From Pseudoxanthomonas mexicana (GTDB taxonomy: Bacteria; Pseudomonadota; Gammaproteobacteria; Xanthomonadales; Xanthomonadaceae): 64,000 nt of DNA. Location: positions 1 to 64,000 of the forward strand of contig NZ_PDWV01000016.1 in NCBI RefSeq assembly GCF_010093385.1, in the 5' to 3' direction. This document shows, piece by piece, positions 1 through 64,000 of the stretch (its first letter is position 1; the number at the start of each line of letters is the position of its first letter). The notes beneath the pieces are model-generated. The model saw only the letters and a list, made by a program, of their open reading frames with translations, was not told where the DNA came from and ran no database searches. A program made the translations under genes and the position numbers.

Positions 1-69
1 AACCCGGCCCTCCCGACAAACAGGCAGAACGAAACGAACGTCGAGTCGTTAAGGTGTGATATGCTCTCT

Positions 70-91
70 AAAACGACCAAATGGTCGTTTT
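70..91. promoter_or_regulatory. Inverted repeat, operator-like, upstream of phaC
   Basis: The arms AAAACGACCA (70-79) and TGGTCGTTTT (82-91) are perfect complements separated by two bases. Short-spaced palindromes of this kind are typical binding sites for dimeric TetR-type repressors. No regulator gene is adjacent in the window, so the binding protein is unknown. The site lies about 220 bases before the chosen phaC start. Confidence 0.45.
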
Positions 92-218
92 ATGCTTGGC
101 CGGGCGCCGAACCTGAACGGCTCGATCCCCCAGTCATGGCCGTTGGCGGACTGGCATGCATGCGCGGACACCTTCTGGAGCAGCACATCCAGCACGAAAG
201 CACCATCCTTTACAGCAT

Positions 219-240
219 AAAACATACGACCATTCGTTTT
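219..240. promoter_or_regulatory. Second, imperfect operator-like repeat upstream of phaC
   Basis: This stretch repeats the ACGACCA core of the palindrome at 70-91 and forms ACGA-CCAT-TCGT (226-237), flanked by AAAAC and TTTT. It is a weaker relative of the first site. A shared regulator for both is inference. Confidence 0.3.
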
Positions 241-241
241 T

Positions 242-255
242 TTGATCCAAATCAA
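242..255. promoter_or_regulatory. FNR/Anr-type box TTGAT-N4-ATCAA
   Basis: TTGAT (242-246), CCAA (247-250) and ATCAA (251-255) match the FNR/Anr consensus exactly. FNR-family proteins activate or repress transcription when oxygen, or NO for Dnr, changes. The box is centred 64 bases before the phaC ATG. A class II activator arrangement would put transcription start near 290. No strong -10 hexamer was recognised there. Confidence 0.6.
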
Positions 256-312
256 TGCCTGGGCTGTTCTGAGTTGCGAAGCTGATTTTTCTTGGACAAC
301 AAGGGTCTGGAA

Positions 313-2049
313 ATGCCCCCACAAACTCAGGCCCCCAACCCGCTGGACATACAGGCACGCGCCGCTTTGGCGGACGCGGCCGCCTCGATGTCGCCCCAGT
401 CGGCGTTGCTCGCCTGGGCCGATTGGGCCTCTCATCTGGCCATCTCGCCCGGCAAGCAATCCGAGTTGGCTGCGCTGGCCCTGGAACAGGCCGCGGCCCT
501 GGCCGGATATCTGCGCGAATGCCTGATGACCGGGCCGGGCGAGGCCCGCGACTGCATCGCCCCCCCTGCCCAGGATCGCCGCTTCGCCGAACTGGAATGG
601 CGCCGCTGGCCATTCAACCTCTGGCACCAAGGATTCCTGCTGAACCAGCGCTGGTGGGAGGCAGCCACCCACGGCGTGGCGGGGGTGGAACGCCACCATG
701 AGAACGTCGTCGCCTTCGCCGCGCGCCAGTGGCTGGATCTGTTCTCCCCCGGGAACCAGTTAGCGACCAATCCCGTGGCGCTGAAACGCACGGCCGAGGA
801 GGCGGGCGCGAACTTGGCGCGGGGCCAGGCCATCCTCGCGGAGAACCTGCAACGGGCGCTCGCCGGGATGCCGCCAGCAGGCACGGAGAACTTCGTGGTC
901 GGCCGCGACGTGGCCGCCACGCCCGGCAAGGTGGTGCTGCGCAATCGCTTGATCGAGCTGATCCAGTACGCGCCGACGACGGCGCAGGTGCGTGCCGAAC
1001 CGGTGCTGATCGTCCCGGCCTGGATCATGAAGTACTACATCCTGGACCTGTCACCGCACAACTCGCTGGTGAAGTACCTGGTCGACCAGGGCCACACGGT
1101 GTTCTGCATCTCGTGGAAGAACCCCGGCGCCGGGGATCGCGACCTCGGCATGGACGATTACCTGGACCTGGGCTTCCGTGCTGCGCTCGGCGCGGTCAAC
1201 GCGATCGTGCCCAAACGCAAGGTGCACGCAACCGGCTATTGCCTGGGCGGCACGTTGTTGGCGGTGGCCGCGGCGGCCATGGCCCGCGATGGCGATGACC
1301 GCTTGGCCTCGATGACCTTGTTTTGCGCGCAAACCGATTTCAGCGAACCGGGTGAACTGGGCCTGTTCGTCGACGAGAGCCAGGTCGCGCTGCTGGAGGC
1401 GCAGATGCAGCAGAAGGGATACCTGAGCGCCGAACAGATGGCGGGCGCCTTCCAGATGCTGCGCTCCTACGACCTGCTGTGGTCGCGCATGGTCAGCGAG
1501 TACCTGCTCGGCGAACGCAGGCCCATGAACGACCTGATGGCCTGGAACGCCGATGCCACGCGCATGCCAGCGCGGATGCATTCGCAGTACCTGCATCGAC
1601 TGTTTCTCAACGACGATCTGAGCGAAGGCCGCTATCCAGTAGACGGTCGACCAGTGTCGCTAGGCGACATCACCCTGCCCGTTTTCAGCGTCGGCACCCT
1701 CAGTGACCACGTCGCGCCCTGGCGCTCGGTCTACAAACTGCACTACCTCTCTCCGGCACGGATTACTTTCGTCCTCACGAGCGGCGGCCACAACGCCGGC
1801 ATCGTCAGTGAGCCAGGGCACCCCAACCGCAGCTTCCGCATCGCCACGCGACCAGCGGGCGGCAACTACATCCCCCCCGACCAATGGCTCGAAACCACGC
1901 CTTCGAAGGACGGCTCGTGGTGGCCTGCCTGGGTCGCGTGGCTGCGCAAACATTCCGGAGCGTCCGTCCCGCCTCCGCCCATCGGCGCGCCGCGCAAGGG
2001 CTACCAACCCGCCGGCGATGCGCCGGGTTGCTATGTGCTGGAGAACTGA
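313..2049 (+). CDS. phaC: Class I poly(3-hydroxyalkanoate) synthase PhaC
   Basis: Polymerises (R)-3-hydroxyacyl-CoA into PHA at the surface of cytoplasmic granules. The protein is 578 residues from the ATG at 313, close to the roughly 590 of class I synthases. An in-frame TTG at 292 would add seven residues; the ATG is preferred because AAGGG lies just upstream. The N-terminal PhaC domain is followed by an alpha/beta-hydrolase core. The lipase-like box G-Y-C-L-G-G holds the nucleophile Cys310; Asp465 (in TLSDHVAP) and His493 (in GGHNAG) complete the usual Cys-Asp-His triad. The gene opens a long plus-strand operon and is one base from the next gene. An FNR-type box lies upstream. Confidence 0.96.
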   Translation: MPPQTQAPNPLDIQARAALADAAASMSPQSALLAWADWASHLAISPGKQSELAALALEQAAALAGYLRECLMTGPGEARDCIAPPAQDRRFAELEWRRWPFNLWHQGFLLNQRWWEAATHGVAGVERHHENVVAFAARQWLDLFSPGNQLATNPVALKRTAEEAGANLARGQAILAENLQRALAGMPPAGTENFVVGRDVAATPGKVVLRNRLIELIQYAPTTAQVRAEPVLIVPAWIMKYYILDLSPHNSLVKYLVDQGHTVFCISWKNPGAGDRDLGMDDYLDLGFRAALGAVNAIVPKRKVHATGYCLGGTLLAVAAAAMARDGDDRLASMTLFCAQTDFSEPGELGLFVDESQVALLEAQMQQKGYLSAEQMAGAFQMLRSYDLLWSRMVSEYLLGERRPMNDLMAWNADATRMPARMHSQYLHRLFLNDDLSEGRYPVDGRPVSLGDITLPVFSVGTLSDHVAPWRSVYKLHYLSPARITFVLTSGGHNAGIVSEPGHPNRSFRIATRPAGGNYIPPDQWLETTPSKDGSWWPAWVAWLRKHSGASVPPPPIGAPRKGYQPAGDAPGCYVLEN

Positions 2050-2050
2050 C

Positions 2051-2815
2051 ATGGGCATACTCAAAGACAAGAAGGGTCTAGTCATCGGCATCGCCAACCA
2101 ACGCAGCATCGCCTGGGCCTGCGCCAGGGCGTTCTACAAAGCCGGCGCGACGCTCGGAGGCACTTGGCTCTCAGACAAGTCCCGCCCACATGTCGAACCA
2201 CTGCTCGATGCTTTGGGTGCGGACATTCGCCGGCCGCTCGATGTATTGGACGATAGCCAGATGCAGGGGCTGTTCGAGGAAGTCCAACGCCGCTGGGGTC
2301 GCCTGGACTTCCTGCTCCATTCCATCGCTTTCGCACCCAAGGCTGATCTGCTCGGCCGTCTCGTCGACAGCTCACGTGATGGTTTCGGCGTGGCCATGGA
2401 TGTCTCCTGCCATTCCTTCATCCGCCTGGCACGCCAAGCCGAGCCGCTCATGACCGAGGGCGGCAGCCTGATCACCATGAGCTATTTGGGAAGCAGCGAA
2501 GTCGTGCGGAACTACGGAATCATGGGACCGGTCAAGGCCGCACTGGAATCGGCTACGCGCTATCTCGCCGCCGAACTCGGCCCTGCCGGCATACGCGTCA
2601 ACGCCATTTCGCCTGGACCGATCCCGACCCGCGCCGCTTCCGGACTGAGCGACTTCGACGCCTTGGTGGCGGACAGTGCGGCACGCGCGCCGATGCGCGG
2701 GCCGCTGACCATCGACGACGTCGGTCCGCTGTGCGCGTTCCTCGCCAGCGACGGCGCCCGCGCCATGACCGGCTCCACGCTGTTCGTGGACGGCGGCTAT
2801 CACATCCTCAACTAG
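2051..2815 (+). CDS. FabI-like enoyl-[ACP] reductase (SDR)
   Basis: A 254-residue short-chain dehydrogenase of the enoyl-ACP reductase (FabI) type, which reduces trans-2-enoyl thioesters with NAD(P)H. The nucleotide-binding N-terminus reads VIGIANQRSIAWA, as in FabI. Tyr145 (SYLG) and the Tyr155-x6-Lys162 pair match FabI spacing rather than the Yx3K of classical SDRs. The ATG follows the phaC stop by one base, so translation is probably coupled. FabI paralogues occur in several PHA/phosphotransacetylase clusters. Its task here, fatty-acid synthesis or supply of precursor to PHA, cannot be told from sequence, so it may not be the housekeeping FabI. Confidence 0.85.
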   Translation: MGILKDKKGLVIGIANQRSIAWACARAFYKAGATLGGTWLSDKSRPHVEPLLDALGADIRRPLDVLDDSQMQGLFEEVQRRWGRLDFLLHSIAFAPKADLLGRLVDSSRDGFGVAMDVSCHSFIRLARQAEPLMTEGGSLITMSYLGSSEVVRNYGIMGPVKAALESATRYLAAELGPAGIRVNAISPGPIPTRAASGLSDFDALVADSAARAPMRGPLTIDDVGPLCAFLASDGARAMTGSTLFVDGGYHILN

Positions 2816-2833
2816 CAGACGGATCTTCAGCCA

Positions 2834-4297
2834 GTGGCCGCGCAAGCCCCAATCACGCCTTCTCCCGACACGCATGCGGAATCCCATCGTCTCGGCATCG
2901 CAGCAGGACTGCTGGCCGTTGCGCTGTCCGGTTGCGCGTCGATGGCCCCCCCTCATGCCACGCCACCGCCTCCCGTACCCGACCACTGGCTCGGCTATGT
3001 CGCCGCGGATGCATCGGGTGCCAATGCCGCGGAACTCTCATGGCAGGCGTACTTTCGCGACCCGGGGCTCCAGCGGCTGATCGAAACCGCGCTGGTCAAC
3101 AACCGCGACCTGCGCGTCGCCGCACTGCGAGCCGAGGAAGCGCGGGCCGCCTTCCGCATCCAGCGGGCCGACCAGTTCCCGGGCTTCGGCATCGACGCGC
3201 AGAGCGCGCGGGCGCGGGTGCCGGGCGACCTCAGCGCCACCGGCCAGTCCGTCGTCGCAGGCGAATACCGCGCCGAAGTCGGCCTGAGCAGTTGGGAGCT
3301 CGACCTGTGGGGTCGCGTCCGCAACCTGAAGGAATCGGCCCTGCAAAGCTGGCTGGCCACCGACGCCGGGCGCCGCGCGGCCGAGCTCGCATTGATCGGA
3401 CAGGTCGGCGACGGCTATCTCGGCCTGCGCGAGTTGGACGAGCGTGTCGCCCTGGCGCGTCGGACGGTGCAGACCCGCGAGGAGTCCTACCGCATCTTCA
3501 GCCGTCGCCACGAGGTCGGCGCGACCTCCAAGCTGGAACTGACCCAGGTCCAGACCCTGTTGACCCAGGCACAGGCGCTGCTTGCGCAGCTGGAACTCGC
3601 GCGAGCCCATCAGCTGCATGCCCTGGGGCAATTGCTGGGAACCCATCCAGGAGCGTTGCCAGAGGCGACACCCTTCGACGAAACCCTGATGCTCGCCGAA
3701 CTGACGCCGGGACTGCCTTCGGCGGTACTGGCGTCACGGCCGGACGTCGCCGCCGCCGAGCATCTGCTTCGCGGCGCCAATGCGAACATCGGCGCGGCGC
3801 GTGCCGCGTTCTTTCCACGCATTGCACTCACCGGCAGCTGGGGCAGCGCGAGCGCGGAACTCGATGGCTTGTTCGAGTCTGGCAGCCGGACCTGGACTTT
3901 CATACCAACGTTGTCGCTGCCGATCTTCGATGGCGGCCGGTTGCGCGCCAGCCTGGCGCTAACCGAGGCGCGCCGCCACATCGCCGTCGCCGAGTACGAA
4001 AAGACCGTCCAGACGGCGTTCCGCGAGATCGCGGACGCTCTGGCCGCACGCCGCTGGCTGGCCGAACAGCTCCAGATCGCCCAGACCACGCTGGAGGCTC
4101 AGTCCGAGCGCACTCGCCTGGCGCAACTGCGCTACGACGCCGGCTCGGCCACCTATCTGGAAGTGCTGGACGCCCAGCGCGACCTGCTCGCAGCCGAGCA
4201 GCAGCTGGTGCAGGCACGGCGCGCGGTGCTCTCGAGCCAGGTCGCGCTGTACACGACGCTGGGCGGCGGTTCGGCCGCTCCCTCCTCCAACCAATGA
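2834..4297 (+). CDS. Outer-membrane efflux lipoprotein, NodT/OprM family
   Basis: 487 residues from a GTG start. An N-terminal signal sequence ends in a lipobox (ALSGC, Cys about residue 33), so a lipid-anchored outer-membrane protein is expected. Two OEP repeats follow, with the family phrases ELSWQAYFRDPGLQRLI, SWELDLWGRVRN and LSLPIFDGGRLRA. The family forms trimeric TolC-like channels for tripartite export. Its TGA overlaps the ATG of the HlyD gene (ATGA), which ties the two together. With the following three genes it would complete a channel, adaptor and ABC pump. The substrate is unknown. Confidence 0.92.
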   Translation: MAAQAPITPSPDTHAESHRLGIAAGLLAVALSGCASMAPPHATPPPPVPDHWLGYVAADASGANAAELSWQAYFRDPGLQRLIETALVNNRDLRVAALRAEEARAAFRIQRADQFPGFGIDAQSARARVPGDLSATGQSVVAGEYRAEVGLSSWELDLWGRVRNLKESALQSWLATDAGRRAAELALIGQVGDGYLGLRELDERVALARRTVQTREESYRIFSRRHEVGATSKLELTQVQTLLTQAQALLAQLELARAHQLHALGQLLGTHPGALPEATPFDETLMLAELTPGLPSAVLASRPDVAAAEHLLRGANANIGAARAAFFPRIALTGSWGSASAELDGLFESGSRTWTFIPTLSLPIFDGGRLRASLALTEARRHIAVAEYEKTVQTAFREIADALAARRWLAEQLQIAQTTLEAQSERTRLAQLRYDAGSATYLEVLDAQRDLLAAEQQLVQARRAVLSSQVALYTTLGGGSAAPSSNQ

Positions 4298-5394
4298 CGA
4301 CTTCCGACGCCATGGCCCTCACCCCTCCCCTGAAAAAGAAACTGCTCACGGCGGCTGTCCTGGCCGGTGTCCTCCTGCTGGCCTGGTGGCTCTGGCGCAC
4401 CCTGTCCGACGATGGCCCGGGCGAGGGCTTCGTCAGCGGCAACGGCCGCATCGAGGCGACCGAGATCGACGTGGCCACCAAGCTGCCTGGGCGGATCGAG
4501 GAAGTCCTGGTAAGCGAAGGCGAGTTCGTCAAAGCCGGCCAACCGCTTGCGCGGATGCAGATCGACACGCTGCAGGCACAGCGCGAGGAGGCAGAAGCCG
4601 GCCGCCAGCAGGCGCTGCATGCCGCCGCCGCTGCGGAGGCACAGGTCGCACTGCGGCGCAGCGACGTCGCTGCCGCACAGGCACTGATCGTCCAGCGCGA
4701 TGCCGAGCTGGACGCCGCGCAACGACGGCTGGCGCGATCGGAAACACTGGCCAAGGAAGGTGCCGCCTCCGGTCAGGAGCTCGACGACGATCGCGCCCGG
4801 GTGCGCGGCGCCGAAGCCGCGCTGGCGGCCACCCGTGCCCAGGCGACCGCCGCCGAAGCCGCCGTGAAGGCCGCCGAGGCGCAGGTCGTCGGCGCGCGCT
4901 CCAGCGTGGAAGCCGCGGCCGCAACCGTGGCCCGGATCGAGGCCGACTTGGCCGATAGCGTGCTCAAGGCTCCGCGCCGCGGCCGGGTGCAGGTGCGCGT
5001 GGCCCAACCCGGCGAGGTGCTCGGTGCCGGCGGTCGCGTGCTCAATTTGCTCGACCTGTCCGACGTCTACATGACCTTCTTCGTGCCCGAGACCGCGGCC
5101 GGCCGGATCGCACTCGGCACCGAGGTACGGATCGTGCTCGACACCGCCCCAGACTACGCGATCCCGGCTCGGGTGTCGTTCGTCGCCAGCCAGGCCCAGT
5201 TCACGCCCAAAACCGTCGAGACGGCCAGCGAGCGCCAGAAGCTGATGTTCCGAGTACGTGCGCAGATTCCGCCCGAGCTGTTGCAGCAGTACATCGAGCA
5301 GGTCAAGACCGGCGTCCCCGGCGTGGCCTGGGTGAAGCTGGATCCGGACGCCGCATGGCCCGCCTCCCTGGCTACCGTCGTAGCGCAGGACTGA
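4294..5394 (+). CDS. HlyD-family membrane-fusion protein (YhiI-like)
   Basis: A 366-residue periplasmic adaptor. One membrane segment lies at about residues 13-29 (LLTAAVLAGVLLLAWWLW). It is followed by a lipoyl-like half motif (ATKLPGRIEEVLVSEGEFV), a long Ala/Glu/Arg-rich coiled coil at about residues 90-220, the second lipoyl half (KAPRRGRVQVRVAQPGEVL) and a beta-barrel. The order HlyD, RbbA-like, YhhJ-like is the same as yhiI-rbbA-yhhJ of Escherichia coli, so the adaptor probably links the ABC pump to the channel encoded just upstream. It overlaps that gene by four bases. Confidence 0.92.
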   Translation: MTTSDAMALTPPLKKKLLTAAVLAGVLLLAWWLWRTLSDDGPGEGFVSGNGRIEATEIDVATKLPGRIEEVLVSEGEFVKAGQPLARMQIDTLQAQREEAEAGRQQALHAAAAAEAQVALRRSDVAAAQALIVQRDAELDAAQRRLARSETLAKEGAASGQELDDDRARVRGAEAALAATRAQATAAEAAVKAAEAQVVGARSSVEAAAATVARIEADLADSVLKAPRRGRVQVRVAQPGEVLGAGGRVLNLLDLSDVYMTFFVPETAAGRIALGTEVRIVLDTAPDYAIPARVSFVASQAQFTPKTVETASERQKLMFRVRAQIPPELLQQYIEQVKTGVPGVAWVKLDPDAAWPASLATVVAQD

Positions 5395-5403
5395 GACGCC
5401 GCC

Positions 5404-8157
5404 ATGCCGCGTGAGCCCGCTTCCGCCGTCGCACGCTTGCAGGGCGTGCGCCTCCGCTACCACAAAGTCGAGGCACTTGCCGGTATCGATTTGGACGTGC
5501 CATCAGGACGTATGGTTGGCTTGATCGGCCCCGACGGTGTCGGCAAATCCAGCCTGTTGTCGCTCATCTCCGGCGCGCGCCGCATCCAGGAAGGCCGCGT
5601 CGAGGTGCTGGGTGGCGACATGGCCGAGCGGCGCCATCGCGCGGTCGTCTGCCCACGCATCGCCTACATGCCGCAGGGCCTGGGCAAGAACCTCTATCCC
5701 ACGCTCTCAGTGGAGGAGAACCTGCAGTTCTTCGCGCGGCTGTTCGGCCACGATGCGGCCGAACGCCGCCGTCGCATCAACGAGCTCACCCGCGCCACCG
5801 GCCTGCACCCGTTTCTCGCCCGACCGGCCGGCAAGCTGTCCGGCGGCATGAAGCAGAAGCTCGGCCTGTGCTGCGCGCTGATCCACGATCCCGACCTGCT
5901 GATCCTCGACGAGCCCACCACCGGCGTGGACCCGCTGGCGCGTGCCCAGTTCTGGGACCTGATCTCGCATATCCGCAGGCAGCGCCCCGGCATGAGCGTG
6001 ATCGTGGCCACGGCCTATATGGATGAAGCCCAGCGGTTCGACTGGCTGGTGGCGATGGACGCGGGCATGGTGCTCGCCACCGGCACGCCGCGGAACCTGC
6101 GGGAGCGCACCGGCGCCGAATCGCTGGAAGCGGCCTTCATCCGCCTGCTGCCGGAGGAGAAGACCCGCGGCCACGTCGCGGTGGCTATTCCTCCACTACG
6201 GACGGACGAGGACGACATAGCCATCGAGGCGCAGGACCTAACCATGCGCTTCGGCGACTTCGTCGCAGTCGATCACGTGTCCTTCCGCATTCGGCGCGGC
6301 GAGATCTTTGGCTTCCTCGGCTCCAACGGCTGCGGCAAGACCACGACCATGAAGATGCTGACCGGCCTGCTGCCGGCAAGCGAGGGCAAGGCCTGGCTGT
6401 TTGGCCGCGAAGTCGACCCGAAGGATATCGGTACGCGCCGCCGCGTTGGCTACATGTCGCAGGCGTTCTCGCTGTACGGCGAACTCACGGTGCGCCAGAA
6501 CCTGGTTCTGCACGCGCAGCTGTTCAACGTTCCCAAGACGGACATACCGCAGCGGGTGGACCAGATGGTGGAGCGCTTCGGCCTGGCCGGCGTGCTCGAC
6601 AGCCTGCCCGAGAGCCTGCCGCTGGGCGTGCGCCAGCGGCTCTCGCTGGCGGTGGCGATGGTGCACCGGCCCGAGCTGCTGATCCTGGACGAGCCGACTT
6701 CGGGCGTGGATCCGGTGGCGCGCGACGCGTTCTGGCGTCTGCTGGTGGAGCTGTCGCGGCGCGACAAGGTCACCATCTTCATCTCCACCCACTTCATGAA
6801 CGAGGCCGAGCGCTGCGATCGCATGTCGATGATGCACGCCGGCAAGGTACTCGACAGCGACGCGCCGGCTAGGCTGGTGGAGAAACGCGGCGCCAGGACG
6901 CTGGAGGACGCCTTCATCGGCTACCTGATCGAAGCCGGTGGCGACGCGCCTGCCGGGGATGAAGAAGACGGGGACACGACCGTGCCCACACCGGCGGAAG
7001 CCAGCGGGCACGCCGCCGTCCACGACAAACGCCGCCCGTTCAGCCTGCAGCGCATGGTCGCCTACCTGTGGCGCGAGGCGCTGGAACTGCGACGCGACCC
7101 GGTCCGGGCGACCCTGGCCCTGGGCGGCTCGATCCTGCTGATGTTCGTGATCGGCTTCGGCATCAGCATGGACGTCGAGGACCTGCGCTTCGCGGTGCTC
7201 GCCCGCGACCAGACCACGCTCAGCCGCGACTACGCGCTGCAGCTGTCGGGCTCGCGCTACTTCATCGAACGCCCGGCGATCGTCGACTACGAGGACCTGG
7301 ACCGGCGCATGCGCAGCGGCGAGCTGTCGCTGGCGATCGAGATCCCTCACGGCTTCATGCGCGACGCGCTGGCCGGGCGCCAGGTGGAGATCGGCGCCTG
7401 GGTCGATGGCGCCATGCCGATGCGCGCGGAGACCGCACAGGGCTACGTACAGGGCATGCACCAGCACTGGCTGGCCGCGCAGGCCGCCGATCGCGTCGGC
7501 ACGCTGCCGGCCGGCGCCAACGTGCAGACCCGGTTCCGCTACAACCCCGACGTCAGGAGCCTGCCGGCGATGGTGCCCGCGGTCGTCCCGCTGCTGCTGT
7601 TGCTGCTGCCGGCGATGCTGACCGCGCTGGCCGTGGTGCGCGAGAAGGAAACCGGCTCGATCAACAACTTCTACGTCACCCCGGTCACCCGTACCGAGTT
7701 CCTGCTCGGCAAGCAGCTGCCGTACGTGGGCCTGGCGATGATCAACTTCCTGTTGATGAGCTTGCTGGGGGTCACGGTGTTCGGCGTGCCGGTCACCGGC
7801 AGCTTCCTCACGCTCGCGCTGGCGGCGCTGGTCTTCAGCTTCGCTTCCACCGGCATGGGCCTGCTGGCGTCCTCGGTGACCCGGAGCCAGATCGCGGCGA
7901 TGTTCATCGCGATGGTCGGCACGATCCTGCCGGCCACCCAGTTCTCCGGCCTGATCGATCCGGTGTCCTCGCTCGAGGGCGCCGGCAGGCTGATCGGCCA
8001 GGTCTATCCGGCCCCCCACATGGTCACCATCAGCCGCGGCGTGTTCAGCAAGGCGCTGGGGTTCGCCGACCTGACCGGCGCGTTCTGGGCGATGCTGCTG
8101 TCGGTGCCGGTCATCCTGGGCATCTCCATCGCGCTGCTGCGCAAGCAGGAGCGCTGA
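5404..8157 (+). CDS. rbbA: RbbA-like fusion: two ABC ATPase domains plus ABC-2 permease
   Basis: 917 residues, very close to E. coli RbbA (911). The first nucleotide-binding domain has Walker [10 protein letters not shown] (42-50), a signature LSGGMKQK and Walker [14 protein letters not shown]. The second has [10 protein letters not shown], a variant signature LGVRQRLS and [13 protein letters not shown]. An ABC-2 permease of about six membrane segments begins near residue 560. E. coli RbbA was named for ribosome association, but this domain plan and its partners here (adaptor, second permease, channel) point to export. It ends two bases before the ATG of the next permease gene. Confidence 0.92.
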
Positions 8158-8158
8158 G

Positions 8159-9289
8159 ATGAAGGCCCGCCACCTCGCCAACATCTACCGGCTCGGCGTC
8201 AAGGAGCTGTGGAGCCTGTGGCGCGACCCGATGATGCTGGTACTGATCGTCTACGTGTTCACCGGCGCGGTCTACATGGCCGCCACGGCGATGCCCGAGA
8301 CCCTGCACAAGACCCCGATCGCGATCGTCGACGAGGACGACTCGCCGCTGTCCCGGCACATCGTCAGCGCGTTCTACCCGCCGCAGTTCATCGTGCCGGA
8401 GATGATCCCGATGTCCGGGATGGATCCGGGCATGGACGAGGGCCGCCACACCTTCGCCCTGTACATCCCGCAGGGGTTCCAGCGCGACGTGCTGGCCGGA
8501 CGGTCCCCCGAACTGCAGCTCAACGTCGACGCCACCCGCATGAGCCAGGCCTTCGCCGGCAGCGGCGCGGTGCAGCAGATCGTGCTCGGCGAGGTCAACG
8601 AATTCGTCCAGCGCCAGCGCGGCGGTTCGGCGCCGCCGGTGGACCTGGCGCTGCGGGCGCGCTTCAACCCGGCGCTGGACAAGAGCTGGTTCGGCGGCCT
8701 GATGCAGATCATCAACTACATCACCATGCTGTCGATCGTGCTCACCGGCGCGGCGCTGATCCGCGAGCGCGAGCACGGCACCATCGAGCACCTGCTGGTG
8801 ATGCCGGTCACCCCCACCGAGATCATGCTGTCCAAGGTCTGGTCGATGGGACTGGTGGTGCTGGTGGCATCGGCACTGTCGGTGAACGTCGTGGTGCGCG
8901 GACTGATCGGAGTGCCGATCGAGGGCTCGCTACCGCTGTTCTTCGCCGGCGCGGCGCTATGCCTGTTCGCGACCACCTCGATGGGCATCTTCCTGGCGAC
9001 CCTGGCGCGCAACATGCCGCAGTTCGGCATGCTGATGATGCTCACGCTGCTGCCGCTGCAGCTGCTCTCCGGCGGCAGCACGCCGCGCGAGAGCATGCCC
9101 GAACTGGTGCAGAACCTCATGCTGGTCGCACCCACCACCCATTTCGTCGAAGTCGGCCAGGCGATCCTGTATCGCGGCGCCGGCATCGACGTCGTCTGGA
9201 AACCGTTTCTGTGGCTGGCGATCATCGGCGCTGTGCTGTTCGCCCTGTCGCTAGCCCGCTTTCGCAAAACCATCAGCCGGATGGCGTGA
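8159..9289 (+). CDS. yhhJ: ABC-2 type permease (YhhJ-like)
   Basis: A 376-residue inner-membrane permease. One N-terminal segment (about residues 22-41) is followed by a periplasmic domain of about 140 residues and a C-terminal block of five segments containing the ABC-2 phrase REREHGTIEHLLVMPVTPTEI. It has no ATPase domain and would pair with the RbbA-like protein encoded two bases upstream. It closes the efflux set; the next gene returns to PHA functions. Confidence 0.9.
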   Translation: MKARHLANIYRLGVKELWSLWRDPMMLVLIVYVFTGAVYMAATAMPETLHKTPIAIVDEDDSPLSRHIVSAFYPPQFIVPEMIPMSGMDPGMDEGRHTFALYIPQGFQRDVLAGRSPELQLNVDATRMSQAFAGSGAVQQIVLGEVNEFVQRQRGGSAPPVDLALRARFNPALDKSWFGGLMQIINYITMLSIVLTGAALIREREHGTIEHLLVMPVTPTEIMLSKVWSMGLVVLVASALSVNVVVRGLIGVPIEGSLPLFFAGAALCLFATTSMGIFLATLARNMPQFGMLMMLTLLPLQLLSGGSTPRESMPELVQNLMLVAPTTHFVEVGQAILYRGAGIDVVWKPFLWLAIIGAVLFALSLARFRKTISRMA

Positions 9290-9336
9290 TGGACCACATG
9301 CATGGATGCGCCAAATTCCACATCGAGGTGATCGAC

Positions 9337-9816
9337 ATGAGCAAGATGAATCTGCCGTTGGATCTGTACAAGGCGAACCTAGAATTGCAAGCCAGACTCG
9401 GCAAGCTGTTCCAAGAGGGCGGCAAGCAATGGCTCGACTACGGCTACCGGTTGGTCAATGACGGCATTGCAGAAACCGATGCCGAGATCGAACAGGTTCT
9501 GCGGTCCGAGGACTGGCAGAAGCTGGCGACCCTGCCGGCCGAATCGTTCTGGCGCCAACTACAACAGCGCTTTGGCGACAGCCAAGCCGCCACTCAGATG
9601 GCCGTTACTGCGCAGACCGGCTTCGTCCGCGGCCTGCAGGAAGCCGTGCAAGCATGGCAGAAGCAGACTGCGGAAGCGTTGGGAACTGTTGCGTCGACCA
9701 CCGTGTTCGGCGACCCCGCATGGAGCAATCTGATCAAACCGTGGGAGCAACTGCTGCCGACCGGTTCCACCGGCCAGACAGCATCAGGAAAGCCTGCCAC
9801 GAAAGGCAGCAGGTGA
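9337..9816 (+). CDS. Phasin family granule-associated protein
   Basis: 159 residues, entirely helical in appearance, with an amphipathic N-terminal half and a Thr/Ser/Lys-rich tail. Phasins coat PHA granules and control their size and number. The start is set by GAGGTG nine bases upstream of the ATG at 9337. It lies 48 bases after the efflux permease and seven bases before phaB. Sequence conservation in phasins is low, so position between phaC and phaB-phaA is part of the evidence. Confidence 0.8.
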   Translation: MSKMNLPLDLYKANLELQARLGKLFQEGGKQWLDYGYRLVNDGIAETDAEIEQVLRSEDWQKLATLPAESFWRQLQQRFGDSQAATQMAVTAQTGFVRGLQEAVQAWQKQTAEALGTVASTTVFGDPAWSNLIKPWEQLLPTGSTGQTASGKPATKGSR

Positions 9817-9822
9817 ACGATC

Positions 9823-10566
9823 ATGGGACACCCGCGCACTGCTTTGGTTACTGGTGGGATGGGGGGACTGGGCGAGGCCATCGCCCGGACCCTGCATGAC
9901 GCCGGCCACACCGTCCTTGTCACGCACTCGCGCAGCGATGAAGCCGCCTCGACCTGGCTGAAAAAGGAAGCCGATGCTGGCTACACCTTCGTGTCCTACG
10001 ACGTGGACGTGTCCGATTGGATCTCGTGTCGGCGTATGGGTCAGCGCATCGTCGCCGACGGCCACGGCGTCGACATCCTGGTCAACAACGCCGGCATCAC
10101 CCGCGATGCCACCTTCCGCAAGCTCAGCAAAGAGAACTGGGACGCGGTACTGCGGGTGAATCTGGACTCAATGTTCAACGTCACCAAGCTGGTCATCGAC
10201 GGCATGCTCGAGCGCGGCTGGGGCCGGATCGTCAACATTTCCTCGATCAACGGCGACAAGGGCCAATTCGGCCAGACCAACTACTCCGCCGCCAAAGCCG
10301 GCATCCATGGCTTCACCAAGGCGTTGGCACAGGAGGTCGCCCGCAAAGGCGTGACCGTCAACACCGTCTCGCCGGGCTACCTCGCAACCCAGATGGTAAT
10401 GGCTGTTCCCGAGGACGTCCGCAACCAGATCGTCGCCGGCATCCCGGTCGGCCGGCTCGGCCGGCCCGAGGAAATCGCCGCGCTGGTCGGCTTCATCGCC
10501 AGCGAGCCGGCCGGGTTCCTGACCGGCAGCAACCTCTCGATGAACGGCGGCCAGCATATGCGTTGA
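9823..10566 (+). CDS. phaB: Acetoacetyl-CoA reductase PhaB
   Basis: A 247-residue classical SDR that reduces acetoacetyl-CoA to (R)-3-hydroxybutyryl-CoA with NADPH. The cofactor loop is TGGMGGLG (10-17), the NNAG motif is at 88-91, and the catalytic set is Ser140/141, Tyr154 and Lys158 (NYSAAKAG). The phrase [19 protein letters not shown] is diagnostic of PhaB. The gene sits between phasin and phaA and completes the short-chain PHA route with PhaA and PhaC. Confidence 0.94.
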
Positions 10567-10631
10567 CAGCCTGGGCGCCGCACCGAACCGGCGCGGCCCA
10601 TCCTCTCCTCCCCCTCACATTCGAGTCTCCC

Positions 10632-11810
10632 ATGCGCGACATTGCCATTCTCGCTGCCACCCGCACCGCTATAGGCGGCTTCCAGGGCGGCCTGTCCACC
10701 CTGCCCGCCCACACGCTGAGCGCTCATTTGATCCGCACGATCCTGGAAGACATCGGCGTGCAACCGTATCAGATCGACGAGGTGATTCTCGGCCAGATCC
10801 TCACCGCCGGCAGCGGCCAGAACCCAGCCAGGCAAGCCGCCGTGCAGGCGGGCCTGCCCTTTGAGGTCCCGGCGATGACGATCAACAAACTGTGCGGCTC
10901 CGGCCTCAAGGCCGTGCATCTGGCCGCGCAGGCGATCGCGCTGGGCGACGCCGACCTGGTACTGGCCGGGGGGCAGGAAAGTATGAGTCTGGCCCCCTAC
11001 GTGCTGCCCAAGGCGCGCACCGGGCTGCGCCTGGGTCACGCGCAGTTGGAGGACAGCCTGATCCGCGACGGCTTGACCGATGCCTTCCACGACTACCACA
11101 TGGGCATCACCGCCGAGAATCTCGCCGAGCGCTACGGCATCACACGCGAGGCGCAGGACGCGTTTGCGGCGGGCTCACAGCAGAAGGCGCTCGACGCCAT
11201 CGCCGCGGGCCGCTTCAAGGCCGAGATCACCCCGATCGAGATTCCGCAACGCAAGGGAGATGCGGTGGTGGTCGATACCGACGAGCAGCCGCGCGCCGGG
11301 ACGACTGTCGCGTCGCTGGCCAAGCTCAAGCCCGCGTTCAAGCCGGACGGCACGGTCACGGCCGGCAATGCCTCGACGATCAACGACGGTGCGGCCGTGC
11401 TGCTGCTGGCCAGCGCTGAGAAGGCCAAGGTTCTCGGCCTGCCGGTACTGGCGTGGATCAAGGCTTGGGCGAGCGCTGGCGTCGATCCGGCGGTCATGGG
11501 TATCGGCCCGGTGCCGGCCACCAGACGCACGCTTAAGGAAGCTGGCTGGATGCTGGGCGAGTTGGATCTGATTGAGGCCAACGAGGCGTTTGCTGCGCAG
11601 TCGCTCGCAGTGGCCAAGAACCTCGAATGGGACATGGACAAGGTCAACGTCAATGGCGGCGCCATCGCGTTGGGCCATCCGATCGGCGCATCCGGCGCAC
11701 GTGTGTTGGTGACGCTGATCCACGAAATGATCCGGCGCGACCGACACAAGGGCCTGGCCACGCTGTGCATCGGTGGCGGGCAAGGCGTCGGCATCGCGAT
11801 CGAACGCTGA
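10632..11810 (+). CDS. phaA: Acetyl-CoA C-acetyltransferase (beta-ketothiolase) PhaA
   Basis: A 392-residue thiolase that condenses two acetyl-CoA to acetoacetyl-CoA. Nucleophile Cys88 lies in [11 protein letters not shown], His349 in [10 protein letters not shown], and the second catalytic Cys379 in CIGGGQGVG; all three are intact. Length and motifs are standard for biosynthetic thiolases. It follows phaB after 65 bases and precedes the DUF3141 gene by 11. Confidence 0.95.
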
Positions 11811-11821
11811 AGGAGGTGGTC

Positions 11822-14125
11822 ATGGACAAGACATCCGCCGCATCCGGCCAGGACTGGAGCCGCTGGCTGATGGATCCGGCCGGACTGGGCGCCGCCGCCG
11901 TCGAATACGCCGTCGATTCCTGGCAGCGTACGCTGCTCTATGCCGATGTGCGCCGCGAGCGCGGCAACCAGTACCGGGAGCACCTGCGTGAGCGCGCGCC
12001 CAATGTGCTGGGCTTCGAGGCCGAACCGGTGCTGTCCGGGCTGGACCTGCCGCGACCAGTGAACTACGGGCGCGCGCGCATCCTGCCGCCTGAAGGCATG
12101 CCGACCGATCCGACCAAACGGCCGTTCGTCGTCGTCGATCCCCGTGCCGGCCACGGTCCGGGCATCGGCGGCTTCAAACCCGACAGCGAGATCGGAGCTG
12201 CGCTGCAGGCGGGCCATCCGTGCTACTTCGTCGGCTTCCTGCCCAACCCGGTGCCGGGGCAGACGGTCGAGGACGTGATGCGTGCCGAGGCCGCGTTCGT
12301 GCGCGAGGTCGGCAAACTGCACCCAGACAGTACCGGCAAGCCTGCGGTGATCGGCAACTGCCAGGCCGGGTGGCAGATCCTGATGACCGCCGCTGTGTGG
12401 CCCGAACTATTCGGCCCGATCATCGTCGCCGGCGCGCCACTGTCGTACTGGGCCGGCGACAACCCGATGCGTTACGGCGGCGGATTGACCGGCGGCAGCT
12501 GGCTGACCGCGCTGGCCAACGATCTCGGCGCCGGCCGCTTCGACGGCGCATGGCTGGTGCAGAACTTCGAGAACCTGGATCCGGCCAACACCCTCTGGTC
12601 CAAGCAGTACAACGTTTACGCCCACGTCGATACCGAGGCAGCGCGCTATCTCGGATTCGAGAAATACTGGGGCGGCCATGTACTCCTCGACGGCGGCGAG
12701 ATGCAGTACATCGTCGACAACCTGTTCATCGGAAACAAACTCGCGACAGCCGAACTGGTGACGTCCGACGGCGTACGCATCGATCTTCGCAACATCCGAT
12801 CGCCGATCGTGGTGTTCTGCTCCTACGGCGACAACATCACCCCACCCGGACAGGCGTTGGGCTGGATCACCGACCTGTACCGCGACGATCGCGACCTGAT
12901 CTCACACGACCAGACCATCGTATATGCCACCCACGACAGCATTGGCCACCTGGGCATCTTCGTTTCCAGCAACGTCGGACGAAAGGAACACCGCAAGCTT
13001 GCCAGCAACATCGATCTGATCGATATGCTGCCCGCCGGCGTCTTTCAGGCTGTGGTCGGGGATGCACCACCCGGCATGGAAGGTGAATTGGCTGACGATC
13101 CGTTCCTGCTGTCGATTCGTGGGCGCAGCGTCGAGGACGTGCGTGCGATCGTGCAACCGGACACCGCCTCCGAGCGACGCTTTGCCGCGGCCGCACGGGT
13201 GTCCGAGATCAATCTGGCGCTGTACCGGAACTTCCTGCAGCCCTGGGTTCGTTCGCTGTCGACGCCATGGTCGGCACGCTGGTTGCAATCGCTGCACCCG
13301 ATGCGTACCGGCTATGAAGCCTGGTCGGACGAACATCCGCTGGCGCCAATGGTCGCCGGACTGGCCAAGCGCCTGCGCCAGGAACGCAGCCAGGTCTCGC
13401 CGGACAATCCATTCCTGCAGACGGAAGCAGCGATGTCACAGGCAGTCGAGCAATTTCTCGATCGCTACCGCGACCATCGCGATCAGATCTACAGAACCGC
13501 ATTCGAAACGATCTACGGATCGCCCTGGATGCAGGCTTTGGCAGGCCAGAGCGTGGACGAGACGACCCCGCCACGACCGCATCCCGGCGATTCGCCCGAG
13601 CATCGCGCCTTTATCGAGCGCACCATCGTGCAACTGCACGCCTTGTTCGACCAAGGCGGGCTGAACGAGGCAGGCTTGCGTGCGCTCACCTTCGTGCTGC
13701 TGGCGCGTGGCGAGGCCGACGAGCGCCTATTCCGCTACGCCGCGAACCTGGTGCAGGCGCATGGCGGGACAAACCTCGCGCACGATGACGTGCGCGAGCG
13801 CGTCCGCACCCAGGCTTTGCTGATGCGCATGGATGTGGAGGCAACCATCTCCGCCCTACCGGCGCTGCTTGCGGACGCGACAGCCGAACAGATCAGGGCG
13901 ACCGCCATGGCGGTCCGCGACATCGTCGAAAGCGGCGGCGCACTGCCTGCCAACGAGCGCCAGCGCCTGGACCGAATGCTCGCAATCTTCGAGACCGCGT
14001 GCAGCGCCGCGACAGTGCGTGCGCAAGGCCTCGCCAAGCGCAAGAAGGCTCCGGCGCCACCCCAGACAAAGACCGCGCGACGCCGCGCGAAGCAAGGCGT
14101 TCCTACGCGTCGGCCACGGCGTTGA
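11822..14125 (+). CDS. DUF3141 protein, PhaC-like alpha/beta hydrolase
   Basis: 767 residues. The first 450 form an alpha/beta-hydrolase core related to PHA synthases, with a complete Cys-Asp-His set: Cys180 in GNCQAGW, Asp337 in SYGDNITPP and His376 in SIGHLGIF. A helical C-terminal region (about 450-720) and a basic tail rich in Lys, Arg, Pro and Ala follow, reminiscent of DNA- or granule-binding tails. Proteins with DUF3141 are commonly encoded beside phosphotransacetylase/acetate kinase and PHA genes. Biochemical activity is not established to my knowledge; a synthase, depolymerase or thioesterase role are all possible. A GGAGG ribosome site precedes the ATG. Confidence 0.85.
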   Translation: MDKTSAASGQDWSRWLMDPAGLGAAAVEYAVDSWQRTLLYADVRRERGNQYREHLRERAPNVLGFEAEPVLSGLDLPRPVNYGRARILPPEGMPTDPTKRPFVVVDPRAGHGPGIGGFKPDSEIGAALQAGHPCYFVGFLPNPVPGQTVEDVMRAEAAFVREVGKLHPDSTGKPAVIGNCQAGWQILMTAAVWPELFGPIIVAGAPLSYWAGDNPMRYGGGLTGGSWLTALANDLGAGRFDGAWLVQNFENLDPANTLWSKQYNVYAHVDTEAARYLGFEKYWGGHVLLDGGEMQYIVDNLFIGNKLATAELVTSDGVRIDLRNIRSPIVVFCSYGDNITPPGQALGWITDLYRDDRDLISHDQTIVYATHDSIGHLGIFVSSNVGRKEHRKLASNIDLIDMLPAGVFQAVVGDAPPGMEGELADDPFLLSIRGRSVEDVRAIVQPDTASERRFAAAARVSEINLALYRNFLQPWVRSLSTPWSARWLQSLHPMRTGYEAWSDEHPLAPMVAGLAKRLRQERSQVSPDNPFLQTEAAMSQAVEQFLDRYRDHRDQIYRTAFETIYGSPWMQALAGQSVDETTPPRPHPGDSPEHRAFIERTIVQLHALFDQGGLNEAGLRALTFVLLARGEADERLFRYAANLVQAHGGTNLAHDDVRERVRTQALLMRMDVEATISALPALLADATAEQIRATAMAVRDIVESGGALPANERQRLDRMLAIFETACSAATVRAQGLAKRKKAPAPPQTKTARRRAKQGVPTRRPRR

Positions 14126-14160
14126 CCCGCCACATATCACCCGTCGACTGGACCCGCACC

Positions 14161-15579
14161 ATGACACGACCCGACAACGGCCTACAGACGCTCAGCAACC
14201 GTACGTTCGACGAAATCCAGCTTGGCGAAAGCGCCAGCATCGAGCGCATTCTGACCTCCGAAGACATCCAGCTGTTCGCACTGCTCTCGGGCGGCGTTGA
14301 TCCCGATCGCATCGACCAACGGGATGCGGCATCAGACCACTCACAAACAGTCATCGCCCACGGGATGTGGGCCGGCGCGCTCATAGCGTCCGTCATCAGC
14401 TCACGACTTCCGGGACCGGGCACGGTCTATCGCGCCCAGACGCTGCGCTTCCTGACATCGGCCCAGGTCGGCGACCAGCTGACGATACTTGTCACGGTAT
14501 CCGCCAAGGATTCGGCGAGGCGGGGCCTGACGCTGGCCTGCACTTGCAGCAACCAGGACGGGCAACCTGTCGTCGAGGGTGAGGCGGACGTCATCGCACC
14601 GAGCGAGCGTATCATCCGCAAGCGCATCACTCTGCCGGAGGTCAGGATCAGCGTCGCCGGTGATGACGGGCTCGAGCGCCTGCTCGCGCACGTGCGACCG
14701 CTGGCGGCCGTCCGCGTGGCCATCGTGCATTCCTGCGACGCGGCCAGCCTGTCGGCCGCTCTCGATGCGCGCGCTGCCGGCTTGATCGATCCGGTACTGG
14801 TCGCCCCGCGCGCGAAGCTCAAGGCGATCGCCGCGCAGGAAGGCCTCGATCTGTCGGATATCGCCATAGAGGATGTCCCGCACAGCCACGCCGCCGCCGC
14901 ACGTGCCGTAGAGCTGGCGCGCGATGGCGCGGTCGAGGCCTTGATGAAGGGTAGCCTGCACACCGACGAACTGATGGCCGCGGTCGTGGCCTCGACATCG
15001 GGGCTACGCACCAAGCGCCGCGTCAGTCACTGCTTCGTGCTGCAGACGCCGCGATACCCGCGGCCGTTCATCGTCACCGATGCCGCTATCAACCTTGCGC
15101 CGACGCTGGAACAGAAGGCGGATATTGTCCGCAACGCAATCGACCTCGCCCATGTCATCGGCGTGGCTAAGCCAAAGGTGGCGATCCTCGCCGCGGTGGA
15201 AACCGTCAGCCCATCGATGCCCGCCACACTCGACGCTGCCGCGCTGTGCAAGATGGCGGACCGCGGTCAGATCGAAGGCGGCGTACTTGACGGTCCACTC
15301 GCGTTCGACAACGCGGTGTCCATTGCTGCCGCGCGGATCAAGGGCATCGAATCTCAGGTCGCGGGCCAGGCGGACATCCTCGTCGTGCCGGATCTAGAGA
15401 GCGGCAATATGCTCGCCAAGCAGTTGATGTACATGGGCGATGCCGCCAGCGCCGGCATCGTGCTCGGCGCAAAGGTGCCCGTCATCCTGACCAGCCGCGC
15501 CGACTCGCGCGAATCGCGCATCGCCTCCTGTGCCATCGCACTGATGTTGGCGCATCGCTACCGGTCCGTACCGCCATGA
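14161..15579 (+). CDS. MaoC-like domain fused to phosphate acetyl/butyryltransferase
   Basis: 472 residues. Residues about 10-150 form a MaoC-like hot-dog domain (HGMWAGALIASVI, LPGPGTVYRAQTLRF). Residues about 160-472 form a phosphotransacetylase domain (KGSLHTDELMAA, VSHCFVL, EGGVLDGPLAFDNAVS), which interconverts acetyl- or butyryl-CoA with the acyl phosphate. With ackA downstream it would join acetyl-CoA to acetate and ATP. The MaoC catalytic signature D-x-N-P-x-H is not intact: the site reads G44-V-D-P-D-R50, with both the Asp and the His replaced, so hydratase activity is doubtful. Confidence 0.88.
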   Translation: MTRPDNGLQTLSNRTFDEIQLGESASIERILTSEDIQLFALLSGGVDPDRIDQRDAASDHSQTVIAHGMWAGALIASVISSRLPGPGTVYRAQTLRFLTSAQVGDQLTILVTVSAKDSARRGLTLACTCSNQDGQPVVEGEADVIAPSERIIRKRITLPEVRISVAGDDGLERLLAHVRPLAAVRVAIVHSCDAASLSAALDARAAGLIDPVLVAPRAKLKAIAAQEGLDLSDIAIEDVPHSHAAAARAVELARDGAVEALMKGSLHTDELMAAVVASTSGLRTKRRVSHCFVLQTPRYPRPFIVTDAAINLAPTLEQKADIVRNAIDLAHVIGVAKPKVAILAAVETVSPSMPATLDAAALCKMADRGQIEGGVLDGPLAFDNAVSIAAARIKGIESQVAGQADILVVPDLESGNMLAKQLMYMGDAASAGIVLGAKVPVILTSRADSRESRIASCAIALMLAHRYRSVPP

Positions 15580-15655
15580 GTTTGGATCCCCGTCCCGCTT
15601 CATGTGCGGCGCCGGATCGCTTTTAACCCTCACACCTTCCCTCAGGAATAGCGCC

Positions 15656-16444
15656 ATGAACAATGCCCAGCCCACAGCGTCCCCTGGCCGAGTCGAGCCC
15701 TTCGTTCCAGGCCGCTTTCAATGGCTGCGTGTGGTCGTCACCGGCGCCGGTTCCGGTATCGGCCTGGCCACCACGGTGCGCATCGCCCAAGAGGGCGGCA
15801 GCGTTCTCGCCACCGACGTAGATCCCGCAAGACTCAAAGCGCTGGTCCGGGCCCACCCGGAACTGGATATCACGCCCATCATCGGCGACGTGCGGGACGA
15901 CCTGCACATCGCCGCGATCGCGGCCGCCTGCGGCGATGTACTCGATGGCTTGGTGAACAACGCCGGCATCAACGACGGGTTCACGCCGCTAGACGAAGTG
16001 ACCGACGCGCTGTGGGATCAGATCCTTGCGATCAACTTGACGGCGCCGTTCAAGCTCACCCGTGCACTGCTGCCCGCATTGCAGCGCTCGCCCCAGGGAG
16101 CGATCGTCAACGTCTCCTCCGAGGCTGGACTGCGCGGCTCGTGCAGCGGCACGGCCTATACCGTCTCCAAGCACGCCCTGCTGGGGCTGACGCGCAGCAT
16201 CGCCGTCCTCTACGACACGCCACGCTGCAACGCCATCGCACCCGGCGGTGTGGCCACCAATATAGACGGCAAAGTGCGCTCCGAGCGTGGCGCGCAACGG
16301 CTGATGCGCGTCAACGAGGCCATTGCCCCGCCGCTGGCGCAACCCGAGCAGTTAGCAGCGGCCATCGCCTTCCTGCTAAGCCGCGACAGCAGCAACATCA
16401 ATGGCGTGACGCTGCCCTGCGATGGGGGCTGGAACGCGCTATGA
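15656..16444 (+). CDS. Short-chain dehydrogenase/reductase
   Basis: A 262-residue classical SDR. The cofactor loop TGAGSGIG, the VNNAGIN motif and the Ser plus Tyr-x3-Lys set (NVSSEAG, YTVSK) are all present. The aspartate ending beta-strand 2 (ATDVD) suggests NAD(H) preference. The N-terminus carries about 28 extra residues before the fold. The substrate is not evident; a hydroxyacyl-CoA or alcohol is plausible from context. Its TGA overlaps the ATG of an 84-base remnant ORF. Confidence 0.85.
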   Translation: MNNAQPTASPGRVEPFVPGRFQWLRVVVTGAGSGIGLATTVRIAQEGGSVLATDVDPARLKALVRAHPELDITPIIGDVRDDLHIAAIAAACGDVLDGLVNNAGINDGFTPLDEVTDALWDQILAINLTAPFKLTRALLPALQRSPQGAIVNVSSEAGLRGSCSGTAYTVSKHALLGLTRSIAVLYDTPRCNAIAPGGVATNIDGKVRSERGAQRLMRVNEAIAPPLAQPEQLAAAIAFLLSRDSSNINGVTLPCDGGWNAL

Positions 16445-16524
16445 GCCGGGGTCTCGTCCTGGCACTGGATCGCGGCTCGTCGAGCATGTTGTTGGTGCAT
16501 CGCTATCTACCCGCAGCGCCATGA
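16441..16524 (+). pseudogene. Chimeric micro-ORF: ackA start joined to pta end
   Basis: A 27-codon frame with an ATG overlapping the preceding stop. Its first half (LVLALDRGSSS) resembles the start of acetate kinase (LILVLNCGSSS in ackA at 17,342), and bases 16,453-16,486 match 17,366-17,399 at most positions. Its second half (MLLVHRYLPAAP) resembles the end of the MaoC-Pta protein (MLAHRYRSVPP), again with clear base-level similarity to 15,543-15,580. The simplest reading is a deletion scar from an ancestral ackA-pta pair. A translated function is unlikely. Confidence 0.55.
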
Positions 16525-16564
16525 GACGGCACGGTTACATTACTTCCCGTCAAGGAGACTCCCC

Positions 16565-17317
16565 ATGAAGTATTCGTTCGCCGGCCATTCTGTCCTTGTG
16601 ACGGGCGCAGCATCCGGCATCGGCGAGGCTACCGCCCGCCTGTTGGCCGCCAATGGCCTGTCGGTGGTCGTTTCGGATCTGGACGCCGATGCGGTGCAGC
16701 GCGTCGTGGACACGATTGTCTCCGACGGCGGGCGGGCGGTGGCCAACGTCGCCGACGTCGCCAGCGCCGATCAGGTTGCAGCGGCGGTCGACCGCGCGGT
16801 GAGCCAGTTTGGTGCGCTGCACTTCGCGGTCAACAACGCGGGCATCGGCGGCAACTCCGGGCCGGCCGGCGAACTGTCACTGGACGCATGGCAGCACGTC
16901 ATCGACGTCAATCTCAGCGGTGTGGCCTACGGTTTGCGCTATCAGATCCCCGCCATACTGGATGCCGGCGGCGGCGCCATCGTCAACATGTCGTCCATCC
17001 ACGGCTTGGTCGGCGACGCCACCAGCGCGGCGTACGTGGCCTCCAAGCATGGGGTCACCGGGCTAACGCGTTCAGCGGCGCTGTCCTGTTCGGACAAGGG
17101 TATCCGCATCAACTCGATCCATCCGGGGTACGTAGAAACGCCGATCCTCGGCAGCCTCGACGCCCAGGCGCGTGAAGCCTCCATCGGCCTGCATCCAATC
17201 GGCCGGCTGGGCCGTCCCGGGGAAATCGCTCACGCCATCGCCTTCCTGCTCTCGGAGGGCGCGAGCTTCATCACCGGCGCGACCCTGGTCGCCGACGGCG
17301 GCTACACCGCACGCTGA
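16565..17317 (+). CDS. Short-chain dehydrogenase/reductase
   Basis: A 250-residue SDR with TGAASGIG, VNNAGIG and the Ser plus Tyr-x3-Lys set (NMSSIHG, YVASK). The VSDLD end of beta-strand 2 suggests NAD(H). It resembles broad SDRs annotated as glucose or hydroxysteroid dehydrogenases, but the substrate cannot be assigned. CAAGGAGA precedes the ATG. It is unlike the upstream SDR apart from the shared fold. Confidence 0.85.
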   Translation: MKYSFAGHSVLVTGAASGIGEATARLLAANGLSVVVSDLDADAVQRVVDTIVSDGGRAVANVADVASADQVAAAVDRAVSQFGALHFAVNNAGIGGNSGPAGELSLDAWQHVIDVNLSGVAYGLRYQIPAILDAGGGAIVNMSSIHGLVGDATSAAYVASKHGVTGLTRSAALSCSDKGIRINSIHPGYVETPILGSLDAQAREASIGLHPIGRLGRPGEIAHAIAFLLSEGASFITGATLVADGGYTAR

Positions 17318-17341
17318 GCCCTACCCTTCCGAGCCTTCCCC

Positions 17342-18562
17342 ATGTCCAGCTCTTCTTCCGACGACCTCATCCTGGTCCTGAACTGCGGCTCGTCGAGTAT
17401 CAAGTTCGCGGTGTTCGACGCCAATGTCGATCCGTTGCCGCGCACGCCGCTCTGGAACGGAAAAGTGCAGGGCATCGGCGGCGGACAACCGGATTTCGGC
17501 GAAACCGGCGTCACGCCATTCCCCATCGAACTCGATGCCGAAGATCCTTACCGTACCGCCCTGCAAGTGATTCGCAAACAGGTGGCAGCGCGCATGGGGC
17601 GACACCGCATCGTCGCCGTCGCCCATCGCGTGGTGCATGGCGGCAGCAAGTACTTCGCCTCGGCGGTGATCGACGACGACGTGCTGCGCGATCTCAGGAG
17701 CTATGTCCCGCTGGCGCCTCTGCACCAGCCATTCGCCCTCGAAGCCATCGGAATTCTGCTTCGCGAACGCCCGGACATCCTCCAGGTCGCCTGCTTCGAC
17801 ACGGCCTTCCACCACACCCTTCCCAAGGTCGAGCAAATCCTGCCGCTGCCTTATGCCGCCTGGCAGCACGGCCTGCGTCGCTACGGCTTCCATGGCCTGT
17901 CCTATGCCTACATGGCCACGGCATTGGCCGAGCGCCATGGCGACCTCGCGCGCGGCCGCGCCGTCGTGGCCCACCTCGGCAGCGGCGCCAGCCTCTGCGC
18001 CATGCGCGGTCTCCAGAGCGTTGCGACGACCATGGGATTCTCCGCGCTCGACGGGCTGATGATGGGCACCCGTACCGGCGCCCTCGACCCCGGCGCGGTG
18101 CTCTACCTGATGGAGGTCGAGAAACTCTCGCTAGATCAGGTCGCACAGCTGCTCTATCGCCAATCAGGCTTGCTGGGAGTGTCCGGTGTGTCTTCCGAGC
18201 CGCGCGTGCTGGTCCAGCACGAGCAGGATGAAGGCGAAGCGGGCGAGCGTGCCCGCATCGCGCTCGCACTCTATGTTCGCCGTATCGTCCGCGAGATCGG
18301 CGCATTGGTCGCGGTGCTCGGCGGCCTGGACCTGCTGGTCTTCACCGCCGGTGTGGGCGAGCACAGCGCGCCCATTCGGGCACGGATCTGCGCCGACCTT
18401 GCCTACCTCGGCTTACGTTTGGATACCAATGCCAACGCCGCCGACGCCGCTGTCATTTCGGGCGAAGACAGCGATGTAATGGTCGGGGTCGAACCTACCA
18501 ATGAGGAATGGGTTGCCGCAGTCGAAGCGCGCGCAGCTATCTCCCATAGGGCTAGCCCATAA
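17342..18562 (+). CDS. ackA: Acetate kinase AckA
   Basis: 406 residues, the usual length. Family motifs are intact: the adenosine/phosphate loop LNCGSSSIKF near the N-terminus, HRVVHGG, FDTAFHHTLP, RRYGFHGLSY, HLGSGASL, TMGFSALDGLMMGTRTGALDPG and FTAGVGEHSAPIR. It makes ATP and acetate from acetyl phosphate and ADP, or the reverse. With the phosphotransacetylase of the MaoC-Pta fusion it completes the acetate node next to the acetyl-CoA-consuming PHA route. It follows the SDR gene by 24 bases. Confidence 0.95.
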   Translation: MSSSSSDDLILVLNCGSSSIKFAVFDANVDPLPRTPLWNGKVQGIGGGQPDFGETGVTPFPIELDAEDPYRTALQVIRKQVAARMGRHRIVAVAHRVVHGGSKYFASAVIDDDVLRDLRSYVPLAPLHQPFALEAIGILLRERPDILQVACFDTAFHHTLPKVEQILPLPYAAWQHGLRRYGFHGLSYAYMATALAERHGDLARGRAVVAHLGSGASLCAMRGLQSVATTMGFSALDGLMMGTRTGALDPGAVLYLMEVEKLSLDQVAQLLYRQSGLLGVSGVSSEPRVLVQHEQDEGEAGERARIALALYVRRIVREIGALVAVLGGLDLLVFTAGVGEHSAPIRARICADLAYLGLRLDTNANAADAAVISGEDSDVMVGVEPTNEEWVAAVEARAAISHRASP

Positions 18563-18593
18563 CCATGCCTTTTTCTGGTAAGAGAGGACGACT

Positions 18594-18788
18594 ATGCTGA
18601 CGGGACTGGATGCATCGATTTGGATGATGCTGCTGGTGACTCTGCTGCTCCCGATCACTGCGATAGTGCTACTCAAAGTTGTTTTTCGAAAGCGTGGCGG
18701 GATCGGCACAGGCTGGGGTGGAATTCTGGTCGTTATGTTTGCCGGATTGATGGCAGTGGTGGTGATACTCGACAAGGTCGGCCCATGA
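18594..18788 (+). CDS. Small two-helix membrane protein
   Basis: 64 residues with two strongly hydrophobic segments (about residues 9-27 and 42-60) separated by a basic, Gly-rich loop (FRKRGGIGTGWGG). AGAGAGGA eight bases before the ATG is a good ribosome site. It lies 31 bases after ackA and may belong to the same transcript. No family was recognised. Confidence 0.65.
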   Translation: MLTGLDASIWMMLLVTLLLPITAIVLLKVVFRKRGGIGTGWGGILVVMFAGLMAVVVILDKVGP

Positions 18789-18872
18789 AAGCGCCGCGCC
18801 GGAGCCCGGCATGTCAGTTGTGGTGATGGTGGATAAGAGCGAGGCGCCGTCCTCCTCGGCGGCGATACGACG

Positions 18873-19943
18873 ATGAGTACCTACCGCACGACTCACTGGC
18901 ATTCGTTCGGGCCACGCTTCAAGCGACTCCTGGCCATGGCAGCCGGCGCGGCGCTGTGGCTGCTCATTGCCGGGTTCACGCTGTGGGGCCTGCTGGCGAT
19001 ACGGTTCCAGACCGAGGGCATCGTCCGATGGGCGGTGCTTGCGGCGTGGTGTTCGGCCAGCATCGCGATGCTGGCATGGCTGGCTAAGCCGAAATGGCGC
19101 GATCGCGCGCGCTGGCCCGCCATCGTGTTCGCGATCAGCGGCCTGGCGTTGCTCGGCGGCTGGTTGGCTTTGCGACCTAGCCACGACCGCATCTGGGCCG
19201 ACGATGTCGCACGCCTGCTGCGTGCCGAGGTGGAAGGCAGCCGGGTGACGCTGCACAACGTCCGCAACTTCGAGTGGCGATCCGAGGACGATTACACGGC
19301 TCGCTGGGAAACCCGCGAGTACGATCTCGACCGGGTGGCATCCGCGGACCTGTTCCTGTCGTACTGGATGGGACCGCAGATCGCCCATACGCTGATCTCC
19401 TTCGGCTTCGACGACGGTCGCCAGGTCGTTTTTTCGCTGGAGATCCGCAAGGAGCGCGACGAAAGCTTCTCGGCCATCGGTGGCTTCTTCCGCAAATTCG
19501 AGCAGATACTGGTCGCCGCTGACGAGCGCGACATCATCCGCACCCGCAGCAATGTACGAGGCGAAGATGTGCATCTGTACCGGCTGAAGATGAGCCGCGA
19601 CGATCTGCGCCGCTTGTTCCTGGGCTATCTGGCGGACGCGGAAGCACTGCGCCGGGAACCCCGGTTCTACAACACCCTCACCAGCAACTGCACGACGATC
19701 GTCTACGACCTCGCACGCAAGATTGCGCCCCGACTGCCGCTCGACTACCGCCTGGTGTTATCGGGATATTTCGCCGAGTACGTGTACGATTTAGGCGGCC
19801 TCGCCGATGGTCACGAATCCGCCGAGCTGCAGTTCTCTGGCCACATCAACGACCGCGCCCTCGCTTCGGACTTGTGCGGGGAGGATTATTCAGTGGCGAT
19901 CCGGCGCGGGGTGCCCGGGATACCCAAACCGAACGAGGAGTGA
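18873..19943 (+). CDS. DUF4105 (Lnb N-terminal-like) membrane/periplasmic protein
   Basis: 356 residues. Three hydrophobic segments (about 14-36, 50-67 and 80-98) are followed by a soluble domain. The phrase NTLTSNCTTIVYDLARKI is the hallmark of DUF4105/Lnb N-terminal proteins, a papain-like fold in which the Cys of SNCTT is the expected nucleophile. A cysteine peptidase or amidase acting at the outer face of the membrane is likely but unproven. It is probably the last gene of the plus-strand run; the next gene converges on it. Confidence 0.75.
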   Translation: MSTYRTTHWHSFGPRFKRLLAMAAGAALWLLIAGFTLWGLLAIRFQTEGIVRWAVLAAWCSASIAMLAWLAKPKWRDRARWPAIVFAISGLALLGGWLALRPSHDRIWADDVARLLRAEVEGSRVTLHNVRNFEWRSEDDYTARWETREYDLDRVASADLFLSYWMGPQIAHTLISFGFDDGRQVVFSLEIRKERDESFSAIGGFFRKFEQILVAADERDIIRTRSNVRGEDVHLYRLKMSRDDLRRLFLGYLADAEALRREPRFYNTLTSNCTTIVYDLARKIAPRLPLDYRLVLSGYFAEYVYDLGGLADGHESAELQFSGHINDRALASDLCGEDYSVAIRRGVPGIPKPNEE

Positions 19944-20045
19944 GATCGCTTCGCCAACCAGACTGCGTGCACTTGAACTGGATCATGCATCCCGACAGGC
20001 AGGTCGTCTGTCGTCTGGCGCAGCCGGAGCACGTTCCGGTCCTAA

Positions 20046-22073
20046 CTAGTCCCGGCATCCAGCCCTCTCCTCCGCTGCGGACGATGCAAAGGAGCGCCCG
20101 GCGCGCTCCGCGATGTCCTCATGCAGGATGCGGCGCATCTCGAGGATCGCCGGGGCGGTCTCCTGCACACTATGCGCGGAGCGGACGACCTTCTCAGACA
20201 CCGCGCCTTCCAGGTGTGCGCTCCAGTAGGGCACCAGACCATCGTCGGACTGGGCCAGCGGCACCTTGGGATCGGGTTGGCCGATGATGGAGTGGTAGCT
20301 CACGCAGGGCGAGATCGGCAGGTTGGCGGCAGCCTGCACGAACGGGTCGGACCGGTCGAGGTTGTCGATGCTGTTGGGCAACTTCGGCCGCGCGTCGCGC
20401 CCCTGCTCCCGGCCGCCATGCGCCAGATCGTCCAACACGTCACCGAAGTTCTCAAACAGTGTCAGTGGGAGGCGTACCATCCGTCCGATCCACCGCGCCA
20501 TGCGGCCACCGGCCACCTCGGTGCCCCGGTGCGGGGCTGCGATGAAGATCACTCGCTCCACCCCGGGAACGGGCTCGAACCTCAGCATCGGACCGATTCG
20601 CTTGCGCACCCTTTGCTCGCGGCTTTCGTCCATATGGCGGTCGGCCACCAACTGATCCCACAGATCTTCGCCGGAGGACGACACCATCAACCGAGAGATC
20701 ACTCCACCCATGCTGTGGCCGATCAGCACCAGATCGTGCGAAGCCGCTTTGACGCCGTCGGGATCGAAGTGTCGCAGCGCGCCTTCCAGCGTCCTGCGCA
20801 TGGCGTCCTGGTTGTATGCGATCGGGAGGTTCGTCGGGTAGTAGAACTGCCAGACCTGGAAGTGTTGGCGGATCTCCTCGTCGCCCATCAGTTCGTTGGC
20901 CACATTAACCCAAGCTTCCGGGCTGCTCGCCAAGCCGTGGACCATCACAATGACTCGACGGTCCGGATCGTAGGGCTGCATCAGATACAGATGTGGGCGG
21001 TCGATGCCGCGTTCACGGCCCAACAAGCTGCGCAGCGACTGCCGATTGAAGCCGGAGCGCGCCAGCCATAACCCATAGCCCGCAGTGAAATTGGCCGACA
21101 GCGGGACCTCCTGGCCGTGCAGTTCCACCCGCGACTCCCGATAGGGATCGTGGGTGGTGAGCCGGGCCTCGCGCGCGGACAGCACTTGGGCCAGATCGTC
21201 ACCCGGAAATTGAAGGAGCGCGGTGACCGCGGCCGCCGGCATCTCGCTCCAGGCAGGTGATCGTTCCAGCGAATGCTCGTCTTCTGCTGCGGCGGTACTT
21301 GTGACCGGCATTGTAGTGACTGGGTCGCTCGCCATCACCGCCACCAGTTCGCCACCGAAGCCGTCGCGACGGAAGGTGCTGCGCAGGCCGGCGAACGACA
21401 GTGACGACGCCGGCAGCAGTTCCTGCGGCATCGCCAGATATCCCGACCTGCTTTCACCGTCTGGCAAGGCAATCCGCACGCGCCACTTGCTGTCGGCTAG
21501 TACGCCATCGCCAGAAAACGCCTGTCCATCACGGTATCGGACGAACAACAGCGATGCCGCTTCCTGCACTGCAACGTTGTAGTAGTCGCGTACCTGGGTC
21601 TGGCGATCCTCGAACGCGCGCGTGTCCGCAGCGCGTTCGCTGAAGAACAGGTACGCGTAGGCATGCCGCGCGACTTCCAGCCATGCGTCCAAGCGCGGGT
21701 CGCCGTCGCCCGACGCTTCGGGTCGGGCGGCGACCGACAATGCCTGCGCACGATGTAACCACAACTCCGACAGCGCGGACAGCCGCCGCTCGTTGGAAAG
21801 ACCGGCGACGTCCGCCAAGGCGTCGATGCACTGCTGGCCCCCTAGGTCGGCGCAAGTACCTTCGCTATCCAGGCCGGTGCTGCGTATCGTTTCTGTCGTC
21901 GCCGCGCTGAACTGGCCGCTAGTCAGGATGTCGCCACGCTTTAGGGCGATGTACTCGCCGGGCGTCATCGCCTCGACCGTAACCGCCGGTCGGAACTCGC
22001 GCAGGATCGCGCAACCGTTAAGCAGCAGCAAGGCTGCCAACACCAACATCAGCCGCACGTACCGACGTCTCAT
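20046..22073 (-). CDS. Alpha/beta-hydrolase (lipase-like) lipoprotein
   Basis: 675 residues from the ATG at 22,073, which has GAGGG upstream; a longer in-frame start at 22,205 would bury the signal peptide. The N-terminus is a lipoprotein signal (ALLLLNGCAI). A family-specific N-terminal half is followed by an alpha/beta hydrolase with oxyanion segment VMVHGLASSPEAW and nucleophile elbow GHSMGG; a C-terminal His lies in SAHSVQ. The probable location is outer or inner membrane, facing the periplasm. An esterase or lipase acting on membrane lipid or PHA-derived esters is possible; the substrate is unknown. Convergent with the DUF4105 gene. Confidence 0.82.
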   Translation of the reverse strand: MRRRYVRLMLVLAALLLLNGCAILREFRPAVTVEAMTPGEYIALKRGDILTSGQFSAATTETIRSTGLDSEGTCADLGGQQCIDALADVAGLSNERRLSALSELWLHRAQALSVAARPEASGDGDPRLDAWLEVARHAYAYLFFSERAADTRAFEDRQTQVRDYYNVAVQEAASLLFVRYRDGQAFSGDGVLADSKWRVRIALPDGESRSGYLAMPQELLPASSLSFAGLRSTFRRDGFGGELVAVMASDPVTTMPVTSTAAAEDEHSLERSPAWSEMPAAAVTALLQFPGDDLAQVLSAREARLTTHDPYRESRVELHGQEVPLSANFTAGYGLWLARSGFNRQSLRSLLGRERGIDRPHLYLMQPYDPDRRVIVMVHGLASSPEAWVNVANELMGDEEIRQHFQVWQFYYPTNLPIAYNQDAMRRTLEGALRHFDPDGVKAASHDLVLIGHSMGGVISRLMVSSSGEDLWDQLVADRHMDESREQRVRKRIGPMLRFEPVPGVERVIFIAAPHRGTEVAGGRMARWIGRMVRLPLTLFENFGDVLDDLAHGGREQGRDARPKLPNSIDNLDRSDPFVQAAANLPISPCVSYHSIIGQPDPKVPLAQSDDGLVPYWSAHLEGAVSEKVVRSAHSVQETAPAILEMRRILHEDIAERAGRSFASSAAEERAGCRD

Positions 22074-22231
22074 TGGCCTACCCTCACGAACGGCCACGCA
22101 TTCATTGGCATTCCAAACACCGTTCCAAGATTTCCCGTTTACGTACGACAGCAACACTGAGGTCCATGAACCTAAGGGGCTCCGGGCGGGCGGATCGGAT
22201 TCCAAGCTTCACGGCAGCCTCCATTGAAAAC

Positions 22232-22243
22232 GAACGAGCGTTC
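22232..22243. promoter_or_regulatory. Small palindrome upstream of the lipase-like gene
   Basis: GAACG-AG-CGTTC forms a perfect palindrome about 160 bases before the lipase start. It has the size of a half operator and could equally be chance. Confidence 0.2.
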
Positions 22244-22325
22244 ATATTTACCCACTATAGTGCATAATCAACTCGTTGGTTGTTCCTCATGGCTGCACTT
22301 GCTTTGCATTGGCTGCTGAATTGAT

Positions 22326-22610
22326 TCAATAGTTGCTACGACGACTCATACTGACTCCCAAGCCGTGTTCCCCACGGCAGAGACGCCAATCGTCGCTGAC
22401 GTATTGCATACTCTGGTCGCAGCGGATGACGACCTCCGAAGTAGCTCGACGGCGCCAGATGGCCATCGGCAGTGCATCCATCGCCAGTTCGCATGCCAAG
22501 CGGGAATTATCGACCACCCAATGGCCCTGCGCGAACAGAGGTCGATCAGCACGGCCAATTTCAACCAACCTTCAGCGGTGTGCCGGATGCGCGAAGGCGT
22601 CTTTCCGTGG
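22326..22610 (-). pseudogene. IS3-family transposase (OrfB integrase core) remnant
   Basis: Read on the minus strand, one frame gives TAEGWLKLAVLIDLCSRRAIGWS and a second, shifted frame continues with ACELAMDALPMAIWRRR, CDQSMQYVSDDWRL and HGLGVSMSRRSNY. Together these are the central rve integrase block of IS3-family OrfB, including the region that normally reads HSDRGSQY. Here that Asp-containing motif is altered to RCDQSMQY. A frameshift near 22,500 and loss of both ends make it a dead fragment. Bases 22,611-22,843 to its right show no recognisable gene. Confidence 0.75.
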
Positions 22611-22843
22611 CCATATAACCTTTTGCGGATTTTTTCTGCGGAGCGAGCGAGGCTTCCATACCCCATTCCTTGCGGTCAATCTCGGACCGTGGAAGAGCAG
22701 GTCCAACTCCAGGCGGATGCTGTTGTCTTCGCACCGAAAACCGTGGCGCTCAGTGCGCTCTCTGCGGAGTGCAGTGCGAAGCGGGCAAGGTCCGTAGTGG
22801 ACAGATCAACACCACACTGCGCTGCCGATGCGCGCCTCTCAGC

Positions 22844-23323
22844 TCACAGTAGAGCTTCGATTTCCGAGCGCAGACGAGCAGGCGGGGTCATCGGGGCAAA
22901 GCGCCGGACCGCATTCCCCTGGCGATCCACCAAGAACTTCGTGAAATTCCACTTGATGGCCCGGCTACCGAGGAGACCTGGCGTCGCGCTTTTCAGCCAG
23001 TCAAACAGCGGGCTGGCTTTGGCTCCGTTGACGTCAATCTTGGCGAACATAGGAAAACTAACGTCATACTGGAGCTTACAAAAGGTTGCGATCTCCTCTT
23101 CATCACCAGGTTCCTGCTCACCAAACTGATTGGAGGGAAAGCCCAGCACAACAAAGCCACGTGCGCCAAGGTTGCGGTAGAGCGACTCAAGACCGTCATA
23201 CTGCGGCGTGAAGCCACAATTGCTGGCGGTATTGACGATCAGGAGAACCTTGCCACGATAGTCTGAAATCGGCACGTCACGTCCGGAAATATCAAGTGCA
23301 TGGAAGTCATAGATCGTTGTCAT
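22844..23323 (-). CDS. Glutathione peroxidase family (BtuE-like thiol peroxidase)
   Basis: A 159-residue cytoplasmic peroxidase. The peroxidatic Cys36 is in NTASNCGFTPQ; Gln (SNQFGEQEP) and Trp (KWNFTKFLVD) complete the usual tetrad. Bacterial members generally use thioredoxin to reduce hydroperoxides. GGGGA precedes the ATG. It starts 24 bases after the ohrR stop, so it likely belongs to the ohr-ohrR unit and extends its peroxide-removal capacity. Confidence 0.92.
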   Translation of the reverse strand: MTTIYDFHALDISGRDVPISDYRGKVLLIVNTASNCGFTPQYDGLESLYRNLGARGFVVLGFPSNQFGEQEPGDEEEIATFCKLQYDVSFPMFAKIDVNGAKASPLFDWLKSATPGLLGSRAIKWNFTKFLVDRQGNAVRRFAPMTPPARLRSEIEALL

Positions 23324-23347
23324 TACCGTGTTCCCCTCACTTCCGGT

Positions 23348-23836
23348 TCAATCCAGTGAACGTGCCATAGTGGCGACAAGCGACTGCGTCAGTGACCGCA
23401 GTTGCAGCATGTCGGCATGATCGGAATCGATCCGCGCCGCGAGCGTGCGCGGAATTTCGTTGGCTTGATGTTTGAGTTCCTGGCCATGCTCGGTCAGGGT
23501 CAGAAACACGCGGCGCTCGTCATGGGGGCTGCGTGTGCGAGACACGAGATCGGCGCGCTCCATGCGCTTTAGAAGTGGGCTCAAGGTGCCAACATCGAGA
23601 TGCAGGCAGGCCTGAAGCTCGCCGACTGTCGCCGTCTCCCGCTCCCAGAGCACGAGCATGACGAGATACTGGGAATAGGTGAGCCCGAGGGGCGCAAGCA
23701 GCGGCCGGTAATGTCGTTGGATCAGATTGGTCGCCGCGTAAAGCGGAAAGCATATCTGCTGGTCGAGGTGCAGCATATCGTCGGCCTGATCGGCCGTCGC
23801 CCCTGGAACTCGTTGGCGGCTATCGCGGCTCAACAT
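23348..23836 (-). CDS. ohrR: MarR-family organic-hydroperoxide sensor OhrR
   Basis: 162 residues from the ATG at 23,836, which overlaps the ohr stop by seven bases; an internal ATG at 23,776 is possible. A MarR winged helix (YSQYLVMLVLWE, HLDVGTLSPLLKRMERADLV, DERRVFLTLTEHG) is preceded by the OhrR sensor phrase LDQQICFPLY, with the peroxide-reactive cysteine at residue 29. The C-terminal resolving cysteine known from Xanthomonas OhrR was not seen, suggesting one-cysteine chemistry. It should repress ohr through the repeats at 24,278-24,302. Confidence 0.92.
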   Translation of the reverse strand: MLSRDSRQRVPGATADQADDMLHLDQQICFPLYAATNLIQRHYRPLLAPLGLTYSQYLVMLVLWERETATVGELQACLHLDVGTLSPLLKRMERADLVSRTRSPHDERRVFLTLTEHGQELKHQANEIPRTLAARIDSDHADMLQLRSLTQSLVATMARSLD

Positions 23837-24255
23837 GCTTCCACGATCAAAGCGACGTCGATATTCCCCCGCACAGCGTTGGAATAGGGGCAGGTGCGAT
23901 GTGCTTCGGCGACGATCGCTTCGGCGGACGTCTGATCAACACCGGCGATGATCACCTTGAGTGCGACACCCAGCCCAAAGCCGCCACCTTCCCGAGCGGA
24001 CATCCCGACCGTAGCAACAACGCGGACGTCATCATCCTTGATCTTCTTTTCTTTGTTGCGGGTGACGTGAATGACCGCATTGCCAAAACAGGCGGCGTAG
24101 CCTGCGGCGAACAGTTGCTCCGGATTCGTCGCGTCGCCTTTGCCGCCAATGCCTTTGGGTAAGGAGAGCTTGAGATTAAGCAGGCCATCGTCACTGGTGG
24201 CAACGCCATTGCGCCCGCCAATCGCGGTCACTGTTGTCGAGTACAAAGCAGACAT
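23830..24255 (-). CDS. ohr: Organic hydroperoxide resistance protein Ohr
   Basis: A 141-residue OsmC/Ohr-family peroxidase. The two catalytic cysteines are Cys56 (AACFGNA) and Cys122 (RTCPYSNA), with the conserved Arg15 and Glu47 in place. It reduces organic and fatty-acid hydroperoxides with lipoylated proteins as reductant. It is the first gene of the ohr-ohrR-gpx unit and has tandem operator-like repeats just upstream. Confidence 0.95.
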   Translation of the reverse strand: MSALYSTTVTAIGGRNGVATSDDGLLNLKLSLPKGIGGKGDATNPEQLFAAGYAACFGNAVIHVTRNKEKKIKDDDVRVVATVGMSAREGGGFGLGVALKVIIAGVDQTSAEAIVAEAHRTCPYSNAVRGNIDVALIVEAC

Positions 24256-24277
24256 TCAGAATCCTCCTGCGTTTAAG

Positions 24278-24302
24278 TTGCTAGCAATTCTATTGCTAGC
24301 AA
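24278..24302. promoter_or_regulatory. Tandem palindromes, probable OhrR operator
   Basis: Two identical 10-base palindromes, TTGCTAGCAA, lie at 24,278-24,287 and 24,293-24,302, starting 23 bases before the ohr ATG. AT-rich palindromes in the ohr promoter are the established binding sites of OhrR. The 15-base centre-to-centre spacing suggests two dimers side by side. Confidence 0.65.
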
Positions 24303-24539
24303 TATGTCTCGTCAAGAGTCTGAGAGCGGGCCCTTTTGCCGGGGCGATTCAACTTGACCACTCCTGTGAAAGGCAGGTTCAGCGGATCGGGAGTCTTTAC
24401 GATCCATAGGATCTGGCAGAAAAACCCAACGGCTGCCGGCCAAAGTGCGCCACGGCGTCGATTTGGTGCCAGAACGGTTCGCGCCCAAAGCACCTTGTCA
24501 GATCTTGCAAAAGCACTAGCTGCCCATACCGCGTGCTTG

Positions 24540-24867
24540 TGACCTCCCCCTGTAATTCGGAACAGCCAGCGTGGAGGATTCGGCGACACTCAGGTCTCAG
24601 AGGAGGCCCGTCGCCGTGAAGAAGTCGAAGTTCACCTAAGAGCAGATCGCGCTTGCACTGAAGCAGGCCGAGAGCGGAACGACCGTGGAGGAGATCTGTT
24701 GCAAGATGGGCATCAGCCAGACCGCGTTCTACGCCTGGCACAAGAAGTTTCGGGGGGCTTGGCGTGGCCGAGCTTCGCCGACTGGCTGCATGGAGAAGGA
24801 GAACCGCAAGCTCAAGCAATTGGTGACCGACCCGAGCCTGGACAAGGCGATGTTGCAGTATGTATAG
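24540..24867 (+). pseudogene. IS3-family (IS407-like) left end and broken orfA
   Basis: TGACCTCCCCCTGTAA at about 24,540 resembles the left inverted repeat of IS407-type elements (typically TGACCTGCCCCC). After AGGAGG a GTG at 24,616 opens an OrfA frame: VKKSKFT, an in-frame TAA, then EQIALALKQAESGTTVEEI, KMGISQTAFYAWHKKF and ENRKLKQLV. That is the OrfA helix-turn-helix and leucine-zipper region. Besides the stop, the centre between the Lys-Lys-Phe and Glu-Asn-Arg motifs runs in the wrong frame. OrfB is missing, so the fragment is inactive. Confidence 0.75.
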
Positions 24868-25035
24868 CTATAGCGCCGGTGCGATTCGCTCAGGCCCATG
24901 AGCCTGTCGATGCCGCAGAGTAGATGGTTTCCTGCAACGTCCTCTTCCAGTAGAACAGTGGCGCTTGGCCGACTTCCTGACGCCCCCCTCATCGCGTGGA
25001 CTCAGCTCTATCTATGGGACGTCAGTGGAGCAGCT
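24868..25035. other. Short stretch without recognisable gene
   Basis: This is the sequence between the IS3 fragment and the next gene. No coding pattern, right inverted repeat or target duplication was recognised. Likewise 24,303-24,539, on the other side of the IS fragment, shows only unconvincing frames on both strands. Confidence 0.3.
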
Positions 25036-25464
25036 TCAGACGATTGATACAACCGAGTTTTTCAACGGAATAGGTTGCGCGGTCATGTAGCTCACGCGGG
25101 CGCAGATGCCCTTGGCGTTCTGCTCCTCGACCGTGCGACCCGAACACTCGGGCTGGAGCACAGGAAACCGGTGGGTACGGCTTTCGGCGCCGGCATCCAG
25201 ATACACGCCGCACAGGCGCTTGGCCTGTTCGGGTGTCTGGACAACGAACGATGCCGGCCCGTGTCGTCCTCCCCAGGAACTCTCGAGTACTTCGGCCAGC
25301 AGCAGGTACTGGCCGGAAATGCGCCCCTCGACTTCGCCCGGCCGATCATCACGACGCTCCGCTTCGACGTCCTTCCTCACCTGCTCCACGGTCGGGTAGT
25401 ACCGCAGGATCGTTTCGTCCGGCCTTGCAGCCTCCACCTGACTGGCCACCAGAAGCGCCACCAA
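25036..25464 (-). CDS. Small exported protein of unknown function
   Basis: 142 residues from the GTG at 25,464. The first residues (VALLVASQVEAA) look like the end of a signal peptide whose basic beginning is missing. In the same frame upstream the sequence reads RRDVRRYAPGVL and then meets a stop, while an ATG at about 25,507 lies in another frame. Either a frameshift broke the start or an unusual start codon is used. The mature part is hydrophilic with two cysteines (RLCGVYL, KGICARV). No family was recognised. It is the last gene of the minus-strand envelope cluster. Confidence 0.5.
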   Translation of the reverse strand: MVALLVASQVEAARPDETILRYYPTVEQVRKDVEAERRDDRPGEVEGRISGQYLLLAEVLESSWGGRHGPASFVVQTPEQAKRLCGVYLDAGAESRTHRFPVLQPECSGRTVEEQNAKGICARVSYMTAQPIPLKNSVVSIV

Positions 25465-25518
25465 AACGCCCGGTGCGTACCTGCGTACATCGCGGCGGAG
25501 AAACGTTCGTCATTGGGG

Positions 25519-26589
25519 TCACCGCCTCACATAGCCCACTGCACCGTCGGCATACAGCACGATCTGGTCCCAGACATGCCCGCCATGCTCGACCACGCCG
25601 CTGCGCCGGTAGCGCTCGCCGGGTTTCAACGTTTCCAGCACATGGGCGTCGCTATCAGGGAATTCCCTGACCTGCACCACCGCCGGCGCCTGCCACTGTC
25701 CGCCCTGCGGCCTGACCCGGTAGTCCAGCAAGGCCATGCGCGCCATCAGCGGGTCGTGCACGTAAGCCTTGCGCTTGTCCAAGCCCCACGGGGCCACTTC
25801 GATCCAGCCCGTCGTTCCCACAATGCCACTCACCGGCACCAGGAAATCCTTCGCCAGATCGTCGATGGGGGGTGCCTGCGGCGATGGCACGGCGCGGAAG
25901 ATCATCGGTGTGTCGTTGAGGTGCGCCCATTTGGGCAGGTTGCGACTGCGAAGAAGCGTGGGTGCCTGTGCAGTAAGCGCGATGCCGGCCGGCACCAGGG
26001 ATGCCGCGCGCGGCTCGCTCGCCACCTCGGCCGCAAGGGTGGCGAGGTTGCGGGGATTGCCGGCGACGACCTTGACGCTCTTGCCGCTGCGATACACCAG
26101 CGTCGGGAATGCGAACGTCTTCGACCGGTCGTAAGGCCGCAGCTGGTAGGTGATGCTATCCATCACGCCTTGGTTGTAGGCCACGCCGCGTTGGGCCTTG
26201 GCGTCGACAGCGCGTGAAACCCGGCCGGCGAACGCATTGCCGACGCTCGCACTATCACGTCCCGCCACCACGGACGCGGCCGTTGTGCCCGCCACGGGAA
26301 TCCAGCGTAGCTGCACATTGCCTGCCAACGCGCGGGTTTCGTCGAACAGGCGCTTGCTCCAGGCGCAATCGGTGCTGTAGACCACATAGACCGCCTTGGA
26401 CGCTGGCTTGCCGTCGGCCGCCCAGATCGCATTCTCCACCGCATCCATCAACCCGGCGGCATCGTCGGGTTTGGTCACCACGACCTGCCTGCCGCGGTCC
26501 ACCGCCAGGCCGGGCAGAGGCAACATCATCAGCAGCGTCATTGCCCACAGGCAGCGTACACGCCGAGTCGTCCGCCTGGTCTTCATCAT
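25519..26589 (-). CDS. Exported thioredoxin-fold protein with C-terminal extra domain
   Basis: 356 residues from the ATG at 26,589; an earlier in-frame ATG at 26,643 adds 18 residues ahead of the signal sequence. The signal peptide is RVRCLWAMTLLMMLPLPGLA. Residues about 50-200 look like a DsbC/DsbG-type thioredoxin fold (AVYVVYSTDCAWSKRLFDE and the cis-Pro-like TFAFPTLVYRSG). The active site has one cysteine (DCAWS) rather than CxxC, so disulphide exchange in the usual way is unlikely. The last 100 residues have the beta pattern of an SH3-like domain (LKPGERYRRSGVVEHGGHVWDQI). The role is unknown. Confidence 0.65.
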   Translation of the reverse strand: MMKTRRTTRRVRCLWAMTLLMMLPLPGLAVDRGRQVVVTKPDDAAGLMDAVENAIWAADGKPASKAVYVVYSTDCAWSKRLFDETRALAGNVQLRWIPVAGTTAASVVAGRDSASVGNAFAGRVSRAVDAKAQRGVAYNQGVMDSITYQLRPYDRSKTFAFPTLVYRSGKSVKVVAGNPRNLATLAAEVASEPRAASLVPAGIALTAQAPTLLRSRNLPKWAHLNDTPMIFRAVPSPQAPPIDDLAKDFLVPVSGIVGTTGWIEVAPWGLDKRKAYVHDPLMARMALLDYRVRPQGGQWQAPAVVQVREFPDSDAHVLETLKPGERYRRSGVVEHGGHVWDQIVLYADGAVGYVRR

Positions 26590-26713
26590 GCATCGTGCAG
26601 GCAGCAAGGATTCATTACTCCGATGAAGTACACGTAGTGCCATGGCGCGTTTCCCCCTGTGGTTGAGATGGCGGCAGCGAACCCGAATCCGCTGCCCGAT
26701 CGCCGAGCACGTC

Positions 26714-26986
26714 CTACTTGCGGCGGATGTCCTGGAGCGCTTCGTTGATCTTGAACAGAACGATCATGATTTCGCAGTAGATGCGCGCCAGTAGCGCGGA
26801 AAGCACGGCCAGGATCGGGGCGGCCACGATCATGCCGAAGCCCGCAAACCCGGAGTAGCGCATCAGGCCGAAACCCTTGACCATCAGCACCAGACCAGAC
26901 ACCACGGCACCGGCCAACAGGATCCAGTAGATGAAGGTGATGATCTTGGGTGTCACCATCGTGTCGAAGTAGAGCCAGTCTCGCAT
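26714..26986 (-). CDS. Small membrane protein, DUF4282-like
   Basis: 90 residues from the ATG at 26,986 with AGAGGAG upstream. It starts FDTMVTPKIITFIYWILL and has two membrane segments (about 13-38 and 46-72) followed by IYCEIMIVLFKINEAL. This pattern matches the DUF4282 family of small bacterial membrane proteins of unknown function. It sits between lipoprotein genes of the same cluster. Confidence 0.7.
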   Translation of the reverse strand: MRDWLYFDTMVTPKIITFIYWILLAGAVVSGLVLMVKGFGLMRYSGFAGFGMIVAAPILAVLSALLARIYCEIMIVLFKINEALQDIRRK

Positions 26987-27054
26987 TTCATTTCTCCTCT
27001 TTGAAGTCCATGGTTTGTTCGTGCAGCTCGCACCGATGACAGCGGAACGCGGCT

Positions 27055-27360
27055 TCAGTCGCTCACGCGTTGGTAGGTCACGCCCATCGGTCCGGACAGC
27101 GTCTTGTCGTCGACACGGGTGAGTACCAAGGTTGCGCCGTCTACATCGGGATGGCGCACGCGTATGCGGTCGCCATCCAACTCGTAGCGCATCTGTCGCT
27201 CTACCCCGCCCAGATCCGATGACTGCACCACTACCCCGCCACGCTCGAAGCGCAGTTGGGTCAGGCCCATCGAGTCTTCGTAGGTACCCGCCAATCCGCC
27301 GCCACACGCAGATAGCAGCAGCGTGACGCCAATCAACAATCCCTTGGCTCGCCATGTCAT
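27055..27360 (-). CDS. Small lipoprotein
   Basis: 101 residues from the ATG at 27,360, one base after the stop of the upstream gene; the signal peptide fits this start better than the longer frame. The lipobox is LLLSAC. The rest is a compact beta-rich domain (GTYEDSMGLTQLRFERGG, DGDRIRVRHPD, LSGPMGVTYQRV) that resembles small lipocalin-like or copper-resistance-like beta barrels only in outline. Confidence 0.6.
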   Translation of the reverse strand: MTWRAKGLLIGVTLLLSACGGGLAGTYEDSMGLTQLRFERGGVVVQSSDLGGVERQMRYELDGDRIRVRHPDVDGATLVLTRVDDKTLSGPMGVTYQRVSD

Positions 27361-27361
27361 C

Positions 27362-28180
27362 TCAGCGCTCCCCTTGACCATCGAAGTTGACTTCGCCAAA
27401 CGTCGCCGGGCGGTTGTAGTGATCGCTGCCGATCGTGTATCCCAGCAGGCGGGCCTTGATGACCAGACCCTCGCTACGGCGACTGGCTCCGGTGATCAGG
27501 AACCGACTGTCCAGGACCACGCTGCGCAGGCCGCTGTTGCGCGTCAGTACGTCCTGTGCCCGCGCGGCATCCAGTGGCCAAAAGTTGAGCTCCTCCGGAT
27601 TGTCGACCTGGAGACTGATCCGCTGTCTCTGGATCTCCGGCGATGGCTGCGCGTCGAAACTGAAAGCGCTGCCCGGCATGAACGCATCCAGGTAATACCC
27701 GCCCCGACCGGCGTCGTACTCGCCGAACTGCGCGTTGACGTTGAGTCGCAGGCGGCCAACCTCGGCGGTCCCGTCATAGACGCCTTGCAGGCGCTCCTGC
27801 TCCTCCTTCAGCAGGCTCGGACGCTTGAACTCGTCCGCATACTTCACGCGATACTGCGCTGAAGCCCACTCGTCGATCGGTGGTGTACGGCCCTCCAGCC
27901 GGTAGGCGAGCATGAGAATCTGTAGATCATCCGGATGATCCAACTGGCGATCGCCAAACCGATCCTCCGATGGCGTAGCGTCGATGACGCTACCAGCAGG
28001 TGATGCGGCCTGAGTGGTGCCCGCGGGAGAAGCTGTATCGGCGGCTTCTTGCTGCGGCATTGTTTGGCCCACATCACGCGCTGGCTGCTCGCCCTCGCAG
28101 GCGGCAAGCGTGAACGCACACAGGAGTGCCAGACATACGCTGCCGTAGCGGCGCGACTTAGAGGCGTACATCGCTGGCAT
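27362..28180 (-). CDS. Lipoprotein of unknown function
   Basis: 272 residues. The signal sequence ends in a lipobox (FTLAAC). A Pro/Ala/Thr/Ser-rich linker (about 28-70) leads to a globular domain (HPDDLQILMLAYRLEG, DEWASAQYRVKYADEFKRP, LDSRFLITGASRR). It overlaps the upstream gene by 23 bases and touches the downstream one, so the cluster is tightly coupled. Membership of a DUF4852-type family is possible but was not confirmed. Confidence 0.6.
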   Translation of the reverse strand: MPAMYASKSRRYGSVCLALLCAFTLAACEGEQPARDVGQTMPQQEAADTASPAGTTQAASPAGSVIDATPSEDRFGDRQLDHPDDLQILMLAYRLEGRTPPIDEWASAQYRVKYADEFKRPSLLKEEQERLQGVYDGTAEVGRLRLNVNAQFGEYDAGRGGYYLDAFMPGSAFSFDAQPSPEIQRQRISLQVDNPEELNFWPLDAARAQDVLTRNSGLRSVVLDSRFLITGASRRSEGLVIKARLLGYTIGSDHYNRPATFGEVNFDGQGER

Positions 28181-29108
28181 CGCCGGCCTCCTTCACTTCC
28201 GCCTCGCGCCTTGCCTGACCGATGCGCTGCAGCTCCGCCTGCATGCCCTCGATGTAGGTGTAGGTCGTGCTCTGCTGGATCATCGCGGTGTGCAACTCCA
28301 TCACCAGCCCCGGGTTGTTGCCGCTCAGGACGACCCTTGCACTGATGTTCAGCCCGCATCCGTCGGTCCAGCTGGCCCCTGTGTTTTCTCCCCCGGCGTA
28401 GACGCCATTGCGGCAGCGCCCGAACAAGGGGTTGGCTTCGGACAATGGATTGCCCGCGCGGTCGTAGACCCACTGCAGGTCGCGCGTGCCGGCTGAGTAG
28501 CCACGTGGCGAATCACTGCTCTCGCGGACCTGCGGCTGTCCGTACTTGGCGGTCAGGGCTTCCAGCGTGGCGTCCACCGAGGGCATCTGGCCGTCACGGA
28601 ATTTCTGGGTGCGCCAGACAACCATCGCGGTCTCCTTACCTGGCACACCCGGCGTGGCGACCCGCACGATTTCGTCGGTGTGCTCCCACTTGAACTTGCC
28701 GCGGCACTCCTGCCACTCGCTGGCGAAATTGCAGGGCCGGTAGCTGCCCTTCTCGACCGTGAAGAATTGCGTGCCCAACGCGACGCCGTTCGTGTCAAGG
28801 CGATCGAGCCACCGATTCTCTTCCGTGACGACGGCTTCCTCACCTAGGCTGCAGCGTGTCGTCGCCATGGCTTCCGGCCGTGTCATGCCCAGACGCAACC
28901 CGATGATGTCCGGGCCGCTGAGCTCCTTGCGGACCTTGGCGGGACACCGCAGCGGCGCAGGGCCGTCCGGACCTGCCATGGCGGCCTCTTCCAACTCGTC
29001 CAAGGGGACGCCGCCCTCCTCCTCGCCCTCTGCCAGCTCGTTGCCACCGCAGGCAGACAGCACCAAGGCTGACAGCACGAGCAGGGTTCGATGAGTCTTC
29101 ATTCGCAT
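28158..29108 (-). CDS. Cysteine-containing lipoprotein of unknown function
   Basis: 316 residues. The lipobox ALVLSAC is followed by an acidic segment (ELAEGEEEGGVPLDELEE) and a domain with about six cysteines (RCPAKV, TTRCSLG, RPCNFASEWQECRG, GRCRNGV, DGCGL), which suggests disulphides in the periplasm. The phrase IIGLRLGMTRPEAMA is reminiscent of small periplasmic domains that begin with a GL.LGM motif. It is the first gene of the minus-strand cluster and is divergent from the kinase fusion gene. Confidence 0.6.
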   Translation of the reverse strand: MRMKTHRTLLVLSALVLSACGGNELAEGEEEGGVPLDELEEAAMAGPDGPAPLRCPAKVRKELSGPDIIGLRLGMTRPEAMATTRCSLGEEAVVTEENRWLDRLDTNGVALGTQFFTVEKGSYRPCNFASEWQECRGKFKWEHTDEIVRVATPGVPGKETAMVVWRTQKFRDGQMPSVDATLEALTAKYGQPQVRESSDSPRGYSAGTRDLQWVYDRAGNPLSEANPLFGRCRNGVYAGGENTGASWTDGCGLNISARVVLSGNNPGLVMELHTAMIQQSTTYTYIEGMQAELQRIGQARREAEVKEAGDASDVRL

Positions 29109-29629
29109 CGTTACTTTCTCCAGGTTGATTGGGCGTGGCCGACCTCATCGGCGCGCATCGGACCGCTCAGTCCAGCAACATGATCTGCACGCGACGGTTG
29201 ACATCTGCCGCGGTGCGTCCGGACGCTTCAGTCCTTCTGAAGCGACCTGTCGGTATCCGGGGGTTGCGCTGATCGGCATGAGAGTGGAACCGCGCCTTGA
29301 CCTGGGTGGCCACGAGCCCGGTGATGCTCCTCTTCAGGCCCATCAGACCCAGCACGCCCTTGTGGGCCGCCACCCTGATCGTCGGTAAGGGCACCGCCGT
29401 ACCCAGTCCGGCCCACCCGCGAGGTCCCCAATCCACCTGTCCGCTGTTCCTCATCCGCTTGCCCGTCCCCGTGGTCCGGCGGCTGTCACGGCGCCGCACC
29501 GGTATGGAGAGAGCGTCACGGCACGGGCGGTCCCGCGTCCTCACGGAGGTTTCAAGAAACCTTCAAGCCCGCCGGGACGGGCTTTTCGCCTGCCCAATCG
29601 GGCCTATAACCGGCGTTATCATCGATCGC
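29109..29629. other. Divergent intergenic region with two hairpins
   Basis: 521 bases between the lipoprotein cluster (minus) and the kinase fusion (plus). GGTTTC-AA-GAAACC (29,548-29,561) is a perfect inverted repeat. AAGCCCG-N6-CGGGCTT (29,565-29,584) followed by TT resembles an intrinsic terminator 45 bases before the kinase ATG. A minus-strand frame at 29,167-29,544 ends in GRTAADVNRRVQIMLLD, which recalls the end of OmpA-like domains, but the rest is unconvincing; at most it is a remnant. Confidence 0.4.
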
Positions 29630-32365
29630 ATGCCACCTACCCCGCCTCCCGACGCCCGCCTCTCCCGCTGGCGCTTCGGCACCGTAGAGTTCGACGAAGC
29701 CCGCCACGAGCTGCGTGTAGCCGGCCTGGCTGTCGACATCGAGCACAAGCCACTGCAGGTGCTCTCTGTGCTGCTGCGCCACGTGGGCGAGGTGGTGACC
29801 AAGGAGGAGCTTTTCGACCAGGTCTGGACCGGTCGGATCACCGTGGACCACGTGCTGGCTACGGCCGTGGGCAAGTTGCGCAAGGCACTGGATGCCGCTG
29901 GCGAGGATCGGATCGCCACAGTCCCGCGCGTCGGTTACCGGTTGGAAGGTCCTGTCGAGCGCGTGGCCCAAGGCCAACGGATGGAGGCCGCGCTGACCTT
30001 CACCCCCGGGCAACCGGTACCTAGCCGGGAACACTTCCTGCTGGAGAGGCCCCTGGGTCGCACGCTGGGCAGCGAAGTCTGGCTGGCGTGCCAGCCACGC
30101 ACGCGGGACAGCCGCGTCTTCAAGTTCAGCGTGGGCGGCGAGCGACTTGCGGCCATCAAACGCGAAGCCACGCTGATGCGCGGGCTGCGGGACACTTTGG
30201 GTGAGCGGGACGATTTCGTCCGCGTGCTTGATTGGAATTTCGAGAACGAGCCGTTCTTTCTAGAGTGCGAGTACGGCGGGCAAGCCTTGCCCGAATGGGC
30301 CGAGGAGCACGGAGCACTGCAGGGCTGGAACCGCGAGCGCAAGCTGGCGTTCTTCCTGCGCATAGCGGCGGCGGTCGACGCCGCCCACGGCGTGGGCGTG
30401 CTGCACAAGGACATCAAGCCGGCGAACGTACTGGTTCGCTCGCGGGGTGACGACGCCTTTCAACCCTGCCTGACCGACTTCGGCAATAGCCGCCTGCTCC
30501 AACCCGAGCGCTTGGCAGAACTCGGCATCACCGGCATGGGCATGACGGTGACGACGGCCCACAGCGGTGACAGTTCCGGTACACCCCTTTACCTGGCGCC
30601 GGAACTCATCGCCGGACAACCGGCCACCGTGCGTAGCGACGTGTATGCACTCGGCGTGCTGCTGTACCAGTGGCTGGTCGGCGACCTACGGCGCCCGATG
30701 GCCCCAGGGTGGGAACGCGATATCGAGGATCCGCTCCTTGTGGAGGACATCCGCCGCGCCACCGATGGCGACCCTGCGCAGCGCATGGGCAGCGTGGCGG
30801 AATTGATCGAGCGGCTGTCGTCGTTGGAGCAACGCCAAGCGCAGGCAGAGCACAGTGCTGCAGCGGCGGCCGCCGCGCAGCAGGTGCAGCGCGCGCTGGA
30901 GCATACGCGAGCCCGTAGGCCCTGGGTGATCGCCACGATCGCCATGTTGAGCGTGGGCCTGCTGGCCAGCTCGGCACTCTGGTGGCGAAGCGAACAGCAA
31001 CGCCGCACCGCCGAGATGCAGGCCGCGCGCGCCGAAGCGGTGACACGCTTTCTGAGCGACGATCTGATCGGCGCCCTGAGCCCGGGCGGCTCCGGCTTTG
31101 AGCGCGACCCGACGGTACGGGAGATGCTGGAACAAGCGGGCAAGCCCTTGGCACAGCGATTCGATCAGGATCCTGCGGTGCGCGGCGGCATTCATGCCGC
31201 GCTGGGCGATGCCTGGCGGACGCTGGGAGATCGCGAGCGTGCCGCCAGCCATCTGCGTCAGGCCGTACAGGACTATGGCCGCGCCTTTGGGGTGGACGAC
31301 GCGCAGACGCTGATCACGCGTTACGGATTGGTGCGCACCCTGGCCTATGCCGGGACGCCCGAATCATTCGCAGAGGCTGCGCGTCAGCTGGAGGAAGCGG
31401 ACAGGCTAGCGGGTAAGCGACGGCTGGACGGAGAGAACGAGGTAGCCCTCTATGCGGCCATTGCGCGTGGACAGCTTCACTTTCAGCAACTGCAGATAGA
31501 GCCCTCGCTGGCAGCGCATCGGCGGGCCGATGTTCTACAGCGGGCGCTGCGCCCGGACGATGCCTCGATGGCGGCGTTGATCCGCTCCAATATCGCCGAC
31601 GGCTTGCTCAGATCCGACAAAGCCAACGAGGCCATTCCGTTGCTCCAGAGCCTGCTGGCCGATCCCCTGCTTCGCCCCGAGCGCATTGGCGAGTCCACGG
31701 TTGCGGGCTATCGCGTGATGCTGGCACGCGCACTGCGCAATCTGGGGCGTTACGCCGAGGCCCTGCCCATCGCCGAGGCGGCTGCGACAACGACCGAGCG
31801 CATCCTCGGCCCCGACGACTACACCACCTTGGTCCAGATGTCGCTGGTGGCGAGCATCCATGACTATGCCGGCGATTGCGCCAAGGCGCTGCCGATCGCG
31901 CGCACGGTTCGCCAGCGCATGGCCAAGCGGTATGGCGAGGAGCGCCAGGCCACGCTGATCGAAACGGGCAATCTAGGATTCAAGGAGTACGACTGCGGTG
32001 ATCGCGACGCAGGCTTGAACTACCTGCACCTGGCCGAAAGCGGGCTTCGCAAGCACTTCGGCCAGGACAACGTCGCTGCCCACAGCTTCCGATATGCCTT
32101 GGCAGGCAACCTGGCCGAACAGGGGCGATATGGCGAGGCTCTGGAGATGGTCGAAGGGTTGAGCGTGCCGGCACTGACGGCCGGGGACTCCACGCCAGGT
32201 TGGGAGCATCGCCTGCAAGCACTGCGTGGCCAGATCCTCATGCAGTCCGGACGCGAGGTAGAGGGTCGCCCCCTTCTAACTTCCGCGGTCACTTCATTGT
32301 CACAGCTAGAAGTCGCCGATGAGGAACAGCTCAAGACATGGCAGGCGTTGCTTGGATCCCCATAG
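29630..32365 (+). CDS. Winged helix - Ser/Thr kinase - transmembrane - TPR fusion
   Basis: 911 residues. Residues 8-108 form an OmpR/CadC-type winged helix (FGTVEFDEARHELRVAG, ATAVGKLRKALDAAGEDRI, VGYRLEG). A Hanks-type kinase follows: Lys165 in RVFKFS, catalytic loop HKDIKPAN (259-266), DFG at 283-285 and GTPLYLAPEL. A membrane segment lies at about 431-452. The C-terminal 450 residues are helical repeats of TPR type. The kinase residues look intact. This architecture is common in Xanthomonadaceae but poorly characterised. The divergent lipoprotein cluster is an obvious candidate target, by inference. The start ATG at 29,630 keeps the winged helix complete. Confidence 0.82.
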   Translation: MPPTPPPDARLSRWRFGTVEFDEARHELRVAGLAVDIEHKPLQVLSVLLRHVGEVVTKEELFDQVWTGRITVDHVLATAVGKLRKALDAAGEDRIATVPRVGYRLEGPVERVAQGQRMEAALTFTPGQPVPSREHFLLERPLGRTLGSEVWLACQPRTRDSRVFKFSVGGERLAAIKREATLMRGLRDTLGERDDFVRVLDWNFENEPFFLECEYGGQALPEWAEEHGALQGWNRERKLAFFLRIAAAVDAAHGVGVLHKDIKPANVLVRSRGDDAFQPCLTDFGNSRLLQPERLAELGITGMGMTVTTAHSGDSSGTPLYLAPELIAGQPATVRSDVYALGVLLYQWLVGDLRRPMAPGWERDIEDPLLVEDIRRATDGDPAQRMGSVAELIERLSSLEQRQAQAEHSAAAAAAAQQVQRALEHTRARRPWVIATIAMLSVGLLASSALWWRSEQQRRTAEMQAARAEAVTRFLSDDLIGALSPGGSGFERDPTVREMLEQAGKPLAQRFDQDPAVRGGIHAALGDAWRTLGDRERAASHLRQAVQDYGRAFGVDDAQTLITRYGLVRTLAYAGTPESFAEAARQLEEADRLAGKRRLDGENEVALYAAIARGQLHFQQLQIEPSLAAHRRADVLQRALRPDDASMAALIRSNIADGLLRSDKANEAIPLLQSLLADPLLRPERIGESTVAGYRVMLARALRNLGRYAEALPIAEAAATTTERILGPDDYTTLVQMSLVASIHDYAGDCAKALPIARTVRQRMAKRYGEERQATLIETGNLGFKEYDCGDRDAGLNYLHLAESGLRKHFGQDNVAAHSFRYALAGNLAEQGRYGEALEMVEGLSVPALTAGDSTPGWEHRLQALRGQILMQSGREVEGRPLLTSAVTSLSQLEVADEEQLKTWQALLGSP

Positions 32366-32648
32366 ATACCTAGGACCGTCCTACTCAAGAAGCGCACGGC
32401 CGCTAGCAGCTATTAGCAGGCATGGAAGTCTACACAGGGAACTCAGGGCGGTTTCAGACCTAGGTGGTGTGCAGGTAGCCAGCTTGGCTAGCTCCTCAGC
32501 GCTCGTCCCTGTGCCTTACACTCCTCTGGCCGTGCACCATGCCGCGATCCCGGAGGCTAAGCACTCGCTTCGCTCCTTTGATATCTCGCGATTCTGTGGC
32601 GTGATGCAACGGTAGACAGCATGAGTTTTCCTACTATGGAGCAAAACT

Positions 32649-33644
32649 TTGAGCGAACGTGGCAAACGGACCGCCGCAAGGCCCTTCTACCTTCCCCTAA
32701 GATCCTCGTCCCAGAAGCTGGTGACAACTGCGTACGCGCCCACGTGGCCCCGCGACACTGGAAGGTATGACAGCAGCGAACGGCTCCCCGATATCGAAGC
32801 ACTGTTTGATCGGACACTCAATCAGATCCGACACATCCATGAGGTTAGGCAACGCAACCCCAAGCCCTTCGACAGGTTATGGGAGCAGGTTGTCAAAAGG
32901 CTGAAAGAGTTCGGTAATGCCACTGCCTATGCGCACTGGAAGCAACGCGACATTATTCGAAACGCGGAAGAATTTGCCGAACTTGACGCGAAGCTAGGAG
33001 AGGCGTGGGCGAGCTTACTGGAAGCAGGAAGCGCCGACGACGCGGTACGCGAAGCTGCTGATGAGGCATTCCGCAAAGTACACAAGGATCGTGCAGAGCT
33101 GACCGCTGTGGTCAAAGGCGCCATTGATGACGCACTGGAGATCGCGATCGCCTACTGGATCGAAGCCAGGAACGCGCACAACAATGGAGATCCGCTTCGC
33201 GCACTGAACTGCCTTGTCGAGTGCCACTTCTTCCTGGGCATTACGTACTCGCCCAAGACGGACTACGAGGCCAAGAGCGAGGCCGGCGAGAAGTCTGGAA
33301 AAAAGGAAAGAGACGCGATCGCGGCTGCGGCACTGGAGGTCATGGGCAGGATCAAGATCGACAGAACGTTGCGTAGCCCTGACTTCCTACTCGGAAAAGT
33401 AGTTCAACTGATTGAGGCAGATCCAGTCCACGCCAAGGCGCTGGAGGATTTCAGTCAGTTGACCGCCAAGGGAAGGCGTGTCCAGAACTCACCTGCTGAC
33501 CGGTTCTCCAATACGTTGAATGGTTGGATCACCGACAAGGAACAGCCCTACCCCCGAATTACCGCCCTGTACCGGTATCTGTGCAGCCAGATCGAGGCAG
33601 CAGCCCATAACAAAAAAGGAACTCCACGTAAAGTCAACGGCTAG
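32649..33644 (+). CDS. Helical protein of unknown function, start uncertain
   Basis: 331 residues if read from a TTG at 32,649. From about residue 40 the sequence looks natural, mostly helical and charged (LPDIEALFDRTLNQIRHIHEV, ALEIAIAYWIEARNAHNNGDP). The first 38 residues are Arg/Ser/Pro-rich and look like out-of-frame coding. A different frame starting with ATG at 32,621 gives a natural beginning (MSFPTMEQNFERTWQTDRR...) and stops at 32,768-32,770. A frameshift near 32,765 would join the two. Function unknown. It lies between the kinase gene and the AlpA block and may be accessory DNA. Confidence 0.5.
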   Translation: MSERGKRTAARPFYLPLRSSSQKLVTTAYAPTWPRDTGRYDSSERLPDIEALFDRTLNQIRHIHEVRQRNPKPFDRLWEQVVKRLKEFGNATAYAHWKQRDIIRNAEEFAELDAKLGEAWASLLEAGSADDAVREAADEAFRKVHKDRAELTAVVKGAIDDALEIAIAYWIEARNAHNNGDPLRALNCLVECHFFLGITYSPKTDYEAKSEAGEKSGKKERDAIAAAALEVMGRIKIDRTLRSPDFLLGKVVQLIEADPVHAKALEDFSQLTAKGRRVQNSPADRFSNTLNGWITDKEQPYPRITALYRYLCSQIEAAAHNKKGTPRKVNG

Positions 33645-33727
33645 GCGCTCGATTCAGGGCTGGGCCGGCCTTGACCAGACTTCTCCGCACCGCGGCGCAC
33701 TTCGCACCGCGCCAACCGGAGAAATCC

Positions 33728-34135
33728 ATGTCTTGCCAAGTTTCGTCCACCCCCTCGCCCTCCCGCCCCATCCCTCGCCGTAGCCGCCTGGCTCAGGCTA
33801 CGGCCAACCCCCACCCCGCCCCAGCGGGGACGGCTTCGTCCCTCAGTCGAGAGATGCTGGAACGGCTAGAGACCATCTATCGCGCCGTCCAGCAGGCCCC
33901 GATCCTGGATCAGGCCATTCGTTTGCCCGAGGTGCTCACCATCGCCGGGGTCAGCAAGAGCACCTGGTACGCCCGCCTCAACCCGCGCTCGCCCTCGTAT
34001 GACCCCCGAGCACCTAGGCCGTTCAAGCTCGGCACTTCCGACCGCTCGCCCTCCGTGTGGTGGCGCTCGGCCGTGGCGGCCTACGTCCAGGCATGCGCCG
34101 ACGCATGTGCTACCTACGAAGGAGGTAATGCATGA
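33728..34135 (+). CDS. AlpA-family excisionase/regulator
   Basis: 135 residues from the ATG at 33,728 (GGAGAAATCC upstream). A Ser/Pro-rich N-terminus is followed by an AlpA/MerR-like helix-turn-helix: AIRLPEVLTIAGVSKSTWYARLNPRSPSYDPRAPRPFKLG and a WWRSAVAAYVQA end. AlpA proteins regulate integrase or excision genes on prophage-like and integrative elements. The gene overlaps the next by four bases (ATGA) and heads a three-gene operon. Confidence 0.8.
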   Translation: MSCQVSSTPSPSRPIPRRSRLAQATANPHPAPAGTASSLSREMLERLETIYRAVQQAPILDQAIRLPEVLTIAGVSKSTWYARLNPRSPSYDPRAPRPFKLGTSDRSPSVWWRSAVAAYVQACADACATYEGGNA

Positions 34136-34440
34136 GCGTCAACGACACCTCCACGAACCCGGCCGGCGGCCATCTCGCGGCCAAGGCCCTTCAGGCCAAG
34201 GAAGCCCTGCTCACCCTTCAGCCCAAGGCTCAGCACCAGAAGGCCGAGCTCTTCACCTTGCTCTACCCGACCATCGTCGAATTGTTGAACAAGCACGTCA
34301 GTCAGAAAGCGATCCTGGACATGCTTCAGACGCAGGGATTGAAGCTGCACCCCAGCCGCTTCAAGGGTCTGATGGCGGCTCACGCAATGGCTGCGAGATC
34401 TTCGCAGGACCATCGCTCGGACGAGGAGGGAACAGCATGA
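34132..34440 (+). CDS. Small helical protein between alpA and the DUF3987 gene
   Basis: 102 residues, helical, with a segment that could be a helix-turn-helix (VSQKAILDMLQTQGLKLHPSRFKGLMA). A strong AAGGAGG ribosome site precedes the ATG. It overlaps its neighbours on both sides by four bases, so all three are translated together. A DNA-binding accessory role in replication or copy control of the element is inference. Confidence 0.65.
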   Translation: MSVNDTSTNPAGGHLAAKALQAKEALLTLQPKAQHQKAELFTLLYPTIVELLNKHVSQKAILDMLQTQGLKLHPSRFKGLMAAHAMAARSSQDHRSDEEGTA

Positions 34441-35873
34441 GCATGATGTTCACCCCGCCCCCTTATCCCGTCAACGCCATGTACTCGCCCGTGCGCGACG
34501 CCATCTGGGAAGTACAGGCTCAGGTGCAGGCCCCGGATGCGATTGTGGCCGGTTCTTTCCTGACGGCCATGGCTGTGGGCTGCCAAGGAAATGCGGATGT
34601 ACTGCTCCCGACAGGGCTCGTGCGCCCGGCCAGCTTGTGGCTAGCCATGTTCGGGCAGTCTGGCGAGCGCAAAACCACGGTCGATGGCTTGGTCTGCGCC
34701 CCCATCCATGAGCATGACAAGAAGTACGCTGCTGCCAACGCTGAAGCACTGGCGCAGTACGGGGCAAAACTTCGCATCTGGCAGGCGGTCGATACCGCCT
34801 TGCGAGGCAAGCTAGCCAAGGCCGTGCAGGACGAAGCGGACCTGGAGCAGTACAACGACGAGCTGATAGCACATGCCCGTCGCGAGCCCAGCAAGCCTGT
34901 TCCTCGTCGCATCATTCATCAGAACATCACCGAGCGCCCACTTGTCGAGGCGTTGCATGGTGATGGCAAGTGCGTTGCCATCCTGAGCGACGAAGGCGAA
35001 CTGGTACTTAAGGGTGGAGCGTTGACAAAGCCATGCATCCTTAACAAGGGATGGGATGGTACCGGCACATTGCCTTTAGCGCGCGCCGATGGCCAGTTCG
35101 TTGCCACGAACCCCCGCGTCACCGTTAGCTTCATGGTCCAGGAAGAAGTCTTCGAGCAGTTCATGGACAAGCGAGGCCGCATCACCCGTGGCTCTGGCCA
35201 CCTCGCTCGCTACCTGGTTGCATGGCCAGCCTCGACGGTCGGATTCCGCCGTATGACACTTGGAGATCATGTATGGGTGCACCTGCCAGCATTCCATCGG
35301 CGGGTCAGCGAGCTGCTGGAACAGGCGGATCAGCGCGCGGCCGACGGCCAATCGCGCACGCTGTTGGAATTCAGTGCCGAAGCAAAGGAGCTCTGGGTCA
35401 ACGTGCAGAATGGCATCGAGACTCAGCTCCGACCAGGCGGCCAGTTTGCCAGCATCAAGGACTTCGCAGGCAAGTCTTTGGAAATCGCGGGCCGCCTCGC
35501 TGCGATCCTCCACCATTTCAATGGCCTGGAAGGGCTGATCAGTCAGGAGACTCTCCAGCGCGCGCTGGATGTCGTCGAGTGGCACCTGCTCGAGTTCCAG
35601 CGCTTGTTTGGCGAACGGGATGAGGTCCCCCAAATTCAGCGAGACCTGCGAAAGATCGGCATGTACCTGCATCGTCGCTACTGGTCCCAACGCCTGAGCA
35701 AAGCGGCATGGAACGAAGTGCGCAAGCACAACCCGATCAGAGACCAGGACCGCTTCGAAGCCACCATGTGGGAGCTGCACCGGGAGGGGTCTATCCAGAT
35801 CACCTATGAGGGAAAAGGAAAGCGATTTATCCTTCTCAATCCCGCCGTGTTCAGCCAAATATCTCACCTTTAA
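34437..35873 (+). CDS. DUF3987 protein (helicase/primase-like ATPase)
   Basis: 478 residues from the ATG at 34,437 with GAGGAGGG upstream. The P-loop-like FGQSGERKTTV (about 82-92) and the phrases AILSDEGELVLKGG, LNKGWDGT and RVTVSFMVQEEVFEQFM are those of DUF3987 proteins, found on prophages, plasmids and integrative elements and thought to act in replication. The C-terminal 100 residues have a winged-helix look. It closes the alpA operon and is followed by a strong terminator. Confidence 0.8.
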   Translation: MSMMFTPPPYPVNAMYSPVRDAIWEVQAQVQAPDAIVAGSFLTAMAVGCQGNADVLLPTGLVRPASLWLAMFGQSGERKTTVDGLVCAPIHEHDKKYAAANAEALAQYGAKLRIWQAVDTALRGKLAKAVQDEADLEQYNDELIAHARREPSKPVPRRIIHQNITERPLVEALHGDGKCVAILSDEGELVLKGGALTKPCILNKGWDGTGTLPLARADGQFVATNPRVTVSFMVQEEVFEQFMDKRGRITRGSGHLARYLVAWPASTVGFRRMTLGDHVWVHLPAFHRRVSELLEQADQRAADGQSRTLLEFSAEAKELWVNVQNGIETQLRPGGQFASIKDFAGKSLEIAGRLAAILHHFNGLEGLISQETLQRALDVVEWHLLEFQRLFGERDEVPQIQRDLRKIGMYLHRRYWSQRLSKAAWNEVRKHNPIRDQDRFEATMWELHREGSIQITYEGKGKRFILLNPAVFSQISHL

Positions 35874-35882
35874 CGCATAGTC

Positions 35883-35911
35883 AAAGCCGCCCCCTCGGGG
35901 GGCGGCTTTTT
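35883..35911 (+). terminator. Intrinsic terminator after the DUF3987 gene
   Basis: AAAGCCGCCCC pairs perfectly with GGGGCGGCTTT around a five-base loop and is followed by TT, giving five T in a row on the plus strand, ten bases after the stop codon. Confidence 0.85.
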
Positions 35912-36013
35912 GTTCTGCACGCCATGCACTCGCTACGAATGAAGCGGCGTGCAACTCATGCAGAGTATCCAGGCCAACCGCAACCAGTGGCCTGCCCCCA
36001 TCTTCCCGCCGCG

Positions 36014-36724
36014 CTAGCCAAGCGCCGCCCGCGCCCCGGTGTAAGCCACTCTCTGCTGAGGTGACATCTGCCTGATCCGGCCCGGCCCCAAGTGACGCTC
36101 TGGCGCACGTAGTACGCCTTGCTCCCGCAGGCTCCTGTGATCAACCCGCGCCGCGTAGCCATGCCTTGCCAAGTGAAAATTCTGGATGTCTGCCGCGAGC
36201 TTGCGCATCGCAATGAGGTCATCACGCACCTGCATCCGGGTGCGGCCACCACCCATCTTCCTGCACCCTCCCTGCTCCGGCCAGAACGGATTGAAACGGG
36301 CGAACGTCTGCTCAGGCGAACGCTCAATCCCGTCCGGCATGCGATCGGAGTACATCAAGTGCATGTGGACGTTCTGTTCGCCTTGCAGGGATGATCGCGG
36401 CGAGTGGACTGCGTACTGATAAGGCCGCGCTCCGACAAGCTGGTGGACCAGGTCCGATACCAGTGGAAGCAATGGCGGTCCTGTCAACTCGTTCGGGAGC
36501 GCGATGACAAGCTCACGGTACGTCGCGCCGTTGGCGCGCTCATGCTCGTCGGCCGCCCGCCAGAACTTTTCCGGATCTGCGCCCGCCCATGGAGGCAGGT
36601 TGCCATACCCGGACAGAACCAAATCCGCTCTGGCACCATGATGGCCCCGACGCGCCACGTACCTTGAGTGCCCGAGAGCATCTCCCTTTCCGCCACTCTT
36701 GATTTGAAAGCTGAAACTTGCCAT
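36014..36724 (-). CDS. MobA/MobL-family relaxase domain, short form
   Basis: A 236-residue MOBQ-type relaxase domain. FSFQIKSGGKGDALGHSRYVAR at the N-terminus, YRELVIALPNELT and the metal-binding NVHMHLMYSDR are family signatures. Full-length MobA/MobL proteins are usually much longer, with a helicase or primase C-terminus; here the protein ends after the nicking domain. It may act on a mobilisable element in trans, or be a decayed relaxase. It converges on the DUF3987 gene across the terminator. Confidence 0.8.
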   Translation of the reverse strand: MASFSFQIKSGGKGDALGHSRYVARRGHHGARADLVLSGYGNLPPWAGADPEKFWRAADEHERANGATYRELVIALPNELTGPPLLPLVSDLVHQLVGARPYQYAVHSPRSSLQGEQNVHMHLMYSDRMPDGIERSPEQTFARFNPFWPEQGGCRKMGGGRTRMQVRDDLIAMRKLAADIQNFHLARHGYAARVDHRSLREQGVLRAPERHLGPGRIRQMSPQQRVAYTGARAALG

Positions 36725-37129
36725 CTGTGCACTACCCTTTCCGGTCCAGACAAAAGAATGCCGACGAGGCTTCTCTCATCGGCGTGTTTGGACAGGATCG
36801 TTAAGCGGCAATCTATGCTGATGCGAAGAAACGGTAAGTGCGCGTGGGGCTTTGCCCCCCCCTACTGATACCCACTAGCAGCTTCTGCTCCCTTCAGCTG
36901 ATCTACCAACACTCAACATGCCTGTCTCATACAGGTAGGACTGATGACGTAAAGATTTACACGACCGGTCTGGGATCATTCCGTGGCGAGGCTGCAGTAA
37001 CGACAAGGGCGCGTGGGCGTAGCATGTACTCGGAGCCGGCGTGGGACGATGCCGATATGCTCTGAAAAAAGAAATTGGATCGCACATGAAGGAAGGGGAG
37101 CCAGCGGCTCCCCTTCCTTACCTAACGAC
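36725..37129. other. Intergenic region upstream of the relaxase, possible oriT
   Basis: 405 bases without a convincing gene. GCCGACGAG (36,760-36,768) and CTCATCGGC (36,775-36,783) form an inverted repeat with one mismatch and a six-base loop, 36 bases before the relaxase start, where an oriT would be expected. A run of eight C lies at about 36,855-36,862. No nic site was identified. Confidence 0.3.
37089..37119. terminator. Long hairpin after the lipoprotein operon
   Basis: AAGGAAGGGGAGCC and GGCTCCCCTTCCTT form a perfect 14-base stem around AGC, ten bases beyond the stop of the minus-strand lipoprotein gene. No T-run follows directly on either strand, so it may end transcription inefficiently or protect the mRNA end. 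Confidence 0.5.
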
Positions 37130-37786
37130 TCAACGGCAGCGGGCAATGCCGTATTGTTCCCAACGACAGTTTGCTTCTCGCCAGGCCTGCATGGCTTGTG
37201 ACACGTGCCCGAGCACGTTGCCATCATCGTCCACACACACGATGCCGCAGGTCATACCTCCATGCAGGACATGAAGATTGCGGATCACCGTGGTGTGGGC
37301 CTGCAGGTAGGCCTCGTCTACCACCTCCCCGCTAGCCAGCGCGCATTCGGCGTGATCAGGATAGAAGCTGCAGTTCGCCGGGTAGACCGGATATCCATTG
37401 GCGCTTACCTGTGTTGGAACGCCCACGAGGCGGCCTGGATTGCCTGTGCGCGCTGCAGCCTGAACCTCCAGCAGATGGGCTTGGTACTCAGGCCCGTCTG
37501 GCGGGAGATCGGTAGACGCCATGACTAAGCGTTCGTCGGCCGCCTCCGAAGGAGCATCTGACCACTCAGCGACTCCATCCGGCCCCTCCTCCGGGGCGAC
37601 CGATACGTCATTGGCTGATACCGGCTCGCCGATGATGGTCGTTTGGCTTGCAGGTGCACTCTCCTGCTTGCGTTCGGCCGGCATCCCCAGACTGGCTCCA
37701 AGCTGGTCACATCCTGTGAGCAAAGCCAGCAGTACTGCGGTGACGCATATCACACACAGAAAGCTACGAACGCCCTTCCTCGTCAT
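37130..37786 (-). CDS. Cysteine-rich lipoprotein of unknown function
   Basis: 218 residues. The lipobox ALLTGC is followed by a Ser/Pro/Glu-rich linker (about 40-105) and a small domain with repeated cysteines (ANCSFYPDHAECAL, GMTCGIVCVDD, EANCRWEQYG, ARC). The cysteines suggest an exported disulphide-bonded domain. The ATG overlaps the stop of the membrane-protein gene upstream by four bases. It resembles the envelope genes at 25,036-29,108 in style but not in visible sequence. Confidence 0.6.
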   Translation of the reverse strand: MTRKGVRSFLCVICVTAVLLALLTGCDQLGASLGMPAERKQESAPASQTTIIGEPVSANDVSVAPEEGPDGVAEWSDAPSEAADERLVMASTDLPPDGPEYQAHLLEVQAAARTGNPGRLVGVPTQVSANGYPVYPANCSFYPDHAECALASGEVVDEAYLQAHTTVIRNLHVLHGGMTCGIVCVDDDGNVLGHVSQAMQAWREANCRWEQYGIARCR

Positions 37787-38136
37787 CCCAGATCTCCGCC
37801 CGGCAAGCCGGGAACCACTTTCTCCTGCACTACCGTGATCTGACGGGCCTTGATCTGACCGGACAGCAGGGGGCTGAGCACCATGTACACCAGAATGACC
37901 AATGCCGACAGCCACGCCTCGATGGCGATCGTCCAGAAGAAGAGGAAGACGTGCAGGCCCCAGAACAGGATCGGCGACAGCACTCCAATAGCCTTGCGCA
38001 GCTTGATCCGGTTGACCACCACATTGTTCTGAAAGTACGGCAGTGGGAAGCGACCGTTCTTGAGGCTCAGGTAGGCCCGCAAGCTCACGGGGATGATGAA
38101 GAAGATCAGTGCAAGTGTGTAGATGAAAACGCCCAT
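37783..38136 (-). CDS. Small membrane protein of unknown function
   Basis: 117 residues. Membrane segments lie at about 4-22, 50-72 and 74-92 (YTLALIFFIIPVSL, ILFWGLHVFLFFWTIAI, LSALVILVYMVLSPLL). The basic stretch VNRIKLRKAI lies between the first two. AAAGGAG before the ATG is a good ribosome site. It is translationally coupled to the following lipoprotein gene. Not recognised. Confidence 0.6.
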   Translation of the reverse strand: MGVFIYTLALIFFIIPVSLRAYLSLKNGRFPLPYFQNNVVVNRIKLRKAIGVLSPILFWGLHVFLFFWTIAIEAWLSALVILVYMVLSPLLSGQIKARQITVVQEKVVPGLPGGDLG

Positions 38137-38180
38137 TTGAATGTTGCTCCTTTGTTGAATGGGTAGTGGTAGGGAATGCG

Positions 38181-38582
38181 TCAGAAGCCCATGGCGTAGC
38201 CAAGGATCGGGTTGAGCATCTTGTTCTGGTACTCGATCAGGGTTTGCCCACTTGCCTGGTCGGTATCGATGCGGTAGGTGAAGTCGACCGACCGCTCGCG
38301 GTCGTGGTAGACGTAGGTGATACGGGCATCGCACTGATAGCTGTCGATGGCCTCGTCGTAGTCCAACGTGCGGATGTTGGAGATCTCGTAGGTATCCAAG
38401 ATCCCCATGAACTCCTCTGCGGTTCCCCGTTGAGTCTGTGGGGCGTACTTCTCCACCTCGGCCTCAATGGCCTCGTCCAGCACGGACAACGTGTCCGTGT
38501 CGCCGCAGTCGGGTGTGCCGCCTGCACATCCGGCCAAGAGAGCAGATGCCAGCAACGCGCTGGCTAACGTCATTTTCCTCAT
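38181..38582 (-). CDS. Small lipoprotein of unknown function
   Basis: 133 residues. A clear lipoprotein signal ends in LLAGC. The mature domain is acidic and probably alpha/beta (TLSVLDEAIEAEVEKYAP, RITYVYHDRERSVDFTYRID), resembling small periplasmic DUF-type domains. First gene of the minus-strand trio and divergent from the XRE regulator gene, whose promoter region it shares. Confidence 0.6.
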   Translation of the reverse strand: MRKMTLASALLASALLAGCAGGTPDCGDTDTLSVLDEAIEAEVEKYAPQTQRGTAEEFMGILDTYEISNIRTLDYDEAIDSYQCDARITYVYHDRERSVDFTYRIDTDQASGQTLIEYQNKMLNPILGYAMGF

Positions 38583-38662
38583 GTTGTTCCCCGTTTTGGC
38601 TGACTCAGTAGTCAGCTCTAGTGACCGTGTGGTGCTGGCCCAACCGCCCCCTTATGCTAATC

Positions 38663-38690
38663 GTAGTATGTCGAATAGTAGTATTCAAAC
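38663..38690. promoter_or_regulatory. GTAGTAT repeats, possible XRE operator
   Basis: GTAGTATGT (38,663-38,671) and GTAGTATTCAAAC (38,678-38,690) lie 15-43 bases before the XRE start and within the divergent promoter region. The same GTAGTATGT and TTCAAAC words recur at 40,764-40,788. Autoregulation by the XRE protein is inference. Confidence 0.4.
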
Positions 38691-38705
38691 CGAGACCATC
38701 CCTCG

Positions 38706-38930
38706 ATGGCTCGGGCGGCTCACGAAATTCGGTTGGTTACTGTCTTTGCCGGCAATGTTCGGCGGCTGAGAAAAGAACGTGGACTGTCTCAGGAGGACTT
38801 AGCTGAGGCGGCTGGAGTCCATCGGACTTACATCGGCATGATCGAGCGCGGCGAGAAGAACGTGACGATCTACAACATCGAGCGCATCGCTGCGGCGCTC
38901 AAAGTGCGCCCCGGGTCACTCTTGGACTAA
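38706..38930 (+). CDS. XRE-family helix-turn-helix regulator
   Basis: A 74-residue single-domain Cro/C1-type protein: NVRRLRKERGLSQEDLAEAAG, VHRTYIGMIERGEKNVTI and RIAAALKVRPGSLL match the five-helix fold. This compact form is typical of C-proteins of restriction systems and of regulators of mobile elements. The start has no clear ribosome site. Repeats just upstream suggest autoregulation. Confidence 0.85.
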   Translation: MARAAHEIRLVTVFAGNVRRLRKERGLSQEDLAEAAGVHRTYIGMIERGEKNVTIYNIERIAAALKVRPGSLLD

Positions 38931-38970
38931 CGGCGCAGAGCCGCCCCTCACTTTGCGATCCGGCAGCGAA

Positions 38971-38996
38971 CAGCCCCGGCAACCATGCCGGGGCTG
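38971..38996. terminator. Hairpin between convergent XRE and RadC-like genes
   Basis: CAGCCCCGGCA and TGCCGGGGCTG form a perfect 11-base stem with a four-base loop, placed between two convergent genes. No long T-run follows, but it could serve both directions. Confidence 0.55.
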
Positions 38997-39025
38997 CATT
39001 GTTGCTCGCTACCTGGGCCGCCTCC

Positions 39026-39508
39026 CTACACCCATTCCCGGGGAGCCATTGAAGCCACTCCATTGGCGGTGACCACGAAGTGATCCAGCAACCGGATCTC
39101 CACGAGCCGAAGCGCACTCTTGAGCTGCGTGGTGACGGCCCGATCCGCCGCTGATGGTTCCACGTTTCCACTAGGATGGTTGTGGGCCATCAGCACCGAT
39201 ACCGCATTCAGAGCCAGCGCGCGCTGGACTATGACGCGCGGACGCACTTCGGCACCGTCCACCGACCCAGAGAACAAGCGCTCCACCGCGATGAGCCGAT
39301 GCTGGCTGTCGAGGAAGGCCACCTCCAGGTGCTCTCGCGTTTCTCCGCCGAGCCGCAGCCGGAAGAACGCTTCGCACGTGGTTACGTCACCTAGTGCCTG
39401 CCCAGGGGTGCCGGCTCTCCGTTCCAGAATACGCAGCGCCCGAGCGATGGCCCGGTCGTCCCGGATCTGGAGAGTCTCCTCTGACAAGAGCCTCCGGCTA
39501 TCGGCCAC
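39026..39508 (-). CDS. RadC-like JAB-domain protein
   Basis: 160 residues from a GTG at 39,508 with GAGGAG upstream. The C-terminal 120 residues form the RadC JAB/MPN domain with the metal motif MAHNHPSGNVEPSAAD. The N-terminal helix-hairpin-helix of chromosomal RadC is absent, as in the RadC-like proteins common on plasmids and integrative elements. Their function is unsettled. It follows the DUF932 gene by 26 bases on the same strand. Confidence 0.85.
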   Translation of the reverse strand: MADSRRLLSEETLQIRDDRAIARALRILERRAGTPGQALGDVTTCEAFFRLRLGGETREHLEVAFLDSQHRLIAVERLFSGSVDGAEVRPRVIVQRALALNAVSVLMAHNHPSGNVEPSAADRAVTTQLKSALRLVEIRLLDHFVVTANGVASMAPREWV

Positions 39509-39534
39509 CGCAACTCCTCGTGAGCGTACCGCCC

Positions 39535-40488
39535 TCACGCGACCAGCCCCATCACTTCCTCCCACGCGCGCTGCTTGATCCGAGCACCCTCTCCGAACCA
39601 TGCCGCATCCCGTCGATGGTCATCGCTCCGCGCCCGCCGATGATGGTCGACGTACTCGGTGATGCCGTTGAGCAACCCCCAGGCCGTCCCCCGACTGGAA
39701 GCCAGCTGGGAACCTCGGCCTCCCCCTCCATACAGCGCGCGCACGCCGGCGACAGCATGCTCGTTGACCACAGGAGCCGCGTTGGGAACGGCATAGGTCA
39801 GGACACGGCGCAGCAGGGCTTCTGCCGTATCCGGGTCCACGGGCCGAGCGCAGAGCACCTTCATCCGCTCCACGAACCCATCCCATGCTGCAACGGTGAT
39901 CCCGAGTTGGCGCTTGACCTGAGTCGCGTCGAACTGACTCCGATGGGGCACCTTGATGGCCCCCTCCCCTTGGCCCACCGCAACCGCTAGGGTGTTGTTG
40001 CAGACCACCCGGACCGAGGTGAACTGGGCAGTGGTGGCCAATGTCCCATCGCAAGCCGTGGCCAGCAGCAAGTAGCCATCTACCCGATCCCGGCCCCGGA
40101 GCAAAGTGCTCTGCCCGGTCCTGGCCAGTGCCCAGAACTTCCGTCCTTCCCTCAGGACCCCGGCCGTCTCCAACTCGAACCCGTTGTCAGCTGTAAGGTC
40201 CCGGTAAAACTCCAGGATCTCGCCCGGCTGGACGACCTGGAAGCGCCTGGAGACCACGGCCAGCGGGGCCTTGGTGTCGGAGCGATACAGGACCTTGTTC
40301 TCGGGAAAGGCATTGATGGCCCCGATGTTGTGGCTGCCGGTGACGTATCGGACCTCGGCCTCTTCGATCTGCCAGTCCATGCCGGCTTGCTGCTTCCAGA
40401 CCTCGATCGGCTGCTGCCGGGCGAGCTTGTTGCCCAGCCCATGCCAGGGCTTCTGGCCCACGTAGGCCATGGTTTCAACCAGGTGCAT
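39535..40488 (-). CDS. DUF932 plasmid/phage-like protein
   Basis: 317 residues from the ATG at 40,488, chosen for AAGGA eight bases upstream (an ATG at 40,494 is too close). MAYVGQKPWHGLGNKL at the N-terminus, YRSDTKAPLAVVSRRFQVVQP, and TSVRVVCNNTLAVAV are the signature phrases of DUF932 (TIGR03299-like) proteins, which travel with plasmids and integrative elements next to RadC-like genes. Molecular function is unknown. Confidence 0.85.
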   Translation of the reverse strand: MHLVETMAYVGQKPWHGLGNKLARQQPIEVWKQQAGMDWQIEEAEVRYVTGSHNIGAINAFPENKVLYRSDTKAPLAVVSRRFQVVQPGEILEFYRDLTADNGFELETAGVLREGRKFWALARTGQSTLLRGRDRVDGYLLLATACDGTLATTAQFTSVRVVCNNTLAVAVGQGEGAIKVPHRSQFDATQVKRQLGITVAAWDGFVERMKVLCARPVDPDTAEALLRRVLTYAVPNAAPVVNEHAVAGVRALYGGGGRGSQLASSRGTAWGLLNGITEYVDHHRRARSDDHRRDAAWFGEGARIKQRAWEEVMGLVA

Positions 40489-40520
40489 TGTCATTTCCTT
40501 GTAAGTGGGCGGCATAAACG

Positions 40521-40549
40521 CACAAGGCCCGGACGAGCCGGGCCTTGTG
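40521..40549 (-). terminator. Hairpin between the micro-ORF and DUF932 gene
   Basis: CACAAGGCCCGG and CCGGGCCTTGTG form a perfect 12-base stem with a five-base loop. On the minus strand it lies between the 41-residue ORF and the DUF932 gene and could end the shorter transcript. Confidence 0.5.
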
Positions 40550-40574
40550 AGGGATGCCAGTAAAAGGGGACGGA

Positions 40575-40700
40575 TTAGGGATCAAGGAAATCACCGCAGT
40601 TGCCGCACGTGGTGGCGGCAGTGCATTTGACGATGCCGGCCATCACGGCCGTGGCGACCACCATGATGCAGTAGATCAACTCGACCTTGTTTTTCATCAT
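40575..40700 (-). CDS. Possible 41-residue membrane/exported microprotein
   Basis: ATG ATG at 40,700 opens a 41-codon frame ending in TAA. It has one hydrophobic segment (ELIYCIMVVATAVMAGIV), then a cysteine-rich end (KCTAATTCGNCGDFLDP) that includes a CxxC. The ribosome site is weak. A perfect inverted repeat at 40,764-40,788 sits upstream and a hairpin follows, so the unit has its own signals. Could be a small element-encoded envelope peptide; not recognised. Confidence 0.4.
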   Translation of the reverse strand: MMKNKVELIYCIMVVATAVMAGIVKCTAATTCGNCGDFLDP

Positions 40701-40763
40701 TGCGAACGTCTCGGATGAGCACTTCGTTGCGGAGTGCCGGACGCGAAGCCAGTTAGCTCCAAC

Positions 40764-40788
40764 TTCAAACAGGTAGTATGTGTTTGAA
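40764..40788. promoter_or_regulatory. Inverted repeat, operator-like
   Basis: TTCAAACA (40,764-40,771) and TGTTTGAA (40,781-40,788) are perfect complements around GGTAGTATG. The contained GTAGTATGT and TTCAAAC also occur upstream of the XRE gene at 38,663-38,690. It lies 64 bases before the microprotein start. Confidence 0.5.
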
Positions 40789-41258
40789 AAATATTTGCTT
40801 GACCATGCTAACTCTGCGTATACCCGTTTGACCCGGGCGCTCCCTACTTCCAGATCGTTCGCAGAAAGCCGAGTGAATGTGCCGGCAAGAACGCCAGCAA
40901 ATCACCCGAATGGCTGATCCTGATTGCTGACCATTCATCTTGCTGCATCAGGCGCCTCTGTACGCGAACAATCCCGCTGCTAGCGCACCATATGCCGATG
41001 CGCAACGCGCGCTATCGCGCAGATCCTCGTGCGTGGCGACTCATGGCCTGGGTGGAGATCGCCCGACTAGATTCTGGCTTGGCTTCGCCCGCGCTTCGTG
41101 TCTTCGAGAAGCATGGACATGGGCGCGAGCTGACCGTCTCATCCCCCCGATTCACTTGATACTTCCCAGCCTGCCCACCGGCTTCGGGGGCGGGCCTATG
41201 GCTATTGCAGTCAGACCCAGGAAGACCAGTTCGGCCCAACGGGACGACGCGAAGCCGA
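40789..41258. other. Intergenic region, no gene recognised
   Basis: 470 bases between the operator-like repeat and the nuclease-like gene. The plus-strand frame at 40,940-41,365 lacks natural composition and overlaps that gene, so it is not called. Confidence 0.35.
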
Positions 41259-42068
41259 CTAGGGAGCTCCGTCCTTCACAAACCTTCCTTTCTCTAGAGA
41301 AGAGTCATCTGTCAGCTCAAGTATCTCTTCAGTCAGAAGGTCCCACATGCGGTCCAACGACATAGGCAAGGCCCTTGTCGGAATCCTGAAGTGATGAGAA
41401 AAAACCAGGAGCAGGTGTTCCTTCCAAGCGAAGGATGAGTTGGCATGCAGGCCCATAAGACTCAGTAGTTCATCCGGCCCCTTTGCCTTGATGAAGCCTG
41501 CGATAGGGGCATCGACCCTTTCGGTTCCGATGCCACGCCTTGCTTCCGCGATGCACTTGTCTACAGCCTTTCTGCTCGCCGGGTGCTTCCGCGAGATCAC
41601 TCCGCAGTGGAACGCTGAAAGAACAAATACATCGGTATAGGAGTACTCAACCTCTAGCTTTCCATTAACATCCTTGAAGCGCATGAGGATGACGCCACCT
41701 TCGCTTCCCTCACCCGCGGGAGAGCCTCCAAATCCAAGCTGCTCTCCTAGATACCAACCAGGCCTTAGGATCTTCTTGTGAATCTCCCAGGAGGCTGTGG
41801 AAGCCGAAGCCGAGACTGATTTGACCTGGATCTTCCGCAGACTGTCTTGATCATCGAAGATGACGTCGAAGCCATCTCGATCTACGTCGTCAAAGTAGGA
41901 GTTGAGGTAGTAACCTCTCCTGGCAGCCGCCAGCTTTAAGTCGTAGGAGAGCTTGCTCATCAGAATTGCTTCGCGTGCATGCGAGTGATTTGGCTCGTCC
42001 AAGAACGCCTCAAGCTCTGTCTTCTTATTTCCCATGTCCAATCCCACAAGGTTGCCTGCTTCCAGCAT
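41259..42068 (-). CDS. Putative PD-(D/E)XK-like nuclease
   Basis: 269 residues from the ATG at 42,068; an ATG at 42,035 is also possible. The N-terminal 90 residues follow the restriction-endonuclease-like pattern: a helix with Glu33 (AREAILMSKLSYDLKLAAARRG), then RDGFDVIFDD with Asp68, then KIQVKS with Gln81-x-Lys83. A Gln in place of the usual Glu of (D/E)xK is known in several families of this fold. The C-terminal half is unrecognised. It is divergent from the TerB/helicase operon, 194 bases away, and could supply its nuclease. Function is inference. Confidence 0.5.
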   Translation of the reverse strand: MLEAGNLVGLDMGNKKTELEAFLDEPNHSHAREAILMSKLSYDLKLAAARRGYYLNSYFDDVDRDGFDVIFDDQDSLRKIQVKSVSASASTASWEIHKKILRPGWYLGEQLGFGGSPAGEGSEGGVILMRFKDVNGKLEVEYSYTDVFVLSAFHCGVISRKHPASRKAVDKCIAEARRGIGTERVDAPIAGFIKAKGPDELLSLMGLHANSSFAWKEHLLLVFSHHFRIPTRALPMSLDRMWDLLTEEILELTDDSSLEKGRFVKDGAP

Positions 42069-42262
42069 GCCCTAGCTCGACCTCAATCGCTGGGTACGAG
42101 ACGCCACCAAAACACCTGACCGGGTGTCGATTCGGGGGGGAGCCTCTCTTCCAGCCCCAAGGAGACCAACACTAGCTTGATCGTCCAACTCAACCAGGGC
42201 GAGCTGGGTGTAAAGTAAAAAGGGGGGGGAGATTTCCGGCTAAGGGATAGCAGGAGCCTAAG

Positions 42263-45200
42263 ATGGGGGGTCGCAAGGGAAATGGGGGCGGTATCGGCGC
42301 ATTGTTGCTGGGCGCCTTGGTGGTCATTCTGTTGATCCCCAAAGAGGTCTGGATTGCGCTGTTCTGGGTTGCCGTAGTGTCGCTTTTGGGTTGGGTTGGC
42401 TGGCGCCTGTTCCGCCACTGGCAGTCAGTCAAGCACGCCTCGGTATTGCCTCCTCCACCCGAGGACCCGGGTAAGACCCTAGCGGAAATCCTGAGTGAGT
42501 CATCGGCAGCTAGTCCCGCGGCGACACGGCACGTGGTTGGACCTGTCCCCGTCCCGCAGACTTCTGCTCCGCCTCCCCCCTCGAAGCTGGCAATTACGCC
42601 GCAAGCTGCCGAGCCCAGCCGGCCCGTCCCAGCGCACGAGCCCGTCCCCATCCGGACGACTTCACGGTCTGGCGATTGGGCCGACAATCGGGACACACTT
42701 GCCGCAGCTAACCGTGCACGCACAGACGAACTCCGCGCCAAGATTGCCGCGAGTGAAGCAAATCACAAGTCCCGGACGACTCAGCCTCCTGTAGCAGAAT
42801 TCGTACAGTCGCCCATCGTTGCCGATCCAACGCTGGATGCTGCACCTAGCGTGAGCTTGCAGCAAACATCCTGGGAGATTGAACGAGATCATGTTGCCAG
42901 CGAAAATCGCCAACGCGCCGAGAAGCTGCGAGCGAAGTTTCCAGATGTCCGCACCGTGTCGGAGGAATCAATAAGACTTTCGCCCGTGCCCAAGCCGGAC
43001 GAAGGCGCCCGAAAGGCATTGGAGCCAGCCGGCTTTGTTCCGGCGGTGACGCAGGCACCCTCCCCTCCTCCCCTGCCCTCAAGACCCGTTGAGCCGCCAC
43101 CGACCAGAAGCCACGTCGCGGACCCTGTCGCTCCAGCCGCAGTTCCTTCCAGCCGTCCTGTTCCTGTGCAAGATCCCGTCCCGGTTCGCACGACCTCACC
43201 GTTGCGTGCACTGGTCGACCTGGCCAGCCCCATCCGGCAGCCGGTGCCGCCACGCTGGGTACCTTTTGGCGAGACGGTTTCCATCCGTGGACAAGAAGTT
43301 GCCGGTGGCGGCTTCTACCTTGGCACACCGCGTAGCTACCAAGATGGCCGCTTGGCCGCGATTGATCCGACCCTACCCTTTTCGGGATTGGCAGATTGGC
43401 GTGGTGAAGGACTGGGTTACTGGCCAAGGTATGCCGCGCTCAATGATCGCGAGCGTGGGACCTTCCTGGCATTTCTGAACTCAGAGCGCCGAGCAGCTAC
43501 CGTCGGGATCGGCTACGTGTTCCTGTACTTCTACGGTCTTGAGTACCGTCTGCTGCGCGGACTGGCCGCCGGCGAGGATGGACGAGCCGAAGGCCTGCAA
43601 ATCCTGGAAGAAGTGGCGCGCCTGCAACTGCACTATGGCAGCCAAAGTTCATTCGGTCCTTACAGCCAGAAACTCTTGGCAGTGGGACGCTTCAAGTTAG
43701 GAGTGCCTGATGAGGTCACGGACCCGACCAACGACTGGGGTTTGGCCCAACACATCCAAGCAGCCCAAATGGTCGCGCGCCACCAGGCACTGAGTGCGGA
43801 TCTGGCCTTCGCTTGGGCTCAGGCACTGACCGATGAGGCACGGTCCACTACTTGGGACGTCGTTCGGCCGGAAATCAAAACCCGCTTTGGTCAACTGTAT
43901 GCGCAACGCTTTGGCGAGGGGCTGGTGGTCAAGCCCGGGCGCTCCAGACTCACCTTGAGCTATCGTTGGGCAGGTCCAGAGCTAGGCATGGAGACCATCC
44001 AGACGGACCTGCCGGATATCACCCGTAGCCAGGCTCCGATCCGTCCTCTCGTTGCGCTCGTTCAACAGGCCATGGGTGAGCTGGAGGCGCTGCGCCGGGT
44101 GCGACGTAGCAAGAGCGGCACGCCGATGGCGGAACTGGCGGCCATGCCCGATGCGCTGCGTGGTAGCCTGGTTCCCGCAACCTTCCGCGCCTTGGCATCA
44201 GAACTGGAAGGCCTGTTGGCGGACCAGCCCGTTGTCTGCCTTGCAACCTCGCGATTGATTGCTGGTTGCGGCATGGGCGCACCCGAACGACTGGGCAAGC
44301 GGGAAGCAACGTCCCTGATCCAGGCATTGGAGGCCTTGGGCTTTGCTATCGAGCCGGATGTGCGCTTTCACGGGCATCCGCCTGCGCTCGATGGACAGGT
44401 GGTGGTGTTCCGCCTACCGGAACATGCTGCGCGTACTCCCAGTGCAGCCTATGCCGCCGCATTGTTGATGCTTCAGGCCGCCCTCGCGGTGGCTGGACAA
44501 GGCAGCGAGATCATCCAGTCCGAACTTGATGTGGCGGTAGCGGCCATCGAGCGTCAGTTCGCGCTGCCGGAGAGCGAGCGGCGGCGCATCGAAGCCCACC
44601 TGCGGTGGCTGCAGCTCAACCCCATCACGTTGGCACGCCTTGAGAATCGAGTGCGTCTGCTGCCGGCATCCGAGCGCGAAGCTTTCGCGGGCGTGCTGCT
44701 GGAGATCGCGGCTGCTGATGGTCATGTCACCCCGGCCGAGGTGCGTGTGATCGAGCGCTTCTACCGGGCACTGGAGTTGGATCCTGCGCGGGTGCCAGCC
44801 GACCTTCACCATGCCAGTGTCGGCGGTCGTCCCAAGGCCAGCACAGGCGCTACCCTCAATGCCGATGTGATTGCCCAGAAGCTGGCAGAAACAGGACGAG
44901 TGCAATCAGTGCTGGCGCAGATCTTCAATGAGGCAGAAACACCGATGGCCGCGAGTGCACCCTCGCCCATACCGCCGGCGGCTCAAGCAGCAAGTCCTAC
45001 ACCTACCCCGTCCCAGCCGCAGGAGCTGTCGATCCCGGGCCTGGACGCAGAGCACATGACGCTTCTGCAGCACTTGTTGGGCGCGCCCGAAGACCAATGG
45101 TCCAGAAGTGACTTCGAAGCTGCGTGTGAGAGCCTGGATCTGTTGCCCGATGGCGCTGCGGAGATGCTCAACGAAGCGGCTTTCACGGTCGCTGGCGAGC

Positions 45201-45292
45201 CACTGTTGGACGGAGACGATCCGATGTACGTGAACGACTATGCGCGCGAGCAAATCGTGCAAATCCTGACCGATGAGAAGCCAAGCCCATGA
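42263..45292 (+). CDS. Membrane-anchored TerB-N/TerB/TerB-C protein
   Basis: 1,009 residues. Two N-terminal membrane segments (about 12-27 and 30-49) are followed by a Pro-rich linker to about residue 325 that contains an internal duplication (SRPVPAHEPVPIRTTS and SRPVPVQDPVPVRTTS; NRARTDELRAKIA and NRQRAEKLRAKFP). A TerB-N domain begins at about 330 (VAGGGFYLGTPRSYQDGRLAAIDP, YRLLRGL). A TerB-like acidic core is at about 810-845 (EIAAADGHVTPAEVRVIERFY), and a TerB-C-like end closes the protein. TerB domains are proposed metal-binding scaffolds. AGGAG precedes the ATG. The stop overlaps the next start by four bases. It probably tethers the partner ATPase and helicases to the inner membrane. 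Confidence 0.82.
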   Translation: MGGRKGNGGGIGALLLGALVVILLIPKEVWIALFWVAVVSLLGWVGWRLFRHWQSVKHASVLPPPPEDPGKTLAEILSESSAASPAATRHVVGPVPVPQTSAPPPPSKLAITPQAAEPSRPVPAHEPVPIRTTSRSGDWADNRDTLAAANRARTDELRAKIAASEANHKSRTTQPPVAEFVQSPIVADPTLDAAPSVSLQQTSWEIERDHVASENRQRAEKLRAKFPDVRTVSEESIRLSPVPKPDEGARKALEPAGFVPAVTQAPSPPPLPSRPVEPPPTRSHVADPVAPAAVPSSRPVPVQDPVPVRTTSPLRALVDLASPIRQPVPPRWVPFGETVSIRGQEVAGGGFYLGTPRSYQDGRLAAIDPTLPFSGLADWRGEGLGYWPRYAALNDRERGTFLAFLNSERRAATVGIGYVFLYFYGLEYRLLRGLAAGEDGRAEGLQILEEVARLQLHYGSQSSFGPYSQKLLAVGRFKLGVPDEVTDPTNDWGLAQHIQAAQMVARHQALSADLAFAWAQALTDEARSTTWDVVRPEIKTRFGQLYAQRFGEGLVVKPGRSRLTLSYRWAGPELGMETIQTDLPDITRSQAPIRPLVALVQQAMGELEALRRVRRSKSGTPMAELAAMPDALRGSLVPATFRALASELEGLLADQPVVCLATSRLIAGCGMGAPERLGKREATSLIQALEALGFAIEPDVRFHGHPPALDGQVVVFRLPEHAARTPSAAYAAALLMLQAALAVAGQGSEIIQSELDVAVAAIERQFALPESERRRIEAHLRWLQLNPITLARLENRVRLLPASEREAFAGVLLEIAAADGHVTPAEVRVIERFYRALELDPARVPADLHHASVGGRPKASTGATLNADVIAQKLAETGRVQSVLAQIFNEAETPMAASAPSPIPPAAQAASPTPTPSQPQELSIPGLDAEHMTLLQHLLGAPEDQWSRSDFEAACESLDLLPDGAAEMLNEAAFTVAGEPLLDGDDPMYVNDYAREQIVQILTDEKPSP

Positions 45293-46629
45293 CAACTGCT
45301 GTCCGAATCCCACCCCGTGATCGCGATGCCGTGCTCCAGGCGCTACGCGCCGGCGTAGTGCCGCGCCGCGGCCTGCAATATATCCAGGTTGGTCGCGCTC
45401 GCGAGGTCGAGGCGTTGATCAAGGATATCGACCGCATCAATGCTGCGGGCAGTGCGATTCGCTTTGTGATCGGTGACTTTGGCGCGGGCAAGACCTTCTT
45501 CCTGAGCCTGATACGCGCGGTGGCCCTTGAGAAGGGATTGATCACGATGACCGCGGACCTGAACCCCGATCGCCGCTTGTACGGCAGTGGCGGCCAAGCC
45601 CGGTCCCTGTACAGCGAACTCACCCGCAACATTGCCACGCGGACCAAGCCTGAAGGCGGCGCCATGGCCAGCGTCGTGGAGCGTTTCATTACCACCGCGC
45701 TGCAGCAGTCCAAAAGTACCGGCGAGTCGGTGGAATCGGTGATCCAGCAGTGTCTGCAGTCGCTGACCGAGTTGGTGGGTGGCTACGACTTTGCCCAGGT
45801 CATTGAGTGCTATTGGCGCGGACATGACCAAGGCAACGAGCAGCTCAAGGCCGATGCGGTCCGATGGCTGCGCGGGGAGTTCACCACCAAAACCGATGCA
45901 CGCCAGGCCTTGGGTGTTCGCACCATCATTGAGGATGACCAGGTCTATGACGGGATCAAGCTGCTGGCCCGGTTTATCCGACTGGCCGGCTACGGCGGCC
46001 TGCTCGTCTGCCTGGATGAGCTGGTAAACCTTTACAAGCTGCCCCACGCAACCGCGCGCAACACCAACTACGAGCAGATCCTACGCATCCTCAATGACAC
46101 GCTGCAGGGCAGTAGTGAGGGCTTGGGCTTCGTCTTCGGCGGGACGCCAGAGACCTTGTTGGATGCGCGCCGCGGTCTATACAGCTATCAGGCCCTGCAG
46201 TCCCGGCTATCTGAGAATGCTTTTGCCGCCCAGCAGGGACTACAGGATTTCGGTGGCCCAGTGATCCGGTTGGCCAACCTGACGCCGGAGGATCTCTACG
46301 TGCTGCTGACCAAGCTGCGGCATCTGCACGCCAGCGGAGATGCGGCCCAGTACGCCCTGCCCGATGACGCCTTGCCGGCGTTCCTGGCCCACTGTAATCA
46401 GCGAATCGGCGCGGCGTACTTTCAGACCCCGCGCAATACGGTCCGCGCGTTCCTGGACCTGTTGAGCGTGCTGGAACAACACGCTGATCTGGACTGGAAC
46501 CATCTGATCGAGGAGTTGGATATCGGTCTGGAGGTCAATACCGATCGCGATACCGAGGACGAAGGCGCAAGCCCTGGCCAGGCTCGGGCTACCGATCCTG
46601 ACGATGAGCTCTCATCGTTCCGGCTCTGA
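45289..46629 (+). CDS. DUF2791/BrxD-like P-loop ATPase
   Basis: 446 residues. Walker A GDFGAGKTF (62-70), Walker B GGLLVCLDEL and the phrases RGLQYIQVGRAREVEALI, LGFVFGGTPETLLDARRGL and FGGPVIRLANLTPEDLYVLL match DUF2791, the BrxD family of BREX-type systems. BrxD is typically encoded next to the Lhr-like helicase BrxHI, as here. No other BREX gene (pglX, pglZ, brxA, brxB, brxC) is present. It overlaps the TerB gene by four bases and just precedes the helicase gene. Confidence 0.85.
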   Translation: MTTAVRIPPRDRDAVLQALRAGVVPRRGLQYIQVGRAREVEALIKDIDRINAAGSAIRFVIGDFGAGKTFFLSLIRAVALEKGLITMTADLNPDRRLYGSGGQARSLYSELTRNIATRTKPEGGAMASVVERFITTALQQSKSTGESVESVIQQCLQSLTELVGGYDFAQVIECYWRGHDQGNEQLKADAVRWLRGEFTTKTDARQALGVRTIIEDDQVYDGIKLLARFIRLAGYGGLLVCLDELVNLYKLPHATARNTNYEQILRILNDTLQGSSEGLGFVFGGTPETLLDARRGLYSYQALQSRLSENAFAAQQGLQDFGGPVIRLANLTPEDLYVLLTKLRHLHASGDAAQYALPDDALPAFLAHCNQRIGAAYFQTPRNTVRAFLDLLSVLEQHADLDWNHLIEELDIGLEVNTDRDTEDEGASPGQARATDPDDELSSFRL

Positions 46630-46636
46630 GCCTGCG

Positions 46637-48973
46637 ATGGATCCGTTTGAGCTCCTACATCCCGGCATCCAGCGCTGGGTGTGGCAACAAGGTTGGCCGG
46701 CATTGCGGCAGATCCAGGCACAGGCTATTCCCTTGGTATTGGGCCGGCAAAACGATGTCGTCATCTCGGCACCGACGGCTGGCGGTAAGACCGAAGCGGC
46801 CTTCCTGCCGATCATGACGGACCTGGCCCAGTTCGAGAGTCCTGGACTGCGCTGCCTTTGCGTCTCCCCGCTGCGCGCCCTGATCAATGACCAGACCCGT
46901 CGCCTGACCTCGATGGCCGAAGCAGTCGATCTGCGTGTGCAACCTTGGCATGGAGACGTATCCGCTGGGCGTGCCAGTTTCTGGAAGCGCCCGGCCAATA
47001 TCCTGATCACCACGCCGGAGAGCCTGGAAGCGCTGCTGATGCGCCGTGGTGCGCAGTTCGGCGGCCTGCTCGGAGAACTGCGCTACCTGGTGGTAGACGA
47101 GCTGCATGCGTTCTTTGGCAGCGAGCGCGGCGCACAACTGCGCTCATTGCTCCAGCGCGTCGAGCGCCTGGTACCGCATCCCCTGCCCCGAATTGCGTTG
47201 TCGGCAACCCTGGGCGAGCCAGCGCGCGCAGGCGCCTTCCTGCGCCCACGCGGTGGCTTTCCCAACCAAATGCTGACTTCGACATCCGATGGCGGCGAGG
47301 TGCGGCTGCAGGTACGTGCGATCCAGCAGCACAGGGACCAGCAGGACGACCAGATCCAGACGATGGAAACCGCAGGTCATGCAGTAGAGCAACTCCTGGC
47401 GCAGATCGCCCGACAGCCAGTTGACGAGCATGTGCCCCTTCCGGCGCCCCCCGAAACGTTTGAAGAGCTGGAAGACAGCGAGCAGGCCCCGGCCGACCGC
47501 TACACGACCGCCCTGAACGAAATCTCGAACCACCTGTTCGAGCGTCTGCGAGGCGAGAGTCACCTGGTCTTCGCCAATGCACGGGCCCAGGTGGAGATCG
47601 TGGCGGACCAATTGCGCGAACGCGCAGAGGCCAAAGCGCTGCCCAACGAGTTTTTCCCACACCACGGCGCGCTTTCGCGCGAGCTGCGCCTGAGCGTGGA
47701 AGAGCGACTGCGCGACGGCAAGCTCCCTACGACGGCGGTATGTACCTCCACCCTGGAAATGGGCGTGGACCTGGGCGATGTCGTATCGATAGCCCAGATA
47801 GGTCCTGCCCCGTCGGTGGCCGCACTCAAACAGCGCATTGGCCGCTCCGGACGCCGGCCGGGCCAGCCACAGATCCTGCGGCAGTACGTTGTCCTGCCGG
47901 CACTGTCCTCGCGCAGCCATGCGGTGGACTGGCTGCGCCTGCCGTTGTTGCAGGCCATCGCCGCCATCGAGCTGATGCTGGCTGGTCGATTCGAGCCGCC
48001 GACGCAGGGCGACTTGCACCTGTCGACGTTGGTCCAACAGATCCTGTCCTTCATTTCCCAGAGCGGTGGCTGCTCGGCCGCCGAGTTGTACCGTGAGCTC
48101 TGCCAGCGGGGGGCTTTCTCCAACATCGATCAGCCCACGTTCGCCGACGTGCTGCGCTCCCTGGGTAGTGCCCAGCTCATCGAGCAGATCGACGATGGAA
48201 GCCTGTTGCCGGGCGCGGTCGGTGAGCGGCTGATGGAGCACTTCAGCTTCTATGCCACCTTCTTCACCCCTGAGGAGTACCAACTGCTATGCAGTGGCAA
48301 ACGGCTGGGCACCCTGCCGGTGATCGAACCACTGGTGCCTGGACACCTGATGCTTTTTGCCGGTCGGCGCTGGCGCATTCTGGAGGTCGATACACAAGCT
48401 CGCGTAGTGCTGCTCGCACCCGCCAAGGGCGGCAAGCCACCCACTTTTGGTGGAGGCGGCTTGGCTGTGCACGGCATCGTGCACCAGCGCATGCGTGAGC
48501 TTTTGGAGCAGTCCTCAATACCGGTCTACCTAGATGCGGTGGCCCAGCAGGGGCTGTTGGATGCTCGGGAGGCCTACAGCCTGTTCGGCTTTGATCAGAG
48601 TCCTCTCATCGCCTCCGGCGATGCAATGCACCTGGCCCATTGGGCCGGCGACCGCGTTGGCGTGACGATTGCACTGTGGCTCCAATGGCTGGAGATTGAG
48701 GCCATCAGTGCCGGGCCGTTTGTCGAAATAAACGGCGTGTCCGAAGTAGACATACCGCGCGTGCTCGAGGCCGCCCTACAGCGAGTTCCGGCCGATACGA
48801 TGATTCTGGCAGCAGAAAAAGAAGGCTTGGAGCGCAACAAGTTCGATCATTTCCTGCAGCCCGAGCTACTGGTCAAGGGCTATGCGGCTGCCGAGCTCGA
48901 CCTGGAAGGCGCACTGGAGGTGATCACGCAGTGGCATGGCGCAATAGTGCCTGGATCGCCCCACGCGACGTGA
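46637..48973 (+). CDS. BrxHI/Lhr-like SF2 DEAD/DEAH helicase
   Basis: 778 residues from the ATG at 46,637; an in-frame ATG at 46,604 overlaps the ATPase gene. Motif I is APTAGGKTEA (about 45-54), motif II VVDELH, motif III SATLG, and motif VI KQRIGRSGR. A winged-helix-like region and a C-terminal domain typical of Lhr/BrxHI helicases follow (HFSFYATFFTPEEYQLL, GRRWRILEVD). It likely unwinds or translocates on DNA with the BrxD-like ATPase. Its stop is about 110 bases before the SF1 helicase start. Confidence 0.86.
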   Translation: MDPFELLHPGIQRWVWQQGWPALRQIQAQAIPLVLGRQNDVVISAPTAGGKTEAAFLPIMTDLAQFESPGLRCLCVSPLRALINDQTRRLTSMAEAVDLRVQPWHGDVSAGRASFWKRPANILITTPESLEALLMRRGAQFGGLLGELRYLVVDELHAFFGSERGAQLRSLLQRVERLVPHPLPRIALSATLGEPARAGAFLRPRGGFPNQMLTSTSDGGEVRLQVRAIQQHRDQQDDQIQTMETAGHAVEQLLAQIARQPVDEHVPLPAPPETFEELEDSEQAPADRYTTALNEISNHLFERLRGESHLVFANARAQVEIVADQLRERAEAKALPNEFFPHHGALSRELRLSVEERLRDGKLPTTAVCTSTLEMGVDLGDVVSIAQIGPAPSVAALKQRIGRSGRRPGQPQILRQYVVLPALSSRSHAVDWLRLPLLQAIAAIELMLAGRFEPPTQGDLHLSTLVQQILSFISQSGGCSAAELYRELCQRGAFSNIDQPTFADVLRSLGSAQLIEQIDDGSLLPGAVGERLMEHFSFYATFFTPEEYQLLCSGKRLGTLPVIEPLVPGHLMLFAGRRWRILEVDTQARVVLLAPAKGGKPPTFGGGGLAVHGIVHQRMRELLEQSSIPVYLDAVAQQGLLDAREAYSLFGFDQSPLIASGDAMHLAHWAGDRVGVTIALWLQWLEIEAISAGPFVEINGVSEVDIPRVLEAALQRVPADTMILAAEKEGLERNKFDHFLQPELLVKGYAAAELDLEGALEVITQWHGAIVPGSPHAT

Positions 48974-49081
48974 TCCCTCAACGCACTCGCCAGATCCGCG
49001 CATTGAGCATGGCGACCGCTAGCCATGCTCAATGCTTGTAGGCCAGAATTCTTTCGATCCCATGGACGTGGAAAACTAAGG

Positions 49082-52000
49082 ATGGCAACTGAAGTTCGAC
49101 CTTATCTGAAGCTGAGAGTGGCGGAGCTGGAGTCGATCTTTGAGGCTTCGGCTTCAGATCCGGCTATCTGCCGGGACCTGATCGCTGAGCTTCGTCATCG
49201 CAAGACAGACAGGGCTGTCGCCCTGCTCGCGCGCGTGTCGATGGCAACCCATGAGACGGTCGCTGCACCTGCACCGCCGAGCGATACTTCCGAGCAGAAG
49301 ACCCGTCCCCTTCCAGCTCCCCAGCAGCCCAGCGAGCGACCAGCGGCTCCCGAGACCACATCAGCTGTTCCGCCAATTCAGCGCGCGCCAGCACGTCCCG
49401 CACCGCCGGTAACGAATTCACCCGGTGCCATCCTGTCGGCTTGGACGGCGCTGGAAGCACTGTCCCCGCAAACCTATAGGGAACCGGCTGATCTAGCCAA
49501 CGGAGACAAATACAACGTTGCGCCACTTGATGCCGGCACCCTGCCCTGGGAGCGTGGCGAGCGATCGCGACCGAACTTCCAACTCTATTATCAGATTGTC
49601 CTTGGCAGCATTCACGTCGATCGCGCCACTGATGAGCTGGTCAAGACCTTCGGCCAGGACGAGGAGTCGACCAGCAAGGCCCGGGAGCGCGCAGCCCTGG
49701 CCGCGGTACTTATCGACCGTCAGGGCATGCTGGTACAGGATAATGCGGTGGCGGTATCGAGCTTCGGCTGGGCTCTGCCCATTGCGCTGTCCGGCGATCT
49801 AGACAGCCTCGGCAGTTGGCCGGATGCCGAGCGGAACCTGGTGGAGGGACTGACCAAGCAACTGGGCGGCGCCAGGGATTCAGAGTCTTCCACCCCGCTC
49901 GACCTGGTCACCATCAACAAGGCATCCCAGTGGCTGGTCCAGACACTGGGACTGCCACCGGATCTCTATGAGTCGCCACAGTTCGCTGTGCGCGTGTACC
50001 ACTATTACAAGTCGAAGAACCCTCCCGAAGTCGCGCTGCTCAATTCGTTCTATCTAACCGACCTCACGCGTGCATCGACACTGCTGACCCAAGGCCGGCC
50101 GGGGCAGGCGCTGGCGCGTTTCATTGGTCAGCAGACCGTCACGCCCAGTCCGAACCTTCTGGAGCGCCATGATCTGATCGAGGCTTTGATCGCACCCGAG
50201 AAGATGCCGCTTGCGCGTTGGCCCGCGCCGGGAGGGCACCCCCTTGTGACGTTGCAACAAGCGGCCGTCAATGCCGCGCGCAGTGAGTTGGCCGGCAAAG
50301 GATCCGGCATCGTGGCCGTCAACGGCCCTCCCGGAACCGGCAAGACCACCCTCCTGCGCGACATCGTCGCCGCGTGCGTCATGGATCGAGCGGACGCACT
50401 GTGCAAGTTCGACGATCCGTTGACCGCATTCAGGAATACCGGACAGAAGATGTCGGCGGGCGATCGGGCGTTTCTCCACCTTTACAGCTTGGACGACTCT
50501 CTCAAGGGCCATGAGGTCGTCGTTGCCTCCAGCAACAACAAGGCAGTGGAGAACGTCAGCAAGGAGCTACCGGCCCTTAAGGCCGTCGGCAGAGACATCA
50601 GCTACTTCAGGACGGTGTCCGACGCACTGCTGGTCCGCGGGAGCGAGGATGGTCAGACAGTAGAGGGTGAACCCAGCTGGGGGCTGATTGCAGCCGTGCT
50701 CGGCAACGCACTTAACAGAGCTGCATTCCAGCGCGCGCTGTGGTGGGACGATGATCGAAGCCTGCGCCTCTATCTAAAGGCAGCAAAAGGCGATGCCGTC
50801 GTTCGCGAAGAGAAGGATCAGGCTGGCAACGTTATAAAGCGCAGGGTGCCGCTCGTGGTCAGCGCCGAAGTTCCTTCATCGCCTGAGCAAGCCAAAGCCA
50901 ACTGGCAGGTGGCGCGCAAGCACTACAACACCCTGCGCAAGGACATCACGCAACAGTTGGGCGTGCTGGAGATTGTCCGCCTGGCCTGTTTGGCGCTGGA
51001 GCCGGCCCGCTCGGCCAAGAATGCGGCCCTGAGCCGGCAGATGGCCGCCGCCGAAGCGCATGCCAATTGCGAACGCATTATCCATCGCACGGCCGATAAC
51101 TGTGAGCGGGCAATCCAGGCCCACGCGATCGCGCATCGCCAGGAACAGCAGGTGCTTTTCGACCGTCCGTCATGGTGGCACCGCCTTTTCAACACTCGCC
51201 GCATGCAGCAATGGAATCAGGCACATGTTCCGCTGGTGGCCGCCGTAGCTTTTGCACGTGACCGCAGGGCAAAAGCCACCCAGGCCCATGAGCGGGCGAC
51301 CGAGGCACTGCGCGAGGCGAACGGGGCCCTGCAGTCCAGCAAGCAGACGCTGGAGGCCTACTCCCAAAAGCTCGCAGCGCTGGAATCCACCATCGAGGCC
51401 CAACGACAGAGACTGGGCGATAGTCTGGTCGATGAAAATTTCTTCAAGCGAAGCCACGAGAACTGGAATCTGGCCTCTCCCTGGCTCCCGAAGGCACTGC
51501 ACGAACAACGGGAGAACCTGTTTGCGGCCGCTCTGGCGCTGCAGAAGGCGTTCATCGATGTCACGGCACAGAAGGTGTCCCACAACATCGGCGTTCTGAT
51601 GGGCGCAATGCACACCGGGGCTTTCCAGGACAAAGAGAAGAAGGCGCTGCTTCCCGACCTGTGGGCAACCCTTTTCCTTGTGTGCCCGGTCGTGTCGACC
51701 ACCTTCGCCTCGGTTGCACGGATGCTGGGGGACATGGCGCCGGAGTCGATTGGCTGGATCATGATCGATGAGGCAGGGCAAGCCACGCCACAGTCGGCGG
51801 TGGGTCTGCTAATGCGCGCCAAGCGGGCCATTGTCGTGGGTGATCCTCTCCAGATCCCTCCAGTGGTATCCCTCCCGCATCGGCTCACCCTGGAAGTGGC
51901 AAAGTACTTCGGCATCGATGCGGGGGACTGGCTGGCACCGGAGGCTTCGGTACAGACGCTGTCCGATCAGGCGTCCCGCTTCAGGGCGGTGTTTGGCGGC

Positions 52001-52639
52001 GATGTAGCGGTCAGGGAGGTGGGGCTGCCGCTGCTGGTGCATCGGCGCTGCCAGAATCCCATGTTCGACATCTCAAATCAGATCGCCTACGACAGGCAGA
52101 TGGTTCATGCAGCAGGACCTGCACCGGGTGGGCGTGTGCGTGCGGTGATTGGCCCGTCCAGCTGGTATGACGTGGACGGTGCTGCAGGCAGCAAATGGTG
52201 TCCCGAGGAAGGCGAGTGTGTCGTGGATCTGCTGCGGCAACTGGCTTCGGCGGGCGTGCATCAGCCGGACATCTATGTCATTACTCCCTTCAGGGTCGTG
52301 GCTTTTGAGATGCGCAAGCGCATTGCAGCCGAACCGGATCTGCTCAGTTCCCTCGGCGTAGATTCGAGGCAGTGGCTGCAGGATCGTGTGGGAACCATCC
52401 ACACGTTCCAAGGCAAGGAGGCGGAGGCAGTAATCGCGATATTGGGCGCTCCCATGGCGGCGCAGCAGGGGGCACGGCGCTGGGCTGCAAGCTCGCCCAA
52501 CATCTTCAATGTGATGGTGTCTCGCGCCAAGGATGCGTTGTATGTCGTGGGTTCGCATGCAGCGTGGTCAAGCGTCGGGTACGGGGTCGCTGTAGCCTCA
52601 CACTTGCCGCATGTGGGAGCTCAATCGCTAAGAAGATGA
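49082..52639 (+). CDS. UPF1-like SF1 helicase (AAA_11/AAA_12)
   Basis: 1,185 residues from the ATG at 49,082; an ATG at 49,025 would add 19. A small N-terminal helical domain (YLKLRVAELESIFEASASDP) and a Pro/Ala linker precede the helicase. Motif I is GPPGTGKT (415-422), followed by a long charged insertion with coiled coil (about 620-800). Motif II is MIDEAGQA (Asp896, Glu897), then VVGDPLQIPPV, LLVHRRCQ, TIHTFQGKEAEAV and MVSRAKDALYVVG. This is the Upf1/SF1B pattern. Same strand and spacing suggest it belongs to the TerB operon. No nuclease domain was recognised. Confidence 0.85.
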   Translation: MATEVRPYLKLRVAELESIFEASASDPAICRDLIAELRHRKTDRAVALLARVSMATHETVAAPAPPSDTSEQKTRPLPAPQQPSERPAAPETTSAVPPIQRAPARPAPPVTNSPGAILSAWTALEALSPQTYREPADLANGDKYNVAPLDAGTLPWERGERSRPNFQLYYQIVLGSIHVDRATDELVKTFGQDEESTSKARERAALAAVLIDRQGMLVQDNAVAVSSFGWALPIALSGDLDSLGSWPDAERNLVEGLTKQLGGARDSESSTPLDLVTINKASQWLVQTLGLPPDLYESPQFAVRVYHYYKSKNPPEVALLNSFYLTDLTRASTLLTQGRPGQALARFIGQQTVTPSPNLLERHDLIEALIAPEKMPLARWPAPGGHPLVTLQQAAVNAARSELAGKGSGIVAVNGPPGTGKTTLLRDIVAACVMDRADALCKFDDPLTAFRNTGQKMSAGDRAFLHLYSLDDSLKGHEVVVASSNNKAVENVSKELPALKAVGRDISYFRTVSDALLVRGSEDGQTVEGEPSWGLIAAVLGNALNRAAFQRALWWDDDRSLRLYLKAAKGDAVVREEKDQAGNVIKRRVPLVVSAEVPSSPEQAKANWQVARKHYNTLRKDITQQLGVLEIVRLACLALEPARSAKNAALSRQMAAAEAHANCERIIHRTADNCERAIQAHAIAHRQEQQVLFDRPSWWHRLFNTRRMQQWNQAHVPLVAAVAFARDRRAKATQAHERATEALREANGALQSSKQTLEAYSQKLAALESTIEAQRQRLGDSLVDENFFKRSHENWNLASPWLPKALHEQRENLFAAALALQKAFIDVTAQKVSHNIGVLMGAMHTGAFQDKEKKALLPDLWATLFLVCPVVSTTFASVARMLGDMAPESIGWIMIDEAGQATPQSAVGLLMRAKRAIVVGDPLQIPPVVSLPHRLTLEVAKYFGIDAGDWLAPEASVQTLSDQASRFRAVFGGDVAVREVGLPLLVHRRCQNPMFDISNQIAYDRQMVHAAGPAPGGRVRAVIGPSSWYDVDGAAGSKWCPEEGECVVDLLRQLASAGVHQPDIYVITPFRVVAFEMRKRIAAEPDLLSSLGVDSRQWLQDRVGTIHTFQGKEAEAVIAILGAPMAAQQGARRWAASSPNIFNVMVSRAKDALYVVGSHAAWSSVGYGVAVASHLPHVGAQSLRR

Positions 52640-52837
52640 CTTTCAACCTGCTTTAACTGAAAGTCGTGCGATCTCATTGTTGATGCACTCCAGGATACTT
52701 CAGCTTTCCGCCACGGAAACCTCGTTTATCCAAGGATTCCCCGCCGCTGAGTCGATGATCCCCGCATCAGCTAGGTGATGATCGTCTACTCAGCAAAAGT
52801 GGGGACCTCCCTCAACCACTTAGCCACGCAACCTGCA

Positions 52838-55450
52838 TCACCCGATTCTCCTGCGGATCGCGGTGAACAGTGCATTCACCGCCTCTATGTCCTGGAGCAA
52901 CTCAGCAGGTTGCGTTACTGCACGCTGTTGGCCAGCAGCGTGGGAGTGCGCCCGTACGTTGCGGCAGCACTTGTCGTGCAGTCGCTGGACCTCGGCAAAC
53001 TCACTGGCTTCGACCTCCTTCACTCCGTCAAGTCGTCCAACTGAGATGTTGTCGCGGAACCTCACGACCGTGCCATTCAGGATGGTCTCCTCGATTCCAA
53101 CCTCAATTGTCACTCGCAGATCGTCGTACGCATTACGGGTAGCCAGTCGCTCCGCGTCTCCTGGCGGGTTATTGAACACCGCGGCAATCTGCTGTTGGTC
53201 GAGGCGATGCTGCGCAATGCGCTCCCTATGCTTACGCAGGTCGTATGGCAGACCGGCATCTATGTATCCGGGACCTTCAGCGCGGTAGGCAATGGACCGA
53301 ACACTAGGCTCAGCACCCGCATCTTGCGCAAGCGTAGTCAATTCGCCGAAGAACACAGCGTCGTGCGTGAAAACAATCACCTGTCGAACTACGGACTCCG
53401 CCACGATACGACGTGCAACAGCAGTTCGATGATTATGGTCTAGGCTGGACACGGGGTCGTCGAAGACGACTCCTGAAGTCGAGCCTGACTGGTGGAGCTC
53501 GGCAAAGAAGTAGGCCAACGCACACATCCGCTGCTCAGCCTCGCTGAGGACAAGGTGGGGGTCTAACTGGCTGCCGGACAGGACGATACCCAGCCTAGTG
53601 GAACCCGCATCGCCCGTGGAGCTGATTTCAGCGCGGATGTGGTAGAGGTCCAGGCGTTCAAGCTCCTGGTTCATTCTGGCAGCAAGGGCGTCGCTGACGT
53701 GCCTCCGAGCGAGCTGCCCAGCGAAGGTGGTGATTGGCCTGGTGTTTCCGACGTCCGCTAGGCAGCTTTCAAGCTTGGCCTTGTGGACCAGGTTCCGCAC
53801 AACAAGGGCGATACTCTCTATGTGCTCCGAGAGTACGCTTCTCGTCTGGAGCTCCCTCAGACGACGGCGCTTCGCCGCCAAGGCTTCTGCATCAAGATTG
53901 GCTCGCATGGCCGCAGCTTCGGCGCGCAGGTCATTCGCAATCTGACGAATTGCAGGAGCGGGGCTGACAACTCGGAAAGCGGGCCTATTATCCCACTGCC
54001 CACCTGATACGGCACGTTGGAGCCACCTCAGCCGAGAGGCCAGATCTTCTTGGAATGTGCGGATACCAGCCGGCAGAGTATCCACTCGACGACCGAGGCT
54101 TGTAGCCATTGTGTCAGAGAGAGTGAAGGACGCGCTTGCCTGCGCGACCTCGCCGACGATCTGCTGCCATCTCGTGCGCGCCTGCTGCGCGGTTGCAGAG
54201 GCGGAATCTCGCACAAATCGGTCGAACCTTTGCAGTCGCTCCTTCGCGACCGGCGACAGCTCCTGCTGGCATAGAAGGCACTGAGCCCCATCTCCTGTCA
54301 CTGGGAATGCGTTCGCCACATACGCAGCGCGCGTTGAAAACTCGCGCGCCGCACTGAATAACAATGCCCAGGGCCCTTGCCCTGTCCCAGGGAGTAACTG
54401 CTCAGGGTCTTCCGACTGCAAGAGAGCCGCGGCAGCCCGCTCCGCAATCTCAGCCTCTCGCAGCATCAGGTAGGCGGAATGCTTGGCGTCAAGCAACTCG
54501 TCGGACACAACGTTAGCCGCTTCAACCGCACTGACCAACTCATCGACCCTTGTTGCCGCGTTCTCTAGAACGGTAGCCTTGGATGTAGGGTCCGCCTCGG
54601 CGATCTCTTGCGGAAGGCGAGCTAGCTCTTGCATCTCATCAGGAGACAGGTTGGCGAGCCTGCGCACTTGGTCCAAGTCGGTGCGCGTACTTACTGGATG
54701 CAGGGCACGCCCCGCTTCGGTGTCAACGGGAATGACATTGAACGGCGCTGTATTTACGGCGAGCGTATTGATCTCAGCTTGAAGTCTGGGCCGCAGCGCC
54801 TGATTGAGTCCGCTAGCTAGCTGCTGCAGTTGGGTCAAGGCCACCGGCTGGAAAGTCGCAACCTCTCTCGTCTGGAGATAGTGCCGCGCGCAGTCGCCGT
54901 CAAAAACTGCGATGGCTCGCAGTGCTGCGGGGGCGACGTGCCCGCGCCGACCACTCCAGTTCGCCTCATGGGGCTCATCGTCTACTAGGAAGGTGAGCGA
55001 TGCGCTGGGTGTAAGTTGTTGGAACTGCGGATCATAGGCGTTGGGGTAGACCGCCCCAGGGCTCCTCGCACGACAAGCCTGCTTGAGTACACGTGCATAC
55101 CCCGATTTGCCGGTGCCGTTGCCTCCATACGCGATGGTCAAGCCCTGTGCTGCGAACTCGAGCACCTGGTCGCCCGGGATTCTCCCGACGTTGTTCAGTG
55201 TGTGAAGGGAAGTGAGCGTTACCAGTGCGCCATCGGTCGCTTCTGCCGGGAAGTGATCCTCTGCAAATGGCGCTGGCTCGATGGCCGGCTCTAGTCCGCT
55301 CGCGACGCCGTGTTGCTGCTTGGCGAGATCCAGGAGCTCGTCCAAGTCTTGGTCGCTCCACGAGCCGTGGACGCATAGACGACGCAGCGCGTCCTGACGC
55401 CATATCGGCAACCTTCCAGACCAAGCCAACACTTCCTCGTAAATGGCCAT
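52838..55450 (-). CDS. AAA ATPase (AAA_13-like) with CxxC hook-like motif and RNxxxH end
   Basis: 870 residues from the ATG at 55,450, chosen for GGGGAG upstream and the family-like beginning IYEEVLAWSGRLPIWRQDALRR. Walker A GGNGTGKS is at 109-116, Walker B with signature in SGVVFDDPVSSLDHNHR (660-674), and switch His in VFTHDAVFF. A central helical region carries CLLC (391-394), placed like the zinc-hook of RloC/Rad50-type proteins. Near the C-terminus R830-N-x3-H835 matches the HEPN RNase consensus. RloC/PrrC-type ATPase nucleases act in phage defence; whether this protein is one is inference. Convergent with the SF1 helicase gene. Confidence 0.75.
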   Translation of the reverse strand: MAIYEEVLAWSGRLPIWRQDALRRLCVHGSWSDQDLDELLDLAKQQHGVASGLEPAIEPAPFAEDHFPAEATDGALVTLTSLHTLNNVGRIPGDQVLEFAAQGLTIAYGGNGTGKSGYARVLKQACRARSPGAVYPNAYDPQFQQLTPSASLTFLVDDEPHEANWSGRRGHVAPAALRAIAVFDGDCARHYLQTREVATFQPVALTQLQQLASGLNQALRPRLQAEINTLAVNTAPFNVIPVDTEAGRALHPVSTRTDLDQVRRLANLSPDEMQELARLPQEIAEADPTSKATVLENAATRVDELVSAVEAANVVSDELLDAKHSAYLMLREAEIAERAAAALLQSEDPEQLLPGTGQGPWALLFSAAREFSTRAAYVANAFPVTGDGAQCLLCQQELSPVAKERLQRFDRFVRDSASATAQQARTRWQQIVGEVAQASASFTLSDTMATSLGRRVDTLPAGIRTFQEDLASRLRWLQRAVSGGQWDNRPAFRVVSPAPAIRQIANDLRAEAAAMRANLDAEALAAKRRRLRELQTRSVLSEHIESIALVVRNLVHKAKLESCLADVGNTRPITTFAGQLARRHVSDALAARMNQELERLDLYHIRAEISSTGDAGSTRLGIVLSGSQLDPHLVLSEAEQRMCALAYFFAELHQSGSTSGVVFDDPVSSLDHNHRTAVARRIVAESVVRQVIVFTHDAVFFGELTTLAQDAGAEPSVRSIAYRAEGPGYIDAGLPYDLRKHRERIAQHRLDQQQIAAVFNNPPGDAERLATRNAYDDLRVTIEVGIEETILNGTVVRFRDNISVGRLDGVKEVEASEFAEVQRLHDKCCRNVRAHSHAAGQQRAVTQPAELLQDIEAVNALFTAIRRRIG

Positions 55451-55893
55451 GCCCTGCTCCCCATTCCACTCCCGTGTCTCCAGCATACGGATCAGCAGGC
55501 CCGCAGACGATCTACCTCCTGAGCCACGGCAAGTTCGCCCTGGCGGGTCCACCGCTTGTGCCGGTTTCACACGGGCTGTCAGTCGGGCTCAACCCTTGGC
55601 TCAGACCCGGAAGCCGTTGATTTTAACTATTATTTTCAGCCACTTAGTTGCAGCGAACCCTAACTCACAATGCAAGGGGCGGAGATTCGGCGGAAACGCG
55701 GACGAACCTCATTCCCCGCTACACCAAAGCTGAGCTAGAGGGGCGGGGGGGGGGCGGGGACCACGAGGCCTAGGGCCTAGACTTCCCTTAGCTTGCTTGA
55801 CACTCCTTTGCAGGCGCAATGGAATGCAGCAAAGTCGGCGGCTTCAACAACCTTTGAGACGTCCTTAGCAGCGTCTAGTCCACTCTTGGAAGA
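55451..55893. other. Intergenic region with poly-G tract
   Basis: 443 bases between the ATPase and BRCT genes, which diverge. It holds a run of ten G (55,745-55,754) inside a G-rich patch. Just before it, on the minus strand, GCCCCTC-TA-GCTCAG resembles a tRNA 5-prime end, but the rest does not fold as a tRNA. No gene was recognised. Confidence 0.4.
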
Positions 55894-56796
55894 ATGATCA
55901 TGCATCCAGATCAGCAGCCGTACGCTAAGTTCACAGGCAAGGCTCGTCTAGATAGATCAATCAACTCACTTCTTGGCATCATTGAGGGAATTGCCATTGA
56001 TGGGCGCATCAACGAGCTTGAGGTCAGCTACCTCAACATATGGCTTGAAGAGCACGAAGAGCTGAGAGATCTACATCCGTTCAACGAATTTGGGCCGCTA
56101 GTATCGGCAGCCTTAAGCGACGGGGTACTCGATCCTGAAGAACGAGAAGACATTGTGTGGCTTTGCGAGAGGCTGCGGTCGCAAGAGTTCTACGATCAAA
56201 CAACGTCCGATCTCCAGCGACTTCACGCAATACTTGGCGGCATAGTCGCGGACACTAAGATTACCGAAGAAGAGCTCAGGGGACTGTCTGAGTGGATGGA
56301 GCAGCATCCTCATTTGAGATCCTGCTGGCCATTCGATGAGATAGGTAGCTTGATAACCGGCGTGCTTGCGGACAAGAGGATAGATCCCCATGAGCACGAC
56401 CTACTCAGCTCCTTCTTCGCTGAGTTCACCGCGCTTCTAGACTCTAAAACAATAGTGAAGGCACCCGTTACTGAGCCAGAGTCAGGCCAAGTCGTTGGAC
56501 TATGCGCAGTCGATCCCGAGATTTTGTTTGAGAATCGCGGATTCTGCTTTACCGGAGCATCTAATCGATTCACGCGCTCACAGCTTGAACATATCGTCTC
56601 TCGCCTTGGAGGGACAAGCCATGCGAGTCCCTCAAAGAAAGTCCACTACGTGGTTATCGGAGCCGAGGGGAACCAATGCTGGGCTTACTCGTGCTATGGG
56701 CGCAAAGTGGAGAAAGCGATCAAGCTGCGCAAGGAGGGCGTACGAGTCGTAATTGTGCACGAACTGGATTTCCATGACGCTGTTGCAAACTACTGA
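55894..56796 (+). CDS. BRCT-domain protein with TerB-like acidic N-terminus
   Basis: 300 residues; an ATG two codons further on has better spacing to GGAAGA. Residues about 208-290 form a BRCT domain of the DNA-ligase/RFC type (ENRGFCFTGASNRFTRSQLEHIVSRLGG, KVHYVVIGAEG, RVVIVHELDF). The N-terminal 190 residues contain three similar segments with the pattern D-x-x-I/L-x-x-x-E (IDGRINELEVSYL, SDGVLDPEEREDI, ADTKITEEELRGL; also ADKRIDPHEHDLL), like the acidic loops of TerB proteins. BRCT domains bind phosphopeptides or DNA ends. A role in sensing DNA damage is inference. Confidence 0.75.
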   Translation: MIMHPDQQPYAKFTGKARLDRSINSLLGIIEGIAIDGRINELEVSYLNIWLEEHEELRDLHPFNEFGPLVSAALSDGVLDPEEREDIVWLCERLRSQEFYDQTTSDLQRLHAILGGIVADTKITEEELRGLSEWMEQHPHLRSCWPFDEIGSLITGVLADKRIDPHEHDLLSSFFAEFTALLDSKTIVKAPVTEPESGQVVGLCAVDPEILFENRGFCFTGASNRFTRSQLEHIVSRLGGTSHASPSKKVHYVVIGAEGNQCWAYSCYGRKVEKAIKLRKEGVRVVIVHELDFHDAVANY

Positions 56797-57041
56797 GAGG
56801 TCGAACCAACGGGCGATGATTACGAAGTTCGAGTAACTACTGCGCGACAGTTCCCTCGCAGCGAAGTAACTCTAGGCTGTAGCGTTCGTAGTCGCCGATG
56901 ATGCTTTCGCACGCCCGACACAAAAGATAGGGCATAGGCGCGGCGATCCTCAGAAAGATCAGGCAAATGTACTGCCGCCGATGTCACGTCTGCACACCTT
57001 AAACTACGTAGCCGGATTGCGCTCACCCCATTGGACCGCCA

Positions 57042-57881
57042 ATGCTGACCAGCTTCACTCGCCGACACAAGCTCGACTACGAACCATGCAAACTGCGGTA
57101 CAAATTCGTACCCGCCGCATTCCGCTACGACCTACTCAAGACCGTTCTGGAACGGATCCACGACAGCGAGGACGGGCACCTACGCGAATACGGCGTCTAT
57201 CGCCACCTGTCGGTGATGGTCAACAAGGACTACGAGCGGTTGGTCGGCGAGGACACCATCAACGAGTTTTACAGCAGCGACCTGCTTGTGGACCTAGTGC
57301 TGACCGCGCAGTGGCATGAAGTGCTGAGCATGGTCGAGGCGCTCATCGCCATTCGGCGGCTGAAGCGAAGGGAGGCGAACGACCTGTTCGACTACCACCA
57401 CATCGGCTACGAAGCCACGGATCACGGTGCCGGAACCGTGCAGGTCGAGGTCAAGTACGACGCATTGGTGGAAGAAGTCGATCGGGCGGAGGAGGCCGCG
57501 TCCCAACACCCGGCGATCGCCGCGCTGCTGCGCGATGCGCGGCAGGCCCTGGTCGCGCCGAAGGAAGTGTCCGCCGAAAACTCGATCACGAACTCGATGA
57601 AGGCCATCGAGGGCTACCTGAAGGCCTGGCTTGCCGAGAAAGGCGTCAAAGCCTCGACCTTAGGCGAAGCCGTGAAGGAGATCCGGAGCAGAAAGCTCGT
57701 CGATACGACGATCGCCAACGCCTTAGAACAGTTTTACATCTACCGGAACAAGCAGCCGAACATCGGCCATGGTAGCGTTGCCCCCTCCGATGCTGGCCAC
57801 AGCGAAGCGCTGCTGGTGCTGGACATGGCATCGAGCTTCATCAACTACTTCCATCGGCTGGATGGCAACAGCCCTCCTTGA
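57042..57881 (+). CDS. Abortive-infection-like protein with Abi_C (HEPN-type) end
   Basis: 279 residues. The C-terminal 100 residues fit the Abi_C family: SITNSMKAIEGYLKAWLAEKG, LVDTTIANALEQFYIYRNKQ, then GHGSVAPSDAGHSEALLVLDMASSFINYF. In this family an RNK....HG segment is conserved and belongs to the HEPN-like fold of putative RNases. The N-terminal 120 residues are unrecognised. It stands alone on the plus strand inside the defence-like region, next to the integrase gene. A suicide-type antiphage role is the family-based expectation, not shown here. Confidence 0.7.
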   Translation: MLTSFTRRHKLDYEPCKLRYKFVPAAFRYDLLKTVLERIHDSEDGHLREYGVYRHLSVMVNKDYERLVGEDTINEFYSSDLLVDLVLTAQWHEVLSMVEALIAIRRLKRREANDLFDYHHIGYEATDHGAGTVQVEVKYDALVEEVDRAEEAASQHPAIAALLRDARQALVAPKEVSAENSITNSMKAIEGYLKAWLAEKGVKASTLGEAVKEIRSRKLVDTTIANALEQFYIYRNKQPNIGHGSVAPSDAGHSEALLVLDMASSFINYFHRLDGNSPP

Positions 57882-58242
57882 TTGACCGCCGCGGCCCTAC
57901 TTGGGCAATCGGAGCGCTGGCTGGCCGCAGCAAAGATGCGCAATGCGTCAGCTATCGCGGCCTCCGACAGAGATGTCCCGACCTCTTACCCCGTGCCCTC
58001 GCGGGTGAAGGTAGCTACTGGCAATAGATGTGGGGCGAATCACCAGCGCTTCAGCGGAGATTTGGGATAACTCGCTCCCTCACCAGGTCCATTTTCAAGC
58101 ACCGCTTTCATGGCGGTAACGCCGTCGGTAACTTAGAAGATCCACTCCACTGAATTTTATGAGATTCAATATCTTATTTGAGTTGTTTGGGAGCACCCAT
58201 AGCGCGTTGCACACAGCACATCACTGAGCATCGCACGAAGCC
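57882..58242. other. Intergenic region, no gene recognised
   Basis: 361 bases between the convergent Abi_C-like and integrase genes. No coding pattern, strong hairpin or repeat was recognised. Base composition is more AT-rich around 58,130-58,200. Confidence 0.4.
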
Positions 58243-59457
58243 TTACGCCACCTTCTTGCGAATTGACGCAACCTTCTTCTCAGAATTCCGCAAGCTATCC
58301 AGATAGTCGGCCCAACCCTGCATCATCTTTCTGCGTTCCGGCAGATGCGCAGTGCGGTTATACGCGCGCCCCAGAGGATCGCGCACGGCATGCGCCAGTT
58401 GGTGCTCGATGTAATCCGGACGAAACCCCAGGACTTCATCCAACACGGTGCGCGCCATCGCGCGAAAGCCGTGACCTACAATGGTTTCGCCATCAAACCC
58501 CAGATTGCGAAGGGCAGCATTGACCGTGTTCTCGCTCATGGGGCGGTCGGAGCTACGTACGCCCGGAAACACGTAAGCGCTACGCTTCGTCAATGGCCAG
58601 AGCTCCTCCAGCACGGCAGCAGCTTGTGTGGACAAGGGCACGATATGCGCCGTCTTAGTCTTGCTGGTTATGTAGCGCCACTCGCGGGCATCCAAGTCGA
58701 TATCTGCCCACTTGGCCTGTCGCAGTTCGCCAGGCCGCACGAAAAGCATAGGAGCGAGCCTGAGGGCTGCGCAGGTCACAGGTGAGCCCTGGTAGGCCCA
58801 CAGCGCGCGCAAAAGCTCGCCGATTCGATCAGGCTCGGTAAGGCTGGCAAAGTGCTTTGTCTGTGGCTGCTCAAGTGCACCCGCAAGATCGTCAGCGGGA
58901 TTTCGTTGGGCCCTGCCAGTAGCGATCGCATAGCGAAAAACTCGTCCTGCATGAGACCGCGCACGGTGGGCGGTCTCCACGATGCCCCTCTGTTCGAGCT
59001 TCCGCAGGGCTGCCAGGAGAATGGGGGCGCTGACGTCAGCAATGGGCATATCGCAAATTGACGCCAGATCCTTCTCGATCAGGCGCCGCTCTCGCTTCAC
59101 AGATCCTGGACTGAGACCTTCCTTCGCGCGCTTGGCCAACAACTCCAGCCCGATAGATCCGAATGTACTGTTCGCCCGCTCAGCCTGCACGGCCCGTTCG
59201 GCTCGAGCCACATGAGCCGGATTGGCGCCCCCCTTAAGCAAGGCGCGCAGCTTGTCGCGTTCAGCGCGCGCCTGCATGAGCGACAGCGCAGGGTACTCGC
59301 CCATCGTCACGATGCTTGGCTTACCCGCGTAGCGGTAGCGGTAGCGCCAAACCTTTGCGCCCGTGGGGCGAACCTCAATACATAGGCCATTGGAATCGGC
59401 CACCCTGTGGGAGGCTTCCTTGGACTTCAGCGCGCGCAGCTTGGTATCCGTAAGCAT
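58243..59457 (-). CDS. P4-type tyrosine integrase (DUF4102)
   Basis: 404 residues, the usual length. The N-terminal DUF4102 arm-binding domain begins MLTDTKLRALKSKEASHRVAD. Catalytic residues are present: Arg241 (RPGELRQAKW), His329 and Arg332 (GHGFRAMART), the EHQLAHAV box and Tyr366 (AYNRTAHLPERR). It catalyses site-specific integration, typically into tRNA 3-prime ends, and its gene starts 177 bases from such an end here. It looks functional. Confidence 0.95.
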   Translation of the reverse strand: MLTDTKLRALKSKEASHRVADSNGLCIEVRPTGAKVWRYRYRYAGKPSIVTMGEYPALSLMQARAERDKLRALLKGGANPAHVARAERAVQAERANSTFGSIGLELLAKRAKEGLSPGSVKRERRLIEKDLASICDMPIADVSAPILLAALRKLEQRGIVETAHRARSHAGRVFRYAIATGRAQRNPADDLAGALEQPQTKHFASLTEPDRIGELLRALWAYQGSPVTCAALRLAPMLFVRPGELRQAKWADIDLDAREWRYITSKTKTAHIVPLSTQAAAVLEELWPLTKRSAYVFPGVRSSDRPMSENTVNAALRNLGFDGETIVGHGFRAMARTVLDEVLGFRPDYIEHQLAHAVRDPLGRAYNRTAHLPERRKMMQGWADYLDSLRNSEKKVASIRKKVA

Positions 59458-59634
59458 GTGAGTCAGCCATTGGTGAGTCAGAGCAATAGCCTGTCGCTCT
59501 ATGACTCACAGCCTGACTCACTTCCATTCTGGATGCAACCGGACACTGGTGGACGAGGACGGATGCCTTTCGCCAGTATTCTCTCTGATTTCCAGCGACT
59601 ACCGGACGAACCCGGATGTTCTCGGACTGCTTTT

Positions 59635-59710
59635 TGGTGGGCCCACCAGGACTCGAACCTGGAACCAAAGGATTATGAGTCCTCTGCTCTAACCATTGAG
59701 CTATAGGCCC
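59635..59710 (-). tRNA. tRNA with CAT anticodon (tRNA-Ile2 or elongator tRNA-Met); probable att site at its 3-prime end
   Basis: The minus strand folds as a complete tRNA. The acceptor GGGCCTA pairs with TGGGCCC, followed by A and an encoded CCA. The D-stem is GCTC/GAGC, the anticodon stem GAGGA/TCCTT with loop CTCATAA, and the T-stem CCAGG/CCTGG with TTCGAGT. The short D-loop (AATGGTTA) and ACTCATAATC context resemble lysidine-type tRNA-Ile2 more than tRNA-Met. The 3-prime end faces the integrase, so the tRNA probably serves as the attachment site. No second copy of its 3-prime end was found by eye in the window. Confidence 0.93.
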
Positions 59711-59942
59711 GTTGCGCCGGAATTGTACCGGATGAGGCCAGGTCGATTGCGGGGCGGTTGGGCACCGTGCAGCTGCAGGGCGCGCGCAAAGGACAATGGC
59801 ACCGAAGTCTCTTCTGGGGCGCGCTCCTGAGTGCGTCCCGTCGCTGCATGCGGTTCTCCGACCGTGGCGAGCCGCGCGATGTAGAGCGCGTGATCCGATG
59901 ACCCTGACAAGGCGCCGCCGCACGCAGGACGCGTCGATGCAC

Positions 59943-59970
59943 AAAAAAAACGCGGCCCCGAAGGGCCGCG
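59943..59970 (-). terminator. Intrinsic terminator of rpoD
   Basis: On the minus strand CGCGGCCC-TTCG-GGGCCGCG is followed by eight T, 28 bases beyond the rpoD stop codon. Between this and the tRNA (59,711-59,942) no gene was recognised. Confidence 0.92.
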
Positions 59971-59998
59971 CCTGGATGGTGCGGAACCGCGCGTTGCG

Positions 59999-61852
<1,854 letters not shown>

Positions 61853-61893
61853 GGAGGTTGCGCCACCGGGGAGTAAGGAAGGGAGAACCCCGT

Positions 61894-61902
61894 ATTATAC
61901 CA
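61894..61902 (-). promoter_or_regulatory. Extended -10 promoter element for rpoD
   Basis: On the minus strand TGGTATAAT is an extended -10 (TGnTATAAT), about 45 bases before the rpoD ATG. No clear -35 was seen, which is usual for extended -10 promoters. Confidence 0.55.
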
Positions 61903-61953
61903 GCGCGGACCGGGTTGGGTTCCTGAATCCCGGCCGCCGACAAGGGAAGAACG

Positions 61954-62394
61954 TCACGGCCGCAGCAGGAAGGTCACCGGCCCGTCGTTGACGAGGCTGA
62001 TCACCATATGGGCCCCGAAGCGGCCGGTTTCCACCCGCCCTGCATGCTTTTGCTGGCAGATGTCGACCAGTCGGTTGAATCCCTGTTCAGCTTCCGCGGG
62101 CGGGGCGGCGGTGGTGAAGCTGGGTCGCATGCCGGAGCGCGTATCCGCGGCCAGGGTGAACTGGCTGACCAGCAGCAGCCCGCCCCCGGTATCGGCAAGG
62201 GAGCGGTTCATCCTGCCGGCTTCGTCGGCGAACACCCGGTACCCCAGCAGGCGCTCGGCCATGCGGGCGATCTGGGCCTCCCCGTCGCCCGGTTCCACGC
62301 CCACCAGCGCCAGCAGGCCCGCTTCGATGGTCCCGACGACCTCGCCCTCCACGGTGACGGTGGCCGAGGTGACGCGCTGGATCAGGGACAGCAT
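61954..62394 (-). CDS. dtd: D-aminoacyl-tRNA deacylase Dtd
   Basis: 146 residues, standard length. The N-terminus MLSLIQRVTSATVTVEG, the catalytic SQFTLAAD motif and the NDGPVTF motif (carrying Gly-Pro) are intact. It hydrolyses D-aminoacyl-tRNAs in the cytoplasm. It lies upstream of rpoD on the same strand but rpoD has its own promoter element between them. Confidence 0.96.
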   Translation of the reverse strand: MLSLIQRVTSATVTVEGEVVGTIEAGLLALVGVEPGDGEAQIARMAERLLGYRVFADEAGRMNRSLADTGGGLLLVSQFTLAADTRSGMRPSFTTAAPPAEAEQGFNRLVDICQQKHAGRVETGRFGAHMVISLVNDGPVTFLLRP

Positions 62395-62488
62395 GGCGAG
62401 GCTCCGCGGGACGGAGCGACAGCATAGCCGCAGCCCCTGTCCGCCCCGGCGCGCCGGGGGTTACCGGCCGGTTGGCTACACTGGCCGC

Positions 62489-63388
62489 ATGAAACCGGCC
62501 ACCCTCGCCTCCCTGGCTTACCACGCCGCCGCCCTGGTCGGCCGTCTTCCCTGGTCCTGGCTGCGCGCGCTCGGCGATGCGATGGCCTGGGCTTGGCGCC
62601 GGTCCGACGCGCGCGAGAGCCGGGTGGCACGACGCAACCTGGAGATCGCCTTTCCGGACCTGCTGCCCGGCCAGCGCGAGGACCTCCATCAGGCCATCCT
62701 GCGCACCACGGCCCGCCAGGCGCTGGAGACGCTGCGCTTCTGGACCCGGCCGCCCGCCGAGAACCTGCGCCTGCTGCGTGAGCGGCATGGCGAAGCGCTG
62801 TACGACGCGGCCCTGGCCAGCGGCAAGGGCGTGATCGTGGCCGCGCCGCATTTCGGCAACTGGGAACTGCTCAACCAGTGGCTGGCCTCGCGCGGGCCCA
62901 TCGCGATCGTCTACCGCCCGCCGGAGTCTCCGGTGGGCGACGCCTTCCTGCTGCGGGTGCGTGGCGCGGACAACATCCGCCAGGTGCGGGCCGAGGGCCC
63001 TGCCGTGCGCCAGCTGTGGAAGGTCCTGAAGGATGGCGGCGCGGTGGGCATCCTGCCCGACCAGCAGCCCAAGGCCGGCGATGGCGAGTTCGCTCCCTTC
63101 TTCGGTACGCAGGCACTGACGATGACGCTGGTCTCGCGCCTGGCCGAACGCACCGGCGCGACGGTGCTGTTCGCCTGGTGCGAGCGGATCGGCCCCGGTC
63201 CCGACTTCGCGCTGCATGTGGAACCGGCCCCGCCCGGCATCGCCGATCCGGATCCGGTCGCCGCGGTGACCGTACTCAACCAGGCCGTCGAGCGCATCGC
63301 GCGCCGCGACCCCGCGCAGTACCAGTGGACCTACAAACGCTATACCCTGCGGCCGGAGGGCAGCGGCGAGGACAATCCCTACCGCTGA
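62489..63388 (+). CDS. Lipid A biosynthesis acyltransferase (LpxL/HtrB family)
   Basis: 299 residues. A short N-terminal membrane-associated region precedes the acyltransferase core, with catalytic HFGNWE (His121, Glu126), RPPESPVGDAF, and GILPDQQPKAGDGEFAPFFG. It transfers a secondary acyl chain to Kdo2-lipid IVA at the inner membrane. LpxL (lauroyl) or LpxM cannot be told apart here. It is divergent from dtd. Confidence 0.92.
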   Translation: MKPATLASLAYHAAALVGRLPWSWLRALGDAMAWAWRRSDARESRVARRNLEIAFPDLLPGQREDLHQAILRTTARQALETLRFWTRPPAENLRLLRERHGEALYDAALASGKGVIVAAPHFGNWELLNQWLASRGPIAIVYRPPESPVGDAFLLRVRGADNIRQVRAEGPAVRQLWKVLKDGGAVGILPDQQPKAGDGEFAPFFGTQALTMTLVSRLAERTGATVLFAWCERIGPGPDFALHVEPAPPGIADPDPVAAVTVLNQAVERIARRDPAQYQWTYKRYTLRPEGSGEDNPYR

Positions 63389-63411
63389 AGGGGATGGACA
63401 AGGGGGAATCG

Positions 63412-64000
63412 ATGCGCGTGCGCAGATGGCTGACAGGATGGTTGGCGGGGTGGGTCGTGGTTCCGGCGATGGCAGCGCAGGGACCATCCGCGCTGAACGA
63501 GGTTTCGCAGGCATGGGACCGCTATGCGGAACTGAGCAGCCAGGAGAAACCCGAGAGTGTCGATCTGCTGGCGGCGTCCAGCCTGGTCCACTTCGGCTTC
63601 CTGCGCGACATGGCGCTCTATGCCTCGCCGGAACAACTGCGCCGGCTGCCCAGCGGCGACCGCATCGTGGTCTACCTGCTGCGCGCCACCCAGCCGCCCG
63701 CGGCGCTGAAGGCGATGGACGACCGTGCGGTGGCGCGACTGTGCCTGGTCGAGGGTTGGTCCGGGGTGGAATCCGCCACCGACGACCAGCCGCTCATGAC
63801 GCTGTCCAATGTCACCGTGATCGACGACCTGGCGGTGGGGGAAGTGGCACCGCCGACGGAGAGCCAGTTCCAGTTCGGCCCGGTCCTGGTGCGCGAGGGC
63901 GGACAGTGGCGGTACCGCTACGAATCGATGATGCCGGACGTCTCGGCCTTCATGGACCAGGCCTTCCGGCAGTCCGGGCTGGGCGAGGTGCGCAGCATGG
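63412..64000 (+). CDS. Exported protein of unknown function, cut by window end
   Basis: The open frame runs from the ATG at 63,412 (AGGGGGAATCG upstream) to the end of the window, 196 codons so far. An in-frame ATG at 63,394 has a weaker site. The N-terminus is a signal peptide (RRWLTGWLAGWVVVPAMAAQ). The rest is alpha/beta with phrases such as LAASSLVHFGFLRDMALYASPEQLRRLP and GGQWRYRYESMMPD. It follows the acyltransferase gene by 23 bases. Not recognised. Confidence 0.75.
   Translation, partial: MRVRRWLTGWLAGWVVVPAMAAQGPSALNEVSQAWDRYAELSSQEKPESVDLLAASSLVHFGFLRDMALYASPEQLRRLPSGDRIVVYLLRATQPPAALKAMDDRAVARLCLVEGWSGVESATDDQPLMTLSNVTVIDDLAVGEVAPPTESQFQFGPVLVREGGQWRYRYESMMPDVSAFMDQAFRQSGLGEVRSM

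Follow-up and report, generated by a model that had tools for sequence, protein, structure and literature searches.

The locus at 42263-52639 of a 64,000-nucleotide stretch of Pseudoxanthomonas mexicana DNA (the window) raises a simple question. Its four consecutive genes were read in a first-pass annotation as one four-gene operon and as a candidate undescribed defence system; do they form a single new system, or are some of them already known under another name? The analysis below leads us to conclude, with high confidence, that genes 1-3 are a complete Shango operon and that gene 4 is a separate downstream helicase gene lying in the same integrase/tRNA island.

The ORF listing and translations bear out the four ORFs on the + strand across this interval, and Pfam finds the domain content that had been described for all four proteins (Table 1). 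Genes 1 and 2 do overlap by 4 bases, as claimed. Gene 3 could begin at 46604, overlapping gene 2, or at 46637, 7 bases past its end; the second start is favored because the alignments of most relatives begin at about residue 10-15, and with it the 7-base gap reported earlier between genes 2 and 3 also holds. A motif scan shows that the ATPase motifs are intact in genes 2, 3 and 4.

Table 1. Features of the locus and its surroundings, in window coordinates
Feature	Position	Strand	Basis or content
Gene 1 ORF	42263-45292	+	ORF list
Gene 2 ORF	45289-46629	+	ORF list
Gene 3 longest ORF	46604-48973	+	ORF list
Gene 4 longest ORF	49025-52639	+	ORF list
sngA	42263..45292	+	N-terminal hydrophobic stretch, Pro-rich linker, TerB_N - TerB - TerB_C
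sngB	45289..46629	+	BrxC/BrxD-family ATPase; PADLOC SngB, Walker A
sngC	46637..48973	+	Lhr-like SF2 helicase; PADLOC SngC
Perfect 14-bp inverted repeat, 8-base loop	49000-49013 / 49022-49035	.	Repeat search
Gene 4 (probable start)	49082..52639	+	UPF1/Mokosh-type SF1 helicase; PADLOC MkoC, Pfam AAA_11/AAA_12
PDC-S06-type AAA/SMC-like ATPase, candidate defence gene	52838..55570	-	PADLOC PDC-S06 E 5.4e-164
PDC-S32-type protein, candidate defence gene	57042..57881	+	PADLOC PDC-S32 E 7e-22
Tyrosine integrase	58243..59457	-	Pfam Phage_integrase, Phage_int_M, Arm-DNA-bind_3
CAT-anticodon tRNA gene	59635..59710	-	ARAGORN
rpoD-type sigma factor gene, beyond tRNA	59999-61852		Sigma-70 domains (Pfam)

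The top PADLOC matches of genes 1, 2 and 3 are SngA (E 1.9e-66, residues 297-1001), SngB (E 9.5e-178) and SngC (E 2.4e-250), respectively, covering 42263-48973, with all three components present and adjacent in A-B-C order. The identity rests on profile matches and conserved gene order. Shango is a named and tested anti-phage system, so genes 1-3 are already known; because a profile search finds a complete named system here, the description "undescribed" is refuted for these three genes on the first-pass annotation's own terms. Millman et al. 2022 is reportedly the source cited for Shango.

In the available part of a study of Pseudomonas aeruginosa PA14 (PMC10250203), Shango is described as three genes, encoding a TerB-like protein, an ATPase and a DEAD/DEAH helicase, which when cloned in PAO1 reduced the plating of many, but not all, phages by a modest 10-100-fold. 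A large multi-domain helicase gene adjoins PA14 Shango, but that part of the report does not assign it to the system; the clone that gave protection carried the three genes without this neighbor (PMC10250203). By analogy, the PA14 operon supports an anti-phage activity that the present copy would share. The defence role proposed earlier for the locus therefore stands, given that genes 1-3 correspond to a tested system and that their island also carries an integrase gene and two genes that PADLOC lists as defence candidates. The locus is like Shango in all three proteins, in gene order, in tight packing and in its defence-island setting; it is unlike the described Shango in its host, in the separate SF1 helicase gene behind it, and in the degenerate first TerB motif of its SngA.

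The SngA protein contains TerB_N, TerB and TerB_C, all above the Pfam cut-offs. Its N-terminal hydrophobic stretch, counted as one segment by a hydrophobicity scan, is a probable membrane anchor. According to a crude test, 48 of 73 untruncated SngA frames have such a segment and 25 do not, implying either that the anchor is not universal or that some start codons are misplaced. Within the aligned stretch, the TerB acidic residues E429, D494 and E501 are invariant in all 32 sequences; the first DG..E motif is degenerate in the present SngA, which has G where 30 of the 32 have D. An AlphaFold model of residues 326-1009 has a mean pLDDT of 87.6, and its top PDB fold matches are the TerB-like structures 2h5n and 2ou3, although none reaches E 0.001; no nuclease fold occurs among the 50 PDB matches listed for the model. 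SngB has an intact Walker A motif (GDFGAGKT, at residue 62) and an intact DE motif. SngC has DEAD and Helicase_C domains in Pfam, with an Lhr-type winged helix only below the cut-off, and carries the motifs SAPTAGGKT (motif I), DELH and QRIGRSGR (motif VI).

The three-gene unit recurs widely. A contig scan with a 9-sequence SngB alignment confirmed at least 541 SngB relatives, of which the best 80, all in other genomes, were kept: the order sngA-sngB-sngC is found in 74 of these 80 loci, sngA is missing from 2, both of which start at a contig end, and sngC is undetectable in 4 (L061, L089, L106 and L117) despite at least 2 kb past sngB. Among the genomes of the order, 14/397 have SngB (E 1e-100), and among those of the class 7/321 (E 1e-60), the own genome being counted in each; A-B-C order is present in 13/13 non-own loci of the order and in 6/6 other loci of the class. 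These counts are kept apart, because the best-80, order and class locus sets may overlap. The surroundings of the 80 loci comprise 748 ORFs with a minimum length of 100 amino acids, and no neighbor family among them appeared in more than 5 loci; the phage records held no match to SngB.

What, then, is gene 4? Its protein has a Walker A motif and a DEAG motif, and its best PADLOC match is MkoC (E 7.5e-62), which would make it the MkoC protein of Mokosh type II. This match spans residues 405-1178 and covers only profile positions 247-944 of 1136, leaving residues 1-404 outside it; moreover, a motif scan finds no HxKx4D phospholipase-D motif in gene 4, and Pfam finds no PLD family. The protein is thus like Mokosh type II in its SF1 helicase core but unlike it in the unmatched N-terminal part and the missing phospholipase-D motif, and we think it unlikely to be MkoC itself. 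It reaches no NCBIfam cut-off, and its AlphaFold model, built with 5 sequences, has a mean pLDDT of 50.9, too poor for a fold search. The best reading of gene 4 is as an uncharacterised Mokosh-like SF1 helicase with a putative role in defence.

Relatives of gene 4 are found beside a variety of defence genes. We grouped the nearly full-length relatives of at least 37% identity into 12 lineages, a grouping of our own in which the window counts as one lineage, L122, L123 and L127 together count as one, and 5 more distant or partial loci are excluded. Strong PADLOC system matches lie nearby in 7 of the 12 lineages (the window, L010, L011, L012, L118, L122 and L125), a count that covers chosen neighbors, none of them from L119, with no random genes for comparison; the nearness to defence genes is to be taken as descriptive. 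The gene-4 relative is near Septu PtuA/PtuB in L010, near IetA/IetS in L011 and near Gabija in L122; a type IV restriction enzyme lies directly 3' of it in L012 and L118, and QatA/QatB directly 3' of it in L125. Left out of the seven is L121, where the scan gives a DrmMII-type methyltransferase (1.5e-70) together with helicase matches that are weak. PADLOC found nothing strong among the scanned neighbors of L033 and L124, and no match in the one neighbor scanned for L120. Matches to gene 4 occur in five phage records, in one of which the match extends over 80% or more of the gene, and viral contigs contribute 4 gene-4 loci.

The proximity of gene 4 to Shango, on the same strand, is what suggests a four-gene variant of the system, in which gene 4 would serve Shango as an accessory helicase, broadening or reinforcing it in this lineage. 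The other Shango loci argue against this. A full-length gene-4 relative is found in 0/80 of them (the best 80 of at least 541), where 56 of the 76 sngC-bearing loci have at least 4 kb past sngC and the one signal is a single partial helicase match in L074, about 5 kb downstream of sngC and on the opposite strand; it is likewise found in 0/13 loci of the order, with 11-20 kb fetched for each. Close relatives of the operon give the same picture. For a 20-kb locus of the same-genus genome G619 (L137, SngB 93%), alignment to the window is limited to 42272-42492 and 43220-48936, the similarity stopping 37 bases short of the sngC end, and in L038 (SngB 84%) similarity to the window is confined to Shango. 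Across the class, gene-4-like genes occur in 5/321 genomes (E 1e-40), and SngB is also present only in our own.

The converse search agrees, since 16 of the 18 gene-4 loci outside the window have no Shango gene (E 1e-10). The 18 loci do not count as independent cases: L122, L123 and L127 form a single family, L010 holds a nearly identical gene, and in L015, L034-L036 and L126 the relative is more distant or only partial; for L123, which ends just past gene 4, only the upstream side is covered. The two that do hold Shango genes, L122 and L127, represent a single family of enterobacterial islands. Gene 4 of L127, in E. coli H5, is convergent with a complete sngABC and is therefore not co-transcribed with it. 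In the Klebsiella record OK490421 (L122, marked unverified), gene 4 occurs with GajA, GajB and sngC, the last running to the record end, again convergent with gene 4. Used as a DNA query, the OK490421 stretch has matches in 451/5426 E. coli genomes; among the 20 records listed by coverage, H5 and H6 cover gene 4, and the others cover at most 19% of the query.

The junction between sngC and gene 4 was also considered. A perfect inverted repeat lies between the two genes, and the RNA fold of 48974-49081 has a z of -3.0, with 0/200 shuffles equally good. The T-tract terminator scan did not report the hairpin at 49000..49035, which may possibly be a transcript end or an attenuator. Gene 4 probably starts at 49082, because relatives align from that Met and the upstream ATG, at 49025, falls inside the 14-bp repeat. 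With this start, the gap between sngC and gene 4 is 108 bases; it would be 51 only with the start at 49025.

Taken together, these observations leave the four-gene variant a poor prospect. That E. coli H5 and Klebsiella OK490421 each have a gene-4 relative in one island with Shango genes speaks for it, as may the large helicase gene that adjoins PA14 Shango, a possible relative of gene 4 (PMC10250203). Against it stand the 80/80 and 13/13 other Shango loci that have no full-length gene-4 relative, the convergent orientation in E. coli H5, the hairpin and 108-base gap at the present locus, and, in the same part of PMC10250203, protection obtained with three genes. The "four-gene operon" of the first-pass annotation accordingly finds no support from either side of the co-occurrence check. 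As far as these comparisons go, gene 4 is probably a module separate from Shango, although the two may still be functionally tied, given the island family that they share in enterobacteria.

Genes 2 and 3 had also been likened to BrxD and BrxHI, and this likeness stands at family level but not beyond it. Gene 2 belongs to Pfam BrxC_BrxD, which we take to be the former DUF2791, and matches PADLOC BrxD with E 6.6e-48; BrxHI is the second PADLOC match of gene 3 (E 2.5e-116). The SngB and SngC profiles far outscore these. As had been stated, BREX core genes are absent from the scanned window proteins (14 by PADLOC, 24 by Pfam), among which genes 2 and 3 give the sole BREX-like matches. That the locus is a degenerate or minimal relative of BREX type 2, as these family-level matches would allow, is hardly credible when gene 2 fits SngB 428 bits better than BrxD, falls below the NCBIfam BREX_BrxD equivalog cut-off (159.8 vs 350 bits), and is the only BrxC/D protein in a genome with 0 matches to PglZ (PF08665), in a genome-wide search that covered PglZ and BrxC/D and whose PglZ control was positive in 2/14 genomes. 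Compared with BREX type 2, then, BrxD and BrxHI are distant homologs of SngB and SngC, but the present genome lacks PglZ and the locus has a TerB protein instead. The earlier BREX impression is explained by the grouping of SngC with BrxHI, DruE and DpdJ as a possible separate SF2 clade, as given in the available part of PMC12278908.

The Shango operon and gene 4 share their surroundings. Downstream lie two candidate defence genes, of which the PDC-S32-type protein scores 25.3 bits against Pfam AbiJ_NTD4, below the cut-off of 34, followed by the tyrosine integrase and the CAT-anticodon tRNA gene, the likely integration site of the island. On the left side are MobA/MobL relaxase, RadC, DUF932 and DUF3987 genes (Pfam). 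A search of the window for a repeat of the tRNA 3' end that would mark a far attachment site gave none (a 25-mer allowing 3 mismatches at most, shorter forms, and exact seeds of at least 14 around the tRNA), and no second full copy of this end was found in the genome. The G+C content falls near 32 kb of the window. The best reading of the setting is an integrase/tRNA defence island that carries Shango plus an SF1 helicase.

How might such a system act? Tentatively, we infer a membrane-tethered SngABC ATPase-helicase machine that would stall phage DNA without cutting it. In its favor are the invariant acidic TerB residues, the hydrophobic N-terminus of SngA and the intact ATPase motifs; the SngA frames that lack such an N-terminus and the degenerate first TerB motif of the present copy count against it. 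SngA would sit at the inner membrane, its TerB domains serving as a scaffold or sensor on which the SngB ATPase and the SngC Lhr-type translocase could assemble. SngB and SngC might then load onto phage DNA during entry or replication, so that phage replication or transcription would be stalled or displaced and the DNA left uncut. No cutting is proposed because no nuclease domain was found in SngA, SngB or SngC: the Pfam matches of genes 1-3 (E 0.1) include no nuclease family. Gene 4 would most likely act alone, or with other partners, on the nucleic acid of invading elements. In a literature search that covered few subscription papers, none of the titles listed dealt specifically with how Shango works.

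Overall, the supposed "new four-gene system" falls away, and the order of the genes offers a test of where Shango ends. What stands out is the family of gene-4 helicases, found beside several defence systems, reaching no NCBIfam cut-off and matching MkoC only in part. We put at about even the chance that this unnamed family, of ~1100-1200 residues, works on its own as a mobile defence gene, at times with a type IV restriction enzyme as its partner, and moves among Shango, Gabija, Septu, IetAS and Qat islands.

In the window's SngA, part of the Shango anti-phage operon, the first TerB DG..E motif (residues 747-754) is degenerate, with G replacing a D that stands at this position in 30 of 32 aligned sequences; the second is intact. 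In four Shango loci among the best 80 of at least 541 SngB relatives (L061, L089, L106 and L117), two of them from Leptolyngbyaceae, sngC was not detected; the SngA-SngB pair is present, with at least 2 kb of sequence beyond sngB. These pairs could be two-gene Shango forms or decayed copies.

The PADLOC DpdH model may take in relaxases, because a relaxase-like protein of the window matches it at 3.5e-58. The window also encodes a 1022-aa protein kinase, and a BRCT-domain protein adjoining defence genes matches the functionally uncharacterised phage protein family phrog_3989 (4.8e-89).

Coordinates of the features discussed
Feature	Location
Protein kinase with TPR repeats and DNA-binding transcriptional-regulator domain	window 29297-32365
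MobA/MobL relaxase-like protein	window 36014-36724
SngA, first TerB motif	window 44501-44524
BRCT-domain protein	window 55894-56796
Gene-4 relative and restriction enzyme	L012:9995-15094
Gene-4 relative and restriction enzyme	L118:6992-12261

At L012 and L118, loci outside the window, a gene for a type IV methyl-directed restriction enzyme lies downstream of a relative of gene 4 (the SF1 helicase gene behind sngC), in the same orientation. The enzymes of the two loci share 51% identity, and helicase and enzyme together form a candidate two-gene module.
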